DNA of 64,000 nt from Pseudocercospora fijiensis CIRAD86. Taxonomy: Eukaryota; Ascomycota; Dothideomycetes; Mycosphaerellales; Mycosphaerellaceae. Positions 1 to 64,000 of this stretch are shown piece after piece. The translations under genes and the position numbers were made by a program. The stretch lies in assembly GCF_000340215.1 (NCBI RefSeq), contig NW_006921533.1, positions 125,616-189,615 of the forward strand. Direction: 5' to 3'. Within the stretch, counting starts at the first letter, position 1; every line of letters begins with the position of its first letter. The notes under the pieces are model-generated. The model saw only the letters and a list, made by a program, of their open reading frames with translations, had not been told where the DNA came from and ran no database searches.

Positions 1-1
1 G

Positions 2-2290
2 GTCCGTCGTTAAGGCGCTAAGTACCTTTCCCGTACTATAATCTATCGTATATCTACCGCTAGTAAGAAGGTAGGCAAGTAGTTACTTAACTTGTCCTTT
101 ACGCTTAACGACTTTACGACATCCTACTAGAAGCGGTACTACGATATAATTGTCTAGATCGATCTTAATATACAGACAACTAAGGATCTACTAAAAGAGA
201 AGGGCTATCGTATTAATAGTATAGGTTTTATTATTAAAGGTTAAGAGGCTCCTATTGTTAATATCCTTAAACGCAAGGCTCTTCGCCTAGAAATAGAGGC
301 CGATACGGCTACTAGTCTCGCGCTCGCTACGGAGATATAGGCTTAAGACCGTCGCTCGACCCGCAACCGTAAGGTCTCTTAAAAAGTTAAGGACGAGCGC
401 GCTAAGGCCGAAGTAGCGCGTAAGAAGGCATTGCATGCTCGCTAGGCCCTCCGTAAGGCTACTAAGAAGTATAGCGCCCCTTCTAGGGCTAACTATAGTA
501 CTAACTATAGTAACTCGGATATTAATATACTAGATATACTACTAGAAGATATCTCCTCCGAAGGCTCCTTTAGCGAGCGTAGAGATAGAGGGCTCTCGCC
601 GATCCTATTAACTAAGAACATCTATAGTTCTTATAAGGGCGACTCTATTACGTACCTTATTACTAAGATCGATATAGTTCCTAAAGCCGATATAGGTAAA
701 GCTCCTACCGCCCTATCTATCTATTAATAGCTCGACGACCTTAGCAAGCTAGGAGAAGAGCCGTTCTCTATATATACCAACTATATTAAGAAGGCCGCTA
801 AGGTCTATAGTCTCTATACTAGTACTAAGGCGATTGTCCTCGTCGGCCGCCTATTAAAGATTAGTCGCGAGGTTCCTAATTAAGACGCCTTCGCTGCCCT
901 TAAGGCTAATTAGGCCTATACTAACTGGTTTCCTAGACGCCCTGTTGCCGCCTCGACATCTCTAAGACTCTACGCGTTTAACCCTACTAGTACTATTACT
1001 CGCGCCCTTACGCTAACAGATCGCTAGAGCAAGTTCGTTACCGGTATCCTTAGCTAAGGCACTTCCTTCGACCGCTTTCGCTAGACTAGCAATACTATCT
1101 TCCCTTAAGTCTTTAGCTAGTTGTAAGAGCCTCGTAGAGTATATCTTCCTTTCCTTATCGACCTAATATAGGAGGAGTTTAAAATATACCTTTAGTATAT
1201 ACGTACGATGCCTAAGTCTAAGTAGGAAGGCCGCAATGCCTTTTAAACTTATAGTATAAGCAACTAAATCGTCCGCTAGTACCCTGCCCTATAGCTCTTA
1301 GCTATCGCCCTTCGACCTAATTATATATACGAGCTTATCTCTGTCCCTAAGCCTACTAAGTTCTTTAAGGTTGGCGGTACTTATAAAAACTGTCCTTCTA
1401 AGGAGTCTGCTCGTCTCGGATAAGATATAGTTAAGCTCGTAGCTAGCGAGGGTACTAGTTACCTACGTATTAAGGTCTGTCTTATATCTAAGAATAAGAC
1501 TAGCTGCTCTACTATTGTCGAAGGTATATATTAGCCCGAGGTCTTTGCGAACTAGGTTAAGAAGCTTAAGGCTCGTAGCCTAGTCCCGCTAAGCAAGATC
1601 GGCAAGCTTACTAATAAGTACCTTACCGACGACGACCTCGACTATATATTCGATAGTTAGCCTAATAGTAAGGGGCGTAAGGCGGAGTAGATCCTCAACC
1701 CTCTAAAGGAGTACGAAGTCTCTATTTAGATACTATACCTACTATATAGTAATCTAAAGACTAAGAGCAACCGTATATTAATTAACCTAGGCTACTCTCG
1801 CGTTATCGACGGCACTAAGATTAAGGGTTACGATAACTTAACCGTCGCCGAGGTTGCTAAGGCGCACCGCAATCTAACCGCCCTTCTAGGTTCGAACACC
1901 TTCGTACCGTTCCCCTTCCCTACCGCTATCTTAGTCGAAGGCCTTAGTTGCATCTCCGACGCCCTAGTTAGTAGGATTCCTTAGTTAAGTTACGTTATTT
2001 AGAACGAAGTTAAACAGATCCTCTAGCTTAATAACGAGGGACTTAAGGAATATCTATACGATTAGGAGAATGCTACGAAGGAAAAGGCTGCTAACCTCCT
2101 CGTTAATTAAGCTTTCTACGAGGGACAGTACTTCGGTACTAATAGCTTTAACGTATACGGAGGAGATTTCGAGAACCGACTAGCAGATAAGGTTATTGCT
2201 AGTAAGGATTACGGCGCGTTAAAGCAATAGTAGGTCTATATAGTGTTGCTTAGGAAGTTGTTTTTACATAATTATAGTATCTAGGATTAA
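2..2290 (+). pseudogene. RIP-ruined long reading frame, unrecognised
   Basis: One plus-strand frame (codons starting at position 2) reads coherently from the window edge to about 2,290. It is interrupted almost only by TAG and TAA codons of the kind RIP makes from CAG, TGG or CAA. The first 150 codons are rich in Lys, Arg, Glu and Ala (about 330-490), suggesting a coiled or basic N-terminal part. The rest is globular-looking and includes a stretch reading FKVGGTYKNC near 1,360-1,395. I do not recognise a family. It lies directly beside retroelement relics, so a transposon gag or accessory protein is the likeliest source. The beginning is outside the window. Confidence 0.5.
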
Positions 2291-2687
2291 TGCTATCCCG
2301 GGGGTATTATTGCGGAGTTCTAAAAATAGCCTTAGCTAAGAACGCTAAGGATGCATATATGTTTGTTTTAAGCGCGCAATGTAAAGCGTGTCTAGTTAGA
2401 TACGAAGAAAGGAAGGGATATTAGCTAGTAACCGGCCCTACACCTATAGGCTAGTTTTAAGCCTATATAAGAGGCCTCCTTCTACATTGTAGATAGATTA
2501 TCAACCTCGTATAGCATATTGTTTATGTTACACTTCTACAATGCCTATATTATAGGGCTCTAGTTATTAGCCTAAGCGACAGTCTCGTTATCCTATCTTA
2601 CTAAACATAGCTACCTATATTGCTATAGGTTATATTACCCTCGGTAGCCTGTACTATTGCTACAAGTAGTAGTAGTAGTATTAGTTT
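2291..2687. other. Non-coding RIP-affected spacer
   Basis: I see no gene here. The segment carries a GGATTAATGCTATCCCGGGGGT-like stretch near 2,284-2,306 that resembles the 3' untranslated start of the chromodomain gypsy family (near 36,110), and a less mutated patch at 2,340-2,400 where some CA and TG dinucleotides survive. It may be the 3' untranslated part of the element that encodes the upstream frame. Confidence 0.35.
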
Positions 2688-2870
2688 CCGTCCTTTACTA
2701 GATTAGGTACATTTCCTATGTCTTTCTTGTAGTGTGTTGTCGTAGCTGTGTCTCCTTATATAGTGTGTATATATATGTCTAATTATAAAGGTAGTTTTGT
2801 ATATTCTAAGGTATAAAAAAAGAGAGGGGGTACAAGTATATACACCTATACTAAGCCGGGTTTCCCTACT
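2688..2870 (-). repeat. LTR-like direct repeat of G1, left copy (3' LTR)
   Basis: Nearly identical to 16,421-16,592 in the same orientation. The shared part starts at TAGATTAGGTA and ends at TTTCCCTACTA. Differences between copies are mostly C/T or G/A, as expected from RIP. Confidence 0.6.
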
Positions 2871-3009
2871 ATATTTTCCCTCCCGGACTAAGAAGTCTGC
2901 CCTTAGACTAACGCTTCCTTACCTCCCGGACTAAAAAACCTTAAACACGTAAGAAAACTAAACTAACTATCCTATAACGGTATCCTAGCTAGCTAGCTAC
3001 TATACCCTA
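2871..3009. other. Spacer between left LTR and third frame of G1
   Basis: Short non-coding stretch with two copies of a TCCCGGACTAA word (about 2,880 and 2,927) and the first (CTAG)n block at 2,984-2,999. No gene seen. Confidence 0.3.
2984..2999. repeat. (CTAG)n block, copy 1 of 4 in G1
   Basis: CCTAGCTAGCTAGCTA lies at the downstream end of the third frame of G1. The same block recurs at 7,058, 12,108 and 15,701. RIP of a (CCAG/CTGG)n microsatellite would give exactly this, and the result places a stop codon in every frame on both strands. Confidence 0.7.
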
Positions 3010-6000
3010 TTACTTATTTCTTTCTACTACGAGTCGCTAGTCTACTATAGTTACCTCTACGGCCCTAGCCGCTATAATTGCCTCCTCGCCCCTACTAGTT
3101 AAATTAGTCGATAAGAGCCTAGGTCCGCGTCGCCTTAGCCCGTATATCCTAGCGGGTCTGTCGCTTATTCGGATTAGCTATAGGGTTCGTAGGCTGCTTT
3201 AAAGAAGATAGCTAAGGAGGCTGTTTCTTAGGGGTACTAAGCTACTAGGAGTTAACGTTCGGAAGCACTCTACTAGGAGTAGAGACTTTCAAAGCGTAAG
3301 TAGCGGGTTTTGCTAAAGGGGCGCTAGACTGCCGCTAGTTAGTAGGAAGGTCTGCCTTACTAGGTTCCTATTAGTATATAAATCCCTAGCCTCCCTAATT
3401 AAACTCCTCCCTAGTATTAGGCGTAGGCTAATATCGGTAGAAATTATCCTAGTTTAGGCGTATATACCGATCTTCGCTATTATTTAGGATACAATTCTAG
3501 TCTTTTAAAGACTATATAAGAGCCTTAAAGAATAATTTCTCCCCGAAACGTTCCTACTCGAGCCGAATAACCTTACTTAATATCTTAGAGTATACCGATA
3601 CTATATCCTTACGATACTGCTTTAAATAGTTCTCGAGTATATATAAGGAGCCTTCTTAGTTAAGGTTGCGAAAGAGTCTTCGAATATATTGCTATACTAT
3701 AGTATCGTCCTACTTTAATCGACCGACGAGGGCTTCCGAGATTAGGTTGTTATTGCGTAGGCGTACTATAGCCGGGAACGTATACGGAGGGGTACCGTAC
3801 TTGTTTATAAGACTAGAGGGCGAGGTAGGGCTAGGAAGAAGGTCTCGATAGGTAGCGGCGAGTTCCTAAAACGTACCTCTAGCCTCGCAATCGAGCTTTC
3901 TAGTTACTAAGTCGTATCGGTAGAACTAGGGGAGTATAGTTATCCTCTTAGTGTTCTTCGGTAATGCCTAAGCGCTATATAGAAGGTAGGGAAGGGTTAG
4001 GCGTACTCTAAGGGCACCGACCGGGTACTACTCCTAGCCTATATTTCGATACTTGCCTTTTAGCTCGTTCTTAATAAAGTTATTAAGGGTATTCTCTATC
4101 TTAGTATTTAGGCAATATATATTATAGTTAATAGAGAGAATATAACCCTAAGGGGCGTACGTAGGGCCCTTTTCCTAGCGAAGGATCTTAAGTTCCTTAT
4201 ACTATTTATTAAAGACTTCTAGTTAGTAGATCCTAGCGAAGACCTTCGTAGTAGTCTCTACCGTTTTAGGAAGGAAGGATACGGAGCCTTAAACTTAGTT
4301 TATAGCAATACCTTCTTAGAGATCGAGAGGGTACTAGTTAATATAGGCAAACTCGGTCGAACCGCTATTACTAGGTTAAGTTATCTTAGCGTAGTACGGG
4401 TAGGAGATTAGGTTAAGAGCGTAGTTAGGGCGGGTAAGGCCGTAGAGGAGCTAGTAGATAGGGTCTCCTCGGTAGATCTACTAGAACTTAGAATAGAAGG
4501 CGGTTCGAAGCCAATCCTTGTTCGAGACTCCGTTAACTATACGCTAATACTAAAGGTGTATTACAGCCTCTAGCTTAAACTAGTTAGATAGGGATATCTT
4601 TCCGAAGGGTAGAGGGGCCGCGGCGACTTCGATATTCTTATTATTATACTAACTGAAGACAGCCGCTCTATATAGTTTAGTAGAGCCTTTGTCGCTCGTA
4701 ATGCTATCTAAGGTAATAGTACTATCTCTTACCTAGGCATCCTAGCTAGCCTTTGTTATTACTCCTATATAGGAGAAGGCCTTGCGAATCTTAGTAGCAA
4801 TCGCTAGGGTAACGCGTTTAATAGTTAAAGGGTTATATATCTTACTCTCGTAACTATAAGCCTTAGGGAAAAAGCGATATAGTCTAAGGTAGTCGCTAGG
4901 GATAGGAGGACGGCGAGTCTTCCGAAACAGGTTAGGTCTCTTATTTCGAAGGCAGAGAAGGTCGTTCCGGTACTTATATCTAGGGCTACTTAAGGTTTCT
5001 ATTATCTGCTCTCGACTAACTTTTCCTCAAAACCTAACTACTATCCTAAACAGGTAGCGGGTATAAGTATAGTAAGGCGGGTAAGGGGCAGTTATAATAA
5101 GAGTAATTGCTCTTCCCTACGTAGCGTTATTAGATTTACTATCGTACTGCATTAAAGCACTACGGTCGGCTTCCGAGAATCTATTGCAGCTATAGTAGGC
5201 TAGGCTATTTCTAATATAAGTGTCCTTATCGGGGGTTAGCTCCTTGTAGTATATAGTGCCTCCCCGCTTAGGTCCTAAGGTATTAAGGTCGTCGGTTAGG
5301 TTCTCCTTAAGGGGTACGGCAAGATCTCTACTCGGCTTATTAAGTCTATTCGATCTACGGGTCCTTCCTAGAGGGGGGATAGGCGTAGTAGTCCGAATTC
5401 GACGAGTAGGCGGAGCCCCTAGAGCAAGGCTATTATTACTACTTCTACTACTAGTCCGATCGGGCAGTAAAGTAGAGTTTTCGACTAGGAGATTAGAGCG
5501 AGTCGTATTATATTATAGAGGCGTATTTTAGCGAGAGCCGATAGGCTAAGTAGGGCGAGCGGGTAATAGCTACTAGTTGTCCTATCTAGCTAGAGGGTCG
5601 CTAGCCGGGTTGTATATAACTAGTAATCTAACAGGTATGCTAATTCGCTTATATATACCTATACGGGATCGAGGGACATTAAGCCCTAGGGTCCTAGAAG
5701 TAGTGCCTTTAATATAGCTACCTAGCGGTCTCGAAAAAGGGCGCCCGTCGGGAGTAATAGCAATTATAGGAGGGCCTTCGTATTAGCTAATTCGAATACC
5801 GATAGCCTTAAGCTTCGCCTTACTAGCCTCCGTTCTCTAGGAGAAGAATTTATTCTTACCCTCCTTACGAGTATCGTCTTCCTTATCTACTACGTAGTCC
5901 TTAGTAGTAATAGTAACGGTATTAATATCTGCCCGCCCCTATCTCGCTCTAAGCGTTCGGCGGTATAGGTAACTGCCTAGGATACGAAGAATAAGCTAAA

Positions 6001-6965
6001 TTTCGGAAACCTAGCTAGCGTCCTTAAAGTTTACGTAGTTGTTAAGCTTTCTATCCTTCTATAGCCTAAAGACTCGAGCTATTTCTTTTGCGGTGTTACC
6101 TCGGATATTGTAGAGCTCTAGGTAGTTCCTAAAGAATATAGGACTGTTAGTAATATCGTTCTTACGGCGATCTTCCGTAGCCTTCCTACGAGTAGCGGCG
6201 GCTTATAGGGTAGTAAATTCGTTACCTATATACTATTCGAGGGCCTATACTATAGTAGATCCTCGGGTACGAAGAATATCTCCTATTTCCTTCGGTAGTT
6301 CTTTAAAAAGCGCCTTCTTAAGCCGATAATAGGTTAGCTCGGTGCCTTTAATAAAGTTGTTAACACTTCCTAGATTGTCGTAGATTATATCTACTTTAGT
6401 TTAGCGGGATAGATTAGCGGATTAAAGATATTGTACCTATTCGAGTAGGATATTGTAATTGCTTAGCCGCTAGTCGGAAGGAAGGTAGGAAATACCGCTA
6501 TAGGCTACGCTCGTAATAAGGTCTCGACTAGAGGCTTCTACTATTGCGCGCTTACGAGGCAGTAGAGGGGTTTTGCGTATCGGATCGCGTAGAGGAGGTA
6601 GGGGTTTATCGGTCTATAATAGTTAATTAAGGAGGGTAGTATTTACTATAAGCGCCTATCGCTTTGTCGAGGGAAGGGCGGTATAGGTATATTTGTTTAT
6701 AAAGAAGTTTAGGCGCGAGAAAGATCGCCTTTTTGTCGTAGTAATAGCGCGGGTACGCGGGAAGGGACGGGAGGCACCTACCTTACGCGTATACGCGCGT
6801 TTGTATATAAATCCGAAAGTAAGGTACGTATCCTAAAGGAAGTAAAGGGTTAGTAGTAGGTAGCGGCGACATTTCTAGAGGCCTAGGTAATTCGCGTAGT
6901 AGCGAGATTCGAGGGCGTAGGACTAGAGTACTTAGATCTAGGGAGTTAGGCATTATATAACGCAC
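3010..6965 (-). pseudogene. Third long frame of G1, downstream of pol, function unknown
   Basis: On the minus strand a coherent frame of roughly 1,300 codons runs from about 6,965 down to about 3,010, with scattered RIP-type stops. The likely start is the ATG at 6,963-6,965 (MRYIMPNS...). The best-preserved part (about 3,950-5,050) reads as ordinary globular protein, for example a block with LRLYRFFPKAYSYESK near 4,850-4,900. It shows no RT, integrase, protease or zinc-knuckle motif that I can see. It sits after pol and before the 3' LTR, where env or accessory genes lie in some gypsy elements, but nothing here looks like a glycoprotein. A second nested element is the alternative explanation. 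Confidence 0.45.
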
Positions 6966-7057
6966 TAACCCCTCCGCTTCAACCCCTACCGTATTAAGGC
7001 ATAGTTATAAGGGCTCCTCCGGGTAGTATAGGGGTAGTAGTAGTAGTCGTAATATAT

Positions 7058-7073
7058 CCTAGCTAGCTAGCTA
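7058..7073. repeat. (CTAG)n block, copy 2 of 4 in G1
   Basis: CCTAGCTAGCTAGCTA at the boundary between pol (right) and the third frame (left). Confidence 0.7.
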
Positions 7074-7079
7074 CTATAG

Positions 7080-10000
7080 GCGGGAGCTCCCGGGATTCTT
7101 AGAAATCTTAATATATCGGCCGGCGTAGGCTATAGAAATAATACAAAGGAAAGGTTTTTAAACAAAGGAAATCTTTAAGGTTAGGTAAGGTTTTCCTAGG
7201 CTTACTCCGTAGGGTAGGCTTCGGTCTTAGTAAGCTAGGCGTAACGTAGAGCTTCTAGTAGGTCCCCTTTTGCCGAGTTAAAATTATTTACTCGCTCCGC
7301 GGGTAGGCTAGTACTTAGACTACCCCGGGAAGTAGGTCTAGGGATATTATTAAGGATAGGGGCTCCTTACTAAAGCCTCTACCCTCGTCGGTAGTAGTAT
7401 AAAGGAAAAGAAGCAACGATAGAGCTCTAGTAGTAGTACTCTATCTGGCTACTAATATATAAAGGGACAATCGATCCTAGTATACGTCGATAATCCGTTT
7501 AAATGCGCGAATAAGGGTACTAGCGAGTAAAAAATTCGGTATAAGGCGAGTAAATAGGAGCAAAAGGGAGGCTATACGCGAGTAGTTATAGGTTTATCGG
7601 GCCTACTAAGGTAGTAGTAGTCTATTTTCGTTGTATTCTATAGCCTACTCCGCTTCTAAGGGTTCGTTAAAAGCTCCGGGGTTTGAGCCTAGGCCCTTAG
7701 AGTTAGCGGTATAGCGGAGCTCCTCTTATTCGATCTAGGTAAGCCGAAGCCTATCTCGTATTCTTATTAAGGACAGCCTATATTCGTTGTCTCCCTAGTT
7801 CGTAACGTTGTCTATAGCCTCCTAGGCGAGAAATCTAATACCTCGCCGCCTATATAGGTTAGTATATACTAGGGCAGCAAGGCTAGTTTCTACTAGGGCC
7901 TTAAGGAGATATAGGTTGTATTCGAACTTTAATATGTTTATCTCGTCGTAGACCTAGACTCTCTAGGTCGTCTACTAGCTAGGGTCTCGCTATAGTACTA
8001 GTCGAAAGCTAGGGTCCTAGGTAAGCCTCGGAAGAGCGCTAACGTAGTAGGCTTGTTCGTATAGGTCCTACCTTCTATATAGAATTGCTATCTAGCCGAA
8101 TCTATAGTATTAAGCTAAAGGCTAGGTTACCCCTCCCTAGGTAAATAGGGCTAGGTAATTGAAAGCTAGAAAACTATTAGGTTCGGTCGAGCTGTTAAAG
8201 AAGAGATAGTTATTCGAATAATCTTCTATAAGGGGTACGCTAAGAAGGTCTCGTATTAGGTTATTAATCTAAGAGATAGGATTAACTTTAGGGTCGACTC
8301 GGTATATAGCTATAGTATAGGCTTAAAAGGCTCGCCTTTACTCCTCCCTAGGAAGGGATATAATCGTATAGACGTCTATATCCCTTTCTTTACCGGACTT
8401 AGTATTAGACTAGCTATCGTCCCTAGACTCGGAGGACTTAGACTAGCTATCTCTATCTACCTCGACTTCTTTATTAACAGGTTCGTTATCCGTCGTAGTA
8501 GCGTTTTTACCCGAGATCCGGTTAGGTCGGAATAGAGGTACTTCCTTTAGTCGATCGCGTAGAAAGGTAATAGCTAGATTAGCCCTATTAAGTTCCGTAA
8601 GGTAGTACGAGGTCCTAGAGGTAGTAATCCCTACAATACGAAAGGGGCCCTTCTAGCGAAAGGCAAGCTTACTAGACCTCGAGTGCTCGATTTCGCTCCT
8701 AGTAATAAGTATAAGGGATCTAATCTTAAGGGGAGCGTTAGATACTACTCCCTTTTCGTCGTACTAGCGAGTATTCTCCTCGCAAGTCCTCTTTAGCCGA
8801 AGGGCCGCCTCTTCGTTATCGTTAGGTATATATACTAGCTACTAAGTATAGTATATAAGTAACGAGGCAGTATCGCGTATAGTATCCTAGTCGACTTTTT
8901 AGAAGGTTCGGTAGGCATTCTCGATAGGAAGGATAACGTCGGCCCCTCTATATATAACCTCTATAGGCGTTTTTCTAGTCGTCCGTCGGTATATCGTTCG
9001 GTCGGCCTATAGGACAGGTAGGACGTGTTTTCTCTAACCCTTTATAGTGCCGTTCGTTAGTTTAGAAAGGGTAGCTAGGATAGGTCGGTTTCTAACTTCG
9101 ATTTAACTATTTGCCTTCGGATAGTATAGGGAAATCCGTACCTAGTACGTAGCTATTCGCTTAAGCAATTCCTTAGTATCCTTCCGATTCTTAGATCCGT
9201 TGTCTATAACGAATTTATCCGGATAGCTATATCGGTAATAGACCTCTTCGTATAGGAACTTAGCTATTTAGTATATACTAACCGACTTGCCCGAGTAGTT
9301 AAATATCCTCCCTTCTACCTAGCCGCTAACAACCTTACGCGCTAAGGCAATAGACCCCCTATTGTTAATATAAAGTATATCGGCAACCTAGCGACGGCTA
9401 ATAACTCGAATATAGGTAGGGTAAAGCGTCCTAGCAATCTTATATCCCTCTCGTATCCGGTATATACGATAGGACCGAACCTATATAGCGATTTAGGACT
9501 ACATCCTATACTAGAAGTACCTTTTCGAGGCTAGATAGTATACTACCTCCCGGCCTTTATAGCTATAATCCTCGTAAAGTAATTAGATAATTTCCTCCCT
9601 AGCCTTTTCGCTATTAATTACTCGTTAAAGGGGACAATTCGAATAACGCTAGTAGAAAAGGAGCCGATCCTTAATAATATACTTCTAGGTAGTACGTCGA
9701 ACCCTTCGGACTTCGCTTCGAGAGATGCCTTATAGAAAGCAAAGGGTCGACTTAAAGTATCCGATAAGAAGCGATTCTCGAGACTAGTATTCGTCCTTAT
9801 TAAGGAAGCTAGACTTAGCTAAGGGATCGATAGGCTTAGTCTATACTATACTATAAAAGAAGTCGTTGTCGATTATATTATCGTCGTCGATTTAGTTATC
9901 TCGTTCGACGATGTCTTCTTTAGTAGGGTTACGACGGGATAGACTATTAGCCGTAGAGTGCTTCCGCCCGGGGATATACTTAACTTTGAAGTCGAATAGT

Positions 10001-12100
10001 CGGATCTAGGCTACCTAGCGAGCTATTACCGAGTTAGGGAGGTCCGAGGCGGATTTATTAAGCTAGTAGACAAGGGTAGTAGCATCGATTTCGATCCGAA
10101 AGTACTACCTAACGAGATACTTCTTAAACTTCTTTAGCAGTTTAAGTATAGTAAGGCACTCTCGTTTACTAGTATTATATCGGGCTTCACTTTCGGTTTA
10201 AAGACCGCTTTCGTACCGAATAGGGTAACGCTTCTTTATATTGTCCCTTTCGTACTAGTTTAGGCTACTACTATATCCGGATCTACTCGCGTCTAATAGA
10301 AGGATAATTAACCTAGTACCCTTAGTATAATCGATCGAGACAAGAGTAGGGATAGTAGTTAGCGTAGCCTTTAAGATATCTATAGCGACTTGCTAATCCG
10401 GTCCCTATAAGAATTCGATATCGGCCTTTAGGAGATAGAAGAGTAGTCTTACTATTATTGCGAAGCCCTCGATCTAGATACGGTAGTAGATACAAACCCT
10501 AAGGAAGGCCTATACGCTAGACTAGTTCTTAGGTACTAGCTATACGACAATCTTTATAACTTTCTCTATATTAGGGTATCTTCCGGAAATATTAATAACG
10601 TAGCCGACACATTTTAGCTTTTTATAGAGGAACTAAGATTTCAGACCTAAAATAGTATACCTAGTACGCTTAATGTCTGTAAGAACACTATCTATCTATT
10701 AAATGTGCTTAGTAACGAATCTTCTTAGGCTAGGTTCGACCTCTTTATTATTATATCGGGTCTTCGGGCCCTTAATACTAATGTCGTCGACAAACGGCCT
10801 CGTACGGTAGGAAATGTAGTTAAAAAGGATTCTTATTACTACTCGGACAAACTAGGCAACGGAGTTTGTCGCTCCTTACGGAAGGGTAGTTATTCGTATA
10901 AGGCTAAGCGGGATATTAAAGGCAGTTATATCTCGATCGGCCTCGTAAAGCGGGACTTAGTCGTATCCGGAAAAGAAATCGATTAGGGATAAGATAGTAT
11001 AGTTAGCAAAATCCTCGGTAAAGCTGTTAGTATTAGGAGGAAGGTTTCCGTCCCGCATTATATAGCGGTTTAGCTCTATAGCAGCGTTAATTAGGCGATA
11101 TTTCTTAGTTCCTTTCTTCTAGACTAAGAACTATAGGTTCCGGTATACTCCTTCGCTAACTTTAAGCACCCTATTCGTAATTCGTTCTTAGATTATTTCT
11201 TCTATAATGTTTACTAGGCTAGGCTAGAGGCGGAAGGTTAGTTTTCTCTAGGGTTTATAAGGAATTGTTCGGATTCGTTAGAGAGGTGCTATATCCGCGT
11301 CGACCCTTCTAATTTTAGTAAAGCTCTAGGTAAGGGCTTTCTCCCTATTATAAAGCATTTCGTAGAACAGATCTAGCTCCTTAGGAAGAAGTTCTATTCT
11401 AATAAGAAGCTTTGCTTTCCTTTCCTTAGTTAGGCGCGAGCTACGTAGTATATCTAAGAACTTCTTAATTAGGTACTTCTAGTTATATAGCCCGGTTCTA
11501 GGCGGAAGTAACGCTTCTCGAGTAAGCCGTTTCTTTTTCTAGTAAGGGTTACTACCGGTCGTTACACTCCCGGTTATCGTAGTACTAGCTTCTATAGGTC
11601 TTACTTTATCTGCCTTTTTCTTATATATACTATAAACTCCGACCGTACGGCTAGTATCCGAATCTTCCTTAAGCATTTTCTTAATAGATAGTAGCTAGGT
11701 AGGGAACCTTTAAAAGCTCTAAAACCTATAGTGCCGCTTATATTAGTTACAAAACCTGTTCGCTTCCGACTACTAAAGGATTGCCGCCTAGTCGTTACGA
11801 GTTATAGGTTCGAGAATTGCCTCTATACGCCCGAGCTAGGTAAGGCTAATCGTCGGGTATAGCTAGGAAGGATCTTCGAGAAAGGACTAGCGTTATATAG
11901 CTAGGACCGGTACGTCGTCGTATACCCGCTCCTAGATAGGGTGCCTAGCTAAGCGGCTTTTGTATAGGGTACTACTAGAGGGCAATTGCGGGGACGCGGG
12001 AATGCCGGGGCTAGCGGGAATGCCGAGATAAGCTAGGGCTAGTCTAAGCGAGGTCGGAAAAGGTAGCGGGAGCGGGGGCGGGCCGACTACTAGACTAATT
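7080..12100 (-). pseudogene. G1 pol relic: RT, RNase H, integrase
   Basis: Minus-strand polyprotein relic, read from about 12,100 down to about 7,080. The reverse transcriptase core is at about 10,600-11,300 and includes DFFSGYD, GATNSVA and FVDDI. The catalytic Asp pair at 10,780-10,794 is still present. RNase H should fall near 9,900-10,300. The integrase is visible from a KFVIDNGS block near 9,190-9,215, where the Asp belongs to the DDE triad. The rest, to about 7,080, is integrase C-terminal and unassigned tail. Many in-frame TAG codons replace Trp or Gln codons, so the protein cannot be made. The family resembles the GATNSVAQF-type gypsy elements widespread in fungi. Confidence 0.7.
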
Positions 12101-12107
12101 AATATAC

Positions 12108-12124
12108 CCTAGCTAGCTAGCTAG
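12108..12124. repeat. (CTAG)n block, copy 3 of 4 in G1
   Basis: CCTAGCTAGCTAGCTAG between the gag-protease relic and the pol relic. Confidence 0.7.
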
Positions 12125-12129
12125 TATAC

Positions 12130-15100
12130 CCTAGGGTTACTATCCTCTTTGCTATATAATCCTATAATAACATTTCTTATTAAACAATAGGTCGCAACGG
12201 TGCGTATAATATTCCTACCTAGCGGTTTCGAAAAAGGGGCAGACTCGACGCTAGTTTCTCGTCCGCTACCTAGTTTTTTAACTGCTAGGTATTATTACGA
12301 CTAAGGAGCTCCTTAAGTAGGATACAATTCTTAGAGCTAGCAAGGGTAGTAAAGGTAGTAGAGCGGCCCCCGCGCGTAGAAATAGTTCCTTCCTAGGAGC
12401 CGTCGTCTATGTTTTAAGCGATAAGGCGGTTCTTACGAGCCTACGGGCGACTAAGAATAATAGAGAGGTCGTTATCCCCTAGGGGTATAATAAGGAAGTC
12501 GGTTTTATACTCGACATTAAAGATAGAGATAGGAACGGAAGTGCTAATACCGATAAATTTAGCTCTTCCTCTAGCTCCTTATATATTTAGAATAAGACCC
12601 TTTAAAAGAGTAAGGCTAGCTCGCTATAGGAACTTCGCGTTTAGTATATTCCCCTCGGAGCCTTTATTAATAAGAGCGCGGATCTTAAGGCACCTATTAC
12701 TAGTAATAGTAATATACGGACTAGAAATAAGGGCGAAGTTATCGTCGACTAATAAGAGGCGAATCTAGCTAGAGTCGATATAGAGCATCTCGTTAGGTAG
12801 GGCGTCTACCTCGGATAAAATCACCTATACTATATAGCAATTAAGTCTGTTTCTCCGGCTAATCGAATTAGGGTCCCGGATAACCTCTTCGTTAGCGGCC
12901 TCGTATTCCTCGTAGCTTTCTTCCTCGTTAAGGCTAGTAAAGAACTCCTAGGCGAAGGTAAGGACTAGAATAGGGTAGTCTTTAGGCCGCCTAGGTCTAC
13001 CTTTCCTAGTAGCTAAAGTAGCTACCCTATCTACTATTTCTATAATCTAGTAGGGGATCTTGTCGGTTTTATCCTTTTCTAGCTTCCGAATTCTTATAGC
13101 AAGCGCGTTGTCGTTTAGCTAGCGTATAACGAGCTTTTAACACTCCGGAATATAGGCGAGGGCCTTAGTATTGCTAAGCTATATACCGTTCCTACTAAGG
13201 AATTTCTTTACCTAAAAGTCGGGGTCCTTATAGTGTTTCTAAAGATTCTTTATAATGTTAGTTATCTTAGGCTCTTTCCGCGTAGCTCTCTACCGGCTCG
13301 GAGGGTTTACCCCCTTCGATAGTTCTTTAGTAGTAGGCTTCGGGGTAGGCGGTAGTACGTTATCTATTTCCTAATTACTATCCTTAGGTAGGCTAGCGTT
13401 ACTATTTAAGGATTTAGTAGTAGGCTGCCTATAGGTACTAGAAGGGCTAGTAGTAGGGGTTTTACGACTAACCGTTTCCTTAGACTAGGTTCTTACTCTT
13501 AGAGGTAGTAGGCTCGGGGACCTTTAAGTAGCTCTTCGAGGCTAGGTTTGTTTTCGAATTGCTTCCTCTGCCTCGCGAACGCTAAGCCCTTAAACTACGT
13601 TACGAATACCCTTAGTCTTCGTAGTACCTTTCTACTTAGTAGTAGCTTTCCGGATCCGATTTGTGTCGGTAATAGCGGTAACGGGAAGACTATTCCTAAG
13701 CGGTATATCCTAGCTACGAGTNNNNNNNNNNNNNNNNNNNNNNNNNNNNNNNNNNNNNNNNNNNNNNNNNNNNNNNNNNNNNNNNNNNNNNNNNNNNNNN
13801 NNNNNNNNNNNNNNNNNNNNNCTCCGTAGGGATTTCCTAGAGACCTTAAAGGTAGAGGGGGAAGAGTAGAAGGAATTATCGGAGCTAGGGCTCAAGGAGT
13901 CGGAACTCGAGGGCCTAGTTAAGCTATAGTACTAGGGGCTACAGTTCGACTTAGTTGCTAAGAAGGATAGTTAAATTGTTTTCGAAGGGCTTCTATTCTA
14001 AATTTAGGTAGAAAAACAATCTCCTACTAGTAATAGGCCTCGAGGAGAGGAAGTATAATAGCGAGCTTTAGGAGGGTAGGACTATTACGGAAGCGGAATA
14101 GGGTAGCGTATAGTATAACTAGGGGCCCGAAGTACTACGTACGGTCCTAAATATAGTAGAACCCTTAGTCTTATATATACCGGTAGGGCCTATAGTTTAG
14201 ACGAAGGTAGCCTTTAGCTCCGTAATAGTAATAGCGACCCTCTATACTAGGGATAGATTAAAAGGCAAAGGCATCGAAGGTTAGCCCTTATACAAACTAG
14301 TTATTATATATCTAAGTTATAGGGGTATTATCGCTCTAGAGGGGATAGAGGCGCTATAGGGTATACGAATCGGTATTAGTATTAACCGGACCTATAGTAG
14401 GGCCCCTCTAATTGTCTCGGGAGAGGACGTAAAGTTTTAGTTCTTAGAACTACTTAATAAGGTCGTCGATACCGGGGTCCGTAACTAGCTTAAGGGCTAC
14501 CTCCTATCGCTAGATATCTAGGGTAGGGCGTATACTTAGCATTCTTTTCTTAACTGTCTCTCGTAGCTCTTTTAAATAGCTACTATCGTTACTAGTAAGG
14601 AGCGAGAAGCCCTATCGGCTACGAGCTAGGTCGTACCTAGTACGATAAATCTATTCGAAGTCGGTATAGGATTCCTTATCGTAAGGGTAGATGCTATATT
14701 TTTCGTAGATCCGAGGCATAATAGTAGGTATAGAGCCTCCTAAGCCCTTTAGAAATAGACGGCTCCTCGTAACATTATTAAGAAGCCTCCTCGGTATCCC
14801 TTTAGCGATGCTATAGAAGTCCTAACAAAAGCGAAGGGCATTACTCTTAGCCGTTTGTCTAGTATATAGCTACTTAAGGTATTTACGGGAGTTTAGCCGA
14901 ACCGCGATATCCTAGTTAGTAAACTCGCGCTTAAACTTCTTTAAGAAGGCTTCCTACGTAAGAGGCTTACTACCTAGGAGCCGAGTAACTCGGGGTCGGA
15001 TACTAGTTTTATAATTAGCTATAAGGAGCTTTACCGTAGTAGCCGTTTTAGCCCTTAGATAGTATCGCTTAAGGATAGTAGAAAACCTTTTAACAAAGTT

Positions 15101-15170
15101 AGTAGCGTTTTCTCTAATAAAGAGGGGGTTCTTAACGGTCCCTAGGAGGGGCATCTACGGCTTTAAGTCC
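12130..15170 (-). pseudogene. G1 gag and aspartic protease relic, interrupted by assembly gap
   Basis: Read on the minus strand. The N-terminal gag part is clearest at 14,954-15,154, starting MPLLGTVKNPLFIRENATNFV, a pattern typical of gag of this gypsy group. The C-terminal part at about 12,520-12,690 reads ...RALINKGSEGNIL..., which aligns with the ALVDSGSE(I/V)N active-site loop of retropepsins. The catalytic Asp is Asn here, possibly another mutation. In-frame TAG codons are frequent. The 100-N gap at 13,722-13,821 lies in the middle of the frame, so its true length and continuity are unknown. Confidence 0.6.
13722..13821. other. Assembly gap (100 N)
   Basis: One hundred N, a standard placeholder for a gap of unknown size. 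It falls within the gag-protease relic of G1. Confidence 0.99.
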
Positions 15171-15700
15171 GAGAAGGCCTAAAGAAGACCTTAGAGAAGT
15201 TAAGGGGATAGCCCTCCGGTTGCCTAGACAAGCTACTAGGGAACTTCTCGAGTACTGCCCTCCTAGGTAGTGCCTCCTTAAGCCGCTTCTCTATTTTCTA
15301 TACTAGTATCCTTATCGCTTCCTAAGGCCGTAGTCCTCTCGGCATTAGAGTTAGTATCGAGGTAGTTACGAATAAAGTTTAGAGATAGGTCTCGGTAGGT
15401 ACTAGTATTAGAGGGGGCCTATAAAGGCGGCTCCGCCGAGGTAGGGTTATTATTGTTTTCTTAGGAGCTTATCTCGTCGATAGAATAAACAATTTATAGA
15501 AGACGATAAACGATTAGAATAAATAGGAAGGATATAGTATCGATAAAATTAGATAGGTTGCTAGGTATACTTAAGGTAAGAAGGGAGCGTAGACGGGCTA
15601 TAGCGTACTTTGTAGTACGTATCGCGTCTATGTCCTCGAAGTAAGAGGAGGGAGGGCGGTAGTCCGTATATATATAGAATAAAGGGGGCGGCGAATGTTA

Positions 15701-15717
15701 CCTAGCTAGCTAGCTAG
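15701..15717. repeat. (CTAG)n block, copy 4 of 4 in G1
   Basis: CCTAGCTAGCTAGCTAG upstream of the G1 gag relic, between it and the 5' untranslated region. Confidence 0.7.
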
Positions 15718-16420
15718 TATACCTGCTATACCCGTTCTAGGCCCCCTTTGTTCCTCTTTATTAATTTCTATTAACTCGTAGTATGCCGATTATAGTACCG
15801 CGGAAGGGTCGTAATAGCCTAGAAGGAAGTTTTAAGTTAGGCTCGCGCCGATTAGCGGAAGGGATAGGGGGCTATCGACTTTTCGGGGTTCTTCGTATCC
15901 CTATCTCTAGTTTCTTATAGCGGGCTCTTAGGTTTCTTTCTATATAGGTCGTTTCTTATAAGGTCCCGCCTACTATAGATAGGTAGGGGGTCGTAACATT
16001 CGTAAATAGTATTTCCTTTTACTTTAAGTCGGTAACGGTATTCCTTTTGCTTTAAGTCGGTAACGGTTTATTAGTAGTAGGACGTCTCGATACTACTAAG
16101 GTCTTTTTAGCGGTAGTATTACATTAGTAGTATAGTCCTCGCTCTAGGCGAAGGCTGTAAACGTTTCTTCTTAACTATATACATACCTGCACCTTTAAAT
16201 AAATAAAGATAGCCCTACCTTTAGCTCTAGAAAATATAGTCGGAACGAGTAGGTCGTAGGTAGAGGTATATATATAGGGAACTATATACTATAGGCCTAG
16301 TACTTAGTGTCTCTTAGGTAACTACGAGGGGTCGGCGTAGTATTGTATACTTCGAAGGGAAGGCGTTGTAAATATTAAAGAGAAGAGAATAGCCGTAGGG
16401 AGGACTATATTATAGCTAGA
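15718..16420. other. G1 5' untranslated region
   Basis: No frame stands out on either strand. It holds an imperfect tandem duplication of about 27 bp at about 16,013-16,068 (the CTTTAAGTCGGTAACGGT word twice). This fits the long leader of the minus-strand element between its 5' LTR and gag. Confidence 0.4.
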
Positions 16421-16592
16421 TTAGGTATATTTCCTATGTCTTTCTTGCAGTATGTTGTCGTAGCTATGTCTCCTTATATAGTGTGTATATATGTGTCTAA
16501 TTATAAAGGTAGTTTTGTGTGTTCTAGGGTACAAAAAAGGAGAGGGGGTACAAGTGTATATACCTATACTAAGCCGGGTTTCCCTACTATAA
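16421..16592 (-). repeat. LTR-like direct repeat of G1, right copy (5' LTR)
   Basis: Partner of 2,688-2,870. Its right end joins chromodomain gypsy sequence without any recognisable gap. Confidence 0.6.
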
Positions 16593-18794
16593 TAGAAAGG
16601 CAGAATGCTACCCTATAGCAGTACCTACGCAGCTATATTAATAAGAACCCCGACGATTAGGTTAACCTCCTATAACCTATAGAATTCGTATATAATAATA
16701 GTATATACTTATTAACTAAGGTTTCGCTATATATAGCTATAATAGGCTAAAACGCCGCGTTGCTATAGGATCTATTCGCCTCGCTCGAGGCCGAGCGTAA
16801 GGAAAGGGAAGCGCGTTAAGTACTAGAGACACTAGCGGTAATAGAACGTGTCTAGAAGATGCGAGAAATCTATACTAAGATAGCTAAAAAGCTAACAAAG
16901 GCTTAAGAGTACTAAAAGACCTACTACGACAAGCGTTATACGCTAATAACCTTTAAATAAGGCGATATAGTTATGCTTAGTACGAAGAACCTCCGTATCC
17001 GCAAATACCTATTACCTAATAGTAAAACAAGGCCTAAACTTGCACTAAGGTATATTAGCCCTTTTTGTATCCGAGAACCTAGAGGCACCTAGGCCTATTA
17101 ACTATAGCTTCTACCTTATTATACTATCTATAACACCTTCTATATATCCCTCTTTAAGCCGTACTATCTATATAAAGGCGACGAAGCACCTACTAAATAC
17201 GAAGACATACTAGATAATAGTAAAGAGCTATAGTCTATAGAACGTATCTTAAAGCATCGAACTAGGCAAAGTAAGAAGGAATACCTCCTAAGATAGCAAG
17301 GCTATTTATCTAAATAGGACTCGTAGGAGGCTAAAGACTCGTTTAAGGATATAACCGAGTTATTAGATAAGTATTAGACTAGCGTAAAGAACACGAAGAA
17401 GGCTAAGAGCTTATAATATCGCTAACGCTACTAGAGAAGACCTAGGATTAATAACACCCCCGGGGTAACATTCGCTAACTAATTAGAATTAAGCAATTGT
17501 TAGTAAGAACAATAAGACTATACTACGCGCGCTACGACGCGCTAATTAGTTACTACTCTTTTAAGGACTCTACCTCTTATTTATTTATTCTATAGGGCCT
17601 CGAAGCCTAAGCAATCGGCGATACGCGCGCGCGTACGAATAACGGTAATAAAGATAATAGTATCGCGCTACAAGCTAGTAGTATGCCGGTAGCCGATACG
17701 GCTATATTAGTAACGGTATTATAGAGTATATTACTATTTAAAGAAGGAAGGACGCGACTATATTAGTAACGGTATTACTAAGTTATTATTATTTAAAGAA
17801 GGAAGTTAGAAGCAAGGTAAAGTTAGCGCTAAGACGATTAGCGCCGCTATTATTAACATTACTTACTATTATCGCTATACCTACGACGATAACCTTACCT
17901 ATACTACGAGCCTAAAGCGCTATACTAACTAAGTTAAAAGATTAAACCTACTAAGGGTTTAATTAAAACTTTAAGGCTAAGTTAAAATATTAAGGCTTAA
18001 AAGATTAAGTAGCTTAATAGACTAACTAACTAAGGGCAAAAACTATAGAGCTAAGCTAGCTAGGGTCGATCTTGCGGATAATAAGTTACTCCTCGATCTT
18101 TCCGACTCTTTAAGCGAGGCGAACCTTAAATACTATACTTATAATAGCCTTTACCTATAGAAACTAGACGAGCTGTGTTTTTTAGAAGAATAGTAAATAA
18201 TAGCCCTCGTAATAACAAGAACAATCCCTCGGAAACGGACAAACCCTTAAAAGCGGATATTTCTAGGTCTTTTAGAGTAGACGCAAAGAACTCGAAATAA
18301 TATTACTTAGAACGGAGGCAGTACTATAATACCTCGTACGCCTACCTATTATAGTAGGGAAGACGCGCTCGTATTATAATTAGTCGATAGTCCTTAATTC
18401 TTTTATTTATATATTACTTTATTATATATAAGGATAGTATAGTTAGAGTTAAATATTATATTATATTAGAAGTAAGGTTTGATATAGTTATATAATCCGG
18501 TAGTTAAGTGTTTAATTTAGCGCGGACTAAGAAGGATAGAGGTTAAGAATAGAATATAGACCGGCTATAAGGGCGCGGCCTTTAGAAGGGAAGCCTATAT
18601 TAGGACTAAAGAGGTCGTATGTAATTAGTATATAACTAGGCTCGAGTAAAGCTAGGGTCTTAATGCCTTAGGCAGGGCTTAGCGCTTAGTAATAGGCTAA
18701 CTTGCCCGCTTTCCTCCCTCTTCTCCTAGTTCTTTATCGAATACTACCTATACCTACTACTACTCTATCTACCTACTAATATACCCTTCTTATA
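16593..18794 (+). mobile_element. Chromodomain gypsy, copy 4 (3' part only)
   Basis: This segment matches the 3' part of the family described at 30,392-37,509. It holds the C-terminal integrase part (from the GGCAGAATGCTACC point onward), a chromodomain relic (about 17,235-17,345), the long 3' untranslated region with the CCCCCGGGGT landmark near 17,456, and the 3' LTR (18,598-18,794). Everything upstream of the integrase tail is missing and replaced by the G1 repeat. The missing half is nowhere left of G1 in the window. RIP mutation is heavy. Confidence 0.85.
18598..18794 (+). repeat. 3' LTR of gypsy copy 4
   Basis: A 197-bp copy of the family LTR. It begins TATTAGGACTAAAGAGG (TG become TA) and ends CCCTTCTTATA (ACA become ATA). 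Confidence 0.85.
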
Positions 18795-19188
18795 CTCTAC
18801 TAGTTTATTTATATAAGGATTAGTATATATCTAGGTTTTATATCTAGTAAGATATATCTTAGTTTGCTTAAACTAATAGTCCTAGTCGTTAGGCCCTTAA
18901 AGAGTAATATATTTAGTTCCTCTAAGGCGACTAGTCGATAAGAGAGCTATTATTAACGATATATCGATCTTATAGGCGCTTATAGAAGCTTAATTAAATA
19001 GTAGTTACTTTAGTGCCGTTAAGACTACTAAATATTATTTCCTACTATAGGAGTCTCTAATACTACGGATTTCCGGGCTTATAACTATTACGTATAGCGT
19101 AGTAGATTACTTACGTAATACTGCCTTACTAGCGGTTTAATATAGCTTCGTTAATCGCCTATCTTCTCCCTATTCTATAGTCTAAAAT
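18795..19188 (+). pseudogene. RIP-affected frame fragment, unrecognised
   Basis: The flank right of copy 4. One plus-strand frame from about 18,930 to 19,190 reads coherently apart from four or five TAG/TAA codons (for example AVKTTKYYFLL near 19,015). I do not recognise it. RIP mutation stops abruptly near 19,188, where CA and TG dinucleotides return. Confidence 0.3.
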
Positions 19189-22178
19189 ACAGTGTAAAAA
19201 TCCTTCTCCTGCTAAGAAGTTACGTGTTGTCATGTGACTGAGCTTACGCGTCACACACTTCACGCACGTCGACAGAACTAAGAAGCGGACATCACATCGT
19301 GGCGGAAGGCAAATAATCTTGGTAACAAAGCAAAATTCGCACCAGGAGTGACTGGTTCCATCAGGAGTGGTGCGCCTAGCATCGAGCTCCAGGAAACAGC
19401 AGATAAAAAGCCAGACCATTAACGGCAATGCGGATAGCATCGAGCTCAAGAAAAACGGAACCGAGGAAGCATTCCGCAACGGGATCCAATACAGGTTTCA
19501 GTCGCTGTTTCATTCAGGCACGCTCGGAGGCCACAAAGCAGACAGGAAGCCATGTTCAAGCATCATTCAAGCATCAAGATCGATGGGCGTACAAGAGTAT
19601 CGAGCAAGAGGTAGCAGACGGCAACGAGGACGGCGAGAGCTGCTGTGAGAAACTCAAGCTGGATAGTCAACCCGGTCAACACATTTCAATCAAATCATGC
19701 AAGAAGATGAAAGAGCTCAGACTGTAAAGAAGCCTATCACCTTTGCTCATGTTAAGCGTTCTGGTAGTGGTTGTTGCAAGGTCTTCGCATGGACGAAGAA
19801 TTCCAAAAATTCGATGCAGTTCAAAGACTCCTTCGCTCAGATCACATGGCATCCTGCGATACAACCTTGGAAGAGGCGTTGAAGAGAGCGTCTTGGATCT
19901 ACGACGGCGTGCGCAGCATACCGAAGATACTTCACTTGTAGTGTCGACTCGCCAATTTCCCACTGGATTTACGGATATATCGAGCTACTCTGGTTTCGGA
20001 AACGCAACCAATGGGCCACAGTATCAGTTAATGGTTTTTTTCGAAGCGAGCGGTATCGGCACTCAGTCCCAAAGCCGGCGCTCATCTCAAGGCAGGAAAG
20101 CTGTGCGGAACATAGTCAGCGCAAATGCTACGCGGTCCACGCTCGAACCCAAGTCGATCGAATTACAGCCACCTTTATGTGTTGGCATGCCGGCTGCAAA
20201 TCTGCTTACAGTGGCCGGAGAACCCACCAGAGCAGTCACTGCTCAGAGATCCAGGCCCAACAAAATTTCTAGCATTGGGGGTTCCCCCGCTGTAGATGTT
20301 CGCGATCAGCTAATCGGCTTTACGTGAGATCCCGTGTTGTGACTGCGATCAACGTCTGGAAGTTTGTATCAGTAGCTCCTCGGGACAATGTCTTGCGGAT
20401 TTGAGGACTCATCGCTCGAAGCCCCCTAAGACCAGGAATGCGGTGGTCCTTGGCGGAAGCGAACAAGCGAATGTCATGCCGCAGGCTTACCTTTGGCTTC
20501 ACGACATAGTTGGTAGAGTAGCAGGGTCCGAGTATATCCTGGAGTGCCTTCTCGTCTTCTTGCCACTTGCGCTCAATGCTGTCCGCGTTGCTCTTGTGCC
20601 AATGGGATGCGTGGCTGTCCCAGATCACGATTATGGAACGGTGGAAGCGATCATATGAAGTCTGATCTCTCAACCAAAGCGGACAGGCACCTCACACTGA
20701 ACAGCTCGACAACCCGCAGTCTACGATGAGATGCCAGACATTTGCAGATCATCACTCCACACACAATACCCTCCACATCTCACGGCTCTGGACACTTCGG
20801 ATAGATCTTCGTAGTCTTGCCCACGGCATTTCTACGCCGGCTCAGAGGAGCTCACTCCCTCGGTGATTACTTCGTCAACTCAGAAGATTGCAGCACGTTG
20901 CAGCCTCCTCGCTCTTGTCTTGACCGTCTATTTCAATCATACCCTTCAGATCGTAGTGGCAGATCAACATCAGCTACACTTCCTCGGGCCCATGCTTGCC
21001 AGCATGCAAAGGTTTCGTTTCAGGATGAGATTATGGAGCATGAACCAGTCAGCGGTTATAGAAATGGTTCTGCAACAGAGTCTCGTGCGCAGCTTGGAAC
21101 AAGGAACGCGTAATGCATCCAAAAGAAAAGTGGTCTCCAGTCTGGCGAAGTTGCATAGTTGGAAAGAAGTGCCAGCTGATGCCGCTGGAGCCCCTCTAGG
21201 CATACTAGGTACTCTACAGAAAGCTTTCGAATGTTGACTGCAACTCGAGACTGCTGGATCAAAGGACTGGCTATATGAAGTATCTACCAGAGCGAAGTTT
21301 GGAGCAAAAATAACTTTCGCAGGAAGCAGAACTTTATGTAGGCAAGCAGTTCTCTACCTCAGACATGCCGAACACAGGAAGAGTAAGTAAGTGCTTTATG
21401 GACACCGGCGTCGTTCTGAGTCGCCGAGCTTAGTGCTCTACCTATTCTCCTCAAGCCTACGCAACCCTAGGAGCCTTTCACCGCGCTGAGACATCGATCA
21501 AGGTTGGCAGATTCCGTTATTCTATGCACTCGGAGACCGGGCTTCGACTGCCGAAAACTCCAAGCTTTCTATTCACAACGAATCGAGGATTTTCAACCTC
21601 TGCTACATGTGTCGAAGACGAAATACAACTGTCCGCTGGACAAGCGAACGTTCTGTTGGAATTGAACATTGTCATTATCATCAAAGCCATACCTATCTCG
21701 ACCCACGCGCCTGTCAAAACCTTTGGACTCGTTATGTCATCACTTTCGATAGCTTCTGTTAGCACTGCATCCTGGCTGTCTCGCTGCAAAACAAAAGCAT
21801 CATGCAGCACGCAGCTGTTCTGATCTCGCTATCCAAAACCTAGACGGATGATCAGGCTGATAGTGGTCATCAGCTTTATCTCGTCTGCCCAGAATTACCA
21901 GTAAAACGTAAGAAACTAGCAGCTGCAAAAGATTGACAGACGCAAAGCACAAATTTCTTTTCTAGGCCATTTATAAACAGCAGCTGTTGCAGCGAGCATA
22001 ATCTGAATTCCACTCTAACATACACGGGTACCACCGGATGAATAGACCACACAAGGCATAATGACAGATGACCATTGTCACGCCTATAGCCGCCCTGCAA
22101 CGGATCGCTATGAAATTGGCGGAAAGTATCTCCGATATCTCGCACAGGGCTTGCATGTTTTTGTTGTTCTATATCGAA
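19189..22178. other. Unmutated unique island, no confident gene
   Basis: Normal base composition without the RIP signature. Several modest open frames exist but none resembles a family I know or has convincing splice context. They are plus 19,743-20,327 (194 codons, Ser/Arg-rich), minus 20,320-20,673 (117 codons, starting MRDQTSYDRF, perhaps the most protein-like), plus 20,863-21,237 (124 codons) and minus 21,517-21,810 (97 codons). A short imperfect direct duplication around the word CATCGAGCTC occurs near 19,380 and 19,437. The stretch may hold decayed genes or exons of a spliced gene. Confidence 0.4.
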
Positions 22179-22835
22179 TCATTGAGCCCCAATAGCAAAG
22201 ATCTTATCGCTACTCCTACACATGCGATAATCCCAAGCTCCTTCAATATTACCTGCTCCGCGAAGGGTGCCATCTGGGAGCCTTGGACGCTCGATCCAGT
22301 CGTCAGCATAACATAGGATAACCTGCCGAAGATAGTCAAAGCAGTGTGGTGCATGCGGGGTTTTCTGCAACGCCGCCAGATCTATGGCGCCCTCGCCTAA
22401 CTGCTGGATTGCACGTCGTATGCCAGCTAGACAATGGAGCTGGTGCAACATAGAGACTGAACCGTTCGTTAATCGGAAGATGACCCCCCCAGTGCTGTTT
22501 GGTGGTGGTACTTCGAGAAGGTAATCGGACCAAAGGTAGTCATAATCGTGACTGAATGAGAAATAATCGGGATCACGGCCGTATTGGCGACGTTGGTCAA
22601 AGGGTCCAGAAGATACGTGGGGATCGTTGCCGTAATGAAGTTGCTTTTGTCCGGGCTTGAAGGATAGGACGGCCACAAGGATGAAGAGAAGCAGTGCAAT
22701 AATAATCTCGGTAATCAGTCGCTTCCGGTGCAAGTCATTGCGTTCTCTTTCCAGATGGCTGTCCACATTGCCCCTTTCGTCGGCGTCGAGGGGTGTGTAG
22801 GCGCCTTTTGCTTTGTCTTCGGAGAGCGGCATCAC
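22179..22835 (-). CDS. UstYa-family (DUF3328) oxidase-like protein 1
   Basis: This intronless frame encodes 218 residues, a usual size for the family. The order is a hydrophilic N-terminus, one membrane segment (about 41-59, ITEIIIALLLFILVAVLSF), a luminal region, then both family signatures: HQLHC at 131-135 followed by LAGIRR, and HAPHC at 161-165 followed by FDYLRQ. The C-terminal WDYRMCRSSDKI block (201-212) matches the usual W-x-HxCR-DW region. UstYa proteins are membrane-anchored, presumed copper-type oxidases that cyclise or oxidise peptides in dikaritin RiPP pathways. Some relatives serve other secondary metabolites. No frame damage is seen, although a MULE starts only about 330 bp upstream. 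The start is the first of two Met codons; Met2 is also possible. Its role with the precursor gene at 63 kb is inferred from shared locus and family precedent. Confidence 0.88.
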   Translation of the reverse strand: MMPLSEDKAKGAYTPLDADERGNVDSHLERERNDLHRKRLITEIIIALLLFILVAVLSFKPGQKQLHYGNDPHVSSGPFDQRRQYGRDPDYFSFSHDYDYLWSDYLLEVPPPNSTGGVIFRLTNGSVSMLHQLHCLAGIRRAIQQLGEGAIDLAALQKTPHAPHCFDYLRQVILCYADDWIERPRLPDGTLRGAGNIEGAWDYRMCRSSDKIFAIGAQ

Positions 22836-23154
22836 CGTCTAGCAAAAGAAGAACATCAGGGCCAGGTGACAGGAGATTTTCGAACAGCGCCGCGTTTAAT
22901 CTGGTGAGGTTGTGGTCGTGACAGGCGGGTCGCTCGTCCTCGTGTCTTTGCTGGGTTCGGCGGGAATAGCCTCAGCTCATCGATGACGCGAGAGTAGGCT
23001 TTTGAGGGGCAGGCGCTCGATAAGATATGCATGCATAGTATTGTAACACGCCTATCTGTACGTAGACACTGAACAGGCTTATAGGTACGAGCTGTCTCTA
23101 GCCAAAGTATCGGTTAAGCCCTGCAGTGCTTGTCTCAATCGAGCTCGACTCTAT
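22836..23154. promoter_or_regulatory. Upstream region of UstYa gene 1
   Basis: About 320 bp of unmutated sequence between the start codon and the MULE target duplication at 23,155. I see no clear TATA box. Because the MULE sits this close, part of the original promoter may have been displaced. Confidence 0.35.
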
Positions 23155-23163
23155 AATAGTACT

Positions 23164-23300
23164 ACCCTAGCTAGAACTACTAAATCGAGCCCTAGCTAAC
23201 CCCGAGCCCTAGTATAACCCGAGATTACGAGATCGGCCCTTTTATATATAATCGCGTATAGAAGCGGATAATCGCGTCGCTATAAGCCCCTCTAGCTAGG
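23164..23300 (+). repeat. Left terminal inverted repeat of MULE-A
   Basis: Matches, in reverse complement, the right ends at 48,100-48,220 and 62,120-62,228. Shared words include the CGAGCCCTAG pairs and CGAGATTACGAGATCGGC. Confidence 0.8.
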
Positions 23301-23639
23301 CAACTACTACTATACTACTACTAGTAGCTATAAAGCTAAAGTCTATTAGTAAACTAGTAGTACTATAAAATTTAAGGTATTATTAGTAAAAATGTAATAT
23401 AGTAAAATCTAAGGTATTATTAGTTACTAGCTATCTACCTAAGTCTAAGTAGATAACGCCCTACCGCTCTATAACTACGTAAGGCTATATATACTAGTAC
23501 TATTACTATAGTATCTAGTAATAAAGTAGCCGCCCTACTAGCTATATAAGCGACTATTATTATTACTAGTAGTACTACTACTAGGTAGCCTATCGTTATT
23601 ATTACTTATATAGTACTACCTACTAGCGGCTATAGTAAG

Positions 23640-24586
23640 CCTATTACCTTACTCGCTCTTCTTCGGTCTATAGTCGAGTATTCTTATAGGCTTAGAGATC
23701 TTTAATCTCTTAATAGAGTAAGTCTAGTCTAGAAAGAGGTTATAGTACTATTAGAAGTAAAGACTCGACTTATAGATTATAGTACTCGAAGCCGCCTAGA
23801 TAGTAGGTAGAGCTATACGTACGGTTAGCCTTCTAGTAAGGGTATTATTAGGTACGGTACTAGCTCTTAACGTACTTCTAGCACTTAGTAGTCGTCCTTA
23901 GCTACGTAAGTAATACGCTAGGCTTAAGAGTAAATTTAGTCGTTCTAGCTATTACTATGTTCTATCGCTTAGCGACTACTATCTTATTTAGGTCGTCTAA
24001 TTCGCGTACTATAGTAGTATACTTTATTTTATATAATATAGCTCCGTTTGTAAGAGATTTATAGTTACTAAAGAGTACCTCTAGCTCTTATAAACGGACT
24101 ATTTTTCTATAGAACTCGATAAACTAGTACCTATAGAAGTAGCCTAGTAGTAGAATAGCGCGATTACCGCCTATCTTAGTAAGCTTTATTAAGTTATAGA
24201 TATATAGATAACTATAGGTCTTACGAAGGTAGTAGTTATAGCTATACTATAGATAGCTATATAAGATCGCTAAGTGCTTTACCTCGTTACCGTTATCGTT
24301 AGCTATAGAAAGTAGGAGGCCGTTAGCTCGCAAATATAGTACCTTTACCTTAAGCAAGTATTAGTCGCTTATTATACGAGATATAGTCGCCTATAATAGT
24401 CTACTAAGGGCCTTATTATACCTCTTAAGGTTTTTAGTAAGAGTAATACGACGGCGGTCGTAACCTTCGGCCTTCCTACTACTATTATAATAGGCTCCTA
24501 AAGAGCGTAAAGATATCGTAGCGGCTACTATAGCTAAGCTACTATTTAATACGGCTATAGATAGATTTAACTCGACAGATTGTTTT
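23640..24586 (-). pseudogene. MULE-A transposase relic, C-terminal part
   Basis: The portion of the transposase left of the gypsy nest. On the minus strand it continues the frame interrupted at GTTTT (24,582-24,586). It is heavily RIP-mutated, and I identify it mainly by position within the element bounded by the 9-bp target duplication. A SWIM-like zinc site was not confirmed. Confidence 0.5.
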
Positions 24587-24775
24587 TGTTAGAGGCTACA
24601 CGTAATTGGTATGTAACTAGCTCGAGTAAAGCTAGGGTCTTAGTGCCTTAGGCAGGGCTTAGCGCTTAGCGTTAGGCTAACTCTCCTACCTTCCTCCCTC
24701 TTCTCCTAGATCCTTATCGAATACTACTTGTACCTACTACTACCCTATCTACCTACTAACATAACCCTTCTTATA
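24587..24775 (+). repeat. 5' LTR of gypsy copy 1
   Basis: A 189-bp LTR beginning TGTTAGAGGC and ending CTTCTTATA. A primer-binding-site-like TAGTATTCGATCC follows directly, in which the expected TGG reads TAG. Confidence 0.88.
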
Positions 24776-27609
24776 TAGTATTCGATCCACCCTTTAAGGG
24801 CAGTAGCTAGATAGTCCTTATTTCAAACTTTTAGCGGTATAGCTACGAACAAAACTAATCTAACTATATTGCGCCCGAAGAACGGTACCTATACGTACTA
24901 TTCTATCGAAACAACCGTACTAATTATTAAGCAAGGCCTTCTATACGGCCTATTATACCGAGTTAATCGCACTAAGCCGATATCTACTAATTCCGCTATA
25001 TCCGCATCTTAGGGGCCTATAATATATTATTAGTATTACCCCTTACAATAGCCGGCTTATTACGAAGCAACAACAACCGTACTACCGCTAGTAGCGCTAG
25101 CAATAACAACGCTAGTAGCACAGTTCCCGCTAAAGTGCCTACTAAAGTGCCTTCTACTAAAGAGCCTACCGGAGAGCCTATTAAAGAAGAACCTATAATT
25201 CTAGGTAACGACCTAGAATTGCCTATCGACGACATTCTTAACAATATTGTTAACCGTCGATATAGCTAACTAGCCTTTAGCCCCTAACTAGTAGGGAGAC
25301 TCTAAGAAGCTACCTAAAACAGGCTTACTGCCCTACGTTAAGAACAACAGCTAAAGGATAATCTCCTCGAGATTCGCCGCCTATAGGAAGCCCTAACAAC
25401 TACTGCTAGACTAGAACTAGTAGCAGTACCTTCTATTTAAAAGAAGGATGCTAAGCTTAAAGACTGTACCGTATTTAATAGCTCTAGCCGCAAGTAGTAT
25501 AATAATTATATACGTAATTGTAAATTAAACTAGCGGAATGCACTAAGGGCCCTACTAGACGACTATTCGCTAGTCGTCTATGCTATACAATACATTAATA
25601 GAGACCTAAAACGCACCTAGGATAACTATTTCGACTCCCTTACTAATTAGACCGCTATTTAGTAGCAAGACTATAAGACTATTATGCTAGACACTCTTAG
25701 AAACCCTATACTAAGGCAATAACACGCTTAGGACTAATACCTTCGAGCTAAACAAAAGACTAATCAATCGGCTCGCTTATTTAAGGCCTATTTAAAGACC
25801 CTTAAGGACGATTTGCTAGCTAAGACCGACTCTATCTAGATTTCCGAAATACGCCCTAAATTGCGATAGGAATTAGTCCTTGAATTAGACCGCCGTCGTG
25901 TATTCGAATAGGCTAACCTAATACGCATTCAATTCATAGTCGAAGTAGAAACAGCCGAACGGGCTATTTAGCTCTAATAACGACTAGAATCGAGGATCCG
26001 ACTAGCTAGTACTAACCGCGGCAATCGCGGTAGCCGCGGAGGAAACTAAGGTTCCTACTATAACAATAATGCTAATAATAGGAATAGTAATAATAACCGT
26101 AGAAGAGGCCGTAGCCGCCGGCTATATAGAGGAGGCCGCGATAGGGGCCGTAGAAGGGGCTCGTATCCTTATAACGCTAACCGCTTAACTAACAATAATA
26201 GCTACGGCAGTCTACTAACTAGATTGAAGTGCTTCAATTGCGATAGTACTAGCTATCTGCTAGGCTAATGCGACAAACCTAGGGATTAGGCCCGAGTCGA
26301 CCGTACCGCCGCTAAGTACCGAAAGCATCTCTTAGTAGCTAACGCTACCCCTATAGGCTAACCTTCTAATTAGTCGAAAAAAGAGTAAGCGCCGCACTAA
26401 CTATTAGCCTCGTACGGCGTAAAACTATCGATATTGTACTAGCTATTATACGTACCTATCTCGTATCGGATACGTATAGGACTAACTATAAGACTAAGGT
26501 TATACTAGATCTAGGAAATTCAGTTAGTGCCCTTATTAGCTATCGCCTAGCTAAGCAATTAGACCTTCGACAACTGCCTAGGACTAACCTACTAACCCTT
26601 GCTTAGTTTAATAACGCTCGGCACTTGACCTACGGAGCCTACTATATCTATATAGCCCTAAGAGACGACCTCGGCAATAAGCGCCTACTAAACTTTACTA
26701 CCTACGCAGTAGATATAGATAGCCTCCTATCTAAGATTGTTATTAGTAACTCTGTTCTTAAGTACTATACTATAGTTATAGACTTAGGCAGTTAATAGTA
26801 GCGATTTGGAATCGCTAGGAAAGAGGACATTAAACACATCGATATTAGCGAGTGCCCTAACGATATTAGGGTCCTATTTATCGGCAACCTAACACCTGCC
26901 GTAGCTAACCTAATAGTCGACCTATTAGGCGATAACGATAAACCTGTGCCCCCTAATAGCATAGACCCTAATTAGCTTGCTCGCATACCGGAGCCTATTC
27001 GAGAAACCTATATTAATGTGTTTAAATACTACTTAGTATCGACATTGCCTATGTTTAAAGAGACGGATTATAAGATTAATATTATAGAGGGTAAGGAGGT
27101 CCCTTTTAGCCCCCTCTACAACCTTAGTAAACGAGAGCTTGCTATATTACGTAAGTACCTAGAGGAAAACCTAGCTAATAGTCGCATTCGGTATAGTAAC
27201 AGCCCTACTAGCGCCCCTATCCTATTCGTACTAAAGAAGGATAGTAGCCTACGCCTGTATGTTAATTATCGTAGGCTTAACGCTATTACTATTAAAGACC
27301 GCTATCTACTTCCTCTTATTAATAAGACCCTCGATCGCCTTTCTAGTGCTTACTACTATACTATATTAGACATTAAGGATGTATACTATCGCATCCGCAT
27401 CCGTAAGGGTAATAAATAGAAAACAGCCTTCCGTACCCGCTATAGCTATTTCGAGTATCTAGTTATGCTATTTAGGCTAGTAAACGCCCCTATAACATTC
27501 TAGTCCTATATTAATCGGGCCCTTTCGGGCCTATTAGACTATCTCTATATAGTTTACCTAGATAATATCCTAGTTTATATACATTTACCCGATATTGCAA
27601 AATACTAAG
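24776..27609 (+). pseudogene. Gypsy copy 1 gag-protease-RT relic (left segment)
   Basis: The gag relic runs from about 24,950 to 26,390. Its zinc knuckle at about 26,230-26,272 reads CX2CX4YX4C, with Tyr in the His place (CAC to TAC). The protease relic follows at about 26,490-26,790 and includes the DLGNSV loop. The RT relic at about 27,018-27,600 keeps an intact stretch of 133 codons (starting MFKYYLVSTLP). The YxDD box reads YLDN (27,560-27,575), a TpG to TpA change that removes a catalytic Asp. The frame is cut at CTAAG, where copy 2 entered. Confidence 0.85.
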
Positions 27610-27806
27610 TGTTAGGGCTAAAGAGGCTATACGTGATTAGTATATAACTAGGCCGAGTGAAGCTAGGGTCTTAATGCCTTAGGCAGGGCTTAGCGCTTAG
27701 CGTTAGGCTAACTCTCCTACCTTCCTCCCTCTTCTCCTAGATTCTTATCGAATACTATACTAATTCACTACTACCCTATCTACCTGCTAATATAACCCTT
27801 CTTATA
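27610..27806 (+). repeat. 5' LTR of gypsy copy 2
   Basis: A 197-bp LTR, TGTTAGGGCTAAAGAGG...CCCTTCTTATA, with the intact TGTTA start preserved. Confidence 0.9.
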
Positions 27807-30391
27807 TAGTATTCGATCTACCCTTTAAGGGCAGTAGCTAGATAGTCCTTATTTCAAGCTTTTAGCGGTATAGCTACGAAAACTATCGATTTAACTATAT
27901 TGCGCCCGAAGAACGGGACCTATACGTACTATTCTATCGAAACAACCGTACCAATTATTAAGCAAGGCCTTCTATACGGCCTATTATACTAAGTTAAGCA
28001 TACTAAGCCGATATCTACTAATTCCGCTATATCCGTATCTTAGGGGCTAACAATACATTATTAGTGTCGCCCCTTATAATAGCCGGTTTATTACGAAACA
28101 ATAACCGTGCTGCCGCTAGCAGCGCTAGCAACGACAACGCTAGTAGCATAGTGCCTACCGAAGTGCCTACTAAGGCTCCTACTAGAGTGCCTCCTACTAA
28201 AGTACCTCCTACTAAAGGGCCTACTACTAAGCCTGCTAAAGAAGAACCTGTAATTCTAGGTAACGATCTAGAATTGCCTATTAACGATATTCTCAACAAC
28301 ATTATTAATCGACGATATAGCTAGCTAGCCTTTAGGCCCTAGCTAGTAGCGAGACTTTAAGAAGCTACCTAAAACAGGCTTACTGCCCTACGTTAAGAAT
28401 AATAGCTAAAGGATAATCTCCTCGAGATTCGCCGCCTTTAGGAGGCCCTAACAACTAATACTAAGCCGATAGTAGGGCCTTCCTCGCTATTAGTTCTAGT
28501 CTAGAAGAAGGATACTAAACTTAAGGACTGCACCGTGTTTGATAGCTCTAGCCGAAAGTAGTACAACGACTACATTCGTAACTATAAGCTTAACTAGCGT
28601 AACGTACTAAGAGCGCTACTAGACGACTATTCCTTAGTCGTATACGCTATACAGTATATTAATAGCGACCTAAAGCGTATATAGGATAACTATTTTAATT
28701 CCCTTTACGACTAGACCGCTGTTTAGTAGCAAGACTATAAGACTATTATACTAGACACTCTTAGAAACCCTATACTAAGGCAACAACACGCTTAGGACTA
28801 ATACCTTCGAGCTAAACAAAAGACTAATCAATCGGCTCGCTTATTTAAGGCCTATTTAAAGACCCTCGAGGACGATTTACTAGCTAAGACCGACTCTATC
28901 TAGATTTCCGAAATACGCCCTAAATTGCGATAGGAATTAGTCCTTAAATTAGACCGCCGCCGTGTGTTTAAATAGACTAATCTTATACGCATTCAATTTA
29001 TAGTTAAAGTCGAGACTATAGAGCGTATAGTATATCTCTAATAACGGTTAGAATCTAAGATACGCCTAGCTACCTATCGTAGCCGCGGAGGAAACTAAGG
29101 TTCCTACTAGAACAATAGTGCTAACAATAGGAATAGTAGCAACGACCGTAGGAGAAGCCGTAGCCGACGGCTATATAGAGGAGGCCGTAATAGGGGCCGT
29201 AGAAGGGGCTCGTATCCCTATAGTACTAATCGCTCGGCTAATAACAGCGGCAATAGCTATAGCAATCCCCTAACCGGACTAAAGTACTTCAATTGTAATA
29301 GCACTAGCTATCTACTAGGCTAATGCGACAAATCTAAGGACTAGGCCCGAATCGACCGTGCTACCGCTAAGCACCGTAAGCACCTTTTAGCCGCTAATGC
29401 TACCCCTATCGGTCCTTCGAAAAAAGAATAAGCGCCGTACTAACTGTTAGCCTTATACGGCGTAAGACTATCGACATTGTGCTAGCTATTATACGTACCT
29501 GTCTCGTACCGGACACGCATAGAACTAACTATAAGACTAAGGTTATACTAGATCTAGGAAATTCAGTTAGTGCCCTTATTAGCTATCGCCTAGCTAAGCA
29601 ATTAGACCTTCGACAACTGCCTAGGACTAACCTGCTAACCCTTACTTGGTTTAATAACGCTCGGCACTTGACCTATAGGGCCTACTATATTTATATAGCC
29701 CTAAAGGACGACCTCGGCAATAAGCGCCTGCTAAACTTCACTGCCTACGCAGTAGACATAGATAGCCTCCTATCTGAGATTGTTATTAGCAACCCTATTC
29801 TTAAGTACTATACTATAGTTATAGACTTAGGCAGTTAACAGTAGCGATTTAGAATCGCTAGGAAAGAGGACATTAAACACATTAATATTAGCGAGTGCCC
29901 TAATAATATTAGGGTCCTATTTATTAGCAACCTAACCCTAGCTAATCCGACGGCCGACCTGCTCGGTAGTAATAACGATAAACTAGTGCCCCCTAATAGT
30001 ATAGATCCTAAACAACTTGAGCGTATACTAGAACCTATTCGAGAGACCTATATTAATGTGTTTAAACACTACCTAGCATCGACATTGCCTATATTTAAAG
30101 AGACGGATTATAAGATTGATATTATAGAGGGTAAGGAGGTTCCTTTTAGGCCCCTCTACAACCTTAGCGAACGAGAGCTTGCTATATTGCGTAAGTACCT
30201 AGAGGAAAACCTAGCTAATAGTCGAATTCGGTATAGCAACAGCCCTACTAGTACACCTATCCTATTTGTACTAAAGAAAGATAGTAGCCTACGTCTATAT
30301 ATCGACTATCGTAGGCTTAATACTATTACTATTAAAGACCGCTGTCTACTTCCTCTTATTAATAAGACCCTCGATCGCCTTTTAGATACCT
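27807..30391 (+). pseudogene. Gypsy copy 2 gag-protease-RT relic (left segment)
   Basis: The gag relic spans about 27,980-29,430, with the knuckle at about 29,283-29,325 (again Tyr for His). The protease relic is open over 119 codons at 29,479-29,838, with DLGNSVSALIS in the active-site loop region. The RT N-terminal part is open at 29,986-30,429, its last codons running into the LTR of copy 3. The RT is interrupted at TACCT. Confidence 0.85.
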
Positions 30392-30588
30392 TGTTAGGGC
30401 TAAAGAGGCTATACGTAATTGGTATGTAACTAGGCCGAGTAAAGCTAGGGTCTTGATGCCTTAGGCAGGGCTTGGCGCTTAGCGTTAGGCTAACTCTCCT
30501 ACCTTCCTCCCTCTCCTCCTAGCTCCTTATCGAATACTACTTATACCTACTACTACCCTATCTACCTACTAACATAACCCTTCTTATA
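30392..30588 (+). repeat. 5' LTR of gypsy copy 3
   Basis: Begins TGTTAGGGCTAAAGAGGC and ends CTTCTTATA. Pairs with 37,313-37,509. Confidence 0.92.
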
Positions 30589-30619
30589 TAGTATTCGATC
30601 CACCCTTTAAGGGCAGCAG

Positions 30620-32215
30620 CTAGATAGTCCTTATTTTAAGCTTTTAGCGGTATAGCTACGAAAACTATCGATTTAACTATATTACGCCCGAAGAACGGGA
30701 CCTATACGTACTATTCTATCGAAACAACCGTACCAATTATTAAGCAAGGCCTTCTACACGGCCTATTACACTAAGTTAATCGCACTAAGCCGATACCTAC
30801 TAATTCCGCTATATCTGTATCTTAGGGGCCTATAATATATTATTAGTGTCGCCCCTTATAATAGCCGGTTTATTACGAAATAATAACCGCGGCGCCGCTA
30901 GCAGCGCTAGCAATAACAATACTAGTAGCACAGCGCCTACCGAAGTACCTACTAAATTGCCTACTAGAGCACCTACTAAAGTACCTACTAAACAGCCTAC
31001 TACTAGGCCTGCCGAAGAACCTATAGTTCTAGGTAACGACCTAGAATTGCCTGTCGACGACATTCTTAACAATATTGTTAACCGTCGATATAGCTAACTA
31101 GCCTTTAGCCCCTAACTAGTAGGGAGACTTTAAGAAGCTACCCGAAACAGGCTCGCTGCTCTACGTTAAGAACAATAGCTAAAGGACAACCTCCTCGAAA
31201 TTCGCCGCCTTTAGGAGGCCCTAACAACTAATACTAAGCCAATAGTAGGACCTTCCTTACTAGCTATTTAAAAGAAGGATACTAAACTTAAGGATTGCAC
31301 CGTATTTAATAGCTCTAGCTGCAAGCAGTACAATAATTATATACGTAATTGTAAATTGAACTAGCGGAATACACTAAGGGCCCTACTAGACGACTATTCG
31401 CTAGTCGTCTATGCTATGCAATACATTAATAGAGACCTAAAACGCACCTAGGATAACCATTTCGACTCCCTTACTAATTAGACCGCTGTTTAGTAGCAAG
31501 ACTATAAGACTATTATATTAGACACCCTTAGAAACCCTATACTAAGGCAACAACACGCTTAGGACTAATACCTTCGAGCTAAACAAAAGACTAATCAATC
31601 GGCTCGCTTATTTAAGGCCTATTTAAAGACCCTTAAGGACGATTTGCTAGCTAAGACCGACTCTATCTAGATTTCCGAAATACGCCCTAAATTGCGATAG
31701 GAATTAGTCCTTGAATTGGACCGCCGTCGTGTGTTCGAACAGGCTAACCTAATACGCATTCAATTCATAGTCGAAGTAGAAATAGCCGAACGGGCTGTTT
31801 AGCTCTAACAACGACTAGAATCGAGGATCCGACTAGCTAGTACTAACCGCGGCAATCGTAGTAGCCGCGGAGGAAACTAAGGTTCCTACTATAACAACAA
31901 TACTAATAATAGGAATAGTAACAATGACCGTAGAAGAGGCCGTAGCCGCCGGCTATATAGAGGAGGCCGCGATAGGGGCCGTAGAAGGGGCTCGTATCCC
32001 TACAATACTAACCGCTCTACTAACAATAATAATAGCTACGGCAGTCTACTAACCGGATTGAAGTGCTTCAATTGTAATAGCACTAGCTATCTACTAGGCT
32101 AATACGACAAACCTAAGGACTAGGCCCGAATCGACCGTACTACTACTAAGCACCGAAAGCACCTCTTAGTAGCTAACGCTACCCCTATAGGCCAACCTTC
32201 GAAAAAAGAGTAAGC
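30620..32215 (+). pseudogene. Gypsy copy 3 gag relic
   Basis: A nucleocapsid-type protein relic. The upstream portion includes a Pro/Thr-rich low-complexity stretch (about 30,940-31,020) with repeated VPTK-like words. The C-terminal zinc knuckle is at about 32,055-32,105, preceded by an Arg/Gly-rich basic tract (31,860-32,000). The knuckle His codon reads TAT and several Trp or Gln codons read TAG, so it is non-functional. Confidence 0.8.
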
Positions 32216-32219
32216 GCCG

Positions 32220-35200
32220 TACCAACTGTTAGCCTCGTACGGCGTAAGACTATCGACATTGTGCTAGCTATTATACGTACCTGTCTTATATCTAGGCCCG
32301 ATACTAACTATAAGGCAAAGGTTATACTAGACCCCGGAAATTCAGTTAGCGCCCTTATTAGCTATTACCTAGCTAAGCAATTAGACCTTCGACAACTGCC
32401 GAAGACTAACCTGCTAACCCTTACTTAGTTTAATAACGCTCGGCACTTAACCTATAGAGCCTACTATATTCCTATAGTTCTAAAGGACGACCTCGGCAAT
32501 AAGCGCCTACTAAACTTTACTACCTACGCGGTAGACATAGATAGCCTCCTATCTAAGATTGTTATTAGCAACCCTATTCTTAAGTACTATACTATAGTTA
32601 TAGACTTAGGCAGTTAACAATAGCGATTTAGAATCGCTAGGAAAGAGGACATTAAACACATTAATGTTAGCGAGTGCCCTAATAATATTAGGGTCCTATT
32701 TATTAGCAACCTAACCCTAGCCGATCTAACGGCCGACCTGCTCGGTAGTAATAACGATGAACCTATACCCCCTAATGATCCTAATTAGCTTGCTCGCATA
32801 CTAGAGCCTATCCGAGAGACCTATATTAATATATTTAAACACTACTTAGCATCGACATTGCCTATATTCAAAGAGACGGATTATAAGATTAACATTATAG
32901 AGGGCAAAGAGGTTCCTTTTAGTCCCCTCTATAACCTTAGTAAACGAGAGCTTACTATGTTGCGTAAGTACCTAGAGGAAAACCTAGCTAATAGTCGTAT
33001 TCGGTATAGTAACAGCCCTACTAGCGCCCCTATCCTATTCGTACTAAAGAAGGATAGTAGCCTACGCCTGTATATTGATTATCGTAGGCTTAACGCTATT
33101 ACTATTAAAGACCGCTGTCTACTTCCTCTTATTAATAAGACCCTCGATCGCCTTTCTAGTACCTACTACTACACTATATTGGACATTAAGGATGTATACT
33201 ATCGCATCCGCATCCGTAAGGGTAATGAATAGAAAACAGCCTTCCGTACCCGCTATAGCTATTTCGAGTATCTAGTTATGCTATTTAGGCTAGTAAACGC
33301 CCCTATAACATTCTAGTCCTATATCAATCGGGCCCTTTCGGGTCTATTAGACTACCTCTATATAGTTTACCTAGATAACATCCTAGTTTATATACACTCT
33401 CCTAACATTGCGGAACACTAGGCTATAGTCCGTAAGGTACTCGATCGCCTAAGGGCCTATAGCTTGTACTATAAACCCTCTAAATACACCTTTGCTACTA
33501 AAGAGGTGTCCTTCCTTAGCTTCCTCGTATTAACCGAGGGTGTTAAGGCTAATCCTAACCGGATTAAAACAATTACTAAATGGCCCGTTCCTACGTCTAT
33601 TAAAGAGCTTCAATTATTCCTAGGTTTCGCCAACTTCTACCGTCGGTTTATTAAGGGCTATTTACGGCATGTAATGCCCCTAACTAAGCTTACTAAAACT
33701 AAGGCTAACCCGACTAGAGAGTTCAAATAGACTAATAGAGCACAAGCCGCTTTTAACGGTTTAAAGCGGCGCTTTACTAAAGTCCCCTTGTTGCACTATT
33801 TCGTACTAAGTAAACAGATCCGCATTGAGACTAACGCTTCACAGTTTGCTATATCAGCTATTATGTTACAACAGGCTAATAACAATTACTAGTACCTAAT
33901 TGCCTTCTTCTCGAGGAAGATAATTAACGCTAAGCGTCGCTACGAGACCTACGAGTAAGAGCTCCTAGCTATTGTCGAGGCCTTTAAGCACTAGAGACAC
34001 TATCTCGATAGTATATAGCATACTATTTAGGTCTACACGGACTATAACAACCTCTGTAGAATTACGAAGGTTACTAGGGTTATAGGTCGACAGGCTAGAT
34101 AGGCCGTCTACCTCGCCGGGTTCGATTTTAATATATTATACCGGCTAGGCGTAAGTAACCCTACCGATAGCCTATCGAGGCGACCTAATTACGATAGCGA
34201 AACCTAACACATTAATTCTTTGTTTCCAACCCTGCAGTATAAGATTGCTATAGCCTGTATTGTTAATAAGCAAGCGTAGGATAAGCGGCTTACCGGACTC
34301 CGCGACGGCTTGAAGCATATTAATGCTCTTGCTATATTAACAGTGCGTATTAAGGCAAGAGCTAAGGACACAGATAGGAGAAGTTATAATAACTCCCTAG
34401 TCGATATCGCTATATACAGTAACAGCGATCAAAGCACTAATGCAGTTAATCCGGCTGCTAGTGCTATTAGATGTATATAATACGTACCTCGTTTAATAGC
34501 GAGGGTGCTATTAAATGACCTTGCAAATAGGGATAGTTAATCGTTTATAGATAAGCTGTTACGGGCTTAGTAGAGGGACGCCTTTGCTACTGAACGTATA
34601 GACAAGCTTGTAAGTAGGCGAAAGACTCGATCTAGTAAGAGTAATAACTAGTCGATCGATAATAAAGGTTATTTAAAGTTCAAGGGCAGATACTATATCC
34701 CCGCTAAACATTCGATCCGACAAGAGCTTCTTAAGCGACACTATAATAGTAAGCTTGCCGGTTACTATAGTATAGAGAGGTCGCACGAGCTACTATCGCG
34801 CATATACTACTAGCTAAATAGTAAGCGGGACATAAAGGACTACGTAAACACGTGTACCGTATATTAACGAGTTAAAGCACTAAAGCACTTACTATTTAGC
34901 GAGTTGTCTTTACTCCCTATTCTAAAGAAGCTATTTGCTAAGCTTATAATAGATTTTATTACAGGCCTCCCGCCTGCTAAGCGTAGGGGCAGCAAGGATG
35001 TGTATAATACTATCCTAGTTGTCGTAGATCGGTTTACTAAGGGCGCTCGTTATATTCCTACCCGAAAGGATTGGACGGCTATTAACCTAGCTAAGTCGTT
35101 ATAGAACAATATCTTCTATAGCTATTAGGGAACCCCTAAGGGGATAGTCTCCGACCGGGGCTCGACATTTATATCTTACTATTAGAGTGAGATATACCTA

Positions 35201-36092
35201 TAGCTAAGACTCAAGCATCGCCTGTCTATAGCATTCTATCTACAAACAGATAGCTAGACCGAGAGGTAGAATGCTACGCTGTAGCAGTACCTGCGCAGCT
35301 ACATTAATAACAACCCTAACGACTAGGTCAACCTCCTATAACTAGCCGAATTCGTATACAATAATAGTGTCTACTTATCAACTAAGGTATTACTATATAT
35401 AGCTATAATGGGCTAGAACGCAGCTATGCTATAAGATCCCCTATCGCTCGAGGCCGAGCGTAAGGAAAGGGAAGCGTATTAAGTACTAACACCTAAGACA
35501 CTAGCAGCTATTAAGAGGGTTTAAAGGATGCGAGAGATTTACGCTAAGTTAGCTAACAAACTAGCAAAGGCCTAGGCATATTAGAAGGCCTACTATAACA
35601 AACACTACACGCTAATAACTTTTAAGCAAGGCGACATAGTTATGCTAAGCACTAAGAACCTCCGTATCCGCAAACACCTATTACCTAACGGCAAAACAAG
35701 GCCTAAGCTCGTACTAAGATATATTAGTCCATTCCGCATTCGAGAAGTTAAGGGCTCCTCCGCATAGGCCTATTAGTTGTAGCTTCCTCCTTATTATACT
35801 ATCTATAATACCTTCTATGTATCCCTCCTTAAGCTATACTACCTACGCGAGGGGGATGAAGCCCCTACTAAACACGAAGACATACTAGCGGACGGTAAAG
35901 AGCTATAGTCTATAGAACGTATCCTAAAGCACCGGACTAGGCAAGGCAAGAAGGAGTACCTGCTAAGATAGCAAGGCTATTTACTAGAATAGGACTTATA
36001 GGAAGCTAAAGACTCCTTTAAGGACATAACCGAGTTGTTAGATGAGTATTAGACTAGCGTAAAGAACAAGAAGAAGGCTAAAAGCTTATAAT
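32220..36092 (+). pseudogene. Gypsy copy 3 pol relic: protease, RT, RNase H, integrase, chromodomain
   Basis: The protease loop is near 32,330-32,345. RT spans about 32,858-33,420 with the YLDN box at 33,366-33,380; the second Asp of YxDD is lost through TpG to TpA. RNase H is at about 33,720-34,200 (ETNASQFAISAIM region). The integrase zinc-binding part is at about 34,690-34,870, and its core at 34,880-35,400 shows IIDFITGLPP, VDRFTKGARYIPTR and VSDRGSTF. The chromodomain at about 35,905-36,010 reads IERILKHRTRQGKKEYLLR with further conserved residues replaced by TAG. The frame ends at about 36,092. Many in-frame TAG codons are present. Confidence 0.88.
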
Positions 36093-37312
36093 GTTACTAC
36101 TAAGGCCTAGGATTAATGCTACCCCCGGGGTGCTATTAGCTAACTAATTAGAAGCAAGCAATTGTTAGCAACAAAGGACAATAAGACTATACTACTATAG
36201 TGAACGCATACCGAGTGTTAACAAGCGCGCTACGACGCGTTAACTAATTGCCTACTCTTTTAAGGATTCTACCTCTTTACTAACGCGCCCTATAGGTCCC
36301 CCTCTTGTTCCCTTATTCCGTCGAGGCCTCGAGGCCTAGGCAATCGGCGTAGCCGGCGCGGCTATATTAGTAACAGTATTGCGGGGTATGTTACTGTTTA
36401 AGAAAGGAAGGACACCGCTATATTAGTAACAGTGTTGCCGAGTTATTATTAGTTAAAGGAGGTAAAGTTAGCGCTAAGACGACTAGCGCTACTATTGTTA
36501 ACATTACTTGCTATTGTCGCTACGCCTATAGATACAACCTTACCTACACTACGAGCCTAAGGCACCTTTAATCAAAACTTTAATCAAAGCTTAAGCCTGT
36601 TAAAGGTTTAATTAAAACTTTAAGGCCAAGTTAAAACTTTAACTAAGTTAAAAGATTAAGCGACTAATAGACTAACTAAGGGCAAAACTATAGAGCTAAG
36701 CTAGCCGGGGTCGATCTTGCGGACAATAGGTTACTCCTCGATCTATCTAACCCTTTAAGCGAGGCGAACCTCTACTACTACACTTATAATAGCCTTTACC
36801 TATAGAAACTAGACGAGCTGTGTTTTTTGAAAAGATAAGATAAGATTGACACTTAAAGGCTACTAAACCTAGCTAATTAGGGCTAGCGAAACTACGAATA
36901 ATAAGAACAACCCTCGGAACGGACAAACCCTCGGAGCGGACATTTCTAGGTCTTTTAAGAGTAGACGCAAAGAACTCGATACGACATTACTTAGAACGGA
37001 GGCAGTGCTGCAATACCTCGTACGTCTACCTATTATAGTAGGGAAGACGCGCTCGTATTATAATTAGTCGAAGGCCTTCAATTCTTATAGATATATATCA
37101 CTTTATAGTTTATTGTATATAGAGATAGCGCAGTTAGAGTTATACATTGTGTTATTAGAGGTAAGGTTTGATATAGTTATATAATTAGGTAGTTAAGTGT
37201 TCAACTTAGCGCGGGCTAAGCAGCTTATTAGACCTGCTAAGTTAGTAGCAATAGAGGTTAAGACTAGGACAAAGACCGGCTACGAGGGCGCGGCCTTTAG
37301 AAGGGAAGCGTG
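36093..37312. other. 3' untranslated region of gypsy copy 3
   Basis: A 1.2-kb non-coding stretch shared by all copies of the family. It starts with a CCCCCGGGGTGCTATTAGC landmark (36,120) and contains a duplicated GCTATATTAGTAACAGT word (36,361 and 36,418). No gene seen. Confidence 0.7.
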
Positions 37313-37509
37313 TATTAGGGCTAAAGAGGCTATACGTAATTGGCATGTAACTAGGCCGAGTAAAGCCAGGGTCTTGATGCCTTAGGCAGGGCTTAGCGCT
37401 TAGCGTTAGGCTAACTCTCCTGCCTTCCTCCCTCTCCTCCTAGCTCCTTATCGAATACTACTTGTACCTACTACTACCCTATCTACCTGCTAACATAACC
37501 CTTCTTACA
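37313..37509 (+). repeat. 3' LTR of gypsy copy 3
   Basis: The start reads TATTAGGG (TG to TA) and the end CTTCTTACA retains its CA. A 197-bp partner of 30,392-30,588. Confidence 0.92.
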
Positions 37510-37514
37510 TACCT

Positions 37515-40500
37515 ACTACTATACTATACTAGACATTAAGGATGCGTACTATCGTATCCGCATTCGTAAGGGCGACGAATAGAAAACAGCCTTCCGTACT
37601 CGCTATAGCCATTTCGAATACTTAGTTATGCTATTTGGCCTAGCTAATACCCCTATAACATTTTAGTCCTATATTAATCGGGCCCTTTTAGGTCTATTAG
37701 ATTACCTCTGTATAGTTTACCTAGATAACATCCTAGTTTATATACACTCTCCTAATATTGCGGAATACTAGGCTATAGTCCGTAAGGTACTCGATCGCCT
37801 AAGGGCCTATAGCTTGTACTACAAACCCTCTAAATGCACCTTTGCTACTAAAGAGGTGTCCTTCCTTAGCTTTCTCGTATTAACCGAGGGTATTAAGGCT
37901 AATCCTAATCGGATTAAGACTATTACTAAGTACCTAATACCTACTAGTATTAAGGAGCTTTAATCGTTCCTCGGCTTTACTAATTTCTACCGTCGCTTTA
38001 TTAAGGGCTATTTACGGTATGTAATGCCCCTAACTGAACTTACTAAGACTAAGGCAAATCTATCTAGAGAGTTTAAATAGACTAACAGAGTACAAGCCGC
38101 TTTTAATAGTCTAAAGCAGCGCTTTACTAAAGTCCCCTTGTTACACTATTTCATACTAAATAAGCAGATCCGAATTGAGACTAACGCTTTACAGTTCGCT
38201 ATATCGGCTATTATGTCCTAGCAATTAGATAATAACTATTACTAGCACCCGATTGCCTTCTTCTCGAGGAAGATAATTAATATAGAGCGTCGCTACGAGA
38301 CCTACGAGCAAGAGCTCTTAGCTATTGTCGAGGCCTTTAAGTATTAGAGGCATTACCTCGATAGGGCCTAATATACGATACAGGTCTATATAGACTATAA
38401 CAACCTCCGTAGCATTACTAAGGTTACTAGAGTTATAGGTCGATAGGCTAGATAGGCCGTCTACCTCGCTAGGTTTGATTTTAATATATTATATCGGCTA
38501 GGCGTAAGCAACCCTACTAATAGCCTATCGAGGCGACCTAATTACGATAGCGGGACTTAGTAATCCATCAATTTATTGTTTCTAACCCTGTAGTATAAGA
38601 TTGCTATAGCCCGTATTGTTAATAAGTACGCGTAGGATAAGCGGCTTACCGGACTCCGCGACGGCTTAAAGCATATTAATGCTCTTACTATATTAATAGT
38701 ACGTATTAAGGCAAGAGCTAAGGATACAGATAGGAGAAGTTATAATAACTCCCTAGTCGATATCGCTATATATAGTAACAGCGATTAAAGCACTAATACA
38801 GTTAATCCGGCTGCTAGTGCTATTAGATATATATAATACGTACCTCGTTTAATAGCGAGGGTGCTATTAAATAACCTTGCAAATAGGGATAGTTAATCGT
38901 TTATAGATAAGCTATTACGGGCTTAGCAGAGGGACGCCTTTGCTACTAAACGTATAGATAAGCTTATAAGTAGACGAAAGACTCGATCTAGCAAGAGTAA
39001 CAACTAGTCGATCGATAACAAAGGTTATTTAAAGTTCAAGGGCAGATACTATATCCCCGCTAAACATTCGATCCGATAAGAACTTCTTAAGCGATACTAT
39101 AATAGCGAGCTTGCCGGTTACTATAGTATAGAGAGGTCGTACGAGCTACTATCGCGTATATACTACTAGCTAAATAGTAAGCGGGATATAAAGGAATACG
39201 TTAATACGTATGCCGTATATTAACGTATTAAGGCACTAAAACATTAGCCTTTTAGCGAGTTGTCCTTATTACCAATCCCTTACAAGCTATTTGCAGAGCT
39301 TATAATAGACTTTATTATAGGCCTTCTACCTACTAAACGTAGGGGCAGTAAGGACATCTTCGATACTATCCTTGTTATAGTAGATCGGTTTACTAAAGGC
39401 GCTCGATATATCCCGGTACGGAAGGATTAGACTACTATCGACATAGTAGAGGCTCTATAGAGCAACATCTTCTATACCTATTAGGGGACCCCTAAGGGGA
39501 TAGTCTCTAACCGGGGCACGATATTCACATCCTATTATTAGAGCGAGATATGCCTATAGCTAAGACTAAAGCATCGGCTATTAACAGCCTTCTATCTATA
39601 GACTAACGGTTAAACAGAGAGGCAGAATGCTACCCTATAGTAGTACCTACGTAGCTATATTAATAAGAACCCTAATAACTAGGTTAATCTCCTGCAACTA
39701 GCCGAATTCGTATATAATAACAGTGTCTACTTATCTACTAAGGTGTTACCTTATTTCGCTATAATAGGAAGCAACCCTACGCTACTATAAGACCTATTTA
39801 CCTCGCTCGAGGCCGAGCGTAAGGAAAGGGAAGCGTGTTAAGTACTAACACCTAAGACACTAGCGGCTATTAAGAGAGTTCAAAAGATGCGAGAGATTTA
39901 CGCTAAGATAGCTAACAAACTAGCAAAAGCCTAGGCCTATTAGAAGGCCTATTACGACAAACACTATATACCGATAACCTTTAAGCAAGGCGACATAGTT
40001 ATACTAAGCACTAAGAACCTCCGCATCTATAAGCACCTATTACCTAACGGTAAAACAAGGCCTAAGCTCGTACTAAGATACATTAGTCTATTCCGCATTC
40101 GAGAAGTTAAGGGCTCCTCCGTATAGGCCTATTAGTTATAGCTTCCTCCTTATTACACTATCTATAACACCTTCTATATATCCCTCCTTAAGCTATATTA
40201 CCTACGCGAGGGGGATAAAGCCCCTACTAAACACGAAGATATACTAGCGGATAGTAAAGAGCTATAGTCTGTAGAACGTATCCTATAGCACCGGACTAGG
40301 AAAGGCAAGAAGGAATACCTGTTAAGATAGCAAGGCTATTTACTAGAATAGGACTTATAGGAAGCTAAAGATTCCTTTAAGGATATAGCTAAGTTGTTGA
40401 ACGAGTATTAGACTAGCGTAAAGAACAAGAAGAAGGCTAAAAGCTCGTAATATTACTAAGGCTTAGGAACAATGCTACCCCCGGGGTGCTATTAGATAAC

Positions 40501-41658
40501 TAATTAGAGGCCGGCAAACTAGGACAATAAGACTATACTACTATAGTGAACGCGCACCGAGTGTTAACAAGCGCGCTACGACGCGTTAACTAATTGCCTG
40601 CTCTTTTAAGGACTCTATCTCTTTACTAACGCGCCCTACAGGTCCCCCTCTTATTCCCTTATTCTATCGAAGCCTCGAGGCCTAAGCGATCGGCGAAGGC
40701 GCGCGCGTAGCGGATAGTGCCGGCGGTGTGTTAGAAGAAACGGCATACGCCTATATTAGTAACGGTGTTGCGGAGTGTGTTGCCGTTTAAGAAAGGAAGG
40801 ATATAGCTATATTAGTAACGGTATTACCGAGTTGTTATAGGTTAAAGAAGGAAATTAGAAGAAGGTAAAGTTAGCGCTAAGACGACTAGCGCCGCTATTG
40901 TCAACATTACCTAGTCGCTACTATTGTTAACCTTACCTGCATTAAAACTTTAAGGCCGAGTTAAAACTTTAAGCCGCTTAAAAGATTAAGTAGCTTAATA
41001 GACTAACTAACTAAGGGCAAAACTATAGAGCTAAGCTAGCCGGGGTCGATCTTACGGACAATAGGTTACTCCTCGATCTATCTAACCCTTTAAGCGAGGC
41101 GAACCTCTACTACTATACTTATAATAGCCTTTACCTATAGAAACTAGACGAGCTGTGTTTTTTTAAAAGATAAGATAAGATTAACAATTAAAGGCTACTA
41201 AACCTAACTAATTAGGGCTAGCGAAACTACGAACAATAATAGCCCTCGTAATAATAAGAACAATCCCTCGGAACGGACAACCCTCGGAAGCGGACATTTC
41301 TAGGTCTTTTAAGAGTAGACGTAGAGAACTCGGTACGATATTACTTAGAACGGGGGCAGTGCTACAATATCCCGTATACCTACCTATTATAGCAGGGAAG
41401 GTACGCTCGTATTATAATTAGTCGATAGTCCTCAATTCTTATAGCTTTATATCCCTTCACTTTATTATATATAATAATAGCGCAGTTGGAGTTAGACATT
41501 GTGTTAGAAGGTAAGGTTTGATATAGTTATGTAATCGGTAGTTGCGTATTTAATTTAGCGCGGATTAAGCAGCTTATTAGACCTGCTAAGTAAGTTAGTA
41601 GCGATAGAGATTAGAACAAGACCGGCTACGAGGGCGCGGCCTTTAGAAGGGAAGCGTA
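37515..41658 (+). pseudogene. Gypsy copy 2 RT-RNase H-integrase-chromodomain relic (right segment) and 3' UTR
   Basis: Continues copy 2 after TACCT. It holds the RT palm including YLDN (37,718-37,732), RNase H (about 38,090-38,560), the integrase (about 39,060-39,830), the chromodomain (about 40,275-40,390) and, from about 40,450, the 3' untranslated region. RIP stops are frequent throughout. Confidence 0.85.
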
Positions 41659-41855
41659 TATTAGGGCTAAAGAGGCTATACGTAATTAGTATATAACTAG
41701 GCCGAGTAAAGCTAGGGTCTTAATGCCTTAGGCAGGGCTTAGCGCTTAGCGTTAGGCTAACTCTCCTGCCTTCCTCCCTCTCCTCCTAGATTCTTATCGA
41801 ATACTATACTAATTCACTACTACCCTATCTACCTGCTAATATAACCCTTCTTATA
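41659..41855 (+). repeat. 3' LTR of gypsy copy 2
   Basis: A 197-bp LTR beginning TATTAGGGCTAAAGAGG and ending CTTCTTATA. The copy 1 sequence resumes right after it with the CTAAG duplication. Confidence 0.9.
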
Positions 41856-41860
41856 CTAAG

Positions 41861-44800
41861 CCGTAGTGCGTAAGGTCCTCGACCGCCTACGAGCCTATAG
41901 ACTATATTACAAACCTTCTAAATGCACCTTTGCTACTAAAGAGGTGTTATTCCTTAGCTTCCTTATTTCAACCGAGGGTATTAAGGCTAATCCTAACCGG
42001 ATTAAGACTATTACTAAATAGCTAACCCCTACTAGTATTAAGGAGCTTTAATTATTCCTTAGCTTCGCTAATTTCTATCGTCGCTTTATTAAGGGCTATT
42101 TACGGTATGTAATGCCCCTAACTAAGCTCACTAAAACTAAGGCTAACCTAACTAGAGAGTTTAAATAGACTAATAGAGCACAAGCCGCTTTTAACGGTTT
42201 AAAGAAGCGATTTACTGAAGTCCCTTTATTGTACTATTTCGTACTAAGCAAGTAGATCCGAATTAAGACTAACGCTTTACAGTTCGCTATATCGGCTATT
42301 ATATTATAGCAATCAGATGATAACTATTACTAGCACCCGATTACCTTCTTTTTACGAAAGATAATTAATACTAAGCGTCGCTACGAGACCTACGAGTAAG
42401 AGCTCTTAGCTATTATTAAAGCCTTTAAACACTAGCGCTACTATCTCGATAGTGCCTAGCATACTATTTAGGTCTATACGGACTATAACAACCTCCGTAG
42501 AATTACGAAGGTTACTAGGGTTATAGGTCGACAGGCTAGATAGGCCGTCTACCTCGCTAGGTTTGATTTTAATATGTTATATCGGCTAGGCGTAAGTAAC
42601 CCTACTAATAGCCTATCGAGGCGACCTAATTACGACAGCGGGACTTAGCAATCTATTAATTTATTGTTTCCAACCCTATAGTATAAGATTGCTATAGCCC
42701 GTATTGTTAATAAGCAAGCGTAGGATAAGCGGCTTACCGGACTCCGCGACGGCTTAAAGCATATTAATGCTCTTACTATATTAACAGTACGTATTAAGGC
42801 AAGAGCTAAGGACACAGATAGGAGAAGTTATAATAACTCCCTAGTCGATATCGCAATATATAGTAATAGCGATAGCACTAATGCAGTTAATCCGGCTGCT
42901 AGTGCTATTAGATACATACAATGCGTACCTCGTTTAATAGCGAGGGTGCTATTAAATAACCTTATAAATAGGGATAGTTAATCGTTTATAGATGAGCTGT
43001 TACGGGCTTAGTAGAGGGACGCCTTTGCTGCTAAACGTATAGACAAGCTTGTAAGTAGGCGAAAGACTCGATCTAGTAAGAGTAACAATTAGTCGATCGA
43101 TAACAAAGGTTATTTAAAGTTTAAGGGCAGATACTATATCCCCGCTAAACATTCGATCCGATAAGAACTTCTCAAGCGACACTATAATAGTAAGCTTGCC
43201 GGTTACTATAGCATAGAGAGGTCGCACGAGCTACTATCGCGTATATACTACTAGCTAAATAGTAAGCGGGACATAAAGGACTACGTAAATACATATACCG
43301 TATATTAACGAGTTAAAGCGCCGAAGCACTTACTATTCGGCGAGTTGTCTTTACTCCCTGTTCTAAAGAAGCTATTTGCAGAGCTTATAATAGACTTTAT
43401 TATAGGACTTCCGCCTACTAAGCGTAGGGGGGAAGTATATAATACTTTCCTTGTTATAGTAGATCGATTTACTAAGGGCGCTCGATATATCCCGGCGCGC
43501 AAGGATTGGACTGCTATTAATATAGTAGAGGCGCTATAGACTAACATCTTCTATACCTATTAGGGAACCCCTAAGGGGATAGTCTCCGATAGGGGCTCGA
43601 CATTCACATCGCACTATTAGAGCGAAATATGCCTATAGCTAAGACTAAAGTATCGGCTATTAACAGCCTTCTATCTATAGACTAACGGTTAAACAGAGAG
43701 ATAGAATGCTACCCTATAGCAGTACCTGCGTAGTTACATTAACGAGAACCCTAAGGATTAGGTCAATCTCCTATAACTAGCCGAATTCGTATACAACAAC
43801 AGTGTCTACTTATCTACTAAGGTGTTACCTTATTTCGCTATAATAGGAAGAAACCCTACGCTACTATAAGACCCCCTATCGCTCGGGGCCGAGCGTAAGG
43901 AAAGGGAAGCGGGTTAACCTAAGACACTAGCGGCTATTAAGAGGGTTTAGAAGATGCGAGAAATCTATACTAAGATAGCCGAGAAGTTAATAAAGGCTTA
44001 AGAGTACTAAAAGACCTACTATAACAAACACTACCTTCTAATAACCTTTAAGCAAGGCGATATAGTTATGCTTAGTATAAAGAACCTCCGTATCCGTAAA
44101 TACCTATTACCCGATAGTAAAATAAGGCCTAAGCTCGTACTAAGATACATTAGCCCATTCCGCATCCGAGAACCGAAGGGTATATAGGCCTACTAGTTAT
44201 AGCTTCTACCCTATTACACTATCTATAACACCTTCTATATATCCCTCCTTAAGCTATACTATTAACGCGAAGGCGACGAAGCACCTACTAAGTTAGAAGA
44301 AGTCTTAGCTAATAGTAAAGAACTGTAGTCTATAGAACGTATCCTATAGTACCGGACTAGGAAAGGCAAGAAGGAGTACCTATTAAGATAGTAAGGCTAT
44401 TTACCTGAATAGGACTCGTAGGAAGCTGAAGCCTCTTTTAAAGATATAACTAAGTTGTTGGACGAGTATTAGACTAGTATAAAGAACAAGAAGAAGGCTA
44501 AAAGCTCGTAATGTTACTAAGGCTTAGGATTAATAGCACCCTTAGGATGCTATTAGCTAACTAATTAGAGGCCGACAAACTAGGACAATAAGACTATACT
44601 ACTATAGTAGACGCGCACTAAGCATTAATAAACGCGCTATAACTGTTAACTAATCGCCTGCTCTTTTAAGGATTCTACCTCTTCCCTAATGCGCCCTATA
44701 GGTCCCCCTCTTGTTCTTTATTCTATCGAGGCCTCGAGACCTAAGCGTTCGATAAGGGCGACGTGCGCGCGCGTACGAATAACGGTAATAAAGGTAATAG

Positions 44801-45726
44801 TGTCGCGCTACGAGCTAGCAGTACGCCGGCGGCTAACGCGGCTATATTAGTAACGGTATTGCGGAGTGTATTATTAGTCGAAGAAGGAAATCGAAAAGCA
44901 AGGTAAAGTTAGCGCTAAGACGACTAGCGTCGCTATTGTTAACATTACTTGCTATTGTTACTACGCCTATAGACATAACCTTACCTACACTACGAGCCTA
45001 AGGCACCTTTGATCAAAACTTTAATTAAAACTTTAAGCTACCTAAAAGATTAGGCGACTAATAGACTAACTAAGGGCAAAACTATAGAGCTAAGCTAGCC
45101 GGGGTCGATCTTGCGGACAATAGGTTACTCCTCGATCTTTCCGACCCTTTAAGCGAGGCGAACCTCTACTACTATACTTACAATAGCCTTTACCTATAGA
45201 AACTAGAAGAACTAAGTTTTTTAAAAAGATATAATTAGTTAACACTTAAAGGCTGCCAAACCTAACCAATTTAGGCTAGTAAAACTACGACAGTAAATAA
45301 TAGCCCTCGTAATAATAAGAACAACCCTCGGAAGCGGACAAACCCTTAAAGCGGACATTTCTAGGTCTGTTAGAGTAGACGTAAAGAACTCGTACGACAT
45401 TACTTAGAACGGAGGCAGTGCTACAATACCTCGTACGTCTACCTATTATAGCAGGGAAGACGCGCTCGTATTGTAATTAGTCGAAGGCTCTCAATTCTTA
45501 TAGATATATATTACTTTATAGTTTATTATATATAGGGATAGCGCAGTTAGAGTTAGACATTGTACTATATTAGAGGTGAGGTTTGACATAGTTACATAAT
45601 TAGGTAGTTAAGTGTTTAATTTAGCGCGGCTAAGTAGCTTATTAGACTTGCTAAGTTAGCAGTAACAGAGGTCGAGGTTGGAACCTAGGAAGGCTACGAG
45701 GGCGCGGCCTTTAGAAGGGAAGCGTG
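41861..45726 (+). pseudogene. Gypsy copy 1 RNase H-integrase-chromodomain relic (right segment) and 3' UTR
   Basis: Continues copy 1 after CTAAG. It holds the RT C-terminal part and RNase H (about 41,870-42,650), the integrase (about 43,130-43,900, with an open block MSLLPVLKKLFAELIIDF at 43,345) and the chromodomain (about 44,335-44,450). The 3' untranslated region runs from about 44,515. Confidence 0.85.
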
Positions 45727-45915
45727 TATTAGAGGCTACACGTGATTGGCATATAACTAGCTCGAGTGAAGCTAGGGTCTTAGTGCCTTAGGTAGGGCTT
45801 AGCGCTTAGCGTTAGGCTAACTCTCCTACCTTCCTCCCTCTCCTCCTAGATCCTTATCGAATACTACTTATACCTACTACTACCCTATCTACCTGCTAAC
45901 ATAACCCTTCTCACA
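45727..45915 (+). repeat. 3' LTR of gypsy copy 1
   Basis: 189 bp, sharing with its partner the 8-base deletion near the start. The end CTTCTCACA keeps the canonical CA and is followed by the GTTTT duplication. Confidence 0.9.
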
Positions 45916-45920
45916 GTTTT

Positions 45921-47600
45921 ATAACTAAAGTAAAGAACCTCGTTAGTCTAGTAGTCGATAATACAAGTCTTATATCGCTACTAGTTATTATAAAGATAGG
46001 TCTTATATATATAATAATAATATACGTTATCTAACTTTCTTACGTTCTTCTTAAACTCCTATTTAATTTAACTATAGATTATATACGTAAAGAGCTATAG
46101 GAACTTGCTAGTTTAAAGGCTATCTATTTAGTAACTATCGCTATTAGCCTAGCTAGACTCGCCTCGTTCCTTACGGACTTGAGTTAATATATCTTATTAC
46201 AGATACTAGCTATATATAACATTACTAGACTCCGGAAATACCTCCTTAATAGTACCTATAAGAGCTTCTTTGCGGTTAGTACTAGTAACCGATAGTAGCG
46301 TTATCGCCCTATCTAAGCCCTTTCCGAATAGCGCCTAAGAGCTTAATAAAGTCTAGTTTATCTAGGTTTAGACGGATATAGCTAGCGCCTAGTTTAATAG
46401 TATTGTTTATAGAACTAGTACTAATAATATCTATTAACTTAAGGCTATAGATACTAGTAGAGTATATTGTATCTTAAATAAGCGTATATAGCGTATTCCT
46501 AAAGGCTACTATTAGGCGAGGAGAGAGGTTAACTATAGACTAAATAGCTCTATTTTCTAGGTTTTTAATAATATCGTAAAAGATAGTATAGTCGTCTAGT
46601 AACTAAACTATACGTCTAGCCTAGTTTAGCTATTAGCGTGCGTTAATAATTTAAGTCTAGGCAGTATTATTAATATCCTTCGGCTTTAGTAGAATACTAC
46701 GGCCTTAAAGATATACTATAATCTTTAAGATTAGTATTTAGGCTTACTAAAGCCGCTCTAGTTACTTAAAAAACTATACTATTCTCGACTACGTTCTATA
46801 AATATTAAGAGTAATAACGTCGTCCTTCTTATAGTTATAGAAATAGTAATCTTCTCCCGTAGAATAGCGAATAACCTACTAATTTTTAGGCTAGCTAGGG
46901 CCGATAGTAAGTTCGTAGAAGTAGAACTTAGAACCTATCTCCTTTAAGATTAAATTCCGCCTTATTACTCCTTCCTTCTAGTTACGCTTATCTCGTAAGC
47001 CGAAGTGACTATATATCTAGCGGTAGTAATATTTAAGACTATCCTTATTCTTCTACGGCTTATAATACTTAAACTCTAATCTAGTCGCCTTTCTAAAAAT
47101 ATAGACGTACGACTTAAGGGCTCGATATAACGGAAATCGCAACTTAAGCGGTATTAGCTTACGAGAGCGCTCCTTTAGTAAGAGTAGGTACTTCTAAGGG
47201 CTTAGTAATACTAATTAATAATCTAGTAGATTAATACGCTCGTACGGTAGTAATAGTAAGCGCGAGCGGCCTCGAAGATATATCTTTAAGATAAATTAGA
47301 CCTCTTTCTACGACTTAACTTCTAGTACTATTAATCGCGCGCCTTCTATATCTTCTACTACTATTTCTACCTTTTCTACGCCTTCTATATCTTCTACCGC
47401 TATCTCTACTTCTTCCTACGACTTAGCCTTTACTACCGTCGATTACCCGCCTTCTTTATCTTCTATCGTTATTTCTACCTCTTCCTACGACTTAGTAAAT
47501 ACTACTGCCGCCGCCGCCGCCGCTACGCCGTTACTACTATTACTACCGCCGGTAATAACTTTATTAAGAAACTCGTCGTATAATAGAGATTTAGCTATTT
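45921..47600 (-). pseudogene. MULE-A transposase relic, N-terminal and catalytic part
   Basis: On the minus strand, the block at about 46,330-46,530 reads FRNTLYTLI-DTIYSTSIYSLKLIDIIST (one stop at the dash). It lines up with the MULE transposase core of MULE-B at 60,190-60,290, and the catalytic Asp of the D-x-TY motif is visible. The N-terminal part (about 47,330-47,530) is a low-complexity Glu/Val/Ala tract, including a (GCC)n run at 47,510. The C-terminal part continues at 23,640-24,586, beyond the gypsy nest. Confidence 0.75.
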
Positions 47601-47715
47601 TTAATAGTTACTAAATAGTCTACTATAAAAGGAAGCAGAAATACGAATTTTAGGTCTATAATAGAATTCGAGGCGTAACTTCCTAGATAATGTATAGCGC
47701 GCCTATTTATTAGAC

Positions 47716-48067
47716 TATATAGTAGTCTAGTCTAGTCTAGTTTAGTTTATAAGAAAACTAGTATACGGACCTAGTTTAACGACTACGTACCGGCTATAGA
47801 CAAAAATCTAATCTAAAATTCGTCTAAGTAGCCTAGAATATAAATATAATCGTATAGTATATATAGTATAAGGCCCCCGTCCTATTCTAAAGTCGATCCG
47901 AGGTTTTCGTATATTATTATATATTATTATAGCCTAATTGGATTTTCTCGGAAACTAGTTTAGAACTAGTATAGTAGCAAACTAAACTAGAACTAGGCGG
48001 CTAGTTTACTACTAAGAAACTAAATCGTATCCGTTTTATAGTTCGTAATCGTAAACTAAAGTACTAT
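47716..48067. mobile_element. MITE-like repeat, copy 1 (inside MULE-A)
   Basis: About 350 bp, homologous along its full length to 49,531-49,878 in the same orientation. Comparison with MULE-B shows the MULE-A terminus is continuous on both sides, so this is a secondary insertion between the inverted repeat and the transposase frame. It has no coding capacity. The ends carry AGTAGT...GTACTA-type inverted words eroded by RIP. Confidence 0.6.
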
Positions 48068-48099
48068 AAGGTATACTACTAATAATACTAGCTAGGAAC

Positions 48100-48220
48100 G
48101 GAAATAGCCTATATTAGATAGGAAGAGTACGTAATTCTATATAAAGGCAATTCTATAATAGTACTAGTATCGGATTATAATAGGGCTCGGTTAGGTAGCT
48201 AGGGCTCGGTTTAGTAGCTA
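48100..48220 (-). repeat. Right terminal inverted repeat of MULE-A
   Basis: Reverse complement of the left end of MULE-B at 58,917-59,040, with the shared word GAATTACGTACTCTT. Ends at ...TTTAGTAGCTA before the AATAGTACT duplication. Confidence 0.8.
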
Positions 48221-48229
48221 AATAGTACT

Positions 48230-48747
48230 TCTAGGGTTAGGCGTGCCTTTAAAAACTAGCCTCCCTATCCTCTATACTAGTATTTAGTTATTCTCTAGAC
48301 TAATAGATACCTTTTATATAACTCTCGCCGGCTCTACTCTAACTAGTAATAAGCCTCCCTATCTAATATACTAATCTAATAGATACCTTATTCTTACGCA
48401 ACTTAAGAAACTTATAGCTAGCGTTACCTAGGTACCTATAGATTTATTGCTCCGCTCGATTTAGACCCTTATATATTATTACGGTAAAGCCGGACTAGGA
48501 TCGGTAGAAGGAAGTCTCTAAGAAGGGCTAGTAGAGGTAGACAAACGCTACTAAACTTAAGAGTTAGGGACGCAAATATAAAGCTATAAAGGCCTAGGAG
48601 CTATCGCTAAGGGACCCGAGTTCCGCTCGTATACGATATAGTAGACCTTTTAAATACGCCTAACCTCGCAGATCCGTAGAGATAGATATAAATTAACTAT
48701 TTCCGTACGCTTTCTAGATACTCTTATACTATCCTAGCGACTACCTT
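48230..48747. other. RIP-affected spacer downstream of precursor relic P2
   Basis: No frame or motif that I can assign on either strand. It lies between MULE-A and the 3' end of P2. Confidence 0.4.
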
Positions 48748-49252
48748 TTAATTATTAACTACTATAAACTATAGTACTAGGATATAATAAGATTACTATT
48801 AATATAATTTACTTACTAGAGAGAGAATAGGGCGGAGGATATCCTAGAGGCTTATCTAGCGTATATTTATAAGGTAGTCCTACTAGGCCTTACTTAGGCT
48901 TAGCTTTTACCTCTCTTTTCGTTTTATCGACGTCTATAAATTAGGGTACTAGCGTATAGTAAGATTAGTTTTACTAGAATCTACTTACTACGCTTTTTAT
49001 TCTTCTAGGGATAGCCTTAAACTTTATAACTTAGTAGATCGCCGACTAGTAGGCTAACTAGGCCTCGTAACCGAGTATCTAAAGCGCTTTTATTAAGATC
49101 TATAGGTTAGGGTATTAGTATCTAGTAAGATTGTTATTAAAATAGGTTTACTTACTAAGCGCTATAGCCTTAGCGTCTAGTATAGTAGTAACGCGTAGGA
49201 TAGGCGAGGCTATAGTAAGTAAAATAGTAATTATTAATAGGAGTTTCGGTAT
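48748..49252 (-). pseudogene. RiPP precursor-like relic P2, destroyed by RIP
   Basis: Four minus-strand exons: 49,156-49,252; 48,989-49,099; 48,817-48,933; 48,748-48,761. They total 339 nt, an exact multiple of three. The start codon reads ATA (from ATG). Exon 1 then gives a hydrophobic signal-peptide-like run (PKLLLIITILLTIASPILRV). Exon 2 ends in a GYP-stop-KNKKR region. Exon 3 opens with a Lys/Arg-rich kexin-like stretch ending KRE and closes with GYPPPYSLS. The last exon is tiny, just VNN and a stop. All three introns are 55-56 nt, phase 1, with GTAAGT donors and TAG acceptors (from CAG). Organisation and C-terminal pattern mirror the intact gene at 62,888-63,477. In-frame TAG codons show loss of function. 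Confidence 0.72.
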
Positions 49253-49530
49253 CGTTACTTTTAAATAGTAAAGATTAAATCTTCGATAGTAAGTAGTATT
49301 TTATATAGTAATAAAAGAGAACTCGAGTTCGGCGGAGAACGTATATTTTATTATTTAATCTATTATTACATTTATTTAGGCTTTAAACTCTTTCTCGGTA
49401 GTTAATTAGCCGTCTTATAACGTAGAGTATATAATTAGAGTAAGGAATATTATTATACCGACCTCTATATATAGAGCTAATAGATAGATCTCTAGAATAT
49501 CGTAATTAGACTATAGAGGATAGACCCTAT
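49253..49530. other. RIP-affected spacer upstream of P2
   Basis: The presumed promoter region of P2, too mutated to show elements. No gene seen. Confidence 0.4.
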
Positions 49531-49878
49531 AGTAGTTCGGGTAAGTTTAGTTTAGTTTGCTAAGCTAAATTTCTAGTTTAGTTTAGTTTACTAAGGAACC
49601 GGTATACGGACTGGTTTGCCGGCTACGTACCGGCTACGGACAAAAACCTAGCCTAAAATACGTCTCAATAGCCCGAAATATAGATACAATCGTATAGCGT
49701 ATATAATATAGGGCCCCCGGACCCGATCCGAGGTCGTCGCATATCGTCGTAGTTTAGTCGGATTCTCTCGGAAACTAGCTTAGACTAGCGGGGTAAACAA
49801 CTAAACCGGAACTAAACCGGAGGGCTACCGCTAAGAAACTAAACTGTATACGTTTTATAGTTCGTAAACCGAACTACT
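49531..49878. mobile_element. MITE-like repeat, copy 2
   Basis: 348 bp bounded by inverted ends (AGTAGTTCGG at 49,531 and CCGAACTACT at 49,869-49,878). It is homologous to 47,716-48,067. Shared internal landmarks include GGCTACGTACCGGCTA and GGGCCCCC/AGGCCCCC. No coding capacity, so it is non-autonomous. Confidence 0.65.
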
Positions 49879-50714
49879 ACGGGGTCTAATAGAGGAAAAG
49901 CGATTAGGCTTCCCCGAGAGGATACTTTCTATATTATTAGAGGAAAAGGGGGTTACGTAGACTATATTAGGTTTAATAGAGGAGGAAGTCGTTAGAGAAA
50001 CTAATAGCTAGCTTATAGTAAGACGAATTAAGACGATCTAGGCCTCTATATATATAGATAATACTTCGAGAGAAAGCTTAGATAGGAACCTTAGTTAATC
50101 TTTACTTATTATAGCTAATAGTATAATACTTAAAGCGTTAGTAGTAACCTAATAGAACTATTAGGATCTAAGAGCTTTTAATTTCTAAGTCTAGTATAGG
50201 GTAATACCTCGGACTTTAAAGTTAATATAATAATATAACTATAATACGCGACGAAATTCTTTTTATTCGGATTATAAGGCGTAGATAGGCCCCTATAACC
50301 TCCTAAGGGAGGCTTAAAAAGACAGGGACGTGTCCTTCGAGATATTATAAAGAGTACTCGGGCCTCTTAAAGGCGCTAATTAGAGTATTATAGAATCGTT
50401 AGCGAAGTATTACGGCTATCGCCTAGGGAGCTAGATTTTCTTTATATACGATATCTCTTTATAGCTTAGTATTTTTATTCTAATAGTAATACGTATAGTT
50501 AGTCTATTAATAGGTTTCGCTCGTCGTTATAGTAGTTATTTAACTTTATCTTAAGCTCGAAAGGGCCTCCTAAAGAACGAAGAGATAGTAGCCCTTCTTT
50601 CGATTACGTTAAACTTTATAGAATAACTATAGTAAAAGATCTTATATAGCCGTTTCCGTAGCTAGATATAAAAAAGAGTAAATAGTAAGTACCTATACTA
50701 AAGTAATTACAAAG
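49879..50714. other. RIP-affected stretch with unassigned coding-like frames
   Basis: Minus-strand frames look partly coherent (for example a run from about 50,540 to 50,450 and another near 50,330-50,200) but are broken by many stops, and I recognise no family. A ruined gene of the same cluster is possible. I did not find an HxxHC-type UstYa signature, though RIP would change the His codons. Confidence 0.3.
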
Positions 50715-51794
50715 TTAAAAGGAATATAGAAATAGTATCTCGCCTAGGGCGGAGAATCTTTTTAGATAGTTTTATAATCTAGTAACTACTTCTTATTTTC
50801 TAATCTAAGGATAGCCTAAAGCGTTATTACGAGGTAGGTCGCCTTTACTATCTAGTAGGGCCTACTTAGCGTCTACCGTACTTTTCTTAACCCTAGGATA
50901 GCTTAGTAATATACCTACGCCTAATTGCTTCTAAGCGGCTACCTATCGTTTCTTAACGTCTATAAATTGCAAAATAAGTATATAGTAAGATTAGTAGTAT
51001 TACTATAATATACTTACTAAAGCTATTAGTATAGCTTAGAGTATTAGATAGAGAGGCCGGTACCTCCCCTAGTAGATATTCTCTAGAAGGGTCTAGAGGC
51101 GGCTTTCTAGCGTCTACCTCTCTTTTCTTAACCCTAGAATAGCTTAAAGCCTAATTGCTAATTAGTACGCGTACGCCTAGTTACTTCTAGGCGGCTATCC
51201 GTTATTTCTAAAGTCTTAACGACTATAAATTATAACTATAGATTTAGTATATAGTAAGATTAGTAGTATTACTACGGTATACTTATAAGGGCTATTAGTA
51301 TAGCCCGGAGGACTATATAGATAGGCCGGTACGTCTTTTAGTAGATATACTTTAGAAGGGTCTAGGTTTAGAAGCGACCTTCTAGTATCTATCTCTCTTT
51401 TCCTAATATAATATATCTATAAACTAGGAGATTAGTATATAGTAATATTAGTACTACTTTAATTTGCCTACTTAGTATAATATTATAAAGAGAGTCTAGC
51501 TATTCCTTAGCGTTTATCTCTCTTTTCTAGGGATAGTCTATAGCCCTATACGGATCGTTATAGTAAGATAGTAGGGATATAAAGGCGTCTATCTTTTTTT
51601 CGATCTCTATAGGTTAGTATATTAGTATATAGTAAAATTAGTATTAAAACGGCCTGCCTACCTAGCGCTATACTATTAAGAGAGCCTAACTATTCCCTTA
51701 GGCTAGTAACTACCCTAGCGTCTACTATAGTAATAGCGTAAATAAGAGGCAAGGCTATAGCTAGTAAGCTAGTAATTACTAATAGGAGATTCAT
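50715..51794 (-). pseudogene. RiPP precursor-like relic P1, destroyed by RIP
   Basis: Five minus-strand exons: 51,662-51,794; 51,472-51,606; 51,283-51,416; 51,018-51,222; 50,715-50,959. The ATG at 51,792-51,794 is preserved and begins a clear signal peptide (MNLLLVITSLLAIALPLIYA). Each following exon carries one or two kexin-like basic sites (for example KREINA, KKREVDA, VKKR) followed by variable peptides, some ending in YP or GYP and a stop codon that RIP could have made from Trp or Gln. Introns are 55-60 nt with GTAGGC, GTATAC or GTAAGT donors and TACTAAT branch points. Exon 2 is phase-symmetric (1-1, 135 nt). Exons 3 and 4 carry frame-changing indels, and several TAG codons break the frame. 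Unlike the intact gene, its repeats are diverse, so it may have encoded several different peptides. Confidence 0.7.
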
Positions 51795-51903
51795 TATTAC
51801 TATAGAAGAGTATAGAAACTAAATAGTAGAGATTATATCCCTAATAGAACGTAGCCTTTATATAGTAATATAAGAGAACTAGAGTTCGATAAACTTACTA
51901 CTA

Positions 51904-51947
<44 letters not shown>

Positions 51948-52159
51948 GTTATAGTACGTATAGTAGTATCTTTAATAAAACGCTAGTATATAGTAGCTAA
52001 TATACGAGATCGGGAGTATATTCTATAAGAAGGGAACGTATAATTAATTTAAGAGAATTATTAGAGTAGCGTAGAGGTAGCCTATATAGATATACCTTAG
52101 TAGATATCTTATAGGAATATTAGAATATACGCTTCTATAAATATAGCCTCTATATACTA
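51795..52159. other. RIP-affected upstream region of P1 with (TA)n microsatellite
   Basis: Presumed promoter side of P1. A (TA)n run lies at about 51,904-51,944. RIP mutation fades out between 52,140 and 52,200. Confidence 0.5.
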
Positions 52160-52650
52160 TATAATATACTAGTGTCTACCGGTGCATACACGTCGGGTAT
52201 ACCCGGATACTAGGATATCCGAGGATTATTAGGTAGCCTAGCCGGCAACACGCAGGACACTAGCGCATCCTATAACTCCTCCTTGTATGCATACACTAGC
52301 TCACGTTTACGCCCCTGCGTACATGGTGTATTACAGAGCGTGTACACATGCCCATGTGTATGCAGCTCCATCACTACTTTCCCGGCAGTTGATTATCCGG
52401 GATCTCCTCGCTGTCTTCCACCGCGGAACCTTCTTGCAGAATTGTGACATGCGATAGAACTAGGGATCGAAGGCCATGCGTCGGCGACTCGTGCGCACAT
52501 CGGCCAGATGTGACCAAGCAGTTCTCTGGGATGTCGCGATAAGACTGTGGAGTGGCGCAATCCTTTAAGCTTCCTCGAGCGAATGCTTCCTGCGTTAGAG
52601 AACTCTACGTGATACTACTTCAACCGGTTTTCGTTGTAGTAGTTGGATGA
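52160..52650. promoter_or_regulatory. Upstream region of UstYa gene 2
   Basis: Unmutated sequence leading to the ATG at 52,651. I see no decisive TATA or binding-site motif. The divergent neighbour on the minus strand is relic P1 (start 51,794), so this roughly 850-bp interval may once have been a shared promoter for a precursor and a modifying enzyme. Confidence 0.35.
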
Positions 52651-53899
52651 ATGGCCGCGACTGACGACAACATGGAAGACTCTCGAGTGTCCAGTTCCGC
52701 TATGTCGAGCAACGACGGATCCGAGTGGGAGAAGGAGACGTTATTGCGTGGAGGAAGCAAGCCAAGGCCCGTTTTACGCCTCACGAGGCTCAATTTGTGT
52801 CTCATCGTGGCATCGGCGACGTTGATCTCGAATTGCTGCCTTTTAGCCTTTGCTGCTATGATTTGGCCCAAAAGCCCTCCTCATCCATCAAGCTCAAGTC
52901 AGCAAGCTTGCGAAACGGACGATCTCCCTCTCGATAGTAAGTTGAGAACACTCTTGCCTGCCTTCGCGTACATGCTCACCTCAAACAATGCCAACTGACC
53001 TGGTCCAAATCTTGGTGTAGAGGATGCGATCATGAACCGCTTCGATCGTTCATATCACACTGTCACGTTTCCTGCATGGAACTATACAAACCCCCCACAC
53101 ACCGTTCCGCCCAATGGTGAGAGCTACGAAGAGTCGCGAGTAGATCAGCTCTGGACAGAGCTAGGCGTTCATTGTCGGTCGAACACCAAGTGTACTCATG
53201 TTTTAGCGGCTTTCTAACAGTCTGGCAGCCAATTTCATCACCATCCCCGTATCACAAGGACCTGCGCATGGCCTTGATATACATCGGCATGTCATTCTCC
53301 CAGAGAAGATAAATGGAGAAGACCATTTCATAGCGACGATAGAGGTCGTCCATCACCTTCACTGTCTGGTTAGCCTGCACTCGATGACGAGTCTCTTGGA
53401 TCGTACGACTGACAGTTCGTTAGAACATGCTGCGCCAAAATCTGTGGTACCAAAGGGACTGGTATAAGGAGCACCATGAAAGCGATGCAGCAGAATCGCT
53501 GAAGATAATACATATCAGTGAGTTGAACATGTGACGACGCGTGAGATTTGAAGTATCATGGTGTACTGACGATAAGGCCTAGACCATTGCCTGGACAATC
53601 TGCGTCATCGTTTGATGTGTACTGCCGACCGTGGCCTTGTGCCTTGGACGTGGGCTTCAGCTCCGAGCGGCATAGTTGTGGATTTTGAGCGAGCACATCG
53701 CTGCCGCAATGCACAACCCATATTGGACTGGGCCATCCAGAATCAGTATCCTGACAAGCCCAAGGCAATCCACTTCAAGATGCCCAAGGGAGCCTATCGA
53801 ATACCATGGGAACATTTCGTCTCACCTACCGACCCTCGTGCTAAGCAGTTTACTTCAATTTGCAGTCCAACTGCAGAGGAGTGCCCTCGAGAGGATTGA
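52651..53899 (+). CDS. UstYa-family (DUF3328) oxidase-like protein 2, five exons
   Basis: Exons 52,651-52,936; 53,021-53,164; 53,229-53,368; 53,424-53,517; 53,577-53,899 join to 987 nt (328 residues plus stop). Intron 1 (GTAAGT) and intron 4 (GTGAGT) have canonical donors. Intron 3 starts GTTAGC. Intron 2 keeps frame only with a GC donor at 53,165, so that junction is less certain. The protein has a hydrophilic N-terminus, one membrane segment (about 47-71) and the first signature HHLHC at 185-189 followed by LNMLRQNLWYQRDWYK. The second signature region reads SLDHC (222-226) followed by LDNLRHRLMC, so the first His of HxxHC appears to be Ser at an exon junction. A C-terminal HRCRN block follows. 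Such proteins are membrane-anchored presumed oxidases of RiPP and related pathways. Only the coding prediction and family are seen in sequence. Confidence 0.8.
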
Positions 53900-54985
53900 A
53901 AGCGGCCGCGCTTTCTCTGGGCGGCGACTGCGATCTCCATCTCTTGCTGTTGCGCTACAGGTGTGCTGGACTGTTAGGATCGATCTGTGTCCGACGACGA
54001 ATGGGCAGAGCGTGCGGAAGACGGCGCCATGTCGTGCTCGATAGGACTGGGTACATGGTCGTTGGGGAGGGTTGGCTCCGGTGCTAGTTCTATGCTGTGG
54101 CTGTGGCTGTTCGTTGCAGTAACTTAGGCGAAGGGCGGTGTACATGTGGAAAGGCAGTGTATACAGCAAACCGGAGGTGGATGTGGATGAGGACTCGACT
54201 CGGAAAAACAAGCGAGCGGCCCGAGGTCCGCCGCGGCTTCTCCCCACCATGTCATGTCCATCTTTCCCGGTTCATGTGTTGCATTGTTGTGACTATAGAC
54301 TTAGGTCCCAGCACCGCAGCGTCATCCCTTCGGCCACGAGGTCGCAGAACGAAGCGGGCATAGAGTAGCCGGAGAGCACAAACGAGGAACGAATTCATAG
54401 GCGTTGGACTCCCGAAATGGACTGTGGCCTGCAAGGTAGAATAGCACAGGTCCTGTATGACTTGACATGACGCTCGTCTGCTCGAGCGTGGCCGTACCCT
54501 TCTCTGGCATCATTCACTCCTTGCCCAGCCACTGAACCACCGTACGAACGCCGTGCCGTGGCCGTAGTAGCATCACGGTCCCAGACTCGGTCCATGCTCG
54601 TGAAGACACCGGACTGGGCTGATCTTCTGCCTGCCCTTCCTCGTGTGTCTCTACCATCTTCGTAGGCGATCTTGCATGCCACGGCCGATACGAGCACACC
54701 CTGACGTCGCTCTTGACACAGCACGCCATCGGTCGGGTCCATGCGCTCCCAACAGAGCAGCAGACCAGCTCTCTTCGTTCCCTTCCTCGCTGACCAACCG
54801 AGAGGCCAACACAACCGTGGCGGCCAGCATGGCAGTCACGATCACGCCAAACTTCACAGAAGAATGACGGCAGAGATCGACATGAAACCGTCAACTGCCG
54901 TACGCACCGTTTCCGCCGCTAGGTACAGTACAGTATTAAGAAAGCGTGAAAAAGCTTGAGAAAAGCTTGAAAAAGCTTGAAGGTC
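53900..54985. other. Unmutated intergenic island
   Basis: Normal composition. Several overlapping open frames on both strands are GC-biased shadows without recognisable domains. A short run of AAAGCTTGA(G/A) words at about 54,949-54,981 forms a small tandem repeat next to the MULE-C end. One signal-peptide-like frame is listed separately. Confidence 0.5.
54651..54857 (-). CDS. Candidate small secreted protein (weak)
   Basis: A 68-codon frame starting with a signal-peptide-like sequence (MKFGVIVTAMLAATVVLASR), then a charged region, one Cys and an Arg-rich end. It is convergent with UstYa gene 2 and close to MULE-C. No repeats, kexin pairs or family resemblance are seen. It could be chance or the first exon of a spliced gene. 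Confidence 0.22.
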   Translation of the reverse strand: MKFGVIVTAMLAATVVLASRLVSEEGNEESWSAALLGAHGPDRWRAVSRATSGCARIGRGMQDRLRRW

Positions 54986-57900
54986 ACGCACCGGGCCCGT
55001 ATAAAGTCCCATACCAGCGTCCGAGCGCCTAGTCCTTCCAAGAATAGGGTCAGCCTGCCGCAGCGGACTCGGTGAGATATCGAAGTCCGCTCCGTGGTAT
55101 ACGTAACTATAGAAAACGTAATGTCGATGTCTCTGCGCGTCGCGGTTGCTAGGTCGACAGGTTAGGGTAGTAGCAGTAGTAGTAGTGCGATTTCCGCTAG
55201 CATACTAAATATCGATAGTAAGAGGTCGTACGGTCGCAATTTGATAGATTTCGTACTGTTTTTATAGTGTTTAACGACCCCGCATTCTCTGCTAGTAGAT
55301 ACTAGTTATATTACTAAAAATAAAGCTAAAGTTTGTTAGTAAAACAGCGGTATAGTAAAATTCGAGGTGTAGTTAGCGATTACGGCCATTTTAATAGCGT
55401 TAATATATATTAGAGGGCGGCGGTGTATAAGGCATGCTACTATAGACCTATATCGCGCTCGGAGGCGCGTATTGCTACCTATTTAGTGCCGGTAGTGTCG
55501 GTAGAGGCATATAGAAGCTATTAGTTACCTACGCGACCTACGTAACGGCGGAATTTAAAGGAAAACGCGACAAGAACGCGTCGATACCGCCTAGAACTAC
55601 TAACGGCGCTTCTTTACCAAAATTTAGCTAAGCTAGCGCCGCTAGTGTTCGCTCGGATATATATTCTTGCCCTACCTATTTCTCTACCTATTTCTTCGAT
55701 CGCTTCGGCTTCTTACTCGTAGTATCTACGCTCTTGCCCTTCCGCTTCTTTAGCGGCGGCGCTATATTAGTCGCTTTTAGAAGGCAATAGCTCGATATAA
55801 TATCGCTTAGCAATAGCGCTTATAATAGCTTCGGCGGCGGCGCTTTTATTAGTATAAGAATAGCTTCCGGATAAGTGCTCTTAAAGTAAGTAAGGACGAG
55901 GTTAGTAAAGCCCTTCCTAATATTGTCGCCGCTCTCGTAGAAGACTGTTAGCATCTTCGAGATAATAACCTCGCGTTGCTTGTCGCTCTCGTCTATGCCT
56001 TGTTAGTCGTATAAGCGCTCGAGTTGAAAGATTAACTCGTACGCGTTAGTAAGTACCTCGCGGACGTTTAATCGATAGGTAGGCGCGTATACGACCTCGG
56101 CGGCGGCGGCGTCTTCTTATACTACTATCGACTTAGAAGCGTCTTCTTCGTAGACCTCGAGAGCGCGTCTAGCAAATATATTAACCTATTGTTGCTAGTA
56201 ATAATCTTTAATAATAACGCGTTTAAGTATAAGGTAATAATGCTAGAGGTCGGCGCAAAGGACGCGATATTAGCGGAAGAATTTACAGTCGCAGGTAAGC
56301 GCGCCTGCCTCGGTTAATAACGGCTTCGGGTCTTAGTATACGGACTTGTTAAGAACGCGATTAATCTTAGTACTAATCTTGCGCTAAATAGGCTATAGAA
56401 GGCGTAGAAGCTAGGTCCGGAGCTCGTCGTCGTCGCCGCGCGCGAGTAAGTGTACGTTTAATACCTAACGCTTACTAGCAATGTCCGACCGAAGGTCTCT
56501 AAGCTCGCCCTCCTATATTGTTTGTATAGCCACGCCTGTTAGTGTAAAGTTAGCCGCTATTAGCGACTTATTGCCGTCTATTTTAAGACACGCGTAAAAG
56601 CTCTCGTTTATATTAGTATCCTTGTATTGTCTAACGATAGTAGGCACGTTATAGACGCGATAGTGGTTTGCCTATAGGCGAATATCGCTGCCGAAGTCTT
56701 AAACTAAATATGTATAGTTTAACTCGTAATCGCTGTTTCGGGGGAGGTTATCGATAGCGGCCTAGAGCGACTCTTTCGCGCCTTCGAGCGAGCGGCGGTA
56801 TACTACGGCGGCGCGTAGGTGTTTACGTGTCTCTTAGTAGATTTTCGCGCTAAAGCGTCTGTCGATAGTGCGCTAAACGTAGACGTAGCATAGCAGGTGT
56901 ATTGTCGTCGTAAATGCTATTCGAACTGCGCGTCGCTCGGCTGCCGAGTCGTCTATAAGGAGGAATTTAGGTACCTAAATACCGCCTGTCTACCTGCTTA
57001 TAGTGCGCAAAAACTCCGCAACAATATCGCCGTCGTTAGTAGGTAAGAGTATGTATACCGCCGTACGAGAAATAGTATATTTATCCTTTACTATAATAGT
57101 ATAAAGAAACTAACCTAGGTAATTAGTCTTGTACGTCGCGTCTATAAACGCGATCGTACGATAGGCTTTAAGCAGTTCTATACTAGTTTTGCTAGCATAC
57201 ACGACGCCGTAGGTAGTCTCTTTATCGATTTAGCGTATAGCTTCTATATTCTCGCAAAATAGCCCTTCTATAATAATATATTAGTGATTGTTATAATAGA
57301 AAACCGCAAATGTAAACAAAAGAATCCTAAAGTTTAGGGTTCGGTCTGCCAAGGCGCGCTAGAAGCCGGACCGAGGTATTGCCGCAGCTTCTAAATTATC
57401 TTATTAGCTCGAAGCTGAGGCTCTGCGGCGCTTCCGCTTTAGGCGAAGAACTTTAGAATCTCGAGATTCCACCTTTCGTGTCTAGTATTCGCAGGCAATC
57501 GAGTCTAATATCTTTATCTATCGAGCTAATAACTTAGATAGACTTCCGCGTCGATCTATTAGTTAATCGGAGTCCGGATACGCGGGCGCGACGGTCCGCA
57601 TAGCTGTTTTTCCAACCTTACGCCCTAGCTTAACAATAATAATAAGATTAACTAACCTTATTGACACTACTCGAATATATCTTCTTTCTATGTTTGCTAT
57701 ACTAGCGACGCGCCGCCGAGCCTTCTATCCTTATATGCCTTCCGGAAGGCGCGACTAGAATTAAGTACGTCGTACTTTATTATAAAATTGCCGCCGGCGG
57801 CCTTAAATAGCGTATTCGCTGCTAGGTCGTGCTAAGCCTTTAATGTCTTCTATACCGCACTCGGCTTGTATCTATAGCATACCTCGTACCCTATAGTAGT

Positions 57901-58832
57901 TAATAACGCGCTATACCGGCGGAAGAGGTCGAAGTTATCTAACTAGTAGTAGTCCGAGTAATCCTCGCGGCTTATACGCTAAACTCGATACGCGACAATC
58001 TCCGGCTTACTAGACTTATTATCCTTATTATATATAGTATATACCTTCATCGTTATAGGGCAGCCTTGCGCGCGTTCAATCTTCTTATTAAAGCGCTACG
58101 CACTATACCCTTTAGTCTTATCCGACTTCTAGTATAGTTGCTTACGAAAGCGGCAAATATAACGCGTCGTTTCTAGCCTACTCTTCTCGATATAGTCCTT
58201 GTTCTTTGTCTATATATTATTAATATATAGCAACAACGCGTACTATTACTTTGCCGGCACCTTAAACGAGTCGTCGAAGCCGTATAGAATAGCTCGTTCG
58301 CGCTATTCGCGGAGGTTATCGACATATAGTAAGGACGCGTAGTACGAGTCTAGCTTAACTAGAACTCGAGACTTTCGAGGGCGGCGATAGTCTAGGGACA
58401 CTAACGCGTTTTTATTACTAGAATCGACTAAATCGTCCCCTTCTTCCTCCTCTACCGAAAAGTTAGCGATTCCGACCGCGCTCCGCTCTCGTCGCAATCT
58501 TATACCTAGCGCGAAGTTACCCTATGCCTGCGATACTAGAATATCCCTATCCCTACCTCCTCTAAGGTAGTCCGCAATTGATATAGTATTAGAAGACATT
58601 AAAGGTATAATTTAAATAATAGAAGAGATAGAAACGATAGCGCAGAGCGATAGTAAGGTACGATAGCAAAGTAGAAAACAATAACCTAAACAAACCGGTA
58701 CGCGTCGACGCGTAGGAGCGGAAGCGTATACAATCTACGCCGACCGCCGCTCTATAAGGTCGGAAGCCCCGGTTAGCTATAGGTTAGGCGCTCGGACGCT
58801 AGTATAGGACTTTATACGCCTCCTACGCACCT
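54986..58832 (-). mobile_element. MULE-C DNA transposon
   Basis: Inverted ends are visible at 54,986-55,035 (GTATAAAGTCCCATACCAGCGTCCGAGCGCC) and 58,779-58,832 (reverse complement, with RIP changes). This is a different terminal family from MULE-A and MULE-B. A MULE-type transposase relic fills the interior on the minus strand. I could not define the target duplication, so the ends are approximate by a few bases. Confidence 0.75.
55640..58600 (-). pseudogene. MULE-C transposase relic
   Basis: Read on the minus strand. An acidic N-terminal part is open at 58,303-58,497. The catalytic MULE domain is at about 56,950-57,250 with FIDATYKTNYLG (near 57,120-57,160), where the Asp is the first of the catalytic set. 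A SWIM-type zinc finger at about 56,240-56,310 reads LTCDCKFFR...LCADL. A basic C-terminal tail with SKKPKRSKK lies near 55,690-55,720. In-frame TAG codons are scattered, but RIP is milder than in the gypsy elements. Confidence 0.75.
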
Positions 58833-58907
58833 ATGCTAAAGAAGTCGATCTTATAGGGTTGCACGGATATACAATCTCGTATTGTTAGGCGGGCGCTCTT
58901 CTCGAGT
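58833..58907. other. Spacer between MULE-C and MULE-B
   Basis: 75 bp of RIP-affected DNA ending in the CTCGACGTC target duplication of MULE-B. Nothing else seen. Confidence 0.5.
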
Positions 58908-59199
58908 CTCGACGTCCCTAGCTACTAAACCGAGCCCTAGCTAGCCGCCCGAGCCCTAGTATATCCCGATACTAGCACTATTATAGAATCGCCTTATATA
59001 GAATTACGTACTCTTTCTACCTAATATAGGCTATTTCTATTCTTAGTTAGTGTTGTTAACGGGCGCGTAGCGCGTATTAACGGGCGCGTAGCGTATTACC
59101 TAGAAAGGAATTCTACCGTAGACCTAAAATTCGTATATCTTCCTCCTTTTATAGTAGATTGCCTAGTAACTATCGAAAATAGCTAAATCTCTATTATAC

Positions 59200-61700
59200 G
59201 ACGAGTTTCTCGATAATCTTATCGCCGGCGGCGATAACGTAGTAGTAGAAGACGTAGTAGTAGAAGACGTAGTAGTAGAAGACGTAGTAGACGCGGTAGT
59301 AGAAAGCGCTTAGTCGATAGAGATAGTAGTAGAAAGCGCGGAAGACGCGCAATCGACGATAGTAGATATTAAGTCGTAGAAGGAGGTTTAATTAGTTTCG
59401 GAGACTTATATTTAAGGTCGCTATCGCTATTGCTTACTATCGCTACCTCGCGAGCGTATATCGCTTCTAGACTATCGATCGGTGTCGCTACGCCCTTAGA
59501 AGCACCTATTCTTACTAAAGGAGCGTTCTCGTAGTCTAATACCGCGAGAGTCGTAGTTTCTATTCTATCGAGCTTTCGAGTCCTATATCTACGCCTTCGG
59601 AAAAGCGACTAGGTATAAGTTTAAGTAGTATAAGCCGTAGAAGAATAAGAATAGTATTAAATACCGCTACCGCTTCGTATATAGTTGCTTCGGCGTACTA
59701 GATAAGCGTATATAGAAATAGGACGAGGTAGCGATATAGCGAAAGTCGACCTCGAAGAAGATAAGGTATAGGTTCTATTTCTACGCTATTACTATCGATC
59801 TAGCGCAACCTAAAGGTTAGTAAGTTATTCGCTATTCTATAGAAGAAGACTACTGTTTCTATAACTACGAGAAAAACGATATTGTCGCCCTTGCTATATA
59901 TAGAAGGTAATCGAGATCGGTCTAGTTCCTTAAGTAACTAGAGCGGCTTTAGTAAGCGCGAATACTAATCTCGAAGATTATAGTATACTTTCGAGGGCGT
60001 AGTATACTACTAAAGCCGAAGGACATTAATAATATTGCCTAGTCTCGTAATATTAAGGCATGTCGATAACTAAACTAGGCTAAACGTATAATTAAGTTGC
60101 TAGATAAATACGCTATATTCTACGACATTATTAACAACCCGGAAAATAGAGCTATTCGGTATATAGTTGCCCTCTATCCTCGCTTAATAGAAGCCTTTAA
60201 GAAGACGCTATATACGCTTATATTAGATACGACATACTCTACTAACATCTACAACCTCGAGCTAATAGATATTATTAGTACTAGTCCTTTAAACGATACG
60301 ATTAAATTAGGCGTTAGTCTTATCCGTCTAAAGCTAGACAAACTAGACTTCGTTACGCTCTTAAAGGCCGTCCGGAAGGGCCTTAAACAAGCCGATTGCG
60401 CTATGCTATCGGTTATTAGTACTAATCGTAAAGAGGCTCTTATAGGTGCTATTAAGGAGGTGTTTCTAGAGTCTACTAATATTGTATATAACTAGCATCT
60501 ATAACAAGACATACTAACTCGAGTTTGGAAGGAACGAGGCGAGTTTAGTTAAGTTAAGAGCGACGGTAGCTAGACAGACTTACCTTAAACTAACAAGTTT
60601 CTACGGCTCTTTACGTATACTATCTATAGTTAAACTAAATAGGAGTTCAATAAGAACGTAAAGAAGTTAGACAACGTGTATCCTATATTTAAGACCTACC
60701 TTTATAATAACTAGTAGCGTTACAAGGCTTATATTGTCGACTGCTAGACTAACGAGGTTCTTTACTTTAGTTGTAAGACAACCTCTCGAGTTGAATCTAT
60801 ATATAGACGTATTAAACAGTAGCTTAACTATAGCAGCCGCTACGACATCTTTACGCTCTTTAAGAGCCTATTATAATAGTAGCAAGAAGGTTACGACCGC
60901 CGTTATGTTGCTCTTACTAAGAACCTAAAGAGGTACAATAAGGCACTAGCTAGACTATTCTAGGCTAGTGTTTCTCGTATAATAAGCGACTATTACTTAC
61001 TCGAGGTAAAGGCACTATATTTACGAGCTAAGGACCTTCTGCTTACTATAACCGACGACGACGGCAACGAGGTAAAGTACTTAGCGTTCTCGTATAACTG
61101 TTTATAGTGCCGCTATAACGACTACCTTCGCAAGACCTATAGTTATCTATGTATCTACGACTTAATAAAGCTTATTAAGACAGGCGGCAATCGCGCTATT
61201 CTATTGCTAAGTTACTTCTATAAGCACTAGTTTATTAACTTCCGTAGAACGGTCCGTCTATAAGAGCTAGAGGTTATCTTTAGCAACCGCAAACCTCTTA
61301 CTAGCGGAGCTATATTATATATAACAAAGCGCGCTACTATAGTACGTAAATTAGACGACCTAAATAAGATAGCAGTCGCTAAGCGATAGAAGATAGCAAT
61401 AGCTAGAACGACTAAGTTTATACTCGAGCCTAGCGTCTTACTTACTTAGCTAAGAACGACCGTTAAGCACTATAAGTACGTTAAGAGCTAATGCTATACT
61501 TAACAATGCCCTTGCTAGAAGGCTAATCGTACGTATAGCGCTACTTGCTATCTAAGCGGCTTCGAGTGCTATAATCTACGAGTCTAGTCTTTACTTCTAA
61601 TAGTACTAGAACCTCCTTCTAAGCTAGATTCACTCCGCCGAGAGATTAAAGACCTCCGAGTACGTAAGAACACTCGATTATAGGTAGAAGAATAACGTAC
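59200..61700 (+). pseudogene. MULE-B transposase relic
   Basis: Plus-strand frame. The N-terminal part contains an acidic tandem repeat (EDVVV units, 59,230-59,290). A FAR1/WRKY-like DNA-binding part probably lies at about 59,400-59,900. The MULE catalytic core at 60,097-60,495 is open over 132 codons, with LILDTTYSTNIYNLELIDIIS containing the first catalytic Asp and VISTNRKEALIGAI where the second would lie (Asn instead of Asp). The C-terminal part to about 61,700 has Cys/His clusters near 61,090-61,150 and 61,490-61,580. It is broken by TAG codons. Confidence 0.75.
59230..59290 (+). repeat. 18-bp tandem repeat in MULE-B
   Basis: Three-plus units of GTAGTAGTAGAAGAC encode an acidic Glu-Asp-Val-Val-Val tract. 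Confidence 0.7.
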
Positions 61701-62237
61701 GAGATAGTAAGCAGACTATAGCCGCTAGTAGGCGGCATTATATAAGCAATAACAACGATAGGCTACTTAGTAATAGTACTAGTAGTCGCTTATATAGCTA
61801 GTAGGAAGGCCGCTTTATTAATAGGTGCTATAGTAATAGCACTATTAGTTTACTTAGCAATAGCACTATTAGTTCACTTAGTAATAGTAGTATGCTAGTT
61901 AGCAACTAAGAGACTAGTATAAGCTAGCATATATAGCCTCGCGTGGTTACAAGGCCGTAGGTCGCAATCCGATTAGACCTGAGTAGATAGCAACTAACAA
62001 TACCTTCAATTTTGCTATACTACTGATTTGCTAACAAACTTTGGCTTTATAGCTAGCAGCAGTATTGCAGTGGCTGGCAGCAGTATTGCAGTGGTTGCCC
62101 GGCTGGCGGGGCCTGCATCGACGCGATTATCCGCTTCTATACGCGATTATGTATAGAACAGCCGATCTCGTAATCTCGGGATATGCTGGGGCTCGGGCGG
62201 CTAGCTGGGGCTCGGTTTAGTAGCCAGGCTCGACGTC

Positions 62238-62887
62238 TGGCTGCAGGCGTGGGGGATTGCATAAAAAAAACATACTGTGCATGTAGATAGATAAGACCTG
62301 CAGAGGACGATTCGTCGCGACTAGGGTTGCAAGACTAGCTCGCGCATTCGACAGCGGCGGATCCGCGGACAACGACTTCTTCACACAACTACCGCTTATC
62401 GCACTCACGCCACGCCGTGCTCCATCGCCAGCACATCGGTACGGCGGTAGAATACGTTGGCGTTCTTGCTCAAGACCCAAACGTTAAGCTTGCATTGGGA
62501 TTCTGTGCCAGCCTGACCCTACTAGTCAGGCCACGACGACGAATCGATGGCAGAGGAACAGAAGTATTGTACGACGCTCGCGACTTCGCCAGCAGGCTCC
62601 GACTAGTCCTCAAGGAGCAGGAGGAGGTTCAGTGTCTCATTTGGGATCGCAGTCTGAAGCGGGATCGAGGTAAGAAGGAGTTTTCCGCCAGACCTCGACC
62701 AAAATCGGTTGCGGAGCACAATAACATATTGAGAGTATCTGATGCCTAAAACTCATACTATCGCAGTTGGCGGATACAAACGAAGGTGCTCATTAGAACA
62801 GGCAGGTAAGGACTATGAAGGAAGGAGTGTGAACAGCACACTGCCTAGTACGAAACGTATCCCTTTCGCATAGCAACTGCTTCTTTC
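62238..62887. other. Unmutated intergenic region downstream of the precursor gene
   Basis: Contains a plus-strand frame open from 62,339 to 62,749 that lacks any ATG and resembles no family I know (TAVEYVGVLAQDPNVKLALG near 62,438). It could be an exon of a gene interrupted by MULE-B, or chance. Nothing else seen. Confidence 0.4.
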
Positions 62888-63477
62888 TCACTTCTTAACA
62901 TCTGCAGGTCATGGTATTAGAATAGCGTATTGGAATACTAATGCCACGGTTTACTGACCTAGGCTGCTATAACCCCAAGGGTAGCCGTCAGCAGCAATTG
63001 GCGAGTCTGGCTTGGCGACTGCCTCTCGTTTCTTGACATCTAGGCTACTATAGCCCCAAGGATAGCCGTCAGCTGCGATCGGAGAGTCTGGTTTGGCGAC
63101 AGCCTCTCGTTTCTTGACATCTAGGCTACTATAGCCCCAAGGATAGCCGTCAGCTGCGATCGGAGAGTCTGGTTTGGCGACAGCCTCTCGTTTCTTGACA
63201 TCTAGGCTACTATAGCCCCAAGGATAGCCGTCAGCAGCAATCGGAGAGTCTGGCTTGGCCACAGCCTCTCTCTTCTTGACATCTGCAAATGAGGGTGTTA
63301 GTATCTGGCAAAATGTGGCTTTGCCACGGTCGGGTACTTGCCTAGGCTGCTATATCCCCAAGGATAGCCGTCAGCAGCAATGGGAGAGTCTGGCTTGGCG
63401 ACTGCCTCGGCGTCTGGCACAGGAAGAGCGTGTACGAGAGCCAGCAAGCCAGCAATTGTCGATAGGACGTTCGGCAT
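62888..63477 (-). CDS. Intact repeat-containing RiPP (dikaritin-type) precursor
   Basis: Exons 63,342-63,477; 62,959-63,282; 62,888-62,901 give a protein of about 157 residues. Residues 1 to about 17 are a signal peptide (MPNVLSTIAGLLALVHA). Five copies of a core region containing DGYPWGYSSL follow. Copies 2-5 lie in 27-residue units that open with DVKKRE, so a kexin site precedes each. Intron 1 (59 nt) has a GC donor (GCAAGT) and a perfect TACTAAC branch point. Intron 2 (57 nt, GTCAGT donor, CTAAT branch) leads to a tiny exon ending DVKK-stop. If it is unspliced the frame instead ends LGQ-stop at 62,951. Known dikaritin precursors share this layout: signal peptide, KR-bounded repeats and Tyr-rich cores cyclised by UstYa proteins. 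Alternatives are an alpha-type pheromone precursor (the KREA spacer is reminiscent, but the core lacks the usual Cys or GQP pattern) or another kexin-processed signalling peptide. Confidence 0.85.
62959..63282 (-). repeat. Four 81-bp tandem units of the precursor
   Basis: Four units of exactly 81 bp encode the DVKKR-spacer-core repeat. The middle ones are almost identical in DNA, pointing to recent unit duplication or homogenisation. Both ends of the array are at phase-1 splice points. Confidence 0.92.
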
Positions 63478-64000
63478 CGTTGCGACTGTATAGAACCCAG
63501 ATGATAGAGATGGGGTCTTCTTCAGAACTCGGCCTTTGTACAGCAAGAAAGTAGACTCAGAGCTCGGTGGACTGAATATGGATATATATACGCAGAATCG
63601 TTTCCTGAGAGAGCTGTTACCGATCCGCGTAATGGGAATCGCTGGAAGTATAGTACCTGACACACTGGACTGGGAGTGCTATATCCCAGTCCTGAGAAAG
63701 GAAACTGCATGTTTAGCAAGGCTGTCACAGGACGTGCAGCTATACATTGATACTCTAGCCAGGCCCTTGACTCGGCGGTCGAATAGAGACTCTTGGCGAA
63801 ACCTCGTGGATTGGCGTAGGTAGCCTGCACAAGCACAGCTTGATACATACCTAACCTCACCCTTCTCGGTCTCTCTCGGTAGTTCGATCATCTCTCCGTC
63901 TCCTGATACGTCATTAGCGTTACGAATGATGCGATTGCTATGGCCTATGGTACTATCTCGTGGCCTATCTGCACTCTGTCGGTAGTTGGATTATCTCCCC
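63478..64000. promoter_or_regulatory. Upstream region of the precursor gene
   Basis: On the minus strand a TATA-like run (ATATATATA, 63,582-63,590) lies about 105 bp before the start codon. Two near-copies of TCGGTAGTTCGATCATCTC occur at about 63,877 and 63,980 and could be binding sites or a dispersed repeat. No other convincing gene is seen up to the window end. Confidence 0.4.

What the first reader, a model, noticed from the sequence alone, without database searches (positions are those of the whole stretch)
62888..63477. Undescribed kexin-processed peptide precursor with five YPWGY cores
The sequence shows a signal peptide, five near-identical repeats, KKR cleavage sites and a Tyr-Pro-Trp-Gly-Tyr core. 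Two Tyr and one Trp within five residues suit the aromatic cross-links known in dikaritins. I do not know this core among the characterised ones (YAIG in ustiloxins, FYYTGY in asperipin, YVIPID in phomopsin). Product structure is inference.
Basis: partly seen in the sequence, partly recalled or inferred. Interest (0 to 1): 0.92.

Follow-up and report, generated by a model that had tools for sequence, protein, structure and literature searches.

The report
Fungal cyclic-peptide precursor gene with five cores
A banana-leaf fungus carries an unannotated gene for a secreted-looking protein made of five identical peptide units, in a stretch of chromosome that also holds two genes of the family that ties such peptides into rings, so it probably makes an undescribed modified peptide of a known general kind.

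Summary
On the minus strand, 63477-62888, three exons encode a 157-aa protein with five identical 27-aa units, EAVAKPDSPIAADGYPWGYSSLDVKK(R). All 12 variable nucleotide columns between units are synonymous. The genome is Pseudocercospora fijiensis, with one copy. A P. musae protein record begins with its ortholog (leader, five units, DGYPWGYxSLDVKK kept) and runs straight into a UstYa (DUF3328) enzyme. That enzyme's ortholog is at 22179-22832 here; a second UstYa gene is at 52651-53899. Both have two HxxHC motifs. AT-rich, RIP-like DNA separates the three genes. Equal contig lengths suggest that both UstYa orthologs share a contig in P. eumusae and in P. fuligena. Best reading: a dikaritin-like RiPP cluster (precursor plus two UstYa oxidases, no tyrosinase nearby) spread out by repeats. 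A conserved Ste13-type EA-[VD]A-KP signature is pheromone-like and speaks somewhat against. New member of a known kind.

The parts
62888..63477 (-). precursor gene, ATG at 63477, TGA ends at 62888, three exons, 157 aa
   Evidence: single genomic copy; P. musae ortholog
63342..63477 (-). exon 1: leader (23 aa, signal-peptide-like by eye) and most of unit 1
63283..63341 (-). intron 1, 59 nt, GC-AG type with TACTAAC branch-like site
   Evidence: splice supported by the P. musae protein
62959..63282 (-). exon 2: end of unit 1, units 2-4, most of unit 5
62902..62958 (-). intron 2, 57 nt, GT-AG
62888..62901 (-). exon 3: end of unit 5 (DVKK) and stop
62891..63408 (-). five repeat units (74-nt copies in register start at 62952, 63033, 63114, 63195, 63335); units 1 and 5 are interrupted by introns 1 and 2; 12 variable columns, all synonymous
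22179..22832 (-). UstYa-A: 217-aa single-exon UstYa/DUF3328 protein, HQLHC and HAPHC, one confident N-terminal helix of membrane-span type
   Evidence: (PF11807, E 1.6e-13)
52651..53899 (+). UstYa-B: 329-aa, five-exon UstYa/DUF3328 protein, HHLHC and HINHC; identical to database protein MYCFIDRAFT_202063
23001..52200 (.). AT-rich, RIP-signature DNA between UstYa-A and UstYa-B (boundaries to about 0.5 kb)
55001..62000 (.). AT-rich, RIP-signature DNA between UstYa-B and the precursor (boundaries to about 0.5 kb)

Best explanation
This is the precursor gene of a small ust-type (dikaritin-like) RiPP cluster in Pseudocercospora fijiensis. Read from sequence: leader, five identical units, dibasic sites, two UstYa genes in the same chromosome stretch, and an ortholog next to or fused with UstYa-A in P. 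musae. Inferred: the protein enters the secretory pathway; membrane-bound UstYa-A and/or UstYa-B oxidise the aromatic-rich part of each unit (Tyr, Trp, Tyr) and close one or two rings; Kex2 cuts after KKR, a Kex1-type peptidase removes the lysines, and a Ste13-type peptidase may remove EA-VA-KP. This would leave five copies of an at most 18-residue peptide, DSPIAADGYPWGYSSLDV or a shorter piece of it, secreted in modified form. Repeats have spread the three genes over 41 kb, which would hide the cluster from neighbour-based tools.
For: KEP architecture and constraint on the unit. Two PF11807 genes with two HxxHC motifs each in the 64-kb window; with 36 loci genome-wide (a lower bound that includes these two) 0.03 are expected per 64 kb and P(2 or more) is about 5e-4 by Poisson, an overstatement since such genes tend to lie in groups. 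P. musae AC579_7671: precursor ortholog and UstYa-A ortholog in one record. UstYa-A and UstYa-B orthologs on contigs of equal length in P. eumusae (86,184; tags AC578_1469, AC578_1474) and P. fuligena (492,430). Literature: 1758 of 7878 KEP genes (22%) have DUF3328 genes among the 15 nearest, and KEPs annotated as pheromones have none with three exceptions; Tyr is in 65.6% against 38.2% of repeats with and without DUF3328 neighbours (PMC7329392). DUF3328 with two HXXHC motifs is put forward as class-defining (PMC12048977).
Against: No tyrosinase near: 18 matches in the genome, the nearest on this contig at 741,864. No methyltransferase, transporter or peptidase in the 30 ORFs scanned of 120 listed for islands A-C. 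Distances are 9 and 40 kb here. The Ste13 signature is described as pheromone-like and not predicted for ustiloxin/phomopsin precursors (PMC6339444). Trp is not enriched in KEPs with DUF3328 neighbours (20.5% against 24.5%). No expression or chemistry. The P. musae link rests on one predicted protein without DNA; no P. musae UstYa-B was returned; no precursor of P. eumusae or P. fuligena was found. UstYa-B lies between the other two genes here, so gene order may differ from P. musae.
Confidence: 0.75

Rival explanations
1. A linear secreted signalling peptide (alpha-pheromone-like or other), cut by Kex2, Kex1 and Ste13 and not cyclised; the UstYa genes nearby serve something else.
For: Conserved Ste13 signature EA-[VD]A-KP in both species, described as generally dedicated to Ascomycota alpha-pheromones (PMC6339444). 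The genome has an STE2 receptor. Expression of DUF3328 genes has been linked to the sexual cycle in other fungi (PMC5006380). 17 of 76 KEPs homologous to putative Basidiomycota pheromones do have DUF3328 genes nearby (PMC7329392).
Against: No cysteines and no PYG[LM]P[IV]G motif, the two alpha-pheromone types reported for Dothideomycetes. STE2 is on another contig. KEPs annotated as pheromones have no DUF3328 genes nearby, with three exceptions, while this one has two in the stretch and one next to or fused with it in P. musae. The fungus's own alpha-pheromone gene was not identified: one two-Cys pattern gave 4 matches against 3 for the control pattern, none in a repeat precursor, though one (C5:5631688) reads WCSVFGQLC-TKR once in its frame. 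So this rival is not closed.
Confidence: 0.15
2. A remnant: the precursor is a decaying gene in a repeat-rich contig end and no product is made.
For: The gene lies within about 1 kb of RIP-signature DNA. A weak out-of-frame trace of a further unit start follows the stop (by eye). No database protein was found for it in this genome.
Against: All compared differences between units are synonymous. Frame, splice sites and stop are intact. The ortholog keeps five units. The three genes lie in DNA without the RIP signature.
Confidence: 0.08
3. A structural or surface repeat protein (wall, adhesin) that happens to contain dibasic sites.
For: Secreted repeats are common in such proteins (general knowledge, no call).
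Against: Dibasic sites at each unit boundary, Ste13 signature, UstYa genes in the stretch, DGYPWGYxSLDVKK kept between two species.
Confidence: 0.02

Closest known systems
Asperipin-2a cluster (Aspergillus flavus), core FYYTGY
   Same: KEP precursor, aromatic-rich core with several Tyr (core sequence from the finding), described as having a single ustY gene and no tyrosinase or peptidase (PMC12048977 passages)
   Different: Different core with Trp and Pro; two UstYa genes; no reductase or transporter in the 30 ORFs scanned; SSLDV lies between the aromatic block and KKR
Ustiloxin and phomopsin clusters (YAIG/YVIG and YVIP cores)
   Same: Signal peptide, repeated units, Kex2 sites, two or more DUF3328 genes (PMC7329392)
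   Different: No YxIx core, no tyrosinase nearby, Ste13 signature present
Ascomycota alpha-pheromone precursors
   Same: KEP architecture, KR followed by XA/XP dipeptides
   Different: No two-Cys or PYGxPxG peptide; UstYa genes in the stretch; STE2 gene on another contig
Pseudocercospora musae AC579_7671 (P0004)
   Same: Orthologous precursor: leader, five units, DGYPWGYxSLDVKK
   Different: In that record it is one polypeptide with the UstYa-A ortholog; here they are two genes 40 kb apart

Membership tests
KEP (Kex2-processed repeat protein) | N-terminal signal peptide | tested here: inconclusive
   Hydrophobic leader read by eye, similar in P. musae; no signal-peptide program available
KEP (Kex2-processed repeat protein) | Repeated units separated by dibasic Kex2 sites | tested here: met
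   Five units, four KKR, final KK
Dikaritin / ust-RiPS | DUF3328 (UstYa) protein(s) encoded with the precursor, put forward as class-defining enzyme | tested here: met
   Two PF11807 genes in the window, 9.0 and 40 kb away; next to or fused with the precursor in P. musae by one protein record
Dikaritin / ust-RiPS | Two HXXHC motifs in the DUF3328 protein | tested here: met
   UstYa-A HQLHC, HAPHC; UstYa-B HHLHC, HINHC
Dikaritin / ust-RiPS | Tyrosinase gene in cluster (original definition; later relaxed) | tested here: not met
   18 matches in the genome, nearest on this contig at 741,864
Dikaritin / ust-RiPS | Methyltransferase, transporter or peptidase gene in cluster (original definition; later relaxed) | tested here: inconclusive
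   None in 30 ORFs scanned of 120 listed for islands A-C; spliced genes could be missed
Dikaritin / ust-RiPS | Side-chain macrocycle at Tyr in the product | not testable with these tools
   Needs LC-MS/MS or NMR
Ascomycota alpha-pheromone | Two-Cys or PYG[LM]P[IV]G peptide (types reported for Dothideomycetes) | tested here: not met
   The unit has no Cys and no such motif; types from PMC6339444
Ascomycota alpha-pheromone | Ste13 signature (XA/XP after KR) | tested here: met
   EA-VA-KP here; EA-VA-KP in one and EA-DA-KP in four units of P. musae
Ascomycota alpha-pheromone | Activity on Ste2 | not testable with these tools
   Only the receptor gene was located

The most novel reading that the evidence does not exclude
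The P. musae record is real: precursor and UstYa oxidase are one polypeptide, a self-contained precursor-cyclase from which Kex2 frees both the cores and the enzyme. P. fijiensis would hold the split form of the same system. The units would be cross-linked through Tyr and Trp and then trimmed in pheromone fashion by a Ste13-type peptidase.
Probability: 0.07. Interest if true: 0.8.

Novelty: new member of a known kind. Interest (0 to 1): 0.5.

Why it matters
It gives a specific, testable candidate for a ribosomal cyclic peptide in fungi of the banana Sigatoka complex. It suggests how repeat expansion can spread a RiPP cluster over tens of kilobases and so hide it from neighbour-based tools. The aromatic block, with a Trp between two Tyr, would test whether UstYa oxidases also act on Trp. 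A published study found 11 DUF3328 genes higher in infected banana leaf than in medium, without a known role (PMC5006380); this locus shows what substrate such genes can be paired with, though it is not known whether it is one of those eleven.

Tried and rejected
Precursor homologs by protein search: the 7,996 best candidates scored, none at E <= 1. The ortholog found later is 369 aa, outside that search's length limit of 1.75 times the query, which most likely explains the miss. A tblastn of the precursor against plasmids found nothing and was of little use. An AlphaFold model of UstYa-A had mean pLDDT 53 and pTM 0.28; only the N-terminal helix is trusted and no fold search was made. UstYa-A has no relative by sequence among solved structures at E <= 0.1; UstYa-B was not tried. 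The two-Cys pheromone pattern gave 4 matches against 3 for the control pattern, none in a repeat precursor; one carries WCSVFGQLC followed by TKR once and was not followed. The core-coding pattern with up to 2 mismatches gave 23 matches against 26 for its control; the 5 exact ones are all in this gene. Rfam and tRNA scans found nothing. My first splice model of UstYa-B (used) differed at intron 2 from the database protein; the annotated form, reproduced exactly, replaces it. YPWGY as a strictly defined core was considered and not adopted. The planned comparison of repeat precursors round other UstYa loci against control loci could not be made; only 8 other UstYa loci of about 3.5 kb were scanned, with no precursor in any, which is too narrow to say anything about their neighbourhoods. 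Paper searches by listing only. Paper search by locus tag: 8 of 920 papers listed, all matching the bare number 202063 only; not conclusive.

Full report
WHAT IS THERE. The window is part of contig C2 (125616-189615) of a 73.9-Mb, 30-contig genome. A UstYa gene in the window, spliced and translated here, is letter for letter the database protein MYCFIDRAFT_202063 of Pseudocercospora fijiensis CIRAD86, which names the organism; the contig lengths given, 8,841,024 there and 8,837,348 here, differ slightly. On the minus strand, 63477-62888, three exons encode 157 aa: MPNVLSTIAGLLALVHALPVPDA followed by five units EAVAKPDSPIAADGYPWGYSSLDVKK(R). The last unit ends KK-stop. Intron 1 is of the rarer GC-AG kind with a TACTAAC branch-like site; intron 2 is GT-AG; both cut the unit at the same place and phase. 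A protein search of the genome finds only this locus, and the five exact matches to a core-coding pattern are all in this gene.

IS IT MORE THAN CHANCE. A simple test for at least three similar 12-residue stretches before dibasic sites found 1 of 938 ORFs in 245,615 bp, this gene, and none in 13 further loci of 3.0 to 3.8 kb. Among the first 26 codons of the five units there are 12 variable nucleotide columns, and all 12 are synonymous; 23% of random single changes, or 33% of transitions, would be. So the whole unit, not only the aromatic part, has been held constant. The p values assume independent sites and are rough, since repeats of one gene share history.

RELATIVES. The precursor search over 5.8 billion proteins gave no hit at E <= 1. 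A search with UstYa-A returned 10 proteins of 337 candidates, one of them P0004, P. musae AC579_7671, 369 aa. Its first part is an ortholog of the precursor: a similar leader and five units, the first EAVAKPDSPISVDGYPWGYESLDVKKR, the other four with EADA. The rest is the UstYa-A ortholog, joined after the last KKR. The first search most likely missed it through its length limit. Between the two species the unit differs at four positions: V/D in four of five units, AA to SV before the aromatic block, S to E after it. KPDSPI, DGYPWGY and SLDVKK are kept. No precursor of P. eumusae or P. fuligena was seen.

NEIGHBOURS. PF11807 (UstYa, formerly DUF3328) gives 46 matches in the genome, 36 loci if starts within 1 kb are merged, a lower bound. 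Two are in the window: UstYa-A, 22179-22832, minus strand, 217 aa in one exon, 40 kb from the precursor; UstYa-B, 52651-53899, plus strand, five exons, 329 aa, 9.0 kb from it. Both carry two HxxHC motifs; the two histidines and the cysteine of each motif are invariant in the 12 sequences aligned, one P. fuligena record having three extra residues inside the second motif. At the genome-wide density 0.03 such loci are expected per 64 kb and P(2 or more) is 5e-4; counting by genes (36 among 13,107, the latter from passages of PMC4981457) P(2 or more among 15) is 8e-4. UstYa genes tend to lie in groups, so these numbers overstate the case. In P. eumusae the orthologs of A and B bear tags AC578_1469 and AC578_1474 with contig length 86,184 for both; in P. 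fuligena both have contig length 492,430. That equal length means the same contig is inference. The UstYa-B search returned 3 proteins of 624 candidates, none from P. musae.

SETTING. From 2 to 144 kb of the contig the DNA has a strong RIP signature (high TA/AT, low CA+TG). Up to 70.5 kb of window coordinates the islands without it are about 19-23 kb (UstYa-A), 52.2-55 kb (UstYa-B) and 62-70.5 kb (precursor, a DUF3237 gene, VPS16). Of 30 ORFs scanned against Pfam, chosen from 120 listed for these islands, 6 matched a family over its cut-off: three pieces of UstYa genes, DUF3237, Vps16, AAA_lid_2; 24 did not. The RIP-signature DNA was not scanned for genes beyond the genome-wide family searches. 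The separation by 9 and 40 kb, against contact in the P. musae record, suggests that repeats were inserted; since UstYa-B lies between precursor and UstYa-A here, a rearrangement may also have happened.

HOW IT WOULD WORK. Read from sequence: leader, units, dibasic sites, enzymes. Inferred: transit through ER and Golgi; oxidation of Tyr and perhaps Trp by membrane-bound UstYa proteins; Kex2 and Kex1 cutting; Ste13-type removal of EA-VA-KP; release of a peptide of at most 18 residues. DUF3328 proteins are described as required for ring closure of ustiloxins, asperipin-2a and phomopsins, by ether bonds at Tyr (PMC7329392; passages and section 7). The same survey finds Tyr in 65.6% against 38.2% of repeats with and without DUF3328 neighbours, but Trp in 20.5% against 24.5%, so it supports a role for Tyr and not for Trp. 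Where the core begins and ends is not known; in the known cases, as I recall them, the core lies close to the dibasic site, whereas here SSLDV lies between.

AGAINST. Ste13 signatures are described as generally dedicated to alpha-pheromones and not predicted for ustiloxin or phomopsin precursors, although the same paper reports them in Basidiomycota KEPs (PMC6339444; passages and sections 8 and 16). Against a pheromone: no Cys pair, no PYG[LM]P[IV]G, UstYa genes in the stretch, STE2 on another contig. PMC7329392 reports that KEPs annotated as pheromones have no DUF3328 genes nearby, with three exceptions, but also that 17 of 76 KEPs homologous to putative Basidiomycota pheromones do. The fungus's own alpha-pheromone gene was not identified. 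No tyrosinase is near; asperipin-2a is described as lacking one too (PMC12048977; passages and section 23). No expression data for these three genes were seen. PMC5006380 reports 11 DUF3328 genes higher in infected leaf, none lower, and one such cluster on scaffold 2 (passages and part 1 of section 12); whether this locus is meant is open, since supplementary tables could not be opened.

NOVELTY. No paper in the library holds YPWGY in its text. PMC7329392 mentions Pseudocercospora once, within a type with a YxIx motif that this precursor lacks. Papers on these fungi searched for RiPP, Kex2 or DUF3328 terms did not mention this precursor in the passages shown (PMC4981457, PMC4981473, PMC9002641). 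Supplementary KEP lists were not readable, so a bare listing cannot be excluded. Verdict: new member of the dikaritin-like (ust-RiPS) kind, with a Trp-containing block and a pheromone-like trimming signature. The fused record in P. musae is most likely a gene-model artefact of two adjacent genes; if real it would be much more surprising.

Noticed in passing
G000:C5:1041711-1051978: Four UstYa matches and two tyrosinase matches (C5:1044762-1045492) within about 10 kb: possibly another ustiloxin/phomopsin-type cluster.
   Followed up: no
G000:C12:1439060-1443352 and C9:248594-259165: Further groups of three and four UstYa matches within about 4 and 11 kb.
   Followed up: no
G000:C2:147884-552421: Five UstYa loci lie in the first 0.55 Mb of this contig, including the two of the window.
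   Followed up: partly
window coordinates 64744-65616 (L009:4744-5616), minus strand, just past the window's end: DUF3237 protein with a secretion-like start (by eye) between the precursor and VPS16; whether it belongs to the cluster is unknown.
   Followed up: no
window 19000-22100 and 54000-55000: DNA without RIP signature beside the UstYa genes but with no Pfam match over a cut-off in the ORFs scanned; may hold unrecognised or spliced genes.
   Followed up: partly
window 62860-62888, minus strand: Just past the stop, a short out-of-frame trace resembling the start of a further unit (read by eye).
   Followed up: no
P. musae AC579_7671 (P0004): Database record in which precursor and UstYa enzyme form one polypeptide; artefact or real fusion cannot be decided without the DNA.
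   Followed up: partly
G000:C5:5631688-5631714 (L032): Frame with WCSVFGQLC followed by TKR once, alpha-pheromone-like but not repeated; not followed.
   Followed up: no
window 1-19000 and G000:C2:2000-125615: About 142 kb of continuous RIP-signature DNA at the contig end.
   Followed up: no
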